The notes under the pieces were generated by a model. The model saw only the letters and a list, made by a program, of their open reading frames with translations. It did no database searches and was not told the DNA's origin. Both the position numbers and the translations under genes were made by a program. Source: Liolophura sinensis (lineage: Eukaryota; Mollusca; Polyplacophora; Chitonida; Chitonidae). Taken from it: 64,000 nt of DNA. The stretch spans positions 620,001 to 684,000 of the forward strand of contig NC_088300.1 in the NCBI RefSeq assembly GCF_032854445.1, given 5' to 3'. Positions 1-64,000 of the stretch are shown here, piece after piece (the first letter of the stretch is position 1; each line of letters starts with the position of its first letter).

Positions 1-711
1 AGAACCGTAGTTACAGATTAAGTTCCCTTTCGTAGGCCATTCGCACATGCAACATGTTACTGTACAAAATTTCTTAGTCTATAAGAAACACTGTGTGCAT
101 TATACACCGGTTCAACATTTCTTTAACCAACTTAATGGAAAAGACCTCTAAAAATCAAAGGAAACATCACTAAAAACATCATTTGAAACTATGAATAAAA
201 ATACTTTCATTTATTTATTTATTAATTTATTTTTTTAGTGAAAAGATTTTTGTGAAAAGAGTTAATGACGTTCAAACATCTGAATTCTAAGGTAGGCTTT
301 TGGACCATACTATCACAGTTTAAGAACTCTGGCGTTACAGGAAGTTTTTCCTGTAATCACAACACACTGAATATTGGAATAACTCTTGTTACCCATGAGT
401 AAACGGTTACTGAAACAATGTTCCCCAAACTTCCTTCCCTCTGGTGAAGGGAAAAATGCTGATGTGACGTCAGAGTTCCTAGATACCGTCAGTACAGGTC
501 ATAACACCCACCATAGTATTCAAATATTTGCGTGTCTTTCACAACACTCTTTAAAAAAAATCTGAACGCCTAGATTTCAGTCGTATCTATGATGAACCTT
601 ACTTCATATTTTAGTTTTCTTTTACCCCATGCACCTGGGTATCCTAACTGTTGTCAATCAAACAGGATTACTATAATTTATGTAAGAAAAACAATGTGTC
701 TTTATATATAC
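1..711. other. Kinesin intron sequence, no exon recognised
   Basis: This AT-rich sequence lies downstream of kinesin exon 6 on the minus strand. I found no kinesin motif on the minus strand and no tandem array. Confidence 0.5.
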
Positions 712-875
712 CTGATGACGTTGCCTAATGTGGACAGTGACTGATTGATGGCCGAGCCTTCCTTAAGCCTGTCCCCTGTTGCCCCGGTGGAGTCTGCCCT
801 TTCACTTCCGGCCAAGTCCACCAGGTTTATCTCACTGCTCTTTGTGGTACTCTCGCCAAACTCGTTCTCAAACAC
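712..875 (-). CDS. KIF28: Kinesin coding exon 6, switch II
   Basis: This 164-base exon encodes [17 protein letters not shown] (switch II and relay helix) and then [15 protein letters not shown]. It ends in phase 2 at a GTATAT donor. The following exon should start with the VPYRDS-type motif but is not seen in bases 1-711, so it lies off the window. Confidence 0.87.
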
Positions 876-3800
876 CTATACCGATTACAATATGCAAATG
901 CCATATTTATTGTATGCCATGTAACATATCGGTACGGTGTTATTATTATTTTCATAAATTTAGGCAGGTGAAACGTTACTTGACACAATATAGCTTTATT
1001 AATAAAACTGGTTACGGAAATTTGACATTGGATACTGTTTTACCATCTGACGGCCCAAACCATAATTTGACATTGGATGCTGTTTTACCATCTGACGGCC
1101 CAAACCATGATTTGACATTGGGTCCTGTTTTACCATCTGACGGCCCAAACCATGATTTGACATTGGGTACTGTTTTTTCCATTTGACGGCCCAAACCATG
1201 ATTTGACACTGGATACTGTTTTACCATCTGACGGCCCAAATCATGATTTCACATTGGGTATTGTTTTACCATCTGATGGCCCAAACCATGATTTGACACT
1301 GGATACTGTTTTACCATCTGACGGGCCAAATCATGATTTGACACTAGATACTGTTTTACCATCTGACGGCCCAAACCATGATTTGACATTGGGTACTGTT
1401 TTACCATCTGACGGCCCAAACCATGATTTGACATTGGGTACTGTTTTACCATCTGACGGCCCAAACCATGATTTGACATTGGGTACTGTTTTACCATCTG
1501 ACGGCCCAAACAATGGGGTGAATACTTCCGTGACTGTATAAAGTCGTCCTGAAGAATGAGCTTAACAATAATTGCAACGACTATGTTTGATATATCATGG
1601 ACTTCATGTCACTCTTTTATCCTCTTATCCGTTATAACATACATCTGCTGACATATATAGACGGGTACCTGGTTAAACTTGACAGTGATGACCATGTGAG
1701 AGCGACTACTCGTGGCATTCATGTTGGTAGAGGCCGTCGTTCGCTTCACCGTACCCTGTTCCATCAGTTTCTCTATCTGCTCGTAGTTCTTCACCGGAAC
1801 ATGCTGGCAGGAAGGTCAAAACAACGCAAATGTTAGAATAAGAACAGTGAAGAGTGAAGGTAAGAAAATTTGGATGTGTTCTGGGATCTGGTATATTGTG
1901 TATAAGTTCTGGGGATCTGGTTTACTGGGTATCAGTTCTGGGGATCTGGTATATCGTGTGTAAGTTCTGGGGATCTGGTATATTGTGTATAAGTTCTGGG
2001 GATCTGGTTTATTGGGTATAAGTTCTGGGGATCTGGTTTATTGGGTATCAGTTCTGGGGATCTGGTATATCGTGTGTAAGTTCTAGGGATCTGGAATATT
2101 GTGTACAAGTTCTGTGGATCTGGTATATTGTGTATAAGCTCTGGGGATGTGGTATATTGTGTGTAAGCTCTGTGGATCTGGAATATTGTGTGTAAGCTCT
2201 GGGGATGTGGTATATTGTGTGTAAGCTCTGTGGATCTGGTTTATTGGGTATCAGTTCTGGGGATCTGGTATATCGTGTGTAAGTTCTGGGGATCTGGTAT
2301 ATCGTGTGTAAGTTCTGGGGATCTGGTATATTGTGTATAAGTTCTGGGGATCTGGTTTATTGGGTATAAGTTCTGGGGATCTGGTTTATTGGGTATCAGT
2401 TCTGGGGATCTGGTATATCGTGTGTAAGGTCTGGGGATCTGGAATATTGTGTACAAGTTCTGGGGATCTGGTATATTGTGTATAAGCTCTGGGGATCTGG
2501 TATATTGTGTATACGCTCTGGGGATGTGGTATATTGTGTGTAAGCTCTGTGGATCTGGAATATTGTGTGTAAGCTCTGGGGATGTGGTATATATGTGTGT
2601 AGTATGCTGTATTCTGTTCGTAACACATATTGTGTGAGTATTCTATATTACGAGAGAATGATGGTGGATTTACGTTTATTGCAGTAATATTATGGCAATC
2701 ATTGTATTATGTAAATGGTGATTACTAACAATATGAATGTGGTTACTAACAATCTGAGTGTGGTTACTAACAATATGATTGTGATTACTAAGGTCATTAT
2801 AATGATTACTAAGGTCATGGTAAAGTGCTAAATTGAACGGGACTTTATAATCTTTGTTATGTTCGAAAAGCTTGTCTTGTACATCTGAGGGGTCTGATGG
2901 CTTAAAAAAATTAACACTTTCCCGTCAACAAACACCACCCGGGTAGGTTATCCAAATGATCCTAATATATGGCGCATGGAGCTTCAGTCCAAGCTGGCCA
3001 CGCTTACCTCCCCTAGCACGGTTGTACACAGCAGGCCATATAACAACGACATTGACTAATGATGATGTCATTCACCTGGTACACAGAGGTCGCTACTCCA
3101 ACAGTTTTAATAGCCTCTTCAGCCTTCTTGAACTTGAAAGTGTAAATAAATGTGTGAAACTTATGAACCTCAAACAAAGATAAATCAGAGGGTGTCGTGT
3201 AGTATTTCAATAGTCCTTTATATGCAGACCAAATCTGTGTGGTTTCTATATGTAAAAAACTCTATGCAGATCAGTATTTTAGAGGTTGTGTTTGTACAAA
3301 ACCTTTATGGAGACTAATACTGTGTTTGTACATAAATTTATGGAGGCTAATACTGCGCTTGTACATAACTTTATGGAGCTTAATACTGCGTTTGTACATA
3401 ACTTTATGAAGACTAATACTGCGTTTGTACATAAATTTAAGGAGGCTAATACTGTTTTTTGTACATAACTTTATCGAGACTAATACTGTATTTGCACGGA
3501 ATTTTATGGAGACTAATACTGCGGTTGTACAGAACTTTATGGAGACTCACACTGTGTTTGAATGGAACTTTATGGAGACTAATACTGTATTTGCACGGAA
3601 CTTTATGGACACTAATACTGTATTTGCACGGAACTTTATGGAGACTAATACTGTGTTTGCACAGATCTTTATGGAGACTAATACTGTGTTTGCACGGAAC
3701 TTTATAGAGACTAATACTGTATTTGCACGGAACTTTATGGAGACTAATACTGTGTTTGCACGGAACTTTATGGAGACTAATACTGTATTTGCAGAGAACT

Positions 3801-6800
3801 TTATGGACACTAACACTTTGTTTGCAGAGAACTTTATGGACACTAACACTTTGTTTGCAGAGAACTTTATGGACACTAACACTGTGTTTGCACAAAACTT
3901 CATGGAGACTAACACTGTATTTGCACAAAACTTTATGGAGACTAACACTGTATTTGCACAAAACTTTATGGAGACTAACACTGTATTTGCACAAAACTTT
4001 ATGGAGACTGATACTGTATAGGTGGATGTTTCATATTGACTTTTACGGAGACATACTGCGAGTGACGTACATTTATTTGCATAAAACTTCATGGAGACTA
4101 AAACTGTACAGGTTGTATTTATAGTGATTTTTATGAAGGTCAATGCTACGGGCTACATACGTTTAAGCAGGCAAACACTGCGTGAGTCGTATCTCAGTCC
4201 CACATATGCCTCACAAAGGACAAGTGCCTGAAACTGGTGATAATTGGCCAATCACACAAACACAATGGCCATCTCTCCGTCTGTCCACCTTTTCCGTCTG
4301 TCCGTTTTTCATTTGTACCTCTGTTAATCTGTCTGTCTTTCATCTGTCCGCCTATCACGCTTTCATTTCCGGACAGTAACTCCTCCAAATATTATCCGAC
4401 TTTTTTTTAGTTGAGCCTCAGATTACGTTTGAAAACAAGATTTGCACATTTAACGATTTCCTGAATTCTGGTTTGTCGTTGGGCGGCGTATAATAACCCC
4501 TTCAATATTTTCCGATTATGAAATTTTATATGTAGCTTCGTTTTGTGGCCGCTCACACCCAGGTCACGTGAGGGGCCACAAACGAAACCGTCGTTGATCC
4601 ATGCACAGTTACCGTGTCATGAATTATCTGACTCGCTAACGGTCGCTAACCGTCACACCGTCAGGAAATGCTAGCGGTCTGAACCAGGAGACAGAAATCC
4701 AAATATGGAATGACCAATCACAATGTTTTTCATTTGAAAATATGCTAGGCTCAGTTAACTGTGAATGTGTCTGTCCATTTCAAATCACAAGGCGAGTTTA
4801 ACCGCGTCTGCATATTCATGCAGGCGGAATGCAAAGTAATCGTTGCCCATCCAATCACTGAAAACACTGAATATATCCCGTTACAACATACACATATCTG
4901 TGTCTGAATCATCAAGGCTATTGCTAGACAGATTATAATCTAGTCTGCCTATCAGATTATCACAGCTAACAGAGCTTTTTCAGGATACCTTAACCGTTTA
5001 TTAGCGAGAAACTATCAAGTGACACCGTGTTATACATGTGGCAGCTGACTCGATGGCGATCGTGCGTGCTACAGTGCGGAGACAAGTTTGACGCTACAAA
5101 GTCAAAGTGGTATAGCTCTAACATATATCATGGACTTATCAGAAATGTGTGTGGATTCATTAGATATCCTATCTCCCCAAAGATGCCATTGACGTCCAAA
5201 TCAAACTAAATTTTTGAAACAGCGTTCTCTATACCTAAGAAAACGTCTATTAAATAATCTGAATAAATGGGTGTATAAGGTCTACAATAATCTTTTTATA
5301 TATATTCACAAAGCAACTTTCAAACACTTGTTTACAAAATTCTCTTACTAGAGAAAAAAATTTAAAAAACGTTAGTAGTTATTTTAAGTATAATGAACAT
5401 GATATGGTCATGATTTCCATGCCTGCCGGTGAAATATTATTCTCATCGCTCTACACTATGCAATCAAGTATCAGCTTCGTGGTGAATCAAATAATAAATC
5501 TTTCGGAACTTTGGACGTCTAAATCGATACAATGTGTTTTGTAACATCAATTCATTGTAGAGAATTAATATAAATATTAAGGAGATCTTGTTTTAAATTT
5601 TATTTTAAAACGCAGATTTTAGCGTTTTGTGTCTTTTGGCACTCACATACTGGGTTTTATACAATCTAATATATAATCTATATGAATTCTTTACCTGTTA
5701 AGTTTTGCATGTACAGTCTGTCAATTTTTCCTTATTCCGACATATCTGTTATCATTCATTTTGTTATCATCTCTGTAAATGGACCTTGCTGCCTGTATGA
5801 GATGAGTAAGTAAACTAATATAAACTAACATAAACTAAACTAACATAAACTAAACTAACATAAACTAAACTCTAATAAACTTTTTCTCATTATGACACAT
5901 GTGTTGTACTTTATGTGGTGCACAAAATAAAGTCATGCGAATACCTTGAGACCCTCTACGTAGAATCCCGAACTGGGGCTTTGTCGGATCTTTAAGCCTC
6001 CAGCCTGAGGACATCTGTCGGTGCTCAGTAAATCCTTGATTTGCTCATTGTAGATCTCCAGCATACTGAAGGAAACCTAAAAATAACAAAACTTCAGGAA
6101 GGAACTGTTGGATCGTGTAAAATGAGGACGTACATGTGCTTATTTCGTACCACATGGAACACCGGGATAGCCCAGTGGTACGACAGATACGGACACCAGG
6201 ATTGCCCAGCGGTACGACAGATTTGGGCACCAGGACAGCCCAGTGACACGACAGATATGTACACCAGGATAGCTCAGTGGGAGGACAGATATGGACAACA
6301 GGACAACACAGTGATACGAGAAATATGGACACCAGGATAGCCCAGTGGTACCATAGATATAGGCATCAGATAGCTCAGTTGTCCGACAGATATAGACACC
6401 AGATGGCCAAGCGGTATGAAAAATATAGAGACCAGGATGGCCCAGCAGTACGAAAGATGTGAACACCTGGATAGCCCAGCGGTACAAGAAATATGGACAC
6501 CAGGATAGCCCAGTGGTACGAGAGATAAGGACACCTGGATAACTCAGAGATACGAGAGATATGGACACCAGGATAGCCCAGCGATAGAACAGATATGGAC
6601 ACCAGGTTAGCCCAGTGATACGAGAGGTATGGACACCAGGACAGCCCAGTGATACGACAGATATGGACACCAGGATAGCCCAGCGGTACCAGAGATATGG
6701 ACACAAGGATAGCTCAGTAATACGACAGATATGGACACCGGGATAACTCAGGGGTACGACAGACTTGGACCACAATTGCAGCCCTGTTGCACGACAGATA

Positions 6801-9800
6801 AGCCAGCAATATTACAGTGATGACGTTTTTAAAATACTGTAGGAAATTTCAAAAACAAATTGAGGAACAGTGATTGATTGCAAAAGGTAAATATAATGTG
6901 TGTGAAACAATCTATAATGCTTTACGAACCAAACATTTTGACAACTGTAACCCACACTGTGATAGTAGTACCAAGCCATAGTCAGTATGGTATACAGTGG
7001 GAGATATTTTACCTGCAGTTGTTTCTTCTGGTCTTTATTGTCCTCTATAGCCTTGAACAATTCCCCGCATGTGATTGGTACAATGCCCTTGTTGGGACCA
7101 TAGCCTATCATAGAGTAGCTTTTCCCCGAGCCCGTCTGTCCATAGGCGAACAAAGCGGCATTATAGCCCTGCCATGCATTATCCAGCACGCCTTTACCAA
7201 CGTCATTAAATACTCTTTTCTGGAAAGAAAAGGAAACGTAATTTGTTGAACATAATACAACCAAGGACTTAAAATAAGGACAGTTCGGTCAGAAACGTTT
7301 TGAATGTATACTATGTTGATCCAGAAGAATCTGCATGGTACAGTGATGTTTTTGTTGCATCCCAAACATAGCTGAATTCATCTGATATTTCCAGATAACT
7401 AAAACTCTTTGATCTCAACTTTACCTGATCAGCGTAAGAGGACTGGGCTGAGCTAGGGACCAAAACCCCAGCCTCGTTCTCGTGGTAACTGTCATGTGAC
7501 CAGTAAGAATGGTCGAAGGAGAAGACCTTGGTGTCGCCATTTTGTGGGTTTTTGATCACTGTTGTTCCTTTGTTCATGGAGATGATACATTTTGAACCCG
7601 CCGTCTTCTCTCGCTTTAAAACAAAAAAAAAATGCATTGGCTAGAGTGTTCTCTGGAAAGTACTATAATTTAAACTGCAATTTTAACTCAGATGGTCTGA
7701 AGGTACCCCATGATGGGTGGGGATTTAGTCAGATATTCACTGAGCAGCCGGTCAGGTAGCCGGTGGTGAGTAGGGATTTAGTCAGATATTCACTAAGCAG
7801 CCTGTCAGGGAGCCTTGCAGTGAGTGGGGATTCAGCCAGATGTTCACTAAGCAGCCCGTCAGAAACCTTGCGGTAAGTGGGGATTTAGTCAGATATTCAC
7901 TAAGCACTCTGTCAAGAACCTGGCGGTGAGTAGGGATTTAGTCAGATATTCACTAAACAGTCTGTCAGGTACCTGGAGGTGAGTGTGGATTTAGTCAGAT
8001 ATTCACTGAGCAGCCGGTCAGGTAGCCGGTGGTGAGTAGGGATTTAGTCAGATATTCACTAAGCAGCCTGTCAGGAGCCTTGCAGTGAGTGGGGATTCAG
8101 CCAGATGTTCACTAAGCAGCCTGTCAGAAACCTTGCGGTAAGTGGGGATTTAGTCAGATATTCACTAAGCACTCTGTCAAGAACCTGGCGGTGAGTAGGG
8201 ATTTAGTCAGATATTCACTAAACAGCCTGTCAGGTACCCCGCGATGGGTGGGGAGTCTGTCAGGTACCTGGAGGTGTGTGTCGATTTAGTCAGATATTCA
8301 CTAAAACAGTCTGTCAGGAACCTGGCGGTGAGTAGGAATTTAGTCAGATATTCACTAAAACAGTCTGTCAGGTACCTGGAGGTGAGTGTGGATTTAGTCA
8401 GATATTTCAATATGCAGCTTGTCAGGTAGCTGGCGGTGAGTAGGGGTTTAGTCCGATATTCACTAAGCAGCCTGTCAGGAACCTTGCGGTGTGTGGGGAT
8501 TTAGCCAGATATTCACTAAGCAGCCTGTCAGGAACCTTGCAGTAAGTGGGGATTTAGTAAGATATTGACGTGTCTGGCGGTGGGTGGGGATTTAGTAAGA
8601 TATTGACGTGTCTGGCGGTGGGTGGTGATTTAGTCAGATATTGACGTGTCTGGCGGTGGGTGGTGATTCAGTCAGATATTGACCGGTCTGGCGGTGAATG
8701 TGGTTTTAGTCAGATATTGACCGGTCTGGCAGTGGGTGGTGACTCAGTCAGATATTGACCGGTCTGGCGGTGGGTGGTGACAGTCAGATATTGACCGGTC
8801 TGGCGGTGGGTAGTGACTCAGTCAGATATTGACCGGTCTGGCGGTGGGTGGTGACAGTCAGATATTGACCGGCCTGGTGGTGGGTGGTGACTCAGTCAGA
8901 TATTGACCGGTCTGGCGGTGGGTGGTGACAGTCAGATATTGACCGGCCTGGTGGTGGGTGGTGATTCAGTCAGATATTGACCGGCCTGGCGGTGGGTGGT
9001 GACTCAGTCAGATATTGACCGGTCTGGCGGTGGGTGGTGACAGTCAGATATTGACCGGTCTGGCGGTGGGTGGTAATTAAGTCAAACCAATGGAACTGTT
9101 CCAGTGCTAAGGCGTACAATAACGTTTCCTAAAAACCGTAAATACCCTCTTTACGACTTTGGGCGATGGGAGAGAATCGTTCAAAACATCCAGGATCTGA
9201 TCCCAATCCCGATCACAACCAAAACGCCAAAGCCCAAGCACATCCGGGTTACCACCAACATTTAATGGATTGGTGATTTGTCCGAGCCCAAACAGTGCAC
9301 CAAATTTGATCCAAATGGATCTTTTTGTCCCTTTTCCGGTAGAGTTGCTGACAGACAGACAGATAACTAAAATGCAAATGGATCTTTTTGTCCCTTTTCC
9401 GGTAGAGCTGCTGTCAGACAGACAGATAAATAAACATGGAAGTAAATGTACTGCTATTAAATATTGAAGTTCTTAGAATAAAAGCGATGGTTCTTAGAAT
9501 AAAAGCGATGGTTCTTAGAAAACTACTTCCTGAACGAAAACTATAGTTGATATTCATTGACTTCATCATATTGACAGCTTTTGAAAAGTGAAACAAGGCC
9601 TGTATGTGCTTGACCCTACATGTGCCTGCTAGGATGACCCTATACGAACCTGCTAGGATGACCCTATATGTGCCTTCTCGGATGACCCTATACCTACCTG
9701 CTAGAATGACCCTATACGTACCTGCTGGGATGACCCTATACGTACCTGCTAGGATGACCCTATATGTGCCTTCTCGGATGACCCTATATCTACCTGCTAG

Positions 9801-11819
9801 GATGACCTTATATGTACCAGCTAGGATCCTATATGTACCTGCTAGGATGACCCTATATGTCATGTACTGGTGAATCCAGTTGACAGCCCTGAGTTGACAG
9901 TTGTCATTACTTCACCACTTCCGTGTCTTAAATTTGATATAATTAAAAACAAATAAAACAAGTGAAAACAACCGCCAATCTATAATTTGGACAAAGTCAT
10001 TCAACCACCATTGAAAATATCTCTTCCATTTCTCAAATGTGATATTTCAACAAGTCATCACAAGGTGTACGGACACAGACTGTCAATATTTTGTTTAAGT
10101 AGTCATGCAAACAGTAAGCGAATGATTTGTATGCAAAACCACCAATCACATAAAAGCAACCTGTATGTATTCGATCAAGACACCCAAAATAACAAAAAAA
10201 AACTGTTGCTCATCTGCCAGTCCAATGAGATGTGGCGTAAAACCATAACTATTCAGCATTCCCCTGGCACCCAATCCTAAATGGTTACGTGCCCGTAATC
10301 AGCGATTTCCCAGGTGTTAGAATCCACGGAAATACCAGCTTAGTGGGGTACAGGTAGAGTGGCATACTTCACAGTTAATCAGTCGTGACGCTAATGGAAG
10401 TGTGCTGGGTTGGGGTCGGGGAGAGCATAGCCTTGATTAGAACTGTGTATAATGATACTAAGAAACAGGGGATAGGGGCGGAGCTTACCAGTACAGTATT
10501 TCGGTCTACTATGACAACAGGTGTTATGACATGCAGGCCCTGAACAAAGCAGATGGTAGGAAAATAGCAAACACTAGGCATTGACTTCACTTGGTTTTGC
10601 GCAGCGAACACTTATACATATGATAAACTTATTATTATTAAAACTGTTATCTGTATTGGACGATATAATCAAATGTCTATAGGACGATTTGTCCTGGACA
10701 GTTTCGATCTTGGACAATCTATAGGCCACTCGTTTGTGACGAATCCACTCTGAAAGAATGACTTGTTATAGGATTAAGTTCTTCCATCTGATTTTGTCTG
10801 TAACTAACTACACTCTTAAACGATTTTCCAACATCATTTGAACTGAGACAGTGTGATATATCCAACTTGAAACCTTCAAGTACTTAGGCTTCAATCCGTA
10901 AAGAATTGGTCATACTGTAGGCATACACCAACGTGAGTATATGCCAAATATTTATGAATAAAATATATGCACTTCAATTATTAAACATGCAGACACTATA
11001 GAGGCTTCACTGATGGCGATTAGAGTTCATGAAATATGGATAACTTGCTTCAACGCTTAAACCACCGGCGCTGAAATAATTAAAAATAACTTTGTATTGT
11101 AACTTTCCTCTACTCAAGGTCTAATATTAAAATTGCAGAAAATACATAACACATTATAAATTTACCTGTTTATATCGAAAATTTCGTTCGTTCTGTTAAT
11201 GATATTTGGTCAAAAGGCAGTGCTGGATTAAAATAATATAATGAATCATCTTTCCATATGTCCAAATGTCCGTTGATTTCGCTGAATTATTATGGTACAG
11301 ATGCAATGCGAAATGACTGATAGACTGGCCTGGTTAATGTGACTGATGAATTTGACTGACGATTGAGGTTGAGTATGACTGATAGACTTGCCTAACCTGG
11401 TTAAACAATTAAGGCTGATAGATTTGACTGACGGTTGAATATGACTGATAGGCTTGACTGACGGTTGAATATGACCGACAGGCTTGACTAACCTGCTTAA
11501 AAAGGTTGATAGATTTGACGGACGGCTTAATATGACTGACAAACTTGACTGACGGTTGAATATGACTGATAGACTTGACTAACCTGCTTAAATAAGGTTG
11601 ATAGATTTGACTGACGGTTGAATATGACTAATAGACTTGACTAACCTGCTTAAATAACGTTGATAAACTTGACTGACGGTTGAATATGACAGATTAACTT
11701 GACTGACCTGGTTAAGAAAGACAGTTAAAGTTTACTGGCGGTCAAAAAAGAAGATAATAACTGACCTGGCTGAAGGGTCGCACCCTGACAGCTACCTTCA
11801 CGCTGTCGGAACTTGGCAT
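712..11819 (-). CDS. KIF28: Kinesin-3 family motor protein, KIF28-like; N-terminal motor exons, 3' part outside window
   Basis: ATP-driven microtubule motor. Coding exons in transcript order are 11819-11766, 7613-7425, 7219-7013, 6076-5945, 1803-1669 and 875-712, each with GT/AG borders and matching phase. They join to about 294 residues: VAVRVRPF at residues 9-16, the kinesin-3 mark SYWSHD, P-loop GQTGSGKS at 108-115, LEIYNEQ, switch I with SSRSH at 226-230, and switch II DLAGSE at 259-264. The ATG is supported by an in-frame TAA 12 bases upstream. The last visible exon ends in phase 2 after LSTLGNVI, so the rest of the motor, the FHA region and the tail lie beyond the left edge. [23 protein letters not shown] and [15 protein letters not shown] suit KIF28 better than KIF1 or KIF13, but the exact paralogue is inferred. 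Every intron is rich in tandem repeats. Confidence 0.85.
1015..1520. repeat. 45-bp minisatellite, about 11 copies
   Basis: The unit contains accatctgacggcccaaacc. It lies in the kinesin intron between exons 5 and 6. Since 45 is a multiple of three, both strands stay open over long stretches, giving spurious reading frames. Confidence 0.95.
1669..1803 (-). CDS. KIF28: Kinesin coding exon 5, switch I
   Basis: The exon has 45 codons in phase 0. It contains [13 protein letters not shown], the switch I signature that coordinates Mg-ATP. It begins [17 protein letters not shown] directly after the acceptor ctgccag and ends before a GTACCC donor. Confidence 0.87.
1865..2625. repeat. 29-bp minisatellite with higher-order structure
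   Basis: The unit is of the form ttctggggatctggtatatt plus about nine more bases. Blocks of variant units recur in the same order at about 1.9-2.24 kb and 2.24-2.6 kb, so a multi-unit segment was itself duplicated. Located in the kinesin intron before exon 5. Confidence 0.92.
3285..4020. repeat. 33-bp minisatellite, about 22 copies
   Basis: The unit contains gagactaatactgtatttgc. The period is a multiple of three, so frames of up to 198 codons appear on both strands as artefacts. Located in the long kinesin intron between exons 4 and 5. Confidence 0.95.
4021..5944. other. Kinesin intron, mostly unique sequence
   Basis: No exon or RNA gene was recognised. It ends with a short run of ataaactaaactaac-type repeats at about 5815-5880, next to exon 4. 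Confidence 0.5.
5945..6076 (-). CDS. KIF28: Kinesin coding exon 4
   Basis: The exon has 44 codons in phase 0. [17 protein letters not shown] is the conserved kinesin beta strand before loop 8, followed by GLKIRQSP and GFYVEGLK. The acceptor is atttttag and the donor is GTATTC. Confidence 0.85.
6155..6775. repeat. 34-bp minisatellite, about 18 copies
   Basis: The unit contains gacaccaggatagcccagtg. It begins about 80 bases upstream, in transcript sense, of kinesin exon 4. Copies vary by point changes and small indels. Confidence 0.93.
7013..7219 (-). CDS. KIF28: Kinesin coding exon 3, P-loop
   Basis: The exon has 69 codons in phase 0. It encodes the Walker A nucleotide-binding loop GQTGSGKS within [19 protein letters not shown], followed by [15 protein letters not shown]. 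This is the strongest single piece of evidence for a kinesin motor here. The donor is GTAAAA. Confidence 0.9.
7425..7613 (-). CDS. KIF28: Kinesin coding exon 2
   Basis: The exon has 63 codons from REKTAGSKC to [10 protein letters not shown], in phase 0 at both ends. It includes the [12 protein letters not shown] stretch typical of kinesin-3 motors. The acceptor follows a T-rich tract (ttttaaag) and the donor is GTAAAG. Confidence 0.85.
7690..8560. repeat. About 53-bp minisatellite, about 15 copies
   Basis: The unit contains gatttagtcagatattcact followed by an agcagcctgtcagg-like half. A block of several variant units near 7.72-7.97 kb recurs near 7.99-8.23 kb. Located in kinesin intron 1. 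Confidence 0.9.
8560..9085. repeat. 38-bp minisatellite continuing the preceding array
   Basis: The unit contains ttgaccggtctggcggtggg, with 33-base variants lacking ctcag. It shares the cagatatt core with the 53-bp array next to it, so the two probably arose from one repeat by shortening. Confidence 0.92.
9310..9432. repeat. Short direct duplication
   Basis: Two copies, about 60 bases apart, of a segment containing atggatctttttgtccctt and ending in gacagacagacagata. Confidence 0.8.
9610..9865. repeat. 24-bp minisatellite, about 11 copies
   Basis: The unit contains gatgaccctatacgtacctg. Located in kinesin intron 1. Confidence 0.93.
9870..11320. other. Kinesin intron 1, unique sequence
   Basis: No exon motif, RNA gene or array was recognised in this stretch on either strand. 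Confidence 0.45.
11325..11750. repeat. Irregular minisatellite next to kinesin exon 1 donor
   Basis: Units of about 30-45 bases are built from cttgactgacggttgaatat and cctggttaa pieces. The array ends about 15 bases from the exon 1 donor. The phrase gactgacctggttaa resembles the donor junction itself (aactgacctggctgaa on the plus strand). Confidence 0.85.
11766..11819 (-). CDS. KIF28: Kinesin coding exon 1, with start codon
   Basis: This 18-codon exon starts at ATG (11819-11817) and ends with a GTCAGT donor. It encodes [11 protein letters not shown], the first beta strand of the kinesin motor, where VRPF contacts the nucleotide. The exon is too short to stand out as an open frame. It joins in phase 0 to REKTAGSKC in the next exon, about 4.15 kb away, and the join reads as one continuous motor sequence. 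Confidence 0.85.
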
Positions 11820-12575
11820 TTTCTCTCCTGGTTAAAGGTATGTCCAGTGTACATATGACGCTCAAACTCCCAAGATTAAGTAGATGAACACTGTTAATTA
11901 CAACAGCTAACAGCCGAAATCCACATGTCCACAACACTATATTTCGACGTTCTATTCGAACCACTCCTCTCCAACCCGGTAGAACAATTTCCTGATACGA
12001 CCACGTCGTCGCAAAGACACGGCTGTACAGGAGATCACCCACGGGGTATCATATTACCACAGAACCTATCCAGGTTTCCACGGTCCCAATGTGTGTTATA
12101 CCCAGTCCGACCGATCCTAATCACAAGTGCGCTATAAACACTTCAGACCCTGTGTAAACACACCATACTGACATAAACACACAACAGTGGTTATGTCTTC
12201 GTGTGAACAAATATACTCCCAGCGACCGAAATGTACACCCCACGTGGCGGCCCGTTTGACTTTGGCTCAGGTGATATAAGGAGCTAAGGCATGTATGCAA
12301 TCAACAATGACTACACGGTTGTCAATCAGCTTCATCAGTGCTTATGAGTTTCCAAAATCCAGGATGTTTACATCACGGTTTACATTGCATGGTTACACTG
12401 AAGCCTACACCTGTCGATAGTGTCAAACCTTGGTCCGCATAACTGCGCATGTCGACATGTGACTGTTCATGAAAACTCTTTTTCCTCTTACCTGAATGTT
12501 CATCTTTAACGCTATGATTTCTTATAACCCACAAGGGAAGCCTAGGAGGAAAACTAGATACCAGCTGGATTAGCA
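11820..12575. other. 5' flank of the kinesin gene
   Basis: The sequence upstream of the kinesin ATG is unique and locally more GC-rich. An upstream promoter and 5' UTR are expected, but no core promoter element could be identified with confidence. Confidence 0.4.
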
Positions 12576-12579
12576 AATA

Positions 12580-13970
12580 TCTACACGTGGTTGGTTTAAC
12601 ACATGTCTACATGTGGTTGGATTTAATAAGAACATATATGTTATTTATTTATTTATTTGATTGGTGTTTTACGCCGTACTCAAGAATATTTCACTTATAC
12701 GACGGCGGCCAGCATTATGGTGGGAGGAAACCGGGCAGAGCCTGGGGGAAACCCACGACCATCCGCAGGTTGCTGACAGACCTTCCCACTTACGGCCGGA
12801 GAGGAAGCCAGCATGAGCTGGACGAACATATATGTGGTTGGCTTAACAAACATCTACACGTAGGTGGTTTAACAATCGTCAACATGTGGTTGGTTTATCA
12901 AGCGACTACACGTGGATGGTTTAACAAACGCCTCCACATGGATGGTTTACCAAGCGTCTCCACGCGGGCGGTTTAACAAGCGTCTGATCGTGGTTGGTTT
13001 AACAACGTTTACACGTCGATGGTTTAACAAGCGTTTGACGTGGTTGGTTTAACAAGCGTCTACACGTGGATGGTTTAACAAACGCCTACATGTGGAAAAT
13101 TCAACAAACGTCTACACGTGGATGGGTTAATCGTCAACATGTGGTTGGTTTAACACATGTCTACACGTGGTTGGATTAACAAGCGTCTACACGTAGCTGG
13201 TTTAACAAGCGTCTACACGTACATGGTTTAACAAATCTTCAAACGCAGGTGTTTTAACAAGCGTCTGCACGTGGGTGGTTTAACAAACGTCTACATGTGG
13301 ATAGTTTAACAAACGTCTACACATGGATGGTTTAATAAGTGTCTGAACGTGAATGGTTTAACAGACGTCTACACCTGGATGGTTTAACATGCGTCTACAC
13401 CTGGATGGTTGAATAAGCGTTTGCACGTGGATGGTTTAACAAACGTCTACACATGGTTGGTTTAACAAACGTCTGCACGTTGATGGTTTAACAAACGCCT
13501 ACAAGTGGATGGCTTAACAAACGCCTACAAGTACTGATGGAAAAACAAGCGTCTGTACGTGGACGGTTTAACAAACGTCTGCACGTGGATGGTTTAACAA
13601 ACGCCTACAAGTGGATGATTTAACAAACGTCTACAAGTGCGTGGTTTAACAAACGTCTGCACCTGGATGGTTTAACAAACGTTTGCACCTGGATGGTTGA
13701 ATAAGCGTTTGCACGTGGATGGTTTAACAAACGTCTACACATGGATGGTTTAATAAGCGTTTGCACGTGGATGGTTTAACAAACCCCTACAAGTGCCTGG
13801 TTTAACAAACGTCTACACGTGGATGGTTTAACAAGCGTCTACACCTGAATGGTTTAACAAGCGTTTGCATGTGGATGGTTTAACAAATGTCTACACGTGG
13901 ATAGTTTAACAAACGTCTACGCGTGGAAAGTTTACCAAATTTCTTCCACTGGGTTAACAAGCGCCTGCGT
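12580..13970. repeat. 26-bp minisatellite, about 45 copies, interrupted by a SINE
   Basis: The unit is of the form cgtggatggtttaacaaacg plus tctaca. Copies differ mainly at a few sites. A short interspersed element sits inside the array at 12641-12823. Confidence 0.93.
12641..12823 (+). mobile_element. Molluscan-type SINE insertion with target site duplication
   Basis: The element starts in a tttattta tract, continues with ggtgttttacgccgtactca and tcacttatacgacggcggcc, and ends at agccagcatgagctgg. An exact 11-base duplication, gaacatatatg, flanks it at 12630-12640 and 12824-12834. It is 3'-truncated relative to the copy at 16.23 kb. I recognise the family as a dispersed repeat common in mollusc genomes. 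Confidence 0.8.
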
Positions 13971-16227
13971 GTTTATGCGCTTTTTGTGTACGCGTAAGTT
14001 CACCTCCTTGTCAGGTCTTTAAGATATAAAAAATTTTAAATTCATTTCATTACAGCTACATTGTAATATTTATAACATGTAGTGTCTTTGCCTCTGACAA
14101 GATCAATGTTGACGCATGTGTGTACAAACAACCATCATCGCTATAGGGTCGGCGTCTTGAGTACGGCGTAAAACACCCATCAAATTTGATACATATAGGG
14201 TCAAGGCTAACAGGCTGACAAATACCATACCTATGTTCGCCAAATATGTGACAACTTTCCAACAAGGAACACCGCTATAAATATGTATACGTCTTGTCTA
14301 CAGTTGACTGGGTACGTATCTGGCACGTCATGAAATAGATCCTCCTAAGCACGGATAAGGCATGTATGACAAGAGCATTGTACAGGTGACAGAGGCTTGC
14401 CGGCCTGTGACTATGTAAACCCTTGACAGTGCATTACAAATTGCTAACTCAGGTTACACACCACTTCGACAAGCGAAAGTTCCTAGTTCAAATCCGGGTA
14501 AGTTTAGTTACACTTAAGAGATCATGCACGATATGGCCGAAGTCTTGCCAATGCGGTGTTAAGCCATTCATTCATTCAAACCTTGACTCCCTCGATATCA
14601 CCACAGCGGTACTGCACGTGACTGGAAGGGTGTTATGTCTGATCTGTGTGACATGGCATAACATTGTGGCACTACAGTCATCCACCAGTTACAATGAGAC
14701 ACCATTCTGATATAGCCGAAATAATGGTGAAAAAGATTTTAAACACGAAGAAACCAACTATGTAGACTTTTGAGAATGGACAAATCCTTCAGCACAACGC
14801 GACCAAAAAGAAAAAGAAACAAAACACAAAAAAAGATAAGCACGAATTTTCATCACACGTATTTACATTAAATCGGTTATCTGGGAATTTCGGCAGGTAT
14901 AACTTCCATGTAAATCATCAGTGTTCTTCTTACAAGCACCCTAGCTTTAGACAGTACGTATAAACCAAGGTGCAATTGTTAATCTATTGTCTCAGGTTTA
15001 ATATGCGCGTATCCAGGGAGCCAAAACCTTCCTCGCATGCAACATCTGACCACGCGGCATTTGAACACAGAGTGAATAATCGAGGTATTTCGCTAAGCCA
15101 CGTATCAGAACACGGCATTGAATTATAAGTATAATAAGTAAAAGAATGTCATTCTCACATTCACTCCAGTAGAGGTACATATCGTGGTACCTGATCTAGT
15201 TCAAGACCATGGATTGTTAGACTACAGCTTATTGCCTGGCGGTTTACAGGCCTGTTCTGTACAGCAAGCTATGTTCTAGATTACAGACCATTCAGTCGTA
15301 TAGTTTGGTAACAGAAATAATTGTAAATTAAAAAACTGTGTAAATTCCTGAGTAACTTTTATATTTCATTGGATTTAAAAGGTTGGCCTATATGTAATAT
15401 GCAAATAATTAGAACTATGTAAGCCCACTTTAAATGGTCACAGTTCATTTTCTTGTGGCGTTCGTTCATTTGATGTTCCGAGGGACATGTCGCTGGCATT
15501 ATTGCGGTGGGTTCGATATGTACATGAATGCACGTGCTGGCGTCTATAATGGTGGATGATACAGCTTATTCATAATAAACGGCTTTACTATGAACTATTT
15601 ACTTCACAATGAGACATTATAACGAGCTGTCCAACGATGGCTTGTTTCCAACAGAGTCACGTGTGGGAATTTACCGTATTGATCGTCAAGATTCCTAGCT
15701 GTGGGGCACACTCATCGAAGGGAATACCGAATACTGGAATCGAACTCACCAGCTGTTGCTAATTAGGCATCCAATGGCGCATAAATATGCCACAATTGCC
15801 ATGGTGCTAATTTGAAGGTACACCTTAACGCTTCCAGCAGAAAAGAACAATCAGCACAATGCGGTTTATCGAACTACATTCAACTCGCTGGTTTCTGACA
15901 TAAAAGCTAACCACTGACTCGTCACTGCTCTATTTTAGCCTCACCTGACAATAGACATGGTAACCTCATAATCAGATCAAGGTCAAACACATCCCCTGCA
16001 TTGCAGGGGGAGGGGGATAACTGACATCGGCCAGAAATCGCAAAAGTACGATTTTTGCTTAAATAAAAACAGGCAATGAAATACAGTCTCATATATTCAT
16101 CAGGACTTCACGCCAGTGCAACAATGCTCTTGTGCTTGGGTGCTCACTTAATATATGCCAGTGAGAAGATCACATCGTCGTTTTGGACACATGACCCCTT
16201 ATGGGTGTGGCATTCCTGTTCAGTGGG
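13971..16227. other. Intergenic DNA with element fragments
   Basis: No gene was recognised. A fragment in minus orientation at about 14149-14190 (gagtacggcgtaaaacaccc) matches the head of the SINE at 12.64 kb. Near 14480-14500 agttcaaatccgg resembles a pol III B box and is followed by cattcattcattc, possibly a decayed tRNA-derived element. Confidence 0.4.
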
Positions 16228-16229
16228 TT

Positions 16230-16436
16230 ATTTATTGGTTTATTTGACTGGTGTTTTACGCCGTACACGAGAATATTTCACTTATACGACGGAGGCCAGC
16301 ATTATGGTGGGAAGAAATCGGACAGGGGGAAACCCACGAACATCCGCAGGTGGTCGCAGACTTCTCACGTACTGCCGGAAAGCAGCCAGCATGAATTGCA
16401 CTTGAACTCAGAACGACCGCATTGGTGAGCGGGTGA
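16230..16436 (+). mobile_element. Molluscan-type SINE copy
   Basis: This is the same family as the element at 12.64 kb: tttgactggtgttttacgcc, ttcacttatacgacggaggc and gccagcattatggtggg, continuing past the truncation point of that copy to cttgaactcagaacgaccgc. Confidence 0.75.
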
Positions 16437-16593
16437 ACAGAAGAAACGAAGTCCTTGCTTGTGGTATATCCAGGAGAACGACCTCCTGACTAGTGAAGTG
16501 TACGAAGAACGAAAATCCAGTTGACTAATATAACATCATACTTAAGAAATAATGGCTTCATTCACTGCGTATCCACTGTCATAACTGCAGTAG

Positions 16594-16712
16594 AAAAGGA
16601 AGTGCCCACTGTTTTAGGACTCGGCAATCAAGTCCTTAAACAATGTCACTTCCTTTTGTACACTGTTTTAGGACTCGGCAATCAAGTCCTTAAACAACAG
16701 ACACTTCCTTTT
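16594..16712. repeat. Duplicated hairpin-forming 54-bp unit
   Basis: Two copies 54 bases apart contain ttttaggact, a 9-base loop and agtccttaaa, a near-perfect stem-loop. The pair is flanked by aaaaggaagtg on the left and its complement cacttcctttt after each copy. Confidence 0.7.
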
Positions 16713-17194
16713 GTACCGCAGTCATCACATCGGATACGCAGAAAATGAAGCTATTATTTCTATTCTACCCTTTCACATGTATTCTTCACAACATCTTTAC
16801 GTCAGTGAACACACTTGGGCGTGTACCCAGAATATTCTGATTAAATTCTCAATATTACCCTTTTTAAAATTATTTTCAGAAGATAATACAAGACGTGTTC
16901 ATATGGACCAGTACGTCATTCGGAAATTCAAGCACAAACTTGACAGTTAAGTTTCACTGCGAGGGTGTTACCATTGTTTCTTTTGTTTAATTAAGCTCTA
17001 TTTGTATACAGATATACTAAACTACCTAACTGTATGCATGTTATATATATACATATATATGGTCTTTGTGACTATTAACTGTACCAATTTTAAAAGTCTC
17101 AAAAGAGACGAAATACGTCAATGGTTTAAACACAGGTATTATGTTATATTAGTCAACCGAGTTTTCGTTCATGGTACACTTCACTAGCAAGTCA

Positions 17195-17198
17195 TTCT

Positions 17199-17279
<81 letters not shown>

Positions 17280-17292
17280 ATATATATATATA
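17195..17292. repeat. TA/CA compound microsatellite
   Basis: A run of about 18 TA dinucleotides, a run of about 20 CA, and a second short TA run. Confidence 0.97.
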
Positions 17293-17299
17293 TGTTCCT

Positions 17300-19115
17300 T
17301 CTTTAATATGTACCATTGCTCCAGTCTTGTGACTGTCGCACATTTAATCGGTAAACTTTGTTTTAGTCTTTGTCCCACGTTTAATCTGTCGTATATTTAA
17401 TCTGTAAAAATGTCTCAGTTTTGTTCTACATTTTATCTGTCACATATTTATTCTGTAACAATGTTGCAGCCTTGTGTCTTTCCCATGCTTACTTTGTAAC
17501 AACGTTACAGCCTTGTGGCTGTCGCATGTTGACTCTGTAACAATGTCCCAGTCCAAGTTTTCAGACATTTTCCTGTTCCATCTTCAATCTTTTATTGAAA
17601 TTCCTGCCTTCACCACTGTGTGGTACACACAAAATCTTGATTGTGAGTGTAATCAGAATTAATCTTGTATCAGTAATTGAACTGATACAGGAATGAAAAT
17701 TCAACTTCCTGGAACGGACCTCACTTTGAGTTGTGTCAATCACAAATTATAGCGCTACGCACACTTATTCGTATATCATCACTTCTGGAGTTGGGTGGAA
17801 CTACACGTAACTACATGTACTAGCTAGTTGCATGTTTGCTTTTGGGAGCCGTATTTAATGCTGACTGGTCAAATGAGACTTCGTGGCTCACTCCACCAGA
17901 TAAAACGCTTCAGTAATTTCTTTCTTAATAAACATGGTCAACAGGTGGTTGATTCCATGAGTGGAGCCACAGTTTGACCTGCATGTGGTCAAACAACTTC
18001 CGGATAAATACAACCTGGGAACCAAGCACCTTTCTGGTGTCACCAGGTATATTTGAATGTGCACTTCAAATAACCCAACTCTCTAATATGGCCCAAGGTG
18101 ACAGACACAAATACACATAGACCTATGTGTCACAAATTCATGAAAAGATCTGTATTTCTAAGACATACTTACAACATTCAGCAAGTACATTATATTCATT
18201 GTGACATAATTCAAAGAATTCAGTGTACAAAGCTATGTCCAAATCCAGATCTGGGGCATTCACATGCTTCTTAATCCTTGAGTAAGCTGTTCACCACCTG
18301 GTAAATGCAAATCACAACTTTGTCTGCATACAATGCACTAGACAGTCCAATTAAATCCAGCGGTCAACTGCAGCAGTGTCTGAGAACTGGTTCTAGAATT
18401 GTATCTGAATTGTGATCATGCCATGTACCTGTACGTCACAACAATACAGTCATTTGCAAGCTTAGCAGTTTAAGAACTGATTGATTATGAGGATGACAAA
18501 TCTACAGAAATTCAGAAAGGTGAGAGATTTGATAAAAACTTACAGGTTATCTGTATATCACATGTGGCCGTCAGAAAATTCCTCCGTCACTATATCTGAT
18601 AATGCAGCACTCCAAGATTGCGACACAAACAGATTATGGGTATGCACAATCACAGGTAACAGGAAAATACATTATTCTCAGGGTCCTGTTATCAGGAACG
18701 AGATCATGCCGCACTGGTACTTCCATACTGGCAGATTATCTTCATACCTGCATGTGCTAAATCAAGCTGTAAGGATATAAATATAATAGTATTATCATCA
18801 TTTGGGATTGCGCTTAATCCGTGTATAAACATAACCGACAAAAATGATAAAAAAAAATTCACTTTCTCAATGACATAAAACCTTAGAATAAAATACTGCA
18901 TATGCTGTGTGATTATAATTTCAGCCCTGTTGTCAATGCCTATGATGATCACCTCCACGAGCACAAATCTATAACGTCCAAAGTCACTGTTGTTTAGTGT
19001 TACTGGGCAGGATTCTGATACAGACCAAAACCTCGCACAATTCTTGTACAAAAGACAACTGCCCAACTCTTGGCACACATCATTTAGGGGCTTATTCAGG
19101 GGTTCATTCAGGGGC
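17300..19115. other. Intergenic DNA and probable 3' UTR of the DMAC1-like gene
   Basis: No conserved coding exon is seen. The part nearest 19.1 kb is probably the 3' UTR of the minus-strand gene. A minus-strand frame at 18.7-19.08 kb has no recognisable family and is treated as chance. Confidence 0.4.
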
Positions 19116-20490
19116 TCACTTAACGGAATTACTGGAGTGATATAAGCTGCTGAGTTTGCCCTTCAATGTCTGATACTCCTTCTTCAGTAAACTAGCCAGA
19201 TCTTTCTTCTCCCCTTCCTCCACTTCCTGGTATAAGCCCATTTTGAAGGCTATGCTCACAGACATCACCACTAACGCTGTGCAAAGAAAAAACAGATTAT
19301 AACATGTAGCTACATAGCCACAAACTCAATTTGTGATATTATTTTGGAATGCAATGTTTTACTCAGGTGACATCAACCAATCCAATAAGTGCAGAACTTT
19401 ATTGGCTCAAAAATTTATCATAAATTTCCCAGCAAAAGTGTTTGAGGCATTTCTAGTAGTAAAAGACATTACACACACAAAATGCTAGCACAGACTGCTA
19501 TGGATTACAATTTCTGTTCCATGACTCCACATTAGCCACAGTAGTCCACCATCATTCGGGAGATGACCATACCATTAGCTTACAGCAAGTTACCCGTTTT
19601 GTGATGCAAGAATACAAGTACTTCACTTATTCAACTGAGTCAAAGATTCCAGGTGGATCCAATGGAAAATGGCAAAAAATGAATACATCAGATGCCTCGT
19701 AGCCCCCCTTAAGACACTTAGAAATAAATAAAGTTATGTATATAGGTATGTATGCTTGCGCTTTATGGCCAAAGACACCAGACATGACACACCACCCAGT
19801 CACATTTTAATGGCACTGGGCCAACCAGTCCTGTGTTTATGCTCTAACCTTCAAGAAAGGCAGCAACAAATACCATTTTTGAAGTCTTTAGTTTGACCCT
19901 AGGTCTAGCAACTTTGAGGCAGACACTTTAATCATTAGGCCCCAGAAACGGTCACATAAATGTATTACGAGTTATCATCTGCAGAGGTATGTAGGAAGAC
20001 AACACTAGTCTGTGCTTCTTGCCTTCTCCTTTAAACGCATTGCCAAACTGCTGATCAAATCAGGTGTGCATAACTCACATGTTGATAGAGACAGACAACA
20101 TCCTCTGTAGCAAAACCTGTTGAATCCTGTGTACATATTTCTATTCTTCCAACCCTCGTATAACACATAGCCTGCAGCTCCCGCACCCACTGAAGAACCA
20201 ATTACTCTGCATGTAACACAGTCCGCTTTATTCTTCACAATGCTGGTCACAGTTTCTGACACACTATCCACAGGTCTTGTTAGGGACAGTTGCTTGGTCT
20301 GAGCAATGTGGTCATCTTCGCCAGAGCCAGGAGATGTCAGCGTCTTACCGGGGGAGCTACTCAGGGGTTTAATGTCTTCTTTCTGCATCACTGGCCTCTG
20401 CAACTCTGACAAATCTCCCGTTTCGGATGGCATTATCTGAAGGACACTTTCTCTTTCTTTGAGGCCCAACCAAATCTGTAAACGCTCCAT
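19116..20490 (-). CDS. DMAC1: Small two-pass mitochondrial membrane protein, DMAC1/TMEM261-like
   Basis: Two coding exons, 20490-20079 and 19276-19116, join through a GTGAGT donor and a pyrimidine-rich tttgcacag acceptor, giving about 190 residues. The N-terminal half is polar and probably disordered. Then come DCVTCRVIG, with a CxxC pair leading into a Gly/Ala-rich membrane segment (GAGAAGYVLYEGW), a short loop, a second membrane segment split by the intron (LSTSLVVMSVSIAF), and a charged tail. The DUF4536 family (DMAC1), needed for the distal membrane arm of complex I, has the same CxxCR-GAGxY signature and two segments, but human DMAC1 is shorter, so this one has a longer head. The start could instead be the second Met (MPSETG). 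A signal tttcattttcag near 20536 suggests a 5' UTR intron. Confidence 0.6.
19277..20078. other. Intron of the DMAC1-like gene
   Basis: This 802-base GT-AG intron holds no array, only unique AT-rich sequence. Confidence 0.55.
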
Positions 20491-21111
20491 TTGTTATCAA
20501 TGAGTACTTCTCACTTTCTAATTCTAGGTAATCATCTGAAAATGAAAAGTTATAAATCATGGCTTAAATCACAAAGCAGCAAAGCCCAACTCAACGGGAC
20601 TGTGAATTGTGAATGCCAATCACCATCCAGCATACACAGGTAGTTTAAACAAAAATGATTAGTTAATGAGAAAAAAATAAATGAAGGAATTGAAAGAAAA
20701 CAAAAATGAACCATTTCAGCAGCATGCCAACAATTGGCAAAACATGAATGAATTGGTACAACAGGCAATAGTGTCTTACAGTGTGCTAATGCAAACGTTT
20801 ACAATACTTCATGATACCGTGTAAGCCGTCAATATCGGAAAATGAGCACTCCGTAATGCTTTGAAACTTTAAAAACCTTGTCATTTCTTCAGTCTGCGTT
20901 AGTGCCAAGTAATTAAAAATCCTTGCGTTGCACTATCAAACATGAGTCAACATTTCCCTTGAGGTAAGAGAAGGAGACGCTCTTGACAGACGTTGTCAGC
21001 TGAGGAAACCAAGATCGTTACGCGTAACCTTGCTCCAGTCTGCACATAGATGACACAATCCAAGGGAAGCTACTTTTGTATTCATGTTTTGACGTGACCT
21101 GTGCTGCACGA

Positions 21112-23112
21112 AATATTCTTAGCTCCCTGTACATACTAAATGTGTACCAATATTACTTGATTTTAATGCTTTTAGCCTGCACGGCTGAGGCTCGATTGTT
21201 AAATACGGAGACGGCGTAGCGGAAGCCAGGCGAAGTCACGTGACCACTGTACTCGGGCGGAAAGGGGAGATCACCACCACACTGCACAGTTCAAGTACTT
21301 TGGTGCACCAGTGTTATCAATGGAATTTCTTAGCTTTGGCTAATGGTGTTGAATTAAGTTATGAAATCCCTTACTTTTCTGGTAATTCCGAATGACTGTT
21401 CGTCATAATGTTTTTTTTAATCAACTAAATTCTTGGAATCATATTTATTTTTTTATTGGGAATATTTTTAGTTCTTTTTAAGGGGAGGGGATGAGGGTTG
21501 TATCTTTCACTAATTCACAAACTCTGGGGACAATACGCACAAAATACAGAACCATTTGTTCAAAAGATGCATAAGACTGAGCAGCAAATTAAATATGCAA
21601 AAATAAATTTAAAAAAAAAGTAACAAATAAATAAACCCCGAGAACACATAATTAGCAAAGAAATATGCTCTGAGAACAGACACATGTAAAGGCATTTTCC
21701 TGTCGTGATGATTGGTAAATAAAACAGAGGTATCATCTGTTTATTATATGAAATATATAAAGACTATTTACATGGGATGAAATGTACCTGCAACAACATT
21801 TGAACAAGGGGTGCCACGATTCACTTTCTGATTGAAGGACAATTTCTGATAAAATTATAAATATAGCTAAAAATTGATACAGTATTTCAACTCAGAAATT
21901 GTCATATGTATATATATTTGCATCAGCTTTATTAACATAAGTAAAAGGTTTATAAATGTGAATTAAATAGCATACAATTGTAAACAATGCCCATATTTTT
22001 CTGTCTGATGAAGAGTGAGTGAGTGCTTGGGGTTTAACGTCGTACTTAACAATTTTTCAGTCATATGACGACGAAGGAATCCTTAGAGTGCATGTCATGT
22101 GCCTCCTTATGGCAGGACGGATTTCCACCGCTCTTTTATCTAGTGCTGCTTCACTGAGAAGCCTTACCAAAGGCAAATAAGCCGCACTGCCCGAGCCATT
22201 ATACTGATACGGGTCAACCAGTCGTTGCACTATCACCGCACCCCACACCATCCCACGCACCAGGAGTCTGGTGAAGACATCAGCCTACTGTATAACCTGT
22301 CTTCACATATACATGCACTTGTTGTTATAAGGGGTACCATGTGACACTTTCTGAGTTGATATACTGTATCAACTTTAGCTACATTTATAATTTTATCAGA
22401 AACTGTCCTTCAGTCAGAAAGTGAATGGCACCCCTTGTTCAAATGTTGTTGTAGGTACATTTCATCCCATGTAAATAGTCTGTATGTATTTCATATAATA
22501 AATAGATGATACCTCTGTTTTGTTTACCTATCATCACGACAGCAAAATGCCTTTAAATGTGTTTGTTCTCAAAGCATGCATATTTCATTGCCAGTTGTGT
22601 GTTGTCTTGATGGGTTTATTTATTTGTTATTTTTTTTTTCTTATTTATTTTTGCATATTTAATTTGCTGCTCAGTCTTATGCATCTTTTGAACAAATGGT
22701 TCTCTATTTTGTGCGTATTGTCCCCAGAGTTTGTGAATTAGTGAAAGATACAACCCTCATCCCCTCCCCTTAAAAAGGAACTAAAAATATTCCCGATAAA
22801 AAAAATGAAAATAAAAAAAATCCCAAGAATTTAGTTGATAAAAAAAAAAAATTACGAACATAGTCACTCCGAATCACTCGAAAATACGGGATTTTACTAT
22901 TTAAAACTATCTGGCAGAGAAACAAAGCTGTGATGACACTTGTGCAGAGTACTTGAATTGTGCAATATGATGGTGATCTCCCCTTTCCGTCAGAGCCCAG
23001 TGACAGGCCGTCTCTGTTTAAAGCGATCGAATCTCAGCCGTGCAGGCTAAAAGCATTAAAATCAAGTAATACTGGTACACATTTAGTATGTACAGGGAGC
23101 TAAGAATATGAT
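21112..23112. repeat. Large imperfect inverted repeat, arms about 0.8 kb
   Basis: The left arm (about 21112-21905) and right arm (about 22342-23112) are reverse complements over nearly their whole length with scattered changes. The outer ends share ttcttagctccctgtacata and its complement; the inner ends share tttctgataaaattataaat and its complement. The spacer of about 435 bases holds a separate short interspersed element. The arms include ggaaaggggagatcacc near the gene-facing side. It lies between the divergent DMAC1-like and S9 peptidase genes. Confidence 0.9.
22010..22262 (+). mobile_element. Second SINE-like family in the inverted-repeat loop
   Basis: It contains gagtgagtgcttggggttta, acgtcgtacttaacaatttt, tcatatgacgacgaagga and tttatctagtgctgcttcac. 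I recognise this as a dispersed element found in many mollusc genomes, different from the family at 12.6 kb. No second copy is seen in this window. Confidence 0.65.
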
Positions 23113-23698
23113 CTTTGTGAATCGCGGTCGAGGCAGTAGTTTTCCTGTTATCGCCGCTTATATGCACCCGGGTACCTCGTCAGCCGGATGTTCCAGCCGG
23201 GTTTTAGGCTGAAACACGAAATGTTTCTGCTTTGATGCTCGTGTCCAAACCTTAATAGGCAATATAGCAGGGAGTAATGATAAAGTTAGGAGCATTCTGA
23301 ACCCATTCAACCTCCAGCAAGAACAGGTACCTTTAGTAATTGCATTATTTCTTTTCCAACATTGCGAAATAGAAGCTTCGTAATTGTAAAGTTATGTCCC
23401 CTGAATCTGTAGGATTTTTGAAATAAGTGTGAAGGTAACATATGGGTAACTTTGGTTTTACCTTGAAGTTATTTATGACTATGCACAGTTGTTGTTTTGC
23501 ACACGTCTGCAGCATTACTACGACAATATGTCAATAATGTCCCTGGCCATATTTCTAGGTTGCCTTCAGCAAGTACTAGCTCGAGCGAGCACTTGTCACT
23601 TTCTTGACGTCGTCCCAGTGTCTATCAGGTTTGTCGTCTCACGTGCTTCCGGTATATGTAGCGTGGCTTCACGCCGCCACCCACAAGGCTCCCCAGAG

Positions 23699-23849
23699 AT
23701 GGCATCACAAGTTAGCCAGACCATGGACAAACCCGGCAAAATCACCTCACCCTACGGCAGCTGGAAGTCGCCAATATCCAGCAAAGTTGTGTCTGAAAAT
23801 GCCGTGGCACTGCAAGAAGTGCGCGTAGACTGGAACACAGCGAAAGCAG
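23699..23849 (+). CDS. S9 peptidase exon 1
   Basis: It encodes the start and [15 protein letters not shown], the family's typical N-terminal motif. It ends in phase 1 with donor GTCAGT and joins to exon 2 to give KADTVYWSE. Intron 1 is 5.9 kb and holds two big arrays. The open frame runs upstream to at least 23489, so the start is uncertain. Confidence 0.75.
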
Positions 23850-26800
23850 GTCAGTGGCTTGTGTAGGCCTACAGCGACTTGGAGTTATCTGTGCCGATCA
23901 GGTGCTCACAGCAGGACAACTTAAAGCATTGTGTAGTTCAGTAATTTAAAGTTTTAGAAATCATTTTACTGATTTGGAAATCATTTTTAAACTTTTAAAA
24001 TCATTTTCAAAGCTTAAAGTCATTTATGAATTCATAAATTAAAATTGTGCCTATTTATAAACTTTTAAAAATTACTTTCATTGCTTTAAAAATGTCTCAT
24101 TATCACACTGTTGTATAGTACACTGTTGTATAGTACCTACTGTGTGCGCAAAGCAATAGGCCAGTGACACCTACATAATTCCTTAATTGTTTCCTGTCAG
24201 AATATTTTGGAAAATAGATGCGGGTGGCAGAAGAATTTTGTAGTAATGTAGTGTGATTGGCCTTAACTGCACAAGGGTTTTAGGAAAATACTTATAAAGT
24301 CAGCTTTCTCTTCTCTCCTTTAGATAGACCTATACAACGTTCTTTCTTTGCATTAGGGCTTATTGACATTGTTAAGGATGTTCCATCATGTTCTGGCTTT
24401 GGCTGAGTAGGGGCAGTAGGCTTACAGCACAACTGATCTATCACCTGTTCTGGCCTTGGCTGAGTAGGGGCAGTACAACACCACTGATCTATCACCTGTT
24501 CTGGCTCTGGCTGAGTAGGGGCAGTACAGCACCACTGATCTATCACCTGTTCTGGCTTTGGCTGAGTAGGGGCAGTACAGCACAACTGATCTATCACTTG
24601 TTACGGCTTTGGCTGAGTAGGGGCAGTACAGCACAACTGATCTATCACCTGTTCTGGCTTTGGCTGAGTAGGGGCAGTGCATCACAACTGATCTATCACC
24701 TGCTCAGGCTTTGGCTGAGTAGGCACAGTACAACACCACTGATCTATCACCTGTTCTGGCTTTGGCTGAGTAGGGGCAGTACAGTACCACTGATCTGTCG
24801 CTTGTTCTGGCTTTGGCTGAGTAGGGGCAGTACAGCACCACTGATCTATCACCTGTTCTGGCAAATGGCTGAGTAGGGGCAGTACAACACCACTGATCTA
24901 TCACCTGTTCTGGCTTTGGCTGAGTAGGGGCAGTACAGCACCGCTGATATATCACCTGTTCTGGCTTTGGCTGAGTAGGGGCAGTGCAGCACCACTGATC
25001 TATCACCTGTTCTGGCTTTGGCTGAGTAGGGGCAGTACAGCACCACTGATCTATCACCTGTTCTGGCTTTGGCTGAGTAGGGGCAGTACAACACCACTGA
25101 TCTATCACCTGTTCTGGCTTTGGCTGAGTAGGGGCAGTACAGCACCACTGATCTATCACCTGTTCTGGCTTTGGCTGAGTAGGGGCAGTACAACACCACT
25201 GATCTATCACCTGTTCTGGCTTTGGCTGAGTAGGGGCAGTACAGCACCACTGATCTATCACCTGTTCTGGCTTTGGCTGAGTAGGGGCAGTACAGCACCA
25301 CTGATCTATCACCTGTTCTGGCTTTGGCTGAGTAGGGGCAGTACAACACCACTGATCTATCACCTGTTCTGGCTCTGGCTGAGTAGGGGCAGTACAACAC
25401 CACTGATCTATCACCTGTTCTGGCTCTGGCTGAGTAGGGGCAGTACAGCACCACTGATCTATCACCTGTTCTGGCTTTGGTTGAGTAGGGGCAGTACAAC
25501 ACCACTGATCTATCACCTGTTCTGGCTTTGGTTGAGTAGGGGCAGTACAACACCACTGATCTATCACCTGTTCTGGCTTTTGCAATCCTTGTTCATGCTG
25601 CTTTACACACATCACTAATCCTGCAGGTTACAAGCTGTAAGGATGATGGTGAAAGGCTAAAAACTATTTCAAAACTTTGAAAATGATTTGTAGGGCTTTA
25701 AGAATGATTTCTAAAGTCTTGAAATGACTTTCAAACATTTGAAAATATTTATGAAGCTTTAAAAATAAAGAATAAATCGTAAGCCCATAGGTTACATTAA
25801 TATTTTTTATTTATTTATTTATTTATGTGATTGGTGTTTTTCGTCATACTCGAAAATATTTGGTTTACACAATGGTGGCCAGCATTAAGGTTGGAGAAAA
25901 GAAACACACGAACATCCACAGGTTGCTAGCCAGCATAAACTAGACTTGAACTTACAGTGGCCTCATTGTTTAGAGGCTCTTAGGTCATTGGGTCAGTGGG
26001 GCCCCCGACTAATATTAAGTAGGTAATTTCATTATAGATCCTTAGGTTTTCACTGACGTGTGGTTCTAGAACTCTCTGGATCTGATTCAGTAAGATGGCC
26101 AGTATTTACAGGGTTCAGAGTTTAGTGTAAATGATTAGAGCAAGACGTGAATATGTGAAGAGCAGGTTAACAGGGTAGCTATTGCTGTCTCTTATTCTAC
26201 AGAATACTTAGTTTAACGAAAACCCACTCAAGATTGAGGATTAGACATCTAGAAAGTCACTGCACTCTGCTAACATACAGCCTTCTGCTTATTAGAAACT
26301 CACAGCTTTAGGCAGAGCGAGTTCCTCGACTAACTCAAAACGTGTTTGTAAATTTAATTTTATTTTCATCCACAAGAGTAAAACTGGCAGCTCCCTCAAG
26401 AATAAACTTGTGGGTGTATATCAAAGGACTGGCAAAATTGGAGTTAGATTATGTAACTTTTACAGACCACAGCTAGTTTTTTAGTAAGGGTGTAAGGAGC
26501 TTGATAGCTGCAGACATTTTGAAATGTTTAAGGTTAAGTTTTTTGCTATTTGTTGGAAGTTTCTTTTTCTAAGGAGAGGAATTTTTGCGTGAGTGTAACA
26601 GACCAGATACACTCACAAGATCCATTTGTCCTAAAAATTCGCTGACAAATAGAGGAGTGTTTTTAGAGGCAGGTAAAGGTGACTTTTGGGTCAGAACTTT
26701 ATATTGTTCAACTAGGATATCATCCTACCTTCCAAACAATCCTGAATCCAGGGAAAACATTTTAGGTCATTTTCAGTAAGCCTTTAAGACTCCTTCACTC

Positions 26801-29800
26801 CTTCACTATCTGGCAGTGGTGGCAAAGCAATGTTGTTGTATAAAGTTGTATTCTTAATACAGCAAAATGATACATTTTTAACTTGCTGTTACAAAGTATG
26901 GCAAGGTATTGTGAGTGTGGGAGAGAAGTAATGTTGGTGTATGTGTCGGTGTTTGGTTTTCTAGTTTGGGTCAGTTGAGTAAGGTTTTATGTTTGGATCA
27001 GTTGGGTAAGGTTTTATGTTTGGGTCATTTGAGTAAGGTTTTATATTTGAATCAGTTGAGTAAGGTTTTATGTTGGGGTCTGTTGAGTAAGATTTTATGT
27101 TGGGGTCTGCTGGGTAAGGTTTTATGTTTGAATCAGTTGAGTAAGGTTTTATGTTGGGGTCAGTTTGGTAAGGTTTTATGTTTCGGTCATTTGAGTAAGA
27201 TTTTATGTTTGAATCAGTTGAGTAAGGTTTTGTGTTTGGATCAGTTGAGTAAGGTTTTATGTTTGGGTCAGTTGAGTAAGGTTTTATGTTGGGGTCTGCT
27301 GGGTAAGGTTTTATGTTTGAATCAGTTGAGTAAGGTTTTATGTTGAGGTCAGTTGGGTAAGGTTTTATGTTTGGGTCATTTGAGTAAGGTTTTATATTTG
27401 AATCAGTTGAGTAAGGTTTTATGTTGGGATCAGGTGAGTAAGGTTTTATGTTTGGGTCAGTTGAATAAAGTTTTATGTTTGGGTCAGTTGAGTAAAATTT
27501 TATGTTGGGATCAGTTGAGTAAGGTTTTATGTTTGGATCAGTTGAGTAAGGTTTTATGTTGGGGTCTGCTGGGTAAGGTTTTATGTTGGGGTCAGTTGTG
27601 TACAGTTTTATGTTGGGGTCTGCTGGGTAAGGTTTTATATTTGAATCAGTTGAGTAAGGTTTTATGTTTGGGTCAGTTGAGTAAGGTTTTATGTTTGGAT
27701 CAGTTGAGTAAGGTTTTATGTTTGGGTCAGTTGAATAAAGTTTTATGTTTGGATCAGTTGAGTAAGGTTTTATGTTGGGATCAGTTGAGTAAGGTTTTAT
27801 GTTTCGGTCAGTTGAGTAAGGTTTTATGTTGAGGTCAGTTGAGTAAGGTTTTATGTTTCGGTCAGTTGGGTAAGGTTTTATGTTGGGGTCAGTTGAGTAA
27901 GGTTTTATGTTTGGGTCAGGTGAATAAAGTTTTATGTTGGGGTCAGTTGGGTAAGGTTTTATGTTTGGATCAGTTGAGTAAGGTTTTATGTTTGGGTCAG
28001 TTGAGTAAGGTTTTATGTTGGGATCAGCTGAGTAAGGTTTTATGTTGGGATCAGTTGAGTAAGGTTTTATGTTGAGGTCAGTTGAGTAAGGTTTTATGTT
28101 TGAATCAGGTAAGTAAGGTTTTATGTTTGGATCAGTTGAGTAAGGTTTTATGTTGAGGTCAGTTGAGTAAGGTTTTATGTTTGGATCAGTTGAGTAAGGT
28201 TTTATGTTTGGGTATGCTAGTCTCACAGTTTTCACATCGCTGCTATGAAACTTGGTGGGAATGATGAACAAGATTTGGACATTTACTCATTTTGATTATA
28301 AGTTAGGGATGTTTGAATTTTTGTTCAACAGAAGTACTGTTCAGTTTCGTTGGCCAGGGTAAGGTTTTATGTTTAGGTCAGATATTTCATCAGTTTTAAC
28401 ATCATTTTATGAATTTGATGGGAATGATGAAGAGGATTTGGGGATTTACTCATCTTGAATAATTAGGGATATTTGCATTTTAGCTCCCCATCATGAAGTA
28501 AGCTTTTTTGTTTGGGTCAGCTGTTGTCAAAGTTTTCGCTATATGTTCATGAAACTTCTTGGGCTTGATTAAGATGCTTTGAAGATGTTGATGTTTTACT
28601 TTATATTTCTGGTTTGGTAAAAACTAACATGTTTTGGACTTTCTGTGTCCACATTCACTTCAGTAGTGTATATGTAGCCTCAGAGTAAGGTTTCATGTTG
28701 GGATCAGTTGAGTAAGGTTTTATGTTGGGATCAGTTGAGTAAGGTTTTATGTTTGGATCAGTTGAGTAAGGTTTTGTGTTGGGGTCAGTTGAGTAAGGTT
28801 TTATGTTGGGATCAGCTGAGTAAGGTTTTATGTTGGGATCAGTTGAGTAAGGTTTTATGTTGAGGTCAGCTGGGTAAGGTTTTATGTTGGGATCAGTTGA
28901 GTAAGGTTTTATGTTGAGGTCAGCTGAGTAAGGTTTTATGTTGGGATCAACTGAGTAAGGTTTTATGTTTGAACCAGTTGAGTAAGGTTTTATGTTGGGG
29001 TCAGTTGAGTAAGGTTTTATGTTGGGGCCAGTTGAGTAAGGTTTTATGTTGAGGTCAGCTGAGTAAGGTTTTATGTTGGGATCAACTGAGTAAGGTTTTA
29101 TGTTTGAGTCAGCTGTTATCAGTTTTCATCAAATCTTCATGAAACTTCATGGGCTTGATAAACATGCCTTGATGATGTAGATATATGAATTTTGATATTT
29201 TTTTATCCAGGTTGCCTTGTTTAGGGACTTTCATTTTATTCACTATACATGTCTACCATGAAGACACTACCTGCTCAGTATGAATTTCAATGCCCTGTCA
29301 ATTTTGGCTGCCATTTGAACTGAAGCCACTACTGGCCAGTTGTGGGGTTTCTCATAACCCTTGTTAAAGAAAGGGATTTAGCAAAATGAGAAGCATTTTG
29401 AGGAATTCAGTGCAATGTAAATTGTAACTTTATTTATGTGGACATCTCTGAGTCTGAATTACCTTGGATCTTAATTGCTCTCAGTAATTATTGGGTATTA
29501 ATCATGATTGATTTATACTAGTACTTGTTCAGGGTTTAAGAGCAGACTCACCTTTAGGACAGTGGTCAGGTGTACTGATGGAGGTTCACCTGAGCGCCCC
29601 GTGTAAACCACCACCTTAACGCTAGGCATTTCTTGACGTCTTGACTTAATGTCATGGAAAAACTGATGGTGCTTGTGGTTGCTGAAGATGACTTGTCATT
29701 CACCAAAATGACATTGAAGTTTGTAATCCAGACCTGGGTAAGCACGGTTGTATGTTAATGGTAATAAGTGGATGTGTTGTGTTTACTTTTCAGACACAGT

Positions 29801-32800
29801 TTACTGGTCAGAGTTGCGTTACTCAGAGGGTGGTCGCTACGTAGTCTGCTCCGCGACGGTAGGCCATGAGGGCTACATCTCATGGACCCCTGAGGGGTTC
29901 AATGCCCGCACACGCGTCCATGAGTACGGGGGCGGGGCAGTGTTTGTCTATGATGGAGCCGTCTACTTTTCCAACTACGAGGACCAGAGATTATACAAAC
30001 AGACCTCCCCCACATCGGCTCCAGAAGCCCTTACCCCCAGCAAACAATGGAGATATGCAGATGGCCAGTATCATGTCAAGGTGAGACATTAGTTGCTTGT
30101 GGTGGATGGGTGGGATTTCTTTGCTGTAAGTGGCAGCACAATTCAGAAACAAATTCTAACAGACTTTTCTCAACAAGTGACCATGAATATAGTGTTTGGT
30201 TTAATGATTTATTAAATGTATTGTTATTTCAGCTGTCACCTGGAAATGTTATTTCAAATACAACATACTGGCATCTCAGCAGGATATGTCGTGACTAATT
30301 ACATTGTGAATGATTGCTCTAATGCTTTTTCGTTCACACTGGACAGTAATTTTAGGCCAGGCATATAGAGGCTTGGAATCAGAGCTGCTTAAACATATAT
30401 TCATGTTCAGACCATGTGACAAAATAAATTATTAATGGTCAATATTTAATGTTAACTTTTACAAAAGCATTAATGATGTCTTTGCTACAGAGATAGATCA
30501 TAGTGTCTTCACTGAAGCATAATGTGTTTTGCATTATAGTAAAACTATAGAGCACACTGTCTTTGCCATAGTAGAACATTACTGTTTACCATTTCTAGAG
30601 CATACTGTCTTTGTTATAGGGGTAGAACATTACTGTATGTCTCTGCTGGAGCATACTGTCTTTGTTATAGTGGTAGAACAGTACTGTATGTCTTTGCTAG
30701 AGCATACGGTCTTTGCTATAGGGGTAGAACATTAATGTATGTCTTTGCTAGAGCATACTGTCTCTGCTATAATGGTAGAACATTACTGCATGTCTTTGAT
30801 AGAGCATACTGTCTCTGCTATAATGGTAGAACATTACTGTATGTCTTTGCTAGAGCATACGGTCTTTGCTATAGGGGTAGAACATTAATGTATGTCTTTG
30901 CTAGAGCATACTGTCTCTGCTATAGTGGTAGAACATTAATGTATGTCTTTGCTAGAGCATACTGTCTTTGCTATAGTGGTAGAACATTAATGTATGTCTT
31001 TGCTAGAGCATACTGTCTTTGCTATAGTCATTTAAAGTTACTGTATGTCTTTGCTAGAGTGTACTGTCTCTGCTATAGTGGTAGAACATTACTGTATGTC
31101 CTTGCCAGAGCATACTGTCTTTGCTATAGTGGTAGAACATTAATGTATGTCTTTGCTAGAGCATACTGTCTTAACTATAGTGGTAGAACATTATATCTTT
31201 ACAAGAGTATACCGTCCTTGCTAGAGCATAAAAATGTCTTTGGTAGAGCATTACGCGTTTGTTTCGAAATGTATGTCAATGAAGGTATAAAAACTACCTT
31301 TTTCCGAAGGGAAAACTGCATTGACTACCCTTTGATATTATCATATTGACACAGTTTATTGCTGTATCGGTACAGTAACGCCAGATACATGTAGTAAAGA
31401 GGGCTGTGGATGACTGGTCCTGTCACACATAGAATGGTGAAATTAGGGCGAGTCAAATGCCTACCCATGTATAGGCATGCATTTGAATACGTTTTTATGA
31501 AAGTGTTTGAACATCACATGATTTGTGGATTATTATAGGTACTTCTGACTGTAAATTAGGGTGGAAAAATACGGCCCTGGAGTCAGTAAATCAAAGAAAC
31601 AAACAATGCATTTTCTGTCTTCTAAAGTTGACCTAGTTTTACCAAAAAATTATGGTGGTGAGCATTGTTGTACAGAGCAATTTAATTCTTATATGATGTG
31701 CTAAGGTGAAAATTTGGGTTCATTGGATGTAGCTCTAATAACTACCGTATGTATCATATTATTATTGTATATGTATGTATGTAATTATTACTGTACATGT
31801 ACGTAGGTAATTATTACTGTACATGTATGTAATTATTACTGTACATGTACGTAGGTAATTATTACTGTACATGTATGTAATTATTACTGTACATGTACAT
31901 ATGTAATTATTACTGTACATGTATGTATGTAATTATTACTGTACATGTATGTATGTAATTATTACTGTACATGTATGTATGTAATTATTACTGTACATGT
32001 ACGTATGTAATTATTACTGTACATGTACATAGGTAATTATTATGTACATGTATGTATGTAATTATTACTGTACATGTACGTATGTAATTATTACTGTATA
32101 TGTATGTATGTAATTATTACTGTACATGTACGTAGGTAATTATTACTGTACATGTATGTTACAAGTTATTTTGCATGTGAGGTATCTAGTACAATAGCAA
32201 TTTGTAACATTCAAGATGGTTGCTGCATTATAGATTATAGAATTTATTACACCTTAATAAACTGCCCAATTAAGGAATTGAATCTATTTAAAACAATGCT
32301 TGTTTGTTGTTCTAGTGTTATTGAATCAGTTGATGAGAATGCAGTGTGTTTTCTGGCTTTTCTGTTCTAGTGTCATTGAATCGATGAGAATGCCGTGTGT
32401 TTTCTGACTTTTCTGTTCTAGTGTCATTGAATCAGTTGATGAGAATGCAGTGTGTTTTCTGGCTTTTCTGTTCTAGTGTCATTGAATCGATGAGAATGCA
32501 GTGTGTTTTCTGGCTTTTCTGTTCTAGTGTCATTGAATCGATGAGAATGCCGTGTGTTTTCTGACTTTTCTGTTCTAGTGTCATTGAATCAGTTGATGAG
32601 AATGCAGTGTGTTTTCTGGCTTTTCTGTTCTAGTGTCATTGAATCGATGAGAATGCTGTGTGTTTTCTGGCTTTTCTGTTCTAGTGTCATTGAATCGATG
32701 AGAATGCCGTGTGTTTTCTGACTTTTCTGTTCTAGTGTCATTGAATCAGTTGATGAGAATGCAGTGTGTTTTCTGGCTTTTCTGTTCTAGTGTCATTGAA

Positions 32801-35800
32801 TCGATGAGAATGCAGTGTGTTTTCTGGCTTTTCTGTTCTAGTGTCATTGAATCGATGAGAATGCCGTGTGTTTTCTGACTTTTCTGTTCTAGTGTCATTG
32901 AATCAGTTGATGAGAATGCAGTGTGTTTTCTGGCTTTTCTGTTCTAGTGTCATTGAATCGATGAGAATGCTGTGTGTTTTCTGGCTTTTCTGTTCTAGTG
33001 TCATTGAATCGATGAGAATGCAGTGTGTTTTCTGACTTTTCTAGTGTCATTGAATCGATGAGAATGCAGTGTGTTTTCTGGCTTTTCTGTTCTAGTGTCA
33101 TTGAATCGATGAGAATACCGTGTGTTTTCTGGCTTTTCTAGAATGTAACAAACTGTTGTTAAGTATATGGTCCTCCAACTACTCTCTCATCAATTGTTAT
33201 ACCCTAGCCCTGTAAGTTCCTGACCCTTGACCTCTTGTTGCTCTTATCAGAATGGCCGCATCTATATCGTGAGGGAGGACCATGAGGTGATAGGTCAAAA
33301 TGGCGTCAAGGAAGCTGTCAACACTGTGGTTACTATTGACCCTAAAACACAGGAACAAATCGTGCTGGTAAGGGACATGACCTCTCATCCTAATCTCTAC
33401 AAACTGACACCCGCCGTTGTTTATGAAGGCCCATAATTGATTGATGTTGATACCCTAATACTATCCTAATGATACCCTAATACTATCCTAATGAAAATGG
33501 GAATTTTACATGCAGATACATGTCAGTTGTTTGTGAGTTGGTATAATAAAACAGATACATGTTATGGTGTACTTCTCTCTGTGGTAAAATTAGTCTGTTA
33601 AAACTTGATATATATGTACTGAGTATTAAAATGCCATCCTAAATGTTAAATCTGACTGACATTCAAGACTTGTTGTATTTCAGTGTTGAATGTAAGGAGT
33701 GATAGTTGACCATTGGCTATTACTCTATTTCACCCAAAGTTTGACCTTTAAAAATGTTCTTTCACAAATGCTGAAGACTTTAAATTAATGCAATTGATGC
33801 CAGTAGTTAAGTTTTTCTTGTAAGAAATAATTTAGACTTCATCAAAAATGCTTTAGGCAGCCTTGTATTAGAAGGTGGATGAATCAATCAGAATGTTTCT
33901 GTTGAAAAATTTGAACTTTAGGTAAATTCAGTAATTGGTTTGTGCAAGTTATTGAGCCCTCTGATGTGCTTTTTCCCCAACAGGTCAGCGGTGCCGACTT
34001 CTACAGCTGCCCGCGTGTCTCCCCTGATGGCAAGAGGTTAGCCTGGGTTCAATGGGATCACCCTAACATGGTATACTCTCACCCTGCCGTCCATTTAGTC
34101 TACATTAAACCCCAGTCAGATGAAGAAATCTGTCTACCCTTAAGGGGCCATATCTAAAGCCATTTTATTTGTGGAAATATTGTGGGCTTCCAAACTGTTG
34201 TGCCCCCAAGTTAATCATGCTGCATTTTAACTAATAAATACATTTAACAAAAGTATAATGGTTTATCAAGTATAAGTTATATATTCTTGAGTATTAGCAT
34301 AAAAACTCTGATCAAATAAATTCCAACTTAAAGTTTACCTCTCTGACAAAGTTTGATTAAAGTATGTTGATGTTACCCCCTTTGTATGTCTACTTGTCTC
34401 TCTGTATGTCTACTTGTTTTTCTGAAAATCTACTTGTTTGCCTGTATTTCTACTTGTTTTTCTGACTGTTTACTTGTTTTCTGTATGTCTACTTGTCTGT
34501 CTGTGTCTACTTGTCTGTCTGTTTGTCTGTCTGTCTGTTGGTATGTCTACTTGTCTCTCTGAATGTCTACTTGTTTGTCTGCAGGTCTACTTGTGTGTCT
34601 GTCTGTGTCTATTTATCTCTCTGTATGTCTACTTGTCTGTCTGCGTGTCTCCCTGTGTCTATTTGTCTATCTGTATGTCTTCTGTTTGTCTGTCAGTATA
34701 TGTCTCCAGTTTGTCTGTGTGTCTATTTGTCCATCTGTATGTCTGTTTGTGTGTCTATTTGTCTGTATGTCTACTTGTCTGTCAGTCTATCTGTCAGTCT
34801 GTCTGTTTGTCTATGTCTACGGTTTGTCTGTCTGTATATGTCTACAGTTTGTCTGTGTGTCTATTTGTCCATTTGTATGTCTGTTTGTGTGTCTATTTGT
34901 CTGTCTCTGTGTCTACTTGTCTGTATGTCTACTTGTCTCTCTGTATGTCTTTTTGTCTGTCTGTCTATTTGTCTGTCTGTATGTCTACTTGTCTGTCTAT
35001 TTGTCTACTGTTTGTCTGCATCATCTTGTAAACCATGCAGCTGTCACCCACATGTGAGTTTCACTGGACTTTTTTACCCCCTTGTAGCCTTGGGATTCCA
35101 CAGATGTGTGGGTGGCAGACTTGTATGTCTGTATGTTTATTTGTCTGTCTTTTTCCTCTTGTAGCCATGGGACTCCACAGAAGCCTGGTTGGAAGACTTG
35201 TCTGTCTGTATGTTTATTTGTCTCTCTTCCCCCATGCAGCCATGGGACTCCACAGAAGTGTGGGTGGCAGACTTGTATGTCTGTATGTTTGTTTGTCTGT
35301 CTTTTTCCCCTTGTAGCCATGGGACTCCTTAGAAGTGTGGGTGGCAGACTTGTATGTCTGTATGTTTATTTGTCTGTCTTTTTCCCCTTGTAGCCATGGG
35401 ACTCCACAGAAGTCTGGGTGGCAGACTTGACCGAAGGTGGTAGCGATGTAGTGAAAGGGTCAGCCCAAAAGGTAACCAGGAAGAAATCTCCATTCCTATC
35501 ATATAAACTTCCTAGTATATTGTATTTGTAAAGCAGTTTTAAAAATATACAAGTATCTCCTGTTCTGTTTTTCATCCTTAAAAGAAGAGACCATCTTCAT
35601 ATAATGATGCAGTGTTATTGGTGTTCATTGTTGGGTGATGAATGATGCAGTGTTATCGGTGTTCATAATTGGGTGATGAATGTTGCAGTGCTGTCGGTGT
35701 TCATCATTGAGTGATGAATGATGCAGTGTTATCGGTGTTCATCATTGGGTGATGAATGATGCAGTGTTATCGGTGTTGAGCATTGCATGATGAATGATGC

Positions 35801-38800
35801 AGTGTTATCGGAGTTCAGCATTGTAATGTGTGGGATATTTCAATTACCAAACTGCTGTGGTTTCCCCAGACTGTCTGGTATACAAGGGAAAAATGATATA
35901 TAAGGGAAAAATGATATATAAGTGAAGAAGTCTTGAGTCATTTTTAGTATTTTTTTTAAATATTTTGCTGTCTGTTTCAGAGCATGATGGAGGATTTTGT
36001 GCTGTCCACAAGAGTATCAGTAGATTATATCCAAATTTCTTATTGTTTTTGTTACTGTTATTTTGATACGCTGTGTTCAGGTGTCTGGTGGTGATGATGT
36101 CAGTGTGATATACCCTGGCTGGACAATGGACAATGAACTGTTATACATCGGTGACCAAACAGAGTGGTGGAATCTGTACCATGTGACCAAGTCAGGTGAC
36201 CACGTCAACCTTCATCCTAAACAGGCCGAGGTCGGTTGTCCTCATTGGATCTTTGGGTTCAACAAATACAGCATCGACCCAACTGGCAGTGGCAATATTC
36301 TAACCTTGTTTGGACGAGTAAGTGGAATGAAAGAGTGGAATAGTTTTGAGAATAGTTCTGTCTGTTACGGATCAGTTTGGTAACACAAGGTCTGAGTGAC
36401 TTCTGACAGCAACAATGTTGTGAAAATGTGATATGATGACAGATAGTGATGACATGACAACTGTTATGATGACTGATCCTGCTGACATGACAACTGTTAT
36501 GACTGATCCTGCTGACATGACAACTGTTATGACTGATCCTGATGACATGAAGACTGTTATGACTGATCCTGATGACATGACAACTGTTATGACTGATCCT
36601 GCTGACATGACAACTGTTATGATATAATTTTACCCCAGTCAGGGTTTTATTCTAACCAATGATGACTAATCATGATGACTGATCATGATGACTAATCGTT
36701 ATGACTGATCATCTTTCAGGACCTTGGTCTGTTAAACTTGAAGACAAAAGAGTACAAGGCGATGCAGACAGGGTTTGGCAGCCACACCCTCATCAACTAC
36801 TCAGGGGACGGGCAATATGCATATTGTATCGCTGACAGCCCTACACAGTTCCCTGTTGTTCTGAGAATCAACCTCAGCAACACTAAGGTAAGGGGAAAAC
36901 TAACAACATCTCCCTAGTTGGTGACTTCAGTTTGATGGACATGGTCTCAACATAGTTACTATTTTTTGGAAATTCAATATATTGGTGTGTTCACTGATGA
37001 TGATGGCAATCATGTTAAGAAACATTGCAAAGAGATTCGTGGTTAATTTTTTATCATGATTTGCCATTGACAGGTGGAGGTCCTGCGAGAGTCCAAGACC
37101 AGCACACTGGACAAGGGTTACTTCAGTATTCCCACAGAGATTAGTTGGACAACGGCTGGCAACAAAATTGCGTACGGTTATTTCTACCTTCCTCAGAACA
37201 AAGACTTCCAGGCACCAGAAGGAACCTTACCTCCCTTGCTGGTGAAAGCTCATGGCGGACCCACAGCAAAGACGTTTAATGGGCTCAACTTAAAAATCCA
37301 GTACTGGACAAGTCGAGGCTTTGCAGTGCTGGATGTCAACTATAGAGGCAGTACTGGCTATGGGAAGACATACAGACATGCGCTTAGAAGGAAGTAAGTC
37401 CGACTTTGTGGATAATTTGTAAATACAAAATATCGCCAAATATTTTGCACCTTTTGAGATCTCTATCTAGCAGCAGAATGCGATTGCCACTGTGACTTTG
37501 TGTCCACTTTACAAAGAGTGCAAAGATAATTATTTATTGGTATGGTAGGCATTCAGTTGCCATGGTAATTTCCTGAATGTACACGCACATAACGTTACTT
37601 AGGGTGATTACCATTATGTGGAAACACCCGTGTCACCAGCCTTGAATGTACACGCACATAACGTTACTTAGGGTGATTACCATTATGTGGAAACACCCGT
37701 GTCACCAGCCTTGAATGTACACGCACATAACGTTACTTAGGGTGATTACCATTATGTGGAAACACCGGTGTCACCAGCCTTGAATGTACACGCACATAAC
37801 GTTACTTAGGGTGATTACCATTATGTGGAAACACCGGTGTCACCAGCCTTGAATGTACACGCACATAACGTTACTTAGGGTGATTACCATTATGTGGAAA
37901 CACCGGTGTCACCAGCCTTGAATGTACACGCACATAACGTTACTTAGGGTGATTACCATTATGTGGAAACACCGGTGTCACCAGCCTTGACTAGCCAATC
38001 ACATGACATTATTCACCGTAATTGTTAACTTATTAGTTTTTCGGTGTTTGCAACACCGTTGTTTCAGCATAGTCATAAATGCCTCTAGCATAAACCTGAA
38101 CATAGTGGTTCCTCAGTTCAGTAAAAGGATCTCTGGAAAGGCACAAGCACAGCTTTTCCCCTTCCTCTTTATGCTTGATAGACTTAGTCTCTTCCTCTGC
38201 CATGCTCTGGGTGTATTTTTGTCCAGCTGTAGTTCCTAACAGGTAGTTGTAAAACCCACAATATATGAATTAGACACTTCCAACAGTTGAGGCTTGGACA
38301 ATTTTTGTTATCTATTTTCCATTTTTATTTTTTTTCTGTTACTTGTATGGGTGCACATCTGTGTACTACTTTCCTCCAACTGTCACCAGTAGAAAGCTGT
38401 CAAACTGAGGCAACTGCCAAACTGAGGCAACTGTCAAACTGAGGCAACTGTCAAACTGAGGCAACTGTCAACTGAGGCAACTGTCAAACTGAGGCAACTG
38501 TCAAACTGAGGCAACTGTCAAACTGAGAAAACTGTCAAAAGCAGAAAACTGTCAAACTGAGAAAACTGTCAAACTGAGAAAACTAGTAGATGCTTCAAAT
38601 ATGTGCACAGCACCAACACGTAGGTTCTAAACTTTCAGCTTGCACACATTTGACATTTTTTGTATATTTACCTTGTGCATGTTATATTTCCCGAGGAATC
38701 TCATTGACACCCAGAGCCCTAGATTTTAAGTCCAGTCCCTCATTTTAATAATGTAAATCTGCAATAGTTGCAACATTGTGCGAGAAGTTCTACAGCTTGT

Positions 38801-41800
38801 GTACACTGTTGTAGCTGGGGCATCTGTGATGTGGAAGACTGCTGCAGTGGTGCGGAGTTTCTGGCCAAGGAGGGGAAAGTGGAAGCTAAGCATTTGTGTA
38901 TTGATGGTGGATCAGCTGGAGGGTATACAACCCTGGCTAGCTTAGCATTCAAAGATGTCTTCAAGGCTGGTGAGTCATGCAGCTTATGTTTGTTAGCTTT
39001 GTTTTCGGGTTGGAAAGACAAGGGATGTCCATTTTGAGGTTGAAGACCATGGACAATATTTTACACTTGCCTTTTTTTCTAAATGTACCACAGATCGAGA
39101 GATAAATGTAGATGCCATATTGTAGTATAAAAAAGAGTGGTGGATGGTGACATCTTACGTTTGTCATTTGACCGATATAGCAGGCATTTTTGTATGTCAC
39201 ATGTGGGAAGTTTATCAGTGACTTACCAGAGGTGGCTGTTCTCCCCTGGCCAGTGCAGTTCCCTCTCCCTCAAACCTAACACCCATTCTTTAAATACTAA
39301 CACCCATTGTTTTAATCATAATACCCATTTTTAAATTCTTGAGTAAACATTCAAATAAATACATTAATATTACTCTCAGTGCTCATTTTGACTGTTAAAA
39401 TGATGAATTTGACGGAGTTTTTCCCGTATAGGTTCTACACATTTTTGAAATAATGAGAAACTTTTTATTTTGGAGGGACGTTCGAAATGTGAGATGGTTT
39501 CAGTACAAGTCTTGTTCGTCTAATATCAAGAAATGGCTCAGTATGACACCGTCTACCTCTGTATCCCATTGTTATCTACAGGAGCCAGTCATTATGGTGT
39601 GGCTGATATTGAAGCCTTAGCAACGGACACCCACAAGTTTGAGAGTCGCTACATGGACTCACTGATTGGACCATACGATGAGGAGCATAAACAGTTGTAC
39701 AAGGACCGCTCGCCGATCAACCATGTCAACAGCCTGAACTGTCCTATGGCATTTTTCCAGGGTGATGAAGACAAGGTGAGTACCCTGGGCTCCACTTCTT
39801 GTTGGGTGGAGTTATTGTGTAACAGTATTGTTACTTAGCAACCATAGCAACCAGTACTGCAGAGATTGTGTCCTGTGCATCTGTGAGGAGAGGGGAACAG
39901 AATTGGTCACCAGATGAGGGCGTGTACATGGTCTGTGACTGGGAGGGGTGTCGGGGTCGGGTGTTTTGGGTGGGGCATCATGTGTTGGACATCACATGTG
40001 GTGTCTCGGCTGGGACATCAGGCCTGGTGTGTTGGGTGGTACATCAGGCCTGGTGTGTTGGGTGGTACATCAGGCCTGGTGTATTGGGTGGGACAGCAGA
40101 TTTGGTGTCATGGATGGGGCATTGGGTCTGGTGTTTTGGGTGGGGTATAGGCCTGGTGTCTTGGGTGGGACAGCAGATTTGGTGTCATGGATGGGGCATT
40201 GGGTCTGGTGTTTTGGGTGGGGTATCAGGCCTGGTGTCTTGGGTGAGGCAGCAGGTGTGGTGTCTTGGGTGGGGCATTGAGTGGTGTTTTGGGTGGGACA
40301 TCAGGTCTGGTGTCTTGTGTAAGATATCAGGTCTGATGTCTTGGGTGGGACATTAGGCTTGGTGTCTTGGGTGGGACATTAGGCCTGGTGTGTAATGTGG
40401 GAAATTGGTTCAGGTGTCTTGGGACATGACTGAGATATGACTGAAAGAGTGTGTTAAGTGACATTAAGCCCATCAAGCAAGCATATCCATTTAAATGTAG
40501 TAACAGTGTGTAAACTGCTCTGTTTAGATTGTGCCGCCCAACCAAGCAGAGATGATGTACAATGCTGTCAAAGCCAAAAAACTACCCACAGTATATGTGC
40601 TGTTTAAAGGTAAGGCAAGATCACAAGTCTGTTAGTAGTCAGTGTGGAACACACATTTTTACAAAGTATGTGGACAATCTGTAGAGCAGTATCAAACCCA
40701 GAAAGTCATTCTGAAGGTGTGGGTGATACTCAGGAACACTTACAATAAGGAAAGGGCTTTGAGGTTGACTCCACAAATCAAAACTTCATATTTTCGTAGT
40801 GTTGACTGAAATGAATAAGAATAAATGTTATTTTTTCTTTTTGTTTCAACTGGATGATGTCCAAATATTAATTAATGAGTGTCCAGCATAACTTTGTAAC
40901 ATGGCAAACTGATCATGACTTCCTGTCAGAGACTAATTTGTCAGTACAGAAATTCCAATCTGACCAATAGATATGGACGTGCTATAAACAGTTATCAGGT
41001 TTGTGCTACATTCTGCATGCATCTGCTATAGACAGTAATCTGGTTTGTGCTACATGCTATAGACAGTAATTTGGTTTGTACTACGTGCTATAGACAGTAA
41101 TCTGGTTTATGCTATGTGCTATTGACAGTAATCTGGTTTGTGCTACGTGTTATTGACAGTAATCTGGGTTTGTACTACATGCTATAGACAGTAATCTGGT
41201 TTGTGCTACGTGCTATTGACAGTAATCTGGTTTGTACTACATGCTATAGACAGTAATCTGGTTTGTACTACGTGCTATAGACAGTAATTTGGTTTATGCT
41301 ACATGCTATAGACAGTAATCTGGTTTGTGCTTTTAATTTCCAGGTGAACAACATGGCTTCCGTAAAAGTGAAAACATTCAGAAGGCCTTGGACGGGGAGT
41401 TCTACTTTTTCTCTCGAATCTTTGGATTTGAACCAGCTGACAAAGGAATTGAAGTAAGTTAACATACTGACAGGAAATATGGTGTGTTCACATTTCATAT
41501 CAGATATGTACAGCTGGTACATGTGGTGTGTTGAATGGCCCTCTGTGATATATTGCCACCAAGCATACATGTGGTGTGTTGAATGGCCCTCTGTGATGTT
41601 CCCACCAGGCATACATGTACAGCTGGTAAATGTGGCATGTTGAATGGCCCTCTGTGATATATTCTCACCAAGCATACAGGTACAGCTGGTAAATGTGGCA
41701 TGTTGAATGGCCCTCTGTGATATATTACCACCAAGCATACATGTACAGCTGGTAAATGTGGCTTGTTGGAGTGGCCCTCTGTGATATATTCTCACCAAGC

Positions 41801-42950
41801 ATACATGTACAGCTGGTAAATGTGGCATGTTGAATGGCCCTCTGTGATATATTCTCACCAAGCATACATGTACAGCTGGTAAATGTGGCATGTTGAATGG
41901 CCCTCTGTGATATATTCTCACTAAGCATACATGTACAGCTGGTAAATGTGGCATGTTGAATGGCCCTCTGTGATATATTCTCACCAAGCCTACATGTGCA
42001 GCTGGTAAATGTGGCATGTTGAATGGCCCTCTATGATATATTCTCACTAAGCATACATGTACAGCTGGTAAATGTGGCTTGTTGGAGTGGCCCTCTGTGA
42101 TATATTCTCACCAAGCCTACATGTACAGCTGGTAAATGTGGCATGTTGAATGGCCCTCTATGATATATTCTCACTAAGCATACATGTACAGCTGGTAAAT
42201 GTGGCATGTTGAATGGCCCTCTATGATATATTCTCACTAAGCATACATGTACAGCTGGTAAATGTGGCTTGTTGGAGTGGCCCTCTGTGATATATTCTCA
42301 CCAAGCCTACATGTACAGCTGGTAAATGTGGCATGTTGAATGGCCCTCTATGATATATTCTCACTAAGCATACATGTACAGCTGGTAAATGTGGCATGTT
42401 GAATGGCCCTCTATGATATATTCTCACCAAGCCTACATGTACAGCTGGTAAATGTGGCATGTTGAATGGCCCTCTGTGATATATTCTCACTAAGCATACC
42501 GTTTGTACATGTAATAGCTTGGGTTGTTATTTTAGCCAGGGTTCTACATGTATAATTAACCTAATTCTCCAACTTCCTCACTGCCTCTACAATCAATATT
42601 TTGAAACATTCACAGAGAACTGTGGTGTGTAGTAAAAATAATTAGCAATTTTTTGAAGCTTGCATCTTTGACACAAATAAATCATTTTAGCATCAGTTTC
42701 ATGATAATTGTAAGCATAAATTCTACTGGAAAAACTGCATTAATGGTTGAAATGGTTGAAGATTTACAGTATGCATTTTAATTCAAAATTCAGAACCCTG
42801 ATTCCCATGAGCCAGACTTCTGGCAGACTTAAAATAACAACAAAATAACGGCTAACACGACTTACACTATGCTCTTGTGAGTCTGCAGGTTTCAGAGTTC
42901 TGGTAATTGTCATTTTGGTCTTTCAGCTGAAGATTGAAAACTTGGACTGA
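23699..42950 (+). CDS. S9 family (prolyl oligopeptidase-like) serine peptidase, complete
   Basis: Cytosolic-type alpha/beta-hydrolase peptidase related to bacterial dipeptidyl aminopeptidase/acylaminoacyl-peptidase proteins (COG1506) and plant homologues. Thirteen exons, all in phase: 23699-23849, 29794-30080, 33251-33367, 33984-34070, 35394-35471, 36081-36317, 36720-36887, 37074-37393, 38815-38969, 39582-39775, 40528-40609, 41344-41453, 42927-42950. The product is about 669 residues. The N-terminal half is the beta-propeller ([19 protein letters not shown]); the C-terminal half is the hydrolase: [15 protein letters not shown], nucleophile GGSAGG (Ser515), GDEDKIVPP (Asp597), GEQHGFR (His629). 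All triad residues are present. An in-frame upstream ATG at 23528 would add 57 residues with a hydrophobic stretch, possibly a targeting signal; 23699 has the better start context (gagATGG). True substrates are not predictable from sequence. Confidence 0.9.
24380..25580. repeat. 51-bp minisatellite, about 24 copies
   Basis: The unit contains tctatcacctgttctggctt and gctgagtaggggcagtacagc. Most units are nearly identical in the right half, which suggests recent expansion. A 303-codon minus-strand frame is a by-product of the period being a multiple of three. Confidence 0.95.
25805..25990 (+). mobile_element. Diverged molluscan-type SINE copy
   Basis: It contains tttatttatgtgattggtgt, gtggccagcattaaggttgg and catccacaggttgctagcc. 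More decayed than the copies at 12.6 and 16.2 kb. In intron 1 of the S9 gene. Confidence 0.65.
25991..26955. other. S9 intron 1, unique sequence
   Basis: No exon, RNA gene or repeat recognised. Confidence 0.45.
26960..28215. repeat. 27-bp minisatellite, about 46 copies
   Basis: The unit is of the form gtcagttgagtaaggtttta plus tgtttgg. Each copy carries gagtaagg or gggtaagg, close to a 5' splice consensus on the transcribed strand. The 436-codon minus-strand frame is an artefact of the 27-base period. Confidence 0.95.
28680..29110. repeat. Second block of the 27-bp minisatellite, about 16 copies
   Basis: Same unit as the array at 26.96-28.2 kb. Between the blocks, isolated units survive near 28360 and 28500 within related non-array sequence, so an older, longer array was broken up or a unit-bearing segment was duplicated. 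Confidence 0.92.
29794..30080 (+). CDS. S9 peptidase exon 2
   Basis: This 287-base exon encodes [14 protein letters not shown] through [14 protein letters not shown] to [11 protein letters not shown], propeller blades with the strongly conserved HEYGGG motif. The acceptor is acttttcag and the donor is GTGAGA. Confidence 0.9.
30530..31235. repeat. 51-bp minisatellite, about 14 copies
   Basis: The unit contains tatgtctttgctagagcata and tgctatagtggtagaacatt. S9 intron 2. Confidence 0.93.
31740..32160. repeat. About 26-bp minisatellite, about 16 copies
   Basis: The unit contains gtaattattactgtacatgt followed by atgtat or acgtag. Very AT-rich. S9 intron 2. Confidence 0.93.
32310..33145. repeat. 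51/57-bp minisatellite with higher-order pattern
   Basis: The unit contains ttctagtgtcattgaatcga. The longer form carries an extra agttgat. Long and short forms alternate in a recurring multi-unit order. It ends about 100 bases before S9 exon 3. Confidence 0.93.
33251..33367 (+). CDS. S9 peptidase exon 3
   Basis: The exon has 39 codons in phase 0. It encodes [12 protein letters not shown] and [12 protein letters not shown], a propeller blade. The acceptor is ttatcag and the donor is GTAAGG. Confidence 0.88.
33368..33983. other. S9 intron 3, unique sequence
   Basis: A short duplication (taccctaatactatcctaat) near 33450; otherwise nothing recognised. Confidence 0.5.
33984..34070 (+). CDS. S9 peptidase exon 4
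   Basis: The exon has 29 codons in phase 0. [21 protein letters not shown] ending in WDHPNM is typical of this family. The next exon should begin PWD, as exon 5 and its upstream partial copies do. Confidence 0.9.
34380..35030. repeat. Pyrimidine-rich CTGT/TATGTCTACTTGT tract
   Basis: Degenerate repeat of tatgtctacttgtctgtctg forms. The plus strand is almost purine-poor, so all three frames are open for 160-220 codons without being coding. S9 intron 4. Confidence 0.92.
35078..35393 (+). repeat. Four tandem copies of S9 exon 5 acceptor plus first 36 exon bases
   Basis: Exon-like blocks begin at 35088, 35165, 35240 and 35317, spaced 75-77 bases. Each follows a pyrimidine tract and AG, and each encodes a PWDS-x-VW-type 12-codon start ([48 protein letters not shown]). 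After gacttg they run into tatgtctgtatg instead of the rest of the exon. Confidence 0.92.
35394..35471 (+). CDS. S9 peptidase exon 5
   Basis: The exon has 26 codons in phase 0: [16 protein letters not shown] to KGSAQK. The first 36 bases and the preceding splice acceptor are repeated four times just upstream, but only this copy continues to a GTAACC donor in the right phase. Confidence 0.88.
35600..35830. repeat. 38-bp minisatellite, about 6 copies
   Basis: The unit contains gatgaatgatgcagtgttat and cggtgttca. S9 intron 5. Confidence 0.92.
36081..36317 (+). CDS. S9 peptidase exon 6
   Basis: The exon has 79 codons in phase 0, including [16 protein letters not shown], the conserved blade with TxWWNLY. 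Confidence 0.9.
36430..36720. repeat. 30-bp minisatellite plus related gatgact run
   Basis: The unit contains gctgacatgacaactgttat, six clear copies, then degenerate catgatgact copies up to the acceptor of exon 7. Confidence 0.92.
36720..36887 (+). CDS. S9 peptidase exon 7
   Basis: The exon has 56 codons in phase 0, from [12 protein letters not shown] to RINLSNTK, the last propeller part. It starts directly after ctttcag at the end of a 30-bp array region. Confidence 0.88.
37074..37393 (+). CDS. S9 peptidase exon 8, start of hydrolase domain
   Basis: This 320-base exon holds [20 protein letters not shown] (oxyanion-side HGGPT) and [11 protein letters not shown]. It ends in phase 2 with donor GTAAGT. 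Confidence 0.92.
37575..37990. repeat. 69-bp minisatellite, 6 copies, nearly identical
   Basis: The unit contains gtacacgcacataacgttac and accattatgtggaaacac. The only clear differences are cccgtg versus ccggtg, with the two forms in separate blocks. S9 intron 8. Confidence 0.95.
38395..38590. repeat. 17-bp minisatellite, about 11 copies
   Basis: The unit is aactgaggcaactgtca, shifting to aactgagaaaactgtca in the last copies. S9 intron 8. Confidence 0.94.
38815..38969 (+). CDS. S9 peptidase exon 9, catalytic serine
   Basis: The exon encodes [10 protein letters not shown], then [15 protein letters not shown]. The central Ser of GGSAGG (residue 515) is the nucleophile. Phase 2 in, phase 1 out. 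Confidence 0.92.
39582..39775 (+). CDS. S9 peptidase exon 10, catalytic aspartate
   Basis: The exon encodes [32 protein letters not shown] and AFFQGDEDK. The last Asp (residue 597) is the triad acid. Donor GTGAGT. Confidence 0.92.
39955..40430. repeat. G/T-rich minisatellite, about 25-bp units
   Basis: The unit contains ggtgtcttgggtgggacatc, with a duplicated longer block around 40080-40230. S9 intron 10. Confidence 0.9.
40528..40609 (+). CDS. S9 peptidase exon 11
   Basis: The exon encodes [18 protein letters not shown] and YVLFK, the segment between the triad Asp and His. It ends in phase 1 with donor GTAAGG. Confidence 0.9.
40985..41332. repeat. About 31-bp minisatellite, about 11 copies
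   Basis: The unit contains gctatagacagtaatctggt. It ends 11 bases before S9 exon 12, so the last unit forms part of its acceptor region. Confidence 0.92.
41344..41453 (+). CDS. S9 peptidase exon 12, catalytic histidine
   Basis: The exon encodes [20 protein letters not shown] and [12 protein letters not shown]. His629 of EQHGF completes the triad. Donor GTAAGT. Confidence 0.92.
41500..42500. repeat. 63-bp minisatellite, about 16 copies
   Basis: The unit contains tggtaaatgtggcatgttga and atggccctctgtgatatatt. Multi-unit blocks recur. In the last intron of the S9 gene. Confidence 0.95.
42927..42950 (+). CDS. S9 peptidase exon 13, terminal
   Basis: A 24-base last exon, LKIENLD plus stop, follows the acceptor tctttcag in the right phase. 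It is too short to see as an open frame. The family's C-terminal helix normally ends at about this point. Confidence 0.75.
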   Translation: MKIENLD

Positions 42951-43137
42951 AGATTCCAGTGGTTACCCCAGTGTGTCCATCATTGAGTTCATCCAATATA
43001 AGTTCTGTTTTCCGATCATGCATGATTTAGTAACACTGTTTTATTATCCTGTTTTTCATTTAAAATTTCTAGTGTTCTGGAATATGTTACAACGGTCTTG
43101 TAATGTTCTTAAAGTTGAAATTATGACTCCTTAAAAA

Positions 43138-43143
43138 AATAAA
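43138..43143 (+). terminator. Possible poly(A) signal of the S9 gene, proximal
   Basis: AATAAA about 190 bases after the stop codon, within an A-rich run. Low specificity. Confidence 0.35.
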
Positions 43144-43522
43144 AAAGGCAGTTACTGATGTACATCTTGGTATTGTTGGTATGTCACCATGTTACTGCAG
43201 GTTTTAAACACCTGGTTAATACAGGAATTATAACACCAGCTATGTTTTGTGTTTGTCCTTTCTTTTTATGGTTTTTTTTCCTCATTAGTTTCAGATTTGC
43301 GCATGAATTGCAAACTGTTAAACAAAACCTGACACATCAAATGCCACTTTGACTGGCTTTGCTTGCACATCTCAGTATTTGTTTTGTGCCTCACAGAAGC
43401 ACCCTGGTCAAGACATCAGATGGGACACTTATCCCAACCCACACTATGCCTGCACTAAGTGGGTTCATTCAGACTGGCCCTCACTTGCAGTACTGTTGTC
43501 CTACACAACAAACCAACCTCAC

Positions 43523-43528
43523 AATAAA
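43523..43528 (+). terminator. Candidate poly(A) signal of the S9 gene, distal
   Basis: AATAAA in unique sequence about 570 bases after the S9 stop codon, followed within 30 bases by a T-rich stretch. Confidence 0.45.
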
Positions 43529-43551
43529 AGTGATCATCAGTATCAGTAAAC

Positions 43552-43557
43552 TTTATT
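43552..43557 (-). terminator. Candidate poly(A) signal of XPO1
   Basis: TTTATT on the plus strand, so AATAAA in the XPO1 sense. It would give a 3' UTR of about 2.4 kb. Only 24 bases from the S9 candidate on the other strand. Confidence 0.4.
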
Positions 43558-43559
43558 CA

Positions 43560-45977
43560 ATCCACTGGTTTGTACCGTGTTATAACACACAATGCAATTT
43601 GATGATTTCAAGTAGACAGTGGTGCAGAAATGCTCCTTAAAAACAAGTTTCAGCTTGCCTGTTCATATGGGCACAAAGAAGTTTTTTGGTGTGGCTTCAG
43701 AGGTAAGTCAAGACTGTTGCATTTCTGTCTATCCCACATACAGCTGTTTATACATCAGGCAATCAACCATCTACACCTACAGTCAGCATGTGCACCCATT
43801 ATTGGGAAGTCAACGACTTGGGAATAGCACAGACTTCCAAATTACTGTTCCGCCTTTTCTCATTTTATTCTGTATTTTCAGTCTGTGCTGTATATATCAT
43901 ACCATAAATATCATGTCCTCAAAGACAACCTGGACTGGGGGTGGGGGGGCTGGGGTGGAATTCCTCTACAAAAATACGAAGATGATATAGATCATGAGAC
44001 TGAAACAAAGTAACTAAATCCTAACAACTCCTGTACCAGAAAATTTGGTGAATTAGTGCCATAAATGATAGAGGACATACAAACATGAAGGTACACATAG
44101 GATATTACAACATGTAATTAACAGCCGAGTGGAGGAAGAAAACATGACAGTTCAGATCTGTCCCAATCATCTACACGATGCCTCGAGCGAACAGTTTGTG
44201 AAAAATTGAAAAATGATAGAAAAAAACATGGACTGATACAATAATACTTCTTAGGAAAATGAGTATGGTATATTCACTCCATGATGTTTTTTTCCTCTCT
44301 GAAATATTAAACTTTACTCTTTTGATTGCGTAGCATACTTTACTAATCTTTAACTGCTTACAATTTTCCAGTATTCTTACTGTAAATGGAGCGCATCAAA
44401 CAGGCAAGCTCTGGCACTCAATTAACATTATGGCTGTCAACACAATCAAGTTAACGTTATGGCTGTCGGCACATTCCAGTCAACGTTATGGCTGTCGGCA
44501 CATTCCAGTTAACGTTAATGTTATGGCTGTCGGCCCATTCCAGTCAACGTTATGGCTGTCGGCCCATTCCAGTCAACGTTATGGCTGTCGGCACATTCCA
44601 GTTAACGTTATGGCTGTCAGCACATTCCAGTTAACCTTAACGTTATGGCTGTCAGCCCATTCCAGTTAACGTTATGGCCGTCAGCCCATTCCAGTCAACG
44701 TTATGGCTGTCGGCACATTCCAGTTAACCTTAACGTTATGGCTGTCAGCCCATTCCAGTTAACGTTATGGCTGTCAGCCCATTCCAGTTAACGTTATGGC
44801 TGTCAGCATATTCCAGTTAACGTTATGGCTGTCAGCCCATTCCAGTTAACGTTATGGCTGTCAGCATATTCCAGTTAACCTTAACGTTATGGCTGTCAGC
44901 CCATTCCAGTTAACGTTATGGCTGTCAGCATATTCCAGTTAACGTTATGGCTGTCAGCATATTCCAGTTAACGTTATGGCTGTCAGCACATTCCAGTCAG
45001 GCTATATCGACCTGGCACAATAACAATGATTCAGGACAACAGGTGGTGCACCAAACCTGGTTACCTGACACAAGACCTACATGCATACCTTTAGAGCTTT
45101 ACATTAGCCCTGTCACTCACAGACCACAGAATATATATCTATATATATATATATATGTATGTATGTATGTACAGCTATGACATCTCCACTGTCATGGTCT
45201 CACCACAGTACAACATACCCAGGTAGGGAAAAAAAAACAGTATACATTCTACACAGCTCCACCCTTCCTCACCATGACAAAAAAATAAATAGAATCCAGC
45301 CGGAGCAGCATGAAGTAATGATAGAACAAGTCAAGTGATGATCAGGGAATTAGCCATATACTACAGCGAGGGGAAACTGGGCATGAGAATTGAGATGCTC
45401 GCTCTAGCCAAGGGACTAATGAAAAGAATGGTTCATTTAAACACCTAGACAACATGCTGTTAACCAAGAAAACCTGTTCAAATTCATGTAACCAATATAC
45501 TCTATATAAAATATGGTATGTACAGTATTGCAGCCAACATTTTGTACATAGCCTCTATGTGCCACCTGATTGGTATCATGTAAGTCATCACAAGTCCACT
45601 CAGCTACTGAGGACTCAATCGTGACATGATGGGTAAGGTTTTGACTTATATTAATGCTTTGTGAGCTGAAAATGGGCCCATTGTACACCTAACACACAGC
45701 TGAAAATCTAAGAGAATAGAAAACCATGAAGTACCACAAACACACCACATGCTCCCCCAATACCGATAGCTGGTCTATATACATCATGAAGAAATGACAC
45801 AAAACTATTTCCAAAAGGTATTTACAATACAAAGACTACAAGTCTTCACTTTCACATGTTTTAGTTCGATTTCGATGTAATACGGTGGTGATATATCAGG
45901 TTGTGTCCAGTCAACCTTTACAAAATAACTCCCACTACAGCTCTCTGTCTGTTGAGTTGTCTCCCCTGGTTGGAGTC
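43560..45977 (-). other. Probable 3' UTR or flank of XPO1
   Basis: No coding exon recognised on either strand. It holds the 29-bp array and a short TA/TATG microsatellite near 45130-45170. Confidence 0.4.
44435..45000. repeat. 29-bp minisatellite, about 20 copies, AACGTT-rich
   Basis: The unit contains ccagttaacgttatggctgt. Each copy has one palindromic AACGTT, and several GTTAACGTTAT or aaccttaacgtt forms. Located 3' of the XPO1 stop codon. Confidence 0.95.
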
Positions 45978-46124
45978 TCAGTCCTGCATCTCCTCAGGTA
46001 TCTCATGAGGGCCGAGGATACCAGGAACAGACATTTGGATCTTCCTCTTCTCATCCTGGGCCTGTTTAATCACATTCTCTCTCTCCTCCAGGAACAAGTC
46101 ACTGTTGTCCTCGCCCGCAAACTC
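45978..46124 (-). CDS. XPO1: XPO1 last coding exon
   Basis: The exon has 48 codons and a [38 protein letters not shown]. This is the regulatory C-terminal helix and acidic tail, of normal length. Confidence 0.93.
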   Translation of the reverse strand, partial: EFAGEDNSDLFLEERENVIKQAQDEKRKIQMSVPGILGPHEIPEEMQD

Positions 46125-49100
46125 CTACAGCACAACATAACCACACCTCAGTTTGGACTTCAAATCACCTATCTATCACAAAGTGAATGTCTTCAATCTA
46201 CCTACCTGAAGACATATGATTTTATAAGGTTGAAAATGGACTTAATGGGTGGGCTAAAAAAGCTCTGTATCACGCACAGAGCTGATTACTAGTTTAGGTT
46301 CATGTGGGGACAAGCCAAATGCTAATATCAACAAGGCAGTTAAATCAATCAACAAAAATCAGTTAAATTTCGAAAATTACATCAAGTGTAGTGCTTATAC
46401 AATACAGGCAAAGTTTAAAATGTTTTTACAAGCAGAATGACACCTCTTATACAGGAAGGAGAAATCATGCTTAATATCAGACATTTCTCGCCAGGGTGTC
46501 TCCTTATGTAGGATTCGCAACAATAATATACAAGGACGTGCTCAAAACTCATACCCTGATTTGAACCAGGAAGTCCCTCAAATGGTCCTTGAATGCTGGG
46601 ATGTCTAGATTAAAGCTGAAGAGGCCCTCAATGAAGACCTTGATTTGGGGTCTGAAAGGAAGAATAGAAATAACGTTAATGACTGGATGACATAAATAAA
46701 CAGAACAGCCTCTGTATGAAGTATTCATCAGTAATCCTGGCAACGAAGGCTGGACCAGGCTGTATGAAGTACACAAGTAATCCTGGCAACGAGGGCTAGG
46801 CCAGACTGTATGAAGTTCATCAGTAATCCTGGCAGCGAGGGCTAGGCCAGGCTGTATGAAGTTCATCAGTAATCCTGGCAACGAGGGCTGGGCCAGGCTG
46901 TATGAAGTTCATCAGTAATCCTGGCAACGAGGGCTAGGCCAGGCTGTATGAAGTACACGAGTAATCCTGGCAACAAGGGCTGGACCAGGCTGTACAAAGT
47001 ACATGAGTAATCCTGGCAACGAGGGCAAGGCCAGGCTGTACGAAGTACATGAGTAATCCTGGCAATGAGGGCTACGCCAGGCTGTACTAGGTAAATGAGT
47101 AATCCTGGCAACGAGGGCTGGGCCAGGCTGTACGAAGTACACGAGTAATCCTGCCAATGAGGGCTGGGCCAGGCTGTATGAAGTACACAAGTAATCCTGG
47201 CAACAAGGGCTGGGCCAAGCTGTATGATGTACATGAGTAATCCTGACAATGAAGGCTAGGCCGGGCAGTTGGTCAAAAGTTCATGTGATATGGTTTAAAT
47301 TAGGTTTGCAATGACGTCTTCGCCAAACTATTCTGGCGTTTACTGCTCACCAGAAAATTGCAGCGACAACTAAATATGCACGGGCTTCAAACAGATCAAG
47401 TTTGCTGCATACACTGTGGCAGCCTATTTTGTACACTATGGCAGCCTATTTTGAAGACCCTGAAAATGATAAATGGTGTAAACATTCTTATGGCACGCCT
47501 TCACAAGGTGCTGTCCTTTCCTTTCATGAATGTCCCATACCTGAATGAAACCCCTGCAGTAAGTCTCACACAAAGGCACAAGTTTACATAGGTGGCTGAC
47601 TGGCTGTGATACGTACTCATTGAGGTGAGGGAAAGCTGCTTTGAGCAGGTTTAACAGAAACTGCTGGATGTAGGGGATGTTCTGGTTGGGTCCGATGTCC
47701 TGCCCCAGAGCGACAGTTATCTTCCCAGCCTCTAGTAAACTGAACATGTATGCCAGGATGGTGGCATGCATCGTCAAACCTAAACAAGCAAACAAACAAC
47801 CAAGTTAGTCAGGAGTCTATGATGTGGCACACTCACAATAAAATGTCATGTTTTTGTCCCTGTAGGAGATAACTGCACAATAATTAATGGTTTACATCAG
47901 AACAGTATGCGATGATTTATTTGTGCAAAGTTACAGTAATGAAAATTATAACATGTTAATAATTCAAAATTACAGTTCTTTTCCAAACATTTTGATGTAT
48001 AATTTCCCAGCATGTTTCTTATTAAACAAAAGAATAGGGTCCAACCTGCAGTGTGTGAGCTGTCCGTGACCACAGAGAAGATATGCTGTAAGATGTCCGT
48101 GAAGTAGGTGCTGTAGAAACTCTGGGCAGCCGTCTCCTCATCGGCAATGTTCTGCAGTAACTTGTACAGGATGTCCAGACCAATGTCTGCTACATTCCTC
48201 ATTGTGTGTTTGAATGCCCAAATAATAGAGTCCAACACCAGCTTAAACTTAGGCGCTGAGATACTGAGTAGAGCTGCAAACAGAATCACGCACGGGTCAA
48301 CCAGATACGCAGAAAATAAAAACCTTTACTTTCACACGGACATTTCAAAAACACCGACGACAAAAAAGTTTTCTTTTGGCCCTTGTAACAAAATTGTCTT
48401 TTTTTTTTCAATGTTAAACGCTTAATACATATTCCCTGCAGTTACAAGATGGAAGTGACAATACTCCCAGACACATCTGTGGGCAGTGTGAAAAGACAGT
48501 AAATGTTGGGTGAAATCTTACCATGAAAACAGTTTGAGTTGACCGCTTGCAGTAGCACAAAGAAGTTTGTTCTGTGTTCTGGGAACTCCTCGAAATCCTA
48601 TGAAAACATAATATCATGTAAAAACAGGATTCATGAAAAAGCAGTTTGCCCCTGGTTAGTCTCTTCTCACACAGTGCTAAGTTTTAACTTATTTGCAACT
48701 AATAACCTTTAACAGAAACCAGATAAGCAGAACCACAAACAAGACTAGGAAATGAATATTGAACAATCTGGAAATTTGGTCCTGAACCAAAAAAATTGCG
48801 GGGTTTCATTCTACATCTGGTTGACAACTACTTTATTTATCATGTCCAGAGTACATTCAAACACTGCATTGAAGACCTGTGGGAGCTACATCCGGTTGAC
48901 AACTTACTTTATTTATCATGTCCAGAGTACACTCAAACACTGCATCGAAGACCTGTGGGAGCTACATCCGGTTGACAACTTACTTTATTTATCATGTCCA
49001 GAGTACACTCAAACACTGCATCGAAGACCTGTGGGAGCTACATCCAGTTGACAACTTACTTTATTTATCATGTCCAGAGTACATTCAAACACTGCATCGA

Positions 49101-52100
49101 AGACCTGTGGGAGCTACATCCGGTTGACAACTTACTTTATTTATCATGTCCAGAGTACATTCAAACACTGCATTGAAGACCTGTGGGAGCTACATCCGGT
49201 TGACAACTTACTTTATTTATCATGTCCAGAGTACATTCAAACACTGCATTGAAGACCTGTGGGAGCTACATCCGGTTGACAACTTACTTTATTTATCATG
49301 TCCAGAGTACATTCAAACACTGCATCGAAGACCTGTGGGAGCTACATCCGGTTGACAACTTACTTTATTTATCATGTCCAGAGTACATTCAAACACTGCA
49401 TCGAAGACCTGTGGGAGCTACATCCGGTTGACAACTTACTTTATTTATCATGTCCAGAGTACATTCAAACACTGCATCGAAGACCTGTGGGAGCTACATC
49501 CGGTTGACAACTTACTTTATTTATCATGTCCAGAGTACATTCAAACACTGCATCGAAGACCTGTGGGAGCTACATCCGGTTGACAACTTACTTTATTTAT
49601 CATGTCCAGAGTACATTCAAACACTGCATCGAAGACCTGTGGGAGCTACATCCGGTTGACAACTTACTTTATTTATCATGTCCAGAGTACATTCAAACAC
49701 TGCATCGAAGACCTGTGGGAGCTACATCCGGTTGACAACTTACTTTATTTATCATGTCCAGAGTACATTCAAACACTGCATCGAAGACCTGTGGGAGCTA
49801 CATCCGGTTGACAACTTACTTTATTTATCATGTCCAGAGTACATTCAAACACTGCATCGAAGACCTGTGGGAGCTACATCCGGTTGACAACTTACTTTAT
49901 TTATCATGTCCAGAGTACATTCAAACACTGCATTGAAGACCTGTGGGAGCTACATCCGGTTGACAACTTACTTTATTTATCATGTCCAGAGTACATTCAA
50001 ACACTGCACTGAAGACCTGTGGGAGCTACATCCGGTTGACAACTTACTTTATTTATCATGTCCAGAGTACATTCAAACACTGCACTGAAGACCTGTGGGA
50101 GCTACATCCGGTTGACAACTTACTTTATTTATCATGTCCAGAGTACATTCAAACACTGCATCGAAGACCTGTGGGAGCTACATCCGGTTGACAACTTACT
50201 TTATTTATCATGTCCAGAGTACATTCAAACACTGCATTGAAGACCTGTGGGAGCTACATCTGGTTGACAACTACTTTATTTATCATGTCCAGAGTACATT
50301 CAAACACTGCATTGAAGACCTGTGGGAGCTACATCCGGTTGACAACTTACTTTATTTATCATGTCCAGAGTACATTCAAACACTGCATCGAAGACCTGTG
50401 GGAGCTACATCTGGTTGACAACTTACTTTATTTATCATGTCCAGAGTACATTCAAACACTGCATTGAAGACCTGTGGGAGCTACATCCGGTTGACAACTT
50501 ACTTTATTTATCATGTCCAGAGTACATTCAAACACTGCATTGAAGACCTGTGGGAGCTACATCTGGTTGACAACTACTTTATTTATCATGTCCAGAGTAC
50601 ATTCAAACACTGCATCGAAGACCTGTGGGAGCTACATCCGGTTGACAACTTACTTTATTTATCATGTCCAGAGTACATTCAAACACTGCATCGAAGATCT
50701 GTGGGATATCCTTCAACACATGGCTCTGAAACAGGTCAGTAAAGATTAGACTCGCATTCACAGCTTAGGCAGCAGGCAACCGAAATGAAACCGCCATGGA
50801 ATGAATAGTTTATTTATTTATTTGACTGGTGTTTTACGCCGTATTCAAGAATATTTTACTTATGGTCAGTGGCCAGCATTATGGTGTGAGAAAACCGGGC
50901 AGTGCCCAGGGGAAGCCCACGACAATTCGCAGGTTGCTGGCAGACCTGGAATAAATAATAAAATATCAAACACTGCTATTAAATCAAAAGTAACACAAGA
51001 ATACAACAAGCATGTGAAATGAGAATTACAATACTCTCCAGGAAAGACCAGATCCAGAAATTTTGCCCTGAATTTCACTATCTGACCCTCAACAATAAAT
51101 GAATGTGACAAATCTGAAGTTCCAATAACTTCATACTTTGGCTAAGCCACAAAACAAACTGCAAATTAACTAGAAGTGAATGGTTATCTCTGAAACCTGC
51201 TTCAGCTTACCTCCAGCTTGTTGACTATTGTAGCCATGGTACTGAGAACTTCTGGTTCTCTTGCTGCTGGCACATTTCTCTGGTAATCTCTCAACACTGC
51301 ATCCAGTAAAGGTGGGATGAAGTTCTCTGCCACCTGAAAGTGAAAAGTCCACATCAGTCCGGAGTGCTGTTCAGAAAGCTGAGGAGATGATCCATTCTAC
51401 CTGTTGTCTCACCATCTAACATGCAGCAAGAAGAATGACATCCCTATTTATTACGCTGTACTAGAAACAGATTTCAATATTTTGCAGCAAAAAGAATTTG
51501 AACAATTCCAATTCTTAATGTATATAGTCCGAGGTGTTACAGTTGATGGACCTTGTTAACTTACCATGACCATATCATTGGAGCGGCTCACCCAGGTTGA
51601 GATGAGTTTGAGGGTTTCCTTCTTGACAGTCCTCATGCTACGGATCAGAGGCTGTTTGGTGACGCTCTCCCCGTTAGTAGCGATGGCGCTGCTGATATTT
51701 TCACTCATCACCTTGTACACATTCAGCATGTCCAGGTACACACGACCAAGCTACAACACAGCACCGCAGCCACTTATACGGCAGGTATGACAATGCAGTA
51801 ATCTTATACAGATAGCCTTATATTTTAAATCTTCAAGAATTTCCTCACTTGATAATAAAGATTTTATGGTATATTCAAGTTTGCATTATCTTGACATTAA
51901 CAGAAAACGGGTGGCAAAACCACAAAAATAAATCATTCCACAGTCTGCAGAGAGAGACTGTAGCACAATGCTGGCATGTCTGACTCACCTGTACCACATA
52001 GGGATGGCCTAGAGCTTTACAAGCTCGTACATTTGTTTTCAAAATATTGCCCAACTGCTTTACAGCATCAGGGTCCTTCAGCACTTCAAAATTCTGAAAA

Positions 52101-55100
52101 TGGCAAGAAAATAGTATCAGCTCATTTCCCATGGTTTATAGTGCAATAGTGAATCATCACTGTAAAAGAACAAAAAAAACAACAACAAACAATGAGATAC
52201 ATCAATGTTTGTTATTAAATTCCTTCACAAGCACTCATTTGCCCAACTTCACACTTGACAGGTGTTTTGTTAAAGACACATGCAAGCGCACGGCCATTTA
52301 GTGAAGGACTTAGTGAAAAATGAGTCATAAAGCCGCCACAAGTCTCTACCAAGTACTGCCTTAAGCGCGTTTAGGATTGTACACAAAACCTGTATTTCCC
52401 ATATCTCCAAAGGCATTTTAAGTGAAAGTAAAACAGTTTCTGATAAATCTTTCAGTGGGCTCGAGACTAGTTGAGCTAAAAACATTCCAAATTTGCTGAA
52501 TGGTGTGCTTCTCTCTAAGGTTCCTTCGTAACTTTGAAAGTTTAAGCAATAAACTTACCACATATAAATATCTGGACAAATGTTAGTATTTTGCTTACGT
52601 GAGTGGCTCGGTTAATGATTCCATCCCAGACTTGGTTAGGTAACATCATATACTTCTCCACCAAATGTTCCTGAGCCATGGAATCTGTCTGAGCACTGAT
52701 CATAAAGCCCACCGCCTCATAAAATGTGTGCACCTTCAAACAAATAACAGAAGAATGTGTCAAGGACTGATGTCCAAAGCATCAAAAAATGTTCTAAATT
52801 GTCCTTTATCTCTCAAATAAGACTTACACAAATTAATAAATCATCAGCTGGTACACAAAATAATTTGTTTGTCTTCATACATATTACCTTCAAGGAAGAT
52901 ACAAGATAAGGATAAATGATAACTTTACTGAGGTAAAACGTATCTATTGCAGACTAGTTTTTTGTACCTGTTGAGGCTGGAGGTCACATATGATTGTGTT
53001 GATGCCATTGAGGATTTCCTCTATGAACGGCATGACTTCTCCCACCTGCACTTGTACAAAGTGACGTCGACATTTCTGAGCAATTTTAATAAATGTGTCA
53101 CACGCCATGTCCTGAACACCATCATGGGTTTCTGTGAATCAGACAAGTGTATACAGAGTGACAAACGCCAAGCTCTTCACAGTGCAAACCTTCGTAAATA
53201 CAGCTAAGATTACTGTACTGAAAGGTATTCTTTACATTTGTCTTTTTTTTTTCAATTTTCACATACACGAAATCAGTTTAAATTAATTATACATATAATT
53301 ACTTCACGTTTTAATAAAATATTCAGTATGGCCAACAAAACTATAAGTAACATATTTTTCATACAAAAGGATCAAAAGTAACTTACCGTGCATAAATTCA
53401 AACAGTTTGTTTACAACGGTCTTGAGGAACTTCCAGTGAGCCCGCAGAAACCTGGGATATTGTCCCACAACATACATAATGTTAGAAGCTATAATAGCCT
53501 TGTTGTCCTTGCCTCTCTTCTGTTCACACAGGCCAAGCAAGTCCTGCCAGCAGAAAATTCAAACTGAACCAATGGTGTAGGCCCATTGAGATCATCCAGT
53601 GACACAGGTTAGCGGTGTGATTGATGATCTACACACAACTGTTACCCAACAAAATATCCAAGGATTACTCAATGAAAACTAATTTCATTGGGTTTCTTGA
53701 CAGAGCACAAACGTTCTGTTCTTGCAGAGTGCATCAACAACTACTACAACAAGATATGGCAGTGTGAAAAAAAAATTAATGCTTGCTTAACTTTTTTTTC
53801 ATTCAGTGGGAATCACTTTCACAAAAGATTTTTTCAGTGTGTTTTTCATCACTTTTCAAAACTATGGTAGTCATAATAGAAACACAAACTTCAAACTTAC
53901 CTTTATGACTGTCACCAGAAATCGCTTTTCATCATCCTCATGCATTGCACCACTTATTGACCCTATAGCCCAGCATAACTGTCAGAGAGACAACATATAC
54001 TACATAGTGACAAACTTCATAGATCTTAAGGGGAGCAAATAAAACTGTGCTTCAACTAAAATCTGACTTTGGGCGCTCAAGATTTCTTCCACCCATAAAC
54101 TTAACTGCAGAAGTGATAAATTTCTGAGCAAAGCATTAAACACCAATCTAAAAAATAAATTAACACATAAACGACTTGAAATCTGTAAACTCAACTTTTA
54201 CCACACACCAGCTGGCGTGAATGTCGCCATTCTTAAGAGACAATATAGGTCTAGAAATAGGGATACCACAAATCTGAATACCAGAAACGGAGATTTTGCG
54301 TGAATGTTTGTGCAAGCAGGCTGTGGTCATACATACCGTGTTGAGATTTTTCCAGGACCACTCTGAACCGTTTACTTGGTTGTGTAACTTCTCTGTCATA
54401 ATAGCCTCCGTGTCAGCATAGTCCAAATGAGTTAAATACACTGTTAACAAATAACATGCAGCTGCATCAGCAAACCCATATATATTTAATGTTCTCTATC
54501 TGTCTTTTTGAAAGTTTCTTCTTCACACGTCTACATGCCACATCGTTAATAGACTCAAATGAGCTTAACCATCATAACAAAAATTTCACTTGTATGACAA
54601 CAGCCACCATTATGGTGGAAGGAAACCAGGAAGAGTCTTGGCAAACCCTTGACCATCCCATAAGTTGTTGGTTGACCTTCCCACATCCCGTGATTTGATG
54701 ATAAAATTAAATTCTCATTATGTGTCAGACACGACTTACCCAATGTTTCCCTCATACTCTTATACAAATTGATGGAGTCTGTGTCCTTCATGAATTCCCG
54801 CACCACTTCTCCTTGCTCATTTTCCACAACCAATACCTCCTCTGGTTTGGCCATCCGTGAGATCATTACTCGTCTTACCTGCCAGGTTAGAAAGAGATGC
54901 AACTTTAGCACAAAGTATTCCAGGGAAAAGTTTAAACCGTACTTCATACTTTCTTTACACTTCGCATTTAATAAGACGCCGTAGGAATCCTCTATAAATG
55001 GTACTGGTTTGCCATCTAATCAACCACATTTTGCGAAAACATGAAAAGAACTGTGCTGATTTTCTGTATTTTGCACTTCTCAACCGTAGATCCACTTACC

Positions 55101-58100
55101 TTGGTAAGCTGAGGATTGTAAAGCTGGCGTCGAATGGGCATCTCTCCATGCTGTTTGCCCAGTATTAATGGTGAAGGGGCCATGGGAAAAGGACTCTCTC
55201 TGTACAAATCAGCTGCCAACGTATTCCAGTACTCCAGACAAATTTTGAAAATCTCCACTTCTTCTACTTCTGAGATGAGGATGAGGTAATGTAGGGCCTG
55301 GTGAGAAGAAAACCATGTTATTTTAAGGTATACTTTTCTAAATATCTTTTAGACCATTGCCAACATATTCAGTGCAGCACAAATTACATGATCATCTTGT
55401 GCATTTATTTCCTTTGGATCCATCTTCAGTTTTATTTTCTTGTCCAAGCAAGTGATATATGGTGTCCACCTGGCCATAAAACTTCCTTTCCTGTAGGCAG
55501 AAGCCCTGTGGCAAGGTTGGTTTGCTCAAATCTTGCTTCATGAAGCAGTGGTAATTTAGGAAACACAGACAGAAGATGCATGTCACCATAGTAAATGTAC
55601 TCAGTGTAACTTTGCAAAAGCCTTGTAAAACAAATCCTAGGACTCCAACTCACTGTAGTTTGACTTGACATATCCCATGTTATTCTATTCATCCTACTGT
55701 TTTACGCTGTACTCGAAAATATTTCACCGATTTGAAAGCGAGAGGGGGTCCTGTTTATAATATCACAGGCTGTAATGTACATGTAAGTGTGACCTCACAA
55801 CATAAACATTTACTCAAATACTGGATAGCCAGACTGGGAATCTGCATCACGCCTATTCGGATTTCACAACAGTCCAAACTATGCCAGAGGACTGAAGTAT
55901 TGTTTCTAGTTTGTTTCCTTCGTCGGGAAGTGACTAATGTTGTAGGAGAGATAACTGCATGTGTCCTCACCTCCATCAGCGTAGGGTGTAAGTCCTGTTT
56001 CCTCTCTATCAGCTGAGCATGCTCTTTCAAGTAGGTGCATAAAAACAGGCTCAAATTCTGGATAAAGTTTTGTTCATCATCGCTTCCCCTCTGGTAAGCC
56101 TCTCGGATATTTGTCTCCAATGGCAACATCTGAAATGAAAGGAGAACCAATTAGAGCCTTCCACCAATGCGGACATAAAAACCTTCCAGCTGTGGGCAAA
56201 AGAACTTATGAAACAGAAGTCAACACCTCGTCTGGAATACCAATGCAGAGATATGAAACCTTCCAGATATGGGCAAAAGAACTTATGAAACAGAAGTCAA
56301 CACCTCATCTGGAATACCAATGCAGAGATATGAAACCTTCTAGATGTGGACAAAAGAACTTGTGAAACAGAAGTCAACACCTCGTCTGGAATACCAATGC
56401 AGAGATATGAAACCTTCCAGATGTGGACAAAACAACTTGTGAAACAGAAATCAACACCTCTTCTGGAATACCAATGCAGAGATATGAAACCTTCCAGATG
56501 TGGACAAAACAACTTGTGAAACAGAAGTCAACACCTCATCTGGAATACCAATGCAGAGATAGGAAACCTTCCAGATGTGAGCAAAAGAACTTATGAAATA
56601 GAGGTCAACACCTCGTCTGGAATACCAATGCAGAGATATGAAACCTTCCAAATGTGGGCATAATAACTTATGAAACAAAAGTCAACTCCTCGTCTGGAAT
56701 TTATTTATATAATTGCTGACCCAAGGATATTGAACTATCAACAAATTCAAATCGTAAACAACAAGAAAAAAAATTTAGTTATATTTAAGGATGATATGCA
56801 GACTTATCGGTTGCATCCTCACAGTTAACAGATGCAGATCCCCAAGTCATTATCAACAATGGTGGAACTGTTTACCTGTTTCAGTTGACATCTCATGCAG
56901 TCCAGGCTTACTTTCATCAAATGACATGACAGATTTTCCCTGTTTCAGTTACAATTGTCTGAGACAGCTCATGCAGTCCAGGCTTACTTTCATCAAATGA
57001 CATGACAGACTTTCCCTGTTTCAGTTACAATTGTCTGAGACAGCTCATGCAGTCCAGGCTTACTTTCATCAAATGACATGACAGACTTTCCCTGTTTCAG
57101 TTACAATTGTCTGAGACAGCTCATGCAGTCCAGGCTTACTTTCATCAAATGACATGATAGACTTTCCCTGTTTCAGTTACAATTGTCTGAGACAGCTGAT
57201 GCAGTCCAGGCTTACTTTCATCAAATGACATGACAGACTTTCCCTGTTTCAGTTACAATTGTCTGAGACAGCTCATGCAGTCCAGGCTTACTTTCATCAA
57301 ATGACATGAAAGACTTTCCCTGTTTTAGTTGCAACTGTCAGAGACATCTCATGCAGTCCAGACTTACTTTCATCAAATGACATGACAGACTTTCCCAGTT
57401 TTAGTTACAATTGTCTGAGACATCTCGTGCAGTCCAGGCTTACTTTCATCAAATGACATGACAGACTTTCCCTGTTTCAGTTACAATTGTCTGAGACAGC
57501 TCATGCAGTCCAGGCTTACTTTCATCAAATGACATGACAGACTTTACCTGTTTCAGTTACAATTGTCTGAGACAGCTCATGCAGTCCAGGCTTACTTTCA
57601 TCAAATGACATGAAAGACTTTCCCTGTTTTAGTTACATCTGTCCAGGACATCTCATGCAGTCCAGACTTACTTTCATCAAATGACATGACAGACTTTACC
57701 TGTTTTAGTTACGGCTGCCAGAGACATCTCATGCAGTCCAGGCTTACTTTCATCAAATGACATGACAGACTATAACTTTGTTCAGGTGTGTCACTGTGAG
57801 AATGAACATTTGCAGCAGACTTATTTTTATCAAATTGTGTGACTTACCTGTTTCAACTGTGTCATTGTCAGAGTGAACAGCTGGATAAACTGTTCATCAT
57901 ACTGTAATACTTGAACACCAGCTGTCGAAACAGAAAGTGCAAACTAATATAGGCCCATGTTACTGTAAGCAATTCCACTTGTACTAGGTAGATTCTAGTT
58001 AAAAATTACAATGTTATAATTTGGCGTCCATTGATCGTAAGATTATCCCCGATTACTTTTTCAATATTTTGAAGAAATATCAATAAAATGCTAACATTAA

Positions 58101-61100
58101 TTTCTAAAAATTGATACACTTCTAGAATTCTCTAGAGTCAGGTTATCTGTAAAGTGTTTCCTAAAAAAGAAATAAACACCAAACTGATCAGTTCTGGTGG
58201 AAAAGAAGCCACAATTATTCACACATGTAATTACATGTTTCTAAAACAGATACAGAGCTGCATCTATTATAAATGCTGAATATACCAAACAAATTAACAC
58301 ATTTCTTTCAAACATTCTTTAAATAGCCCACGTCAAAAGTGAAAACTTGATGCAACAACAACCTAAACAGCTGTTATTCCAAACATCAATTACTTCCGAA
58401 GTGAGAGGCCAGACAGACCAGATGTATTACAACGTAAACTATAAAGCCACATCCAACACACTACATGCTACTGAAGACTTCATGAAAACATTACTCAGGC
58501 CCGTATGCATGCTTGAAACATTGCATTACTTTTGACCAAGACACTCGGCACCGAATGCTCTACGTTCATTTCCAATATATCTATATTGTACCATACTTCA
58601 CATATCTTTCGATTACTGCTTTTACAAGCTACATTCTATTTCTTTTCATTCTATTAGACTCTATTAAAATACTCAGTATTGTGAGAGGTCATTCAGTGGA
58701 ACTGTAATAACAGAAAGCTTTTAATATGAACCTCTGTTCTTGTGACAACAACATCAGTTATCCCCCGGAATAAGCGTAAACCAGGACCGGGTGGTTTACT
58801 GATGCAGACTTGTGTACATGTATCGGTCTGCAGGAAATTTGTACAAGTAACTAACAACAGCTGTTAGCAGCACTGCGTTAAAGGAGCAGACCAACGTTAG
58901 AAAATAAAGTATGCATCACCTAAAAAGCCACAGGCACAATCCAAACAGTTTTCATGATTTTTTCTCTTACAGTGAACAAAATGCAAAATAACATTGGGAC
59001 TCTACAGTGGACTTCAGGCCACATTGTACAGGACGAACAATAGTGGCAGATTAAGGATTCTTTTTATTAAACACGCTCTAGCTGTTATATTTTCACATTA
59101 AATACAGATATATACATTTAGATGTGGTATTACAAATACTGAATCTGCACAAAGCCGCCTTCCAGATAATTCCCACATTATGTGAAAGTGGTCTGTTCCT
59201 ATAAATGACGAATTCATGACTGACTGATCTGATAAATGGTCAGTGGCAAATGTTCCCAAAATATATGTGAAATACAATGAACACTTGCCCCAAGTATAAA
59301 TCAGAAAAGGATTGACTATTACCATTTAGGCATTTCTACATGCCCCTTTGCTTCACATCCGGTTTAGTAAATTTGAACTTTCTTAATGATAGTATCATCA
59401 CAGTGGAATGTAATGTAAAAACAAGTGCTATAAAACCTCCCCCAACCACATGGAAACATCTAGCAACACACACAGCGCTTGTTCAACACTTCAGACATTT
59501 TCATACAAAATTCCCTTATATGCAGTTTTAGAAAGTCGAACGCATCCATGTAGAAGTTACAATCAGTTTAATTACAGAACTGACAACAGAAAGAACAGCA
59601 TGCTAATGTATAACATGGAGGAAAAAAAAACAGAGAAGCAAAACCTAATAATGTAACAGGCTGAGAGTTAGTAAAACAACCCACATAAAACAGAAAAGAA
59701 CAAAAGCTAGACTACAAATCCCAGCTAAGTTCCATGCAATACCAACCTATTTCTGTCAAACACTTGAGAGTAACATTTCTGAACATGGGTACATTTAAGA
59801 ACTGAAAAAAGGAAACAAAACATACTGGAGTTCAAGTCTCTTGTCTCAACAAGTAGAATACCTTACCACAAAATCCCTTCCTCATACTTACTTAGTCATG
59901 ACAAACAGTTCAAGTTGAAATCTAGTTAATTCTTTATCACAAAACAAAATTCCATGAGTAGAAACAACCATACCACAAAGGCAAAGATATTAACAAAGGA
60001 AATGAATGCTAGAACATCAAATTTGTCAGTTTTACATGTGTTTTACAAACGAAAACATGTCTTCTGTATTGTAAAATATATATTAAAAAAAAAAATTGGA
60101 GATACACTGAACATCAATCTATATGTACATGAGGAAAAGATGTGGTAATTCATTCACATACTGTAAAAATGGCACTTGATGGTTTTCAATTTGCCAATGT
60201 ATCTGTTAAGAAAAACCACCATCTTTATTAACAAGTCAAAGGCATGACAAAATAAGTACCATTCAAGGCACTTAATTGTTCTTGTTTTTTAGTAGAAGAA
60301 AGTTTAACTGCAATCAAAACTGTGCAACACATGTAAATATTGAACATAATATTAAGTGCTTTGAATGCCTACTTTAAATAAAGGAAATACAGCAGTTTTG
60401 GGGGGAGAGGTGGAGGGGCTCATGTTAATTAGTAAAACTTTACCTTTGCACAGAAGTTCACATTAATTTAGTTTAAATGGAATCATGATGGTTAAATCTT
60501 CAGCCAGTATTTTGGATACAGCTCATGTAATGCAAAATTTTGCTTCAAAATCATAGCAATGACACATACATGTAAACACGTTCATTTGGTATCATGCAAA
60601 TCTCACTCTAAAGCTATGATTTTGCCGTACATGACTTTCACCCCCAAAACTCAATATATCCTGACATGACGTCATGACAAAAAATATGAGCGTTGCTCCA
60701 AAGAATTTTTTTTTGTCTGGAACAACCTTAAGCCCATGACACACAAAGGCACTTCAGTAGTGAGCTTTTATAATTATAGAGGTTAGCTTAGTCTGTTGAA
60801 TACATGTTTATTAGTCAGTGTATTTAAACGCTAGTTGGCTGTTCCTGTAATGATACTGATAGGATTATTACGTCATGCCACAGGGACAGAGCTTATAAAC
60901 AGATGATCAATATATAACATTTTCAGATGCTAATCATTCAAGTCCAAAAATAAAAAAAAAATGTCAAATTCTCCTGCAATTTCAGCAAACTGCTAAGGCT
61001 CAAATGAAACACTGACGTAACCATGTACTAAGTGTATCACAGGCTGTAGAACTTGCACTTAAATCAAACATGAAGTTGTGACTATAAATTATTCCAAGAA

Positions 61101-63131
61101 ACAAAAAATAACAATTCACATTCAAACCTACCTTGTATATTAATGTAGTGATGAGCTTGGTTTCAAAGATATATCCCAGCGGTATCCAATTTAAGAATCG
61201 AAGCAAAGTCTCTAGCGTTGACCCCACAAGTGGTGCATTCTGCGAGTTGTCCTGAGAAGGCAAAAACAACCCAAATGGTAAAGCATGTTGACCTTCCAGC
61301 ATGCTTATAACTAAAAATAACAACACTTGAAGAACTAATACAATAGATTTAATCAAATTCCACACTTGGTACACTAAGCATAAAGCAATGGACAGCTGGC
61401 AAAGAGTTAAATTTGAAGACGGCACGCTGATGATATACTGATAAACACTTTGATCAGCCTTAAGTAATACTGAGTTCGGACGTATCAACCTGCTCCACCT
61501 CACACCCACAACTGCTAATTCCACTTTATCCCTTGACTCACCATAACAAACTGGCAGAGCTGGAATATTGATGAGAATTCACTGCACATGCTGTCCTTTA
61601 AGTGTTTGGCCTTTGCCTGTGTCATTTGTCCACTTGAAAAATCAAAAACTTCTTCACTGTGAGGGAAAATATGAATCCAAAAAATATTAACATACTGGCG
61701 CAAATTGCATACGAAAAACTGTTCACCATTTACAATGTATACAGGTTTCTTTCTAGCCACTTTCTCATTGTGGTAACCTATCAGCAATTGATGTGAACAA
61801 AACAGTACTTCTCAGGCCCTGAACCTATATTCTCAAACATGTTCCACTACAAAAATAGTCTTAAAACCTTTCCACTCTTTGAACTTTCCTGTTATTAGAA
61901 ACCAGCCTGAAGTCAATCACTTCTACTTCAACTTACATTGCTATATCCTCAACTTCTGATATTCTTCCTTTTCCCCTACACATACCATGTACTTTTAACT
62001 TGACAGCTCTGTGTATACTCTCATTACTTGAGAAACATCCATTCTGTCTATGGACATGAACAGAGTTATCTCACCTTAGGAGTTTCATAATGGTCATGTT
62101 ATTCTGGCACAGAGACTCATTTGTCTTGCTTGCCCCCACAATGTCACTGATAAATGTGGGCCAGTTTCTGGGCCACTCATACTTTAGGATCTGTCAATAT
62201 AACATAAACACCAAATCAATGCACCGTGTATTCCTTATAAAAGCTATTCAGATAAATAGACAAAAGGACTCAATAATGAATTACACAAATTCGTCAACAA
62301 GTTACGCTTATTCACATTAAAACAGAGCAAACGTGATTGTAAAAATGAAAAGAATGAATGAGTGGAGCTGAACATCATATTTATTTATTTGACTGGTGTT
62401 GCTGTGCTCAAAAATATTTCACTTATACAACGGTGGCCAGCAATATGGTGAGAGGAAACCCATAACCATCCGCAGGTTGCTGGCAGATTCTCTCACTTGC
62501 AGTCAGGGAGGAAGCCAGTATGAGCTGGACTTAAAGTCACAGAGACAGCATTTGTGAGAGGCTCCTGGAACTCTATATAAGTGTTTTCATAACAGTGTTG
62601 GCAACATTAACAGAACATAAAATAAATTTTCAGTTCACCCTTAATCCCCACAAGAACATGGAAATGCATAGGAAAGTCCTCACCTGCACCAGTATCATAT
62701 TCAGTTTACCAAGGTAAACTTTTTCTCTTTCCAAGAGATTGGGATCTGAAGATGTTTTGATTATCAGTCCCACAATATACTTCTTGATTCCTGTCCGAAA
62801 AAGACAAAACAAGAATGTCTCAAAATCAATAAAACTGAACACAAAGATTTACAAAGGCATGGGAATGGATTCTACATATTGTTATCCAAAGACACTTTCT
62901 TTATACAATGGCTGATAAAAGTTTCTTCAATTCATCTGGCAAAGAATCTTTACCTTCACACTGTGGTCTTGGTAATACTTTCCACCTGGTTTTTATGACA
63001 TTTTCTAATATCTGTAGGGCATAGTACTTTGTCTGTTGGTTACTTGAATATTCTAAGATAGTGTCCACTCGCGTCCAGGCATCAGGATGTTCCTTCAAGT
63101 TGGTGAGAACTTCCTGGGCCATCCTCTGTTG
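45978..63131 (-). CDS. XPO1: Exportin-1 (CRM1), all but the N-terminal exon(s)
   Basis: Nuclear export receptor that binds leucine-rich export signals with RanGTP. Twenty-four exons in transcript order: 63131-62954, 62790-62684, 62190-62075, 61656-61542, 61251-61132, 59801-59747, 57921-57848, 56129-55971, 55297-55100, 54878-54740, 54440-54337, 53978-53901, 53543-53387, 53131-52968, 52733-52599, 52093-51989, 51750-51565, 51333-51211, 50725-50654, 48597-48522, 48273-48046, 47779-47617, 46651-46555, 46124-45978. All phases agree and sum to 1,031 codons plus stop. Relative to human XPO1 (1,071 residues) only about the first 41 residues, before QQRMAQEVL, are absent and lie off the right edge. Near-identical stretches include [65 protein letters not shown] and PHEIPEEM at the C-terminus. 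Confidence 0.97.
46690..47255. repeat. 46-bp minisatellite, about 12 copies
   Basis: The unit contains gagtaatcctggcaacgagg and gccaggctgtatgaagt. XPO1 intron between exons 22 and 23. Confidence 0.95.
48522..48597 (-). CDS. XPO1: XPO1 exon 20, first exon after the array
   Basis: It encodes [20 protein letters not shown] and SNCFH, matching human [13 protein letters not shown]. It follows acceptor tgttttcatag. Direct splicing from 50654 to 48597 removes a 2,056-base intron holding the whole array and restores the normal protein. Confidence 0.92.
48805..50698 (-). repeat. 76-bp array of XPO1 exon 19 3' end plus donor, about 25 copies including the exon
   Basis: In XPO1 sense each unit is tcccacag, a 45-base block ([15 protein letters not shown]), then gtaagttgtcaaccggatg and tagc. 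Copies are almost identical. Variation is limited mostly to one codon (GAT, AAT or AGT, giving Asp, Asn or Ser), a C/T site, and three 75-base units where the donor reads gtagtt. In every extra copy the first base after cag is G; in the real exon it is A. Confidence 0.97.
50654..50725 (-). CDS. XPO1: XPO1 exon 19 (counted from the first exon in this window), parent of the 76-bp array
   Basis: The exon has 24 codons in phase 0: [20 protein letters not shown] then MINK, matching human [19 protein letters not shown]. Acceptor ctgtttcag, donor GTAAGT. Its last 53 bases plus 23 intron bases are tandemly repeated immediately downstream. Only this copy carries the preceding codons SHVLKDIPQ and the ancestral Ile (ATC). 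Confidence 0.92.
50808..50950 (+). mobile_element. Truncated molluscan-type SINE copy
   Basis: It contains tttatttgactggtgtttta, cgccgtattcaagaatattt and gtggccagcattatggtg, ending at caggttgctggcagacc. It sits in the XPO1 intron just upstream of exon 19, close to the start of the 76-bp array. Confidence 0.75.
53387..53543 (-). CDS. XPO1: XPO1 exon with the export-signal groove cysteine
   Basis: It encodes [17 protein letters not shown] and [17 protein letters not shown]. The Cys in LGLCEQ corresponds to human Cys528 in the cargo groove, the residue modified by leptomycin B. Conserved here, so the groove appears normal. Confidence 0.93.
54585..54700 (+). mobile_element. Decayed SINE fragment
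   Basis: It contains atttcacttgtatgacaaca, gccaccattatggtggaagg and ccttgaccatcccataag, a diverged middle part of the SINE family at 12.6 kb. XPO1 intron between exons 10 and 11. Confidence 0.55.
55693..55735 (+). mobile_element. SINE head fragment
   Basis: ctgttttacgctgtactcga followed by aaatatttcaccg matches the head of the same SINE family. XPO1 intron between exons 8 and 9. Confidence 0.5.
56150..56700. repeat. 76-77-bp minisatellite, about 7 copies, next to XPO1 exon 8
   Basis: The unit contains tctggaataccaatgcagag, atatgaaaccttccagatgt and gaacttatgaaacagaagtc. It begins about 20 bases from the exon 8 acceptor. Weak resemblance to that acceptor (ccaatggcaacatctgaaat on the plus strand) is discussed under findings. 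Confidence 0.94.
56885..57775 (-). repeat. 76-bp minisatellite, about 12 copies, resembling the XPO1 exon 7 donor junction
   Basis: In XPO1 sense the unit contains aactgaaacagggaaagtct and atttgatgaaagtaagcctg. Exon 7 and its intron read cagttgaaacaggtaagtca and atttgataaaaataagtctg in the same order and spacing. Most copies have lost the donor GT (cagggaaag); a few read caggtaaag. Confidence 0.9.
57922..59746. other. XPO1 intron between exons 6 and 7
   Basis: Unique AT-rich sequence with no exon, array or element recognised. Confidence 0.5.
59802..61131. other. XPO1 intron between exons 5 and 6
   Basis: Unique AT-rich sequence with no exon, array or element recognised. Confidence 0.5.
62372..62575 (+). 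mobile_element. Molluscan-type SINE copy
   Basis: It contains tttatttatttgactggtgt, ttcacttatacaacggtggc, catccgcaggttgctggcag and gaagccagtatgagctgga. XPO1 intron between exons 2 and 3. Confidence 0.72.
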
Positions 63132-63249
63132 CTGTAAAGTATACAGTAGAGAGTGTGAATACATGCATCTGTAAAGGTCTGTGTCATACAAGAGGCCAAC
63201 CTATCAACATCCACAAAATCTATCACTGAAATGATCCACTAGCCTTCGT

Positions 63250-63460
63250 GATAATACTTCACTTATACAGTATGACGGCAGCCAGCATTATGGTGGGTGG
63301 AAACTCACGACCATCTGCAGGTTGCTGGCAGACCTTCCCACGTACGACCGGAGAGGAAGCTTGCATGAACTGCACACGAGCTCACAATGACCGCATTGGT
63401 GGGAGGCTCCTGGGTCACTGCGCCGTGCTGGCGAGCTAACCCCCTCGGCTGCGGAGGCTC
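63250..63460 (+). mobile_element. Molluscan-type SINE copy with full tail
   Basis: It contains acttcacttatacagtatga, gccagcattatggtgggtgg, catctgcaggttgctggcag and the long tail cgagctaaccccctcggctg. A further head-like piece (ttatatgattggtgtttaag) follows at 63472. Most complete 3' tail in the window. Confidence 0.7.
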
Positions 63461-63674
63461 AATTGTTTACTTATATGATTGGTGTTTAAGGCCGCCCTGA
63501 AAGTTTTATAACTGATCCTGTTTATGGAGGAAACGGGGCACTGCTTGTGCGTCATTTATAGTCAAGCACTAGGGAGCTTTCAAGGTAAGCCGTTAGTCCT
63601 CCCTAAATACAGCACTTTTGCCACTCTAAAAACCTGACTTTCTGATATATATGTCTATGTACAATATCCGGTAT

Positions 63675-64000
63675 TATGTATTTAGAAATTATTTCATGTT
63701 GTTGACATGCAAAACTTGCATGTTTTCTCAGCACAAAAGACAATTCTGGCAGACTCATACATTTCAGTACCTCAAAATTTACACTGTAAATGAAATTGGC
63801 AAGGTACATAATACATACATTGCTACAGGGTTCATACAAAAATATGAAAATGAAATTCAAGGAGTATTTCATGTTGTTGACATGAAAAACTTGCATGTTT
63901 TCTCAGCACAAAAGACAATTCTGGCAGACTCATACATTTCAGTACCTCAAAATTTACACTGACTGTAAATGTAACTGGCAAGGTACAAGACACATATTGC
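63675..64000. repeat. About 185-bp direct repeat, two copies, running off the window
   Basis: Both copies contain atttcatgttgttgacatg, acttgcatgttttctcagca and gcagactcatacatttcagt. The second copy reaches the window edge, so the array may continue. Confidence 0.88.

Follow-up and report, generated by a model that had tools for sequence, protein, structure and literature searches.

The XPO1 gene of the chiton Liolophura sinensis carries a long tandem array made from the end of one of its own exons, raising the question whether the copies are spliced into the transcript or are lost with the intron in which they lie. We addressed this question in a window of 64,000 nucleotides (contig NC_088300.1, positions 620,001 to 684,000), to which all coordinates without a contig prefix refer. 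The exon concerned lies on the minus strand at 50654..50725 (72 nt, phase 0, aligned to Exportin-1 chains) and has the acceptor CTGTTTCAG/AGCC and the donor AAA/GTAAGT, where the slash marks the splice junction. The first-pass annotation called it exon 19. It is indeed the 19th of the XPO1 exons that can be mapped, which is the numbering used here, but the first ~41 residues are unplaced and its real number is therefore higher. The following exon maps to 48522..48597 on the same strand, and the 2,056-nt intron between them (48598..50653, minus strand) contains the extra copies and is expected to be removed in one piece. In a whole-genome search the C-terminal 301 residues of XPO1 match only C6:665981-671333 (31/31 matches).

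The array, delimited by TRF, covers 48811..50706 on the minus strand (period 76, 25.0 copies, 98% matches) and consists of the genuine exon end (50654-50706) and 24 further copies downstream of it, each with a 45-nt segment terminating in AAA. The unit joins 53 exon bases to 23 intron bases, and so includes the exon end, the donor and the start of the intron. The final 40 exon bases, taken together with the 20 intron bases that follow them, are found 10 more times without a mismatch further down that intron. When exon ends were scored against their introns this exon reached 120/120, compared with at most 24 for the remaining 22 XPO1 exon ends; an exon-versus-array alignment that overlaps the exon itself was left out of the homology evidence. 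The exact homology and the 24 extra copies bear out the exon-derived origin that the first-pass annotation proposed, along with the unit composition that it gave. A 596-base piece of the array matches this locus only, among the best-scoring candidates of the whole genome.

Could the copies function as exons? In all 24 of them the 45-nt segment from AG to GT is open in phase 0 (VFDAV in 14, VFNAV in 8 and VFSAV in 2), preceded by CTCCCACAG/G and followed by a GT donor. This donor is AAA/GTAAGT, the same as that of the genuine exon, in 21/24 copies and AAA/GTAGTT in 3/24. The weak form is found in the first extra copy (50578..50622, minus strand) and in the last (48832..48876, minus strand), beyond which the intron sequence is unique. 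The spacers between successive segments measure 31 nt in 22/24 cases and 30 nt in 2/24, so that geometry, reading frame and spacing are essentially as first described. The open phase-0 segments and the full donors speak for a stochastic ladder, in which non-neighbouring copies would be spliced in frame as mini-exons and add a variable number of 15-residue inserts. The acceptor-like site before the copies scores 4.6 bits in 20/24, which exceeds the 3.2 bits of the genuine exon's own acceptor and falls inside the range of genuine acceptors (1.2-14.5 bits). However, among 657 decoy AGs from the introns of XPO1, 9.7% reach this score or a higher one, and the acceptor-like site of the copies is mediocre. 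The repeated unit leaves out the acceptor of the genuine exon together with its pyrimidine tract. Tandemly duplicated alternative exons, complete copies that enter the mRNA through functional acceptors of their own, are a possible class for the array. The distances also argue against a ladder, as both the 31-nt step and the 107-nt intron that results from joining copy i to copy i+2 fall short of 163 nt, the length of the smallest XPO1 intron mapped.

Neither the copies nor the related proteins point to a coding role. As raw counts the copy variants are about equal in the exon part (3/45 sites) and in the spacer (3/31), and two of the three variable exon-part sites alter the protein; no protein constraint is therefore apparent and the variants look neutral. 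All 24 copies also have GTC where the genuine exon has ATC. The variants imply that the array has expanded in the past. The first-pass annotation had suggested a search for ladder-type peptide junctions, and a second copy or such a junction is absent from the 240 listed relatives, none of which is known to be from L. sinensis. In 119/120 listed relatives MINK leads straight into the next exon's D or N, with P0065 matching neither pattern. In a structure model the insert site would be the turn after a helix in a conserved solenoid protein, a weak argument against inserts since the model (mean pLDDT 73.7, pTM 0.48) is too uncertain to judge them. Considering also that such arrays are not specific to XPO1, as described below, we regard the inclusion of mini-exons as very unlikely.

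With a unit that spans the boundary in 24 copies and full donors in 21/24, the XPO1 array is an exon/intron-boundary minisatellite, or 'mirage'. We consider it highly probable that it is removed as intron from the first donor and represents a recurrent kind in this genome. The array may have begun in a chiton when some 75 bases were duplicated in tandem across the 5' splice site of the exon, which left the extra copies in the intron. This would have been tolerated because the upstream-most copy remained the working exon end. Expansion to 24 copies could then have proceeded through slippage or unequal exchange. In the RNA the first donor (50654) would normally be spliced to 48597 and the array lost with the intron; this skipping was the simple expectation of the first-pass annotation, and our results support it. 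If a donor further down were joined to the true acceptor, the reading frame of the genuine exon would run on into the array and, 16 residues later, reach a stop within the first extra copy, so that leakage would be expected as a low-level unproductive transcript. Removal of the array during splicing is probably harmless.

The array is not the only one of its kind in the gene. The 7th mapped XPO1 exon (57848..57921, minus strand), which ends in ...MTQLKQ and has the donor CAG/GTAAGT, is the source of a second 76-bp array. The 12 copies of this array, identified by alignment, derive from the exon's end and donor and occupy 56887..57771 on the minus strand, within the intron mapped at 56130..57847 (minus strand). 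The score of the match to the exon is 49, against a maximum of 35 across 2,946 random windows. This array is older and decayed: at the position of the genuine donor the GT is kept in 2/12 copies, and none of the 12 is as strong there as the genuine donor, but another donor-like AAAGTAAG (7.5 bits) lies further on in 12/12 copies. Across the mapped gene 2/23 donor sides and 0/23 acceptor sides stand out.

Exon-edge arrays are recurrent in the L. sinensis genome. Among 106 kinesin and myosin exon matches, chosen without regard to arrays, we found nine more, five on the donor side and four on the acceptor side. Random placement would lead to 2.6, and nine or more have a probability of 0.0005 in 2,000 placements; arrays thus seem over-represented at the exon edges of this genome, although the nine arrays behind the excess were accepted by eye from 21 flagged sides (kinesin 11/142, myosin 10/70). 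The nine accepted arrays account for 11 flags, three of which fall on the C11 array. A previous estimate by a rougher method, limited to kinesins, gave 4 seen against 2.2 expected, which is not significant. In total 11/258 exon sides, about 4%, have an accepted array, in XPO1, several kinesins and several myosins. In 4/7 donor-side arrays most copies have a donor weaker than that of the genuine exon, and the XPO1 array at 48811-50706 with its full-strength donors is an exception. The remaining flags were rejected. The flag at C6:54957544 is a purely intronic array into which the HMM match extended, and the array at C1:4562919 stops about 30 nt short of the likely acceptor. Duplicates of whole exons, as known for mutually exclusive myosin exons, explain the flags at C1:26642195 and C1:26643291. 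The flag at C8:32218957, which may be one decayed copy, was dropped as weak, as were C1:51084184, C1:4570948 (acceptor side), C1:39821666, C2:5378501 (donor side) and C1:26645593.

Long near-identical arrays are generally error-prone in assemblies, and an assembly artefact or collapsed reads could in principle have created the XPO1 array. Misassembly is unlikely because the mean HiFi read on which the L. sinensis assembly was built is longer (8,347 bp, PMC11068029) than the 1.9-kb array. The copies also show ordered variants and the array edges are clean. Given in addition the further exon-edge arrays at unrelated loci, we judge an artefact extremely improbable.

The closest known systems are the 'mirages' of amphioxus at Adh3, the globins BflGb6 and BflGb9, PGBD5 and other loci, which are likewise reported as minisatellite-like tandem duplications across exon/intron boundaries, at 5' or 3' boundaries and with AG/GT signals kept in many copies (PMC3087553, PMC3902484). 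The XPO1 array belongs to another phylum (Mollusca) and with 24 copies is longer than in the two BflGb6 haplotypes, where 6 and 3 units are reported. Unlike the amphioxus mirages, its unit carries an internal CCACAG that makes every copy a complete AG-to-GT phase-0 segment, and the chiton arrays were found repeatedly in exon matches that had not been selected for arrays. Boundary-spanning minisatellites are described in lancelets, and here they occur in a mollusc. Among the papers listed in a literature search on molluscs no title concerns boundary minisatellites in that phylum, and the main text of a paper on chiton genomes (PMC12005716) does not contain the terms 'tandem repeat' or 'minisatellite'. 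Boundary duplications that bring ready splice signals are also described for intron gain in potato RdRp and for human internal tandem repeats at exon-intron boundaries; there the new introns were detected or transcript-supported (PMC4974935, PMC2812944), whereas new splicing at the XPO1 array would be hypothetical.

The human ABCA7 intron 18 VNTR (about 12 to 427 units) also starts at an exon donor and has a GT donor opening every unit, but its unit is 25 bp long and begins at the GT, with no exon-derived segment described in the parts of the report used here, and its splicing effects have been measured (PMC5954066). The length of this VNTR was correlated with skipping of ABCA7 exon 19 and lower expression (PMC5954066), which speaks for a copy-number-dependent dosage control in XPO1, where decoy donors would compete with the true one and part of the pre-mRNA would decay via the first-copy stop. 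That 21/24 donors match the genuine one exactly and that read-through meets a stop fits this idea, as do the weaker donors of the 4/7 arrays, as if strong decoys were costly. However, one founder mutation can spread weak donors without selection, and the AAAGTAAG motif in every copy of the second array argues against silencing there. Single-unit retention at ABCA7, about 2%, is reported as constant across VNTR lengths (PMC5954066), and amphioxus mirages are reported as non-disturbing to splicing, with RT-PCR suggesting a normal course (PMC3087553). Both precedents also fit the removal of the XPO1 array as intron with slight leakage. Dosage control is accordingly improbable in our view. With so many decoy donors equal to the genuine one, competition in XPO1 could exceed that in amphioxus or ABCA7.

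We also considered a broader possibility for chitons, that splice junctions favour the birth or persistence of short tandem arrays, which would thereby form a reservoir of spare splice sites and mini-exons at several percent of exon edges, with XPO1 nearest to use through a low-level in-frame ladder of 15-residue helical inserts. Selection could keep the exon-anchored copy intact, which would then reseed the array. We think this unlikely. As mirages, the chiton arrays offer many natural experiments on donor choice among dozens of identical donors and bear on how new introns and exons arise. They are testable at once, since RNA-seq of five L. sinensis tissues (digestive gland, foot, gill, gonad and heart; BioProject PRJNA973839, SAMN35319765-SAMN35319769, PMC11068029) is already public.

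We also looked for exon-derived arrays elsewhere in the window by comparing 34 array stretches with the sequence around them. Only the one at 56887 matched an exon of its own gene, in a comparison where the source exon of the exon 19 array is masked by the array itself and the exons of other genes are partly mapped. Two XPO1 arrays, at 46712 and 56163, come within 60 and 33 nt of acceptors, but scored no better than shuffles against their flanking exons and were rejected as exon-derived. The array at 12834-13939, when reversed, matches 6898-6978, a stretch at a distance of 5.9 kb that touches the edge of a kinesin exon.

We placed XPO1 in the window with an approximate human XPO1 probe, choosing AG/GT exon ends that keep the reading frame open. 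This resulted in 24 mapped exons on the minus strand, from 63131 to 45978, which encode 1,031 residues with no internal stops; the first ~41 residues lie outside the mapped exons. The identity of the gene was independently confirmed, as a 657-residue part searched against the Protein Data Bank matched Exportin-1 chains (36 distinct sequences, best E-value 0). In a tree of 40 rows the window XPO1 is nested in the molluscs (support 100/99) without a close relative. The genome assembly, in which the window is C6:620001-684000, comprises 609,464,459 bases in 632 contigs. According to the available part of its description it was first published as Liolophura japonica, with 632 scaffolds and HiFi reads of mean 8,347 bp (PMC11068029), and the species name has since been corrected to L. 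sinensis (PMC12441733).

The first-pass annotation's observation, that part of an XPO1 exon is present in about 24 additional tandem copies, is correct. TRF reports a single array at 48811-50706 (period 76, 25.0 copies, 98% matches), and 24 extra copies follow the exon mapped as the 19th (50725-50654, minus strand). The last 40 bases of this exon together with the first 20 of its intron recur exactly 10 times in the remainder of the intron. Each copy contains 45 open bases, GTC TTC [GAT/AAT/AGT] ... AAT AAA, flanked by CTCCCACAG and a donor, which is GTAAGT in 21 copies and GTAGTT in three; 14 copies are of the VFDAV type, 8 VFNAV and 2 VFSAV. Since all 24 copies have GTC where the genuine exon reads ATC, we infer that they descend from a single founder copy. 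The unit varies at six places, split evenly between the 45 exon-derived bases, where two of the three alter the protein, and the 31-base spacer, a distribution in which we see no protein-level constraint on the copies. Three of the six are CpG changes (TTCGAT to TTCAAT; ACCGG to ACCAG or ACTGG), which would fit the decay of methylated CpG, the methylation itself being a guess.

The likeliest mechanism, and one we hold with considerable confidence, is that of an exon-edge minisatellite which would be removed in splicing from its first donor. A rival idea is that the copies are spliced in frame as a ladder of 45-base mini-exons, each adding 15 residues. This is geometrically possible, and we consider it very improbable. 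With a matrix built from the other XPO1 introns, and small at 23 donors and 24 acceptors, the donors of 21 copies score 8.4 bits, the same as genuine exon 19, and the remaining three 0.9 bits. For the CCACAG acceptors the score is 4.6 bits in 20 copies, 3.7 in three and 5.2 in one, while genuine XPO1 acceptors span 1.2 to 14.5 bits and that of exon 19 itself has 3.2. Among 657 decoy AGs taken from the introns of XPO1, 9.7% also reach 4.6 bits, which makes the predicted acceptor unremarkable. The gap between neighbouring segments is 31 or 30 bases, and that from one segment to the next but one about 107; the shortest mapped XPO1 intron has 163 bases. Reading through past the first donor gives 16 residues and then a stop within the first extra copy, so that splicing from later array donors is predicted to be unproductive.

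Protein searches also bear on the ladder. Among 120 listed of 3,888 matches no second copy of the 15-residue segment was found, and MINK directly precedes the D or N of the next exon in 119 of the 120, with one protein (P0065) fitting neither pattern. A ladder-shaped query matched 342 fragments, and none of the 120 listed carries two segment copies. A MINK-VFDAV-type junction is absent from all 240 listed proteins, one of which, P0168, carries unrelated residues at this point. Because no listed protein is known to come from L. sinensis, these negatives only show that the ladder is not general. In the predicted structure of a Pecten protein (P0007; mean pLDDT 73.7, pTM 0.48) the 15 residues, 825-839, would sit in the final section of an extended helical region, which stops at residue 838 and leads into a turn.

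At the exon mapped as the 7th, a second XPO1 array with a 76-bp unit (56887-57771, minus strand) starts 76 bases past the donor. The array unit can be aligned with the last bases of this exon, its donor and the start of the intron; the score is 50 where 300 shuffles gave no more than 40, and 49 where 2,946 equally long random windows gave no more than 35. The exon copy is identical to the array consensus at 42 of 70 aligned bases, and the first copy is the most exon-like. GT stands at the exon-donor place in 2/12 copies, and no copy exceeds 7.3 bits there, versus 12.2 for the genuine donor. Another donor-like site, AAAGTAAG, distinct from the copied exon donor, is present in 12/12 copies and reaches 7.5 bits as AAAGTAAGC. 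Queries with each exon's own donor stand out in 2 of 23 XPO1 introns (scores 120 and 44; others 14-27), own-exon acceptor queries in none of the 23 (15-25), and exon homology is absent from two further arrays in XPO1 introns. A period of 76-77 bases is common to three of the four XPO1 arrays (48811-50706, 56163-56700 and 56887-57771).

For a wider view, kinesin (PF00225, 132 matches) and myosin head (PF00063, 81 matches) exons were sought genome-wide. We examined 71 kinesin matches in 21 stretches and 35 myosin matches in 9, about 188 kb in all, comparing both sides of each match with the adjoining sequence and 40 shuffles. This flagged 11/142 kinesin and 10/70 myosin sides, and inspection of these gave nine exon-edge arrays. 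Five are donor-side: C11:27412983 (6687-8760 of extracted stretch L050), about 26 copies of 67-73 bp over ~2 kb at the kinesin exon end SPASYNESETKSTLMFGQR, by which we take the gene to be a conventional kinesin; C1:4570948 (L038 1489-2581, minus strand; 63 bp, 17 copies); C1:26644459 (31 bp, 6 copies); C12:686729 (66 bp, 8 copies); and C12:684214 (31 bp, 18 copies). Four are acceptor-side: C8:682171 (64 bp, 12 copies), C9:4628084 (27 bp, about 44 copies), C2:5378501 (32 bp, 43 copies) and C1:67512493 (95 bp, 3 copies). The rate is 9/212 sides (4.2%), or 11/258 (4.3%) with XPO1, a biased draw brought in by the finding.

Copies in the kinesin and myosin arrays were located by fuzzy matching, a few of them off register. 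Donors as strong as the genuine one are found in 21/24 copies at XPO1 exon 19, 0/12 at exon 7, 5/26 at C11, 1/17 at C1:4570948, 4/5 at C1:26644459, 6/6 at C12:686729 and 1/17 at C12:684214, the majority of copies being weakened at the donor place in four of the seven arrays. At C1:4570948 all 15 copies with an exact exon end carry the donor GTAATG in place of GTAAGA. One reading of the weakened copies is selection against strong decoy donors; another is the spread of a founder mutation. The AG is mostly kept in acceptor-side arrays (8/11, 27/37, 39/41 and 2/2 copies). In the three donor-side units whose frame was checked, the AG-to-GT segment is in frame at XPO1 exon 19 (45 bases) and C1:4570948 (36 bases, DMSYSVSMSYLE-like) and out of frame at C11 (49 or 55 bases).

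Placing the 45 arrays of the 30 survey loci at random, with one founding unit per array, gave an expectation of 2.6 (sd 1.6) edge-straddling arrays, with nine or more in 0.05% of 2,000 placements. By extent alone 11 arrays reach a match edge, including two rejected ones. A Poisson estimate under other settings expects 2.4 (P 0.0009). In a cruder earlier estimate the kinesins alone were not significant (4 seen, 2.2 expected) and XPO1 had 2 versus 0.74 expected. This roughly three-fold excess is suggestive, since visual judgement decided which arrays to accept, a match often stops some bases short of or past the exon end, and array density is uneven. A possible reason would be that an exon-anchored copy is protected from decay and repeatedly reseeds its array. 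At C11 the 3' half of the exon is present a second time as a long stretch within the array (8309-8431 of L050), which is what conversion templated by the exon would produce.

Similar structures are known from amphioxus, where the available parts of two reports (PMC3087553, PMC3902484) describe minisatellite-like duplications of intron-exon boundaries, termed mirages, that keep AG/GT signals in many copies of variable number. RT-PCR suggested that they do not interfere in splicing, and they were proposed to contribute to intron gain. As far as these accounts go, the chiton XPO1 array shares the defining anatomy of a mirage but differs in that each repeat unit forms an entire AG-to-GT segment in phase 0, mostly with full-strength donors. 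In human ABCA7, according to the part of the source available, a VNTR begins at a donor, about 2% of transcripts retain a single unit, and the next exon is skipped more often with longer alleles (PMC5954066). What is noteworthy here is that exon-edge arrays recur over unrelated genes of a mollusc, and public RNA-seq exists for testing.

Counting units of at least 15 bases, tandem arrays occupy about 29% of the window (30 or 31 arrays in two countings); their share in 20 kinesin stretches of the genome is 17%. Array-rich introns also separate kinesin exons at 711-7616 on the minus strand (Pfam kinesin matches at C6:619626-627225) and, from a by-eye reading of translations alone, putative S9-type peptidase exons at 29793-39790 on the plus strand. 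Near-identical adjacent myosin exons were seen at 696-800 and 1792-1887 of stretch L056 (C1:26642195 and 26643291), a pair that can be likened to the neighbouring, similar, mutually exclusive exons of muscle myosin.
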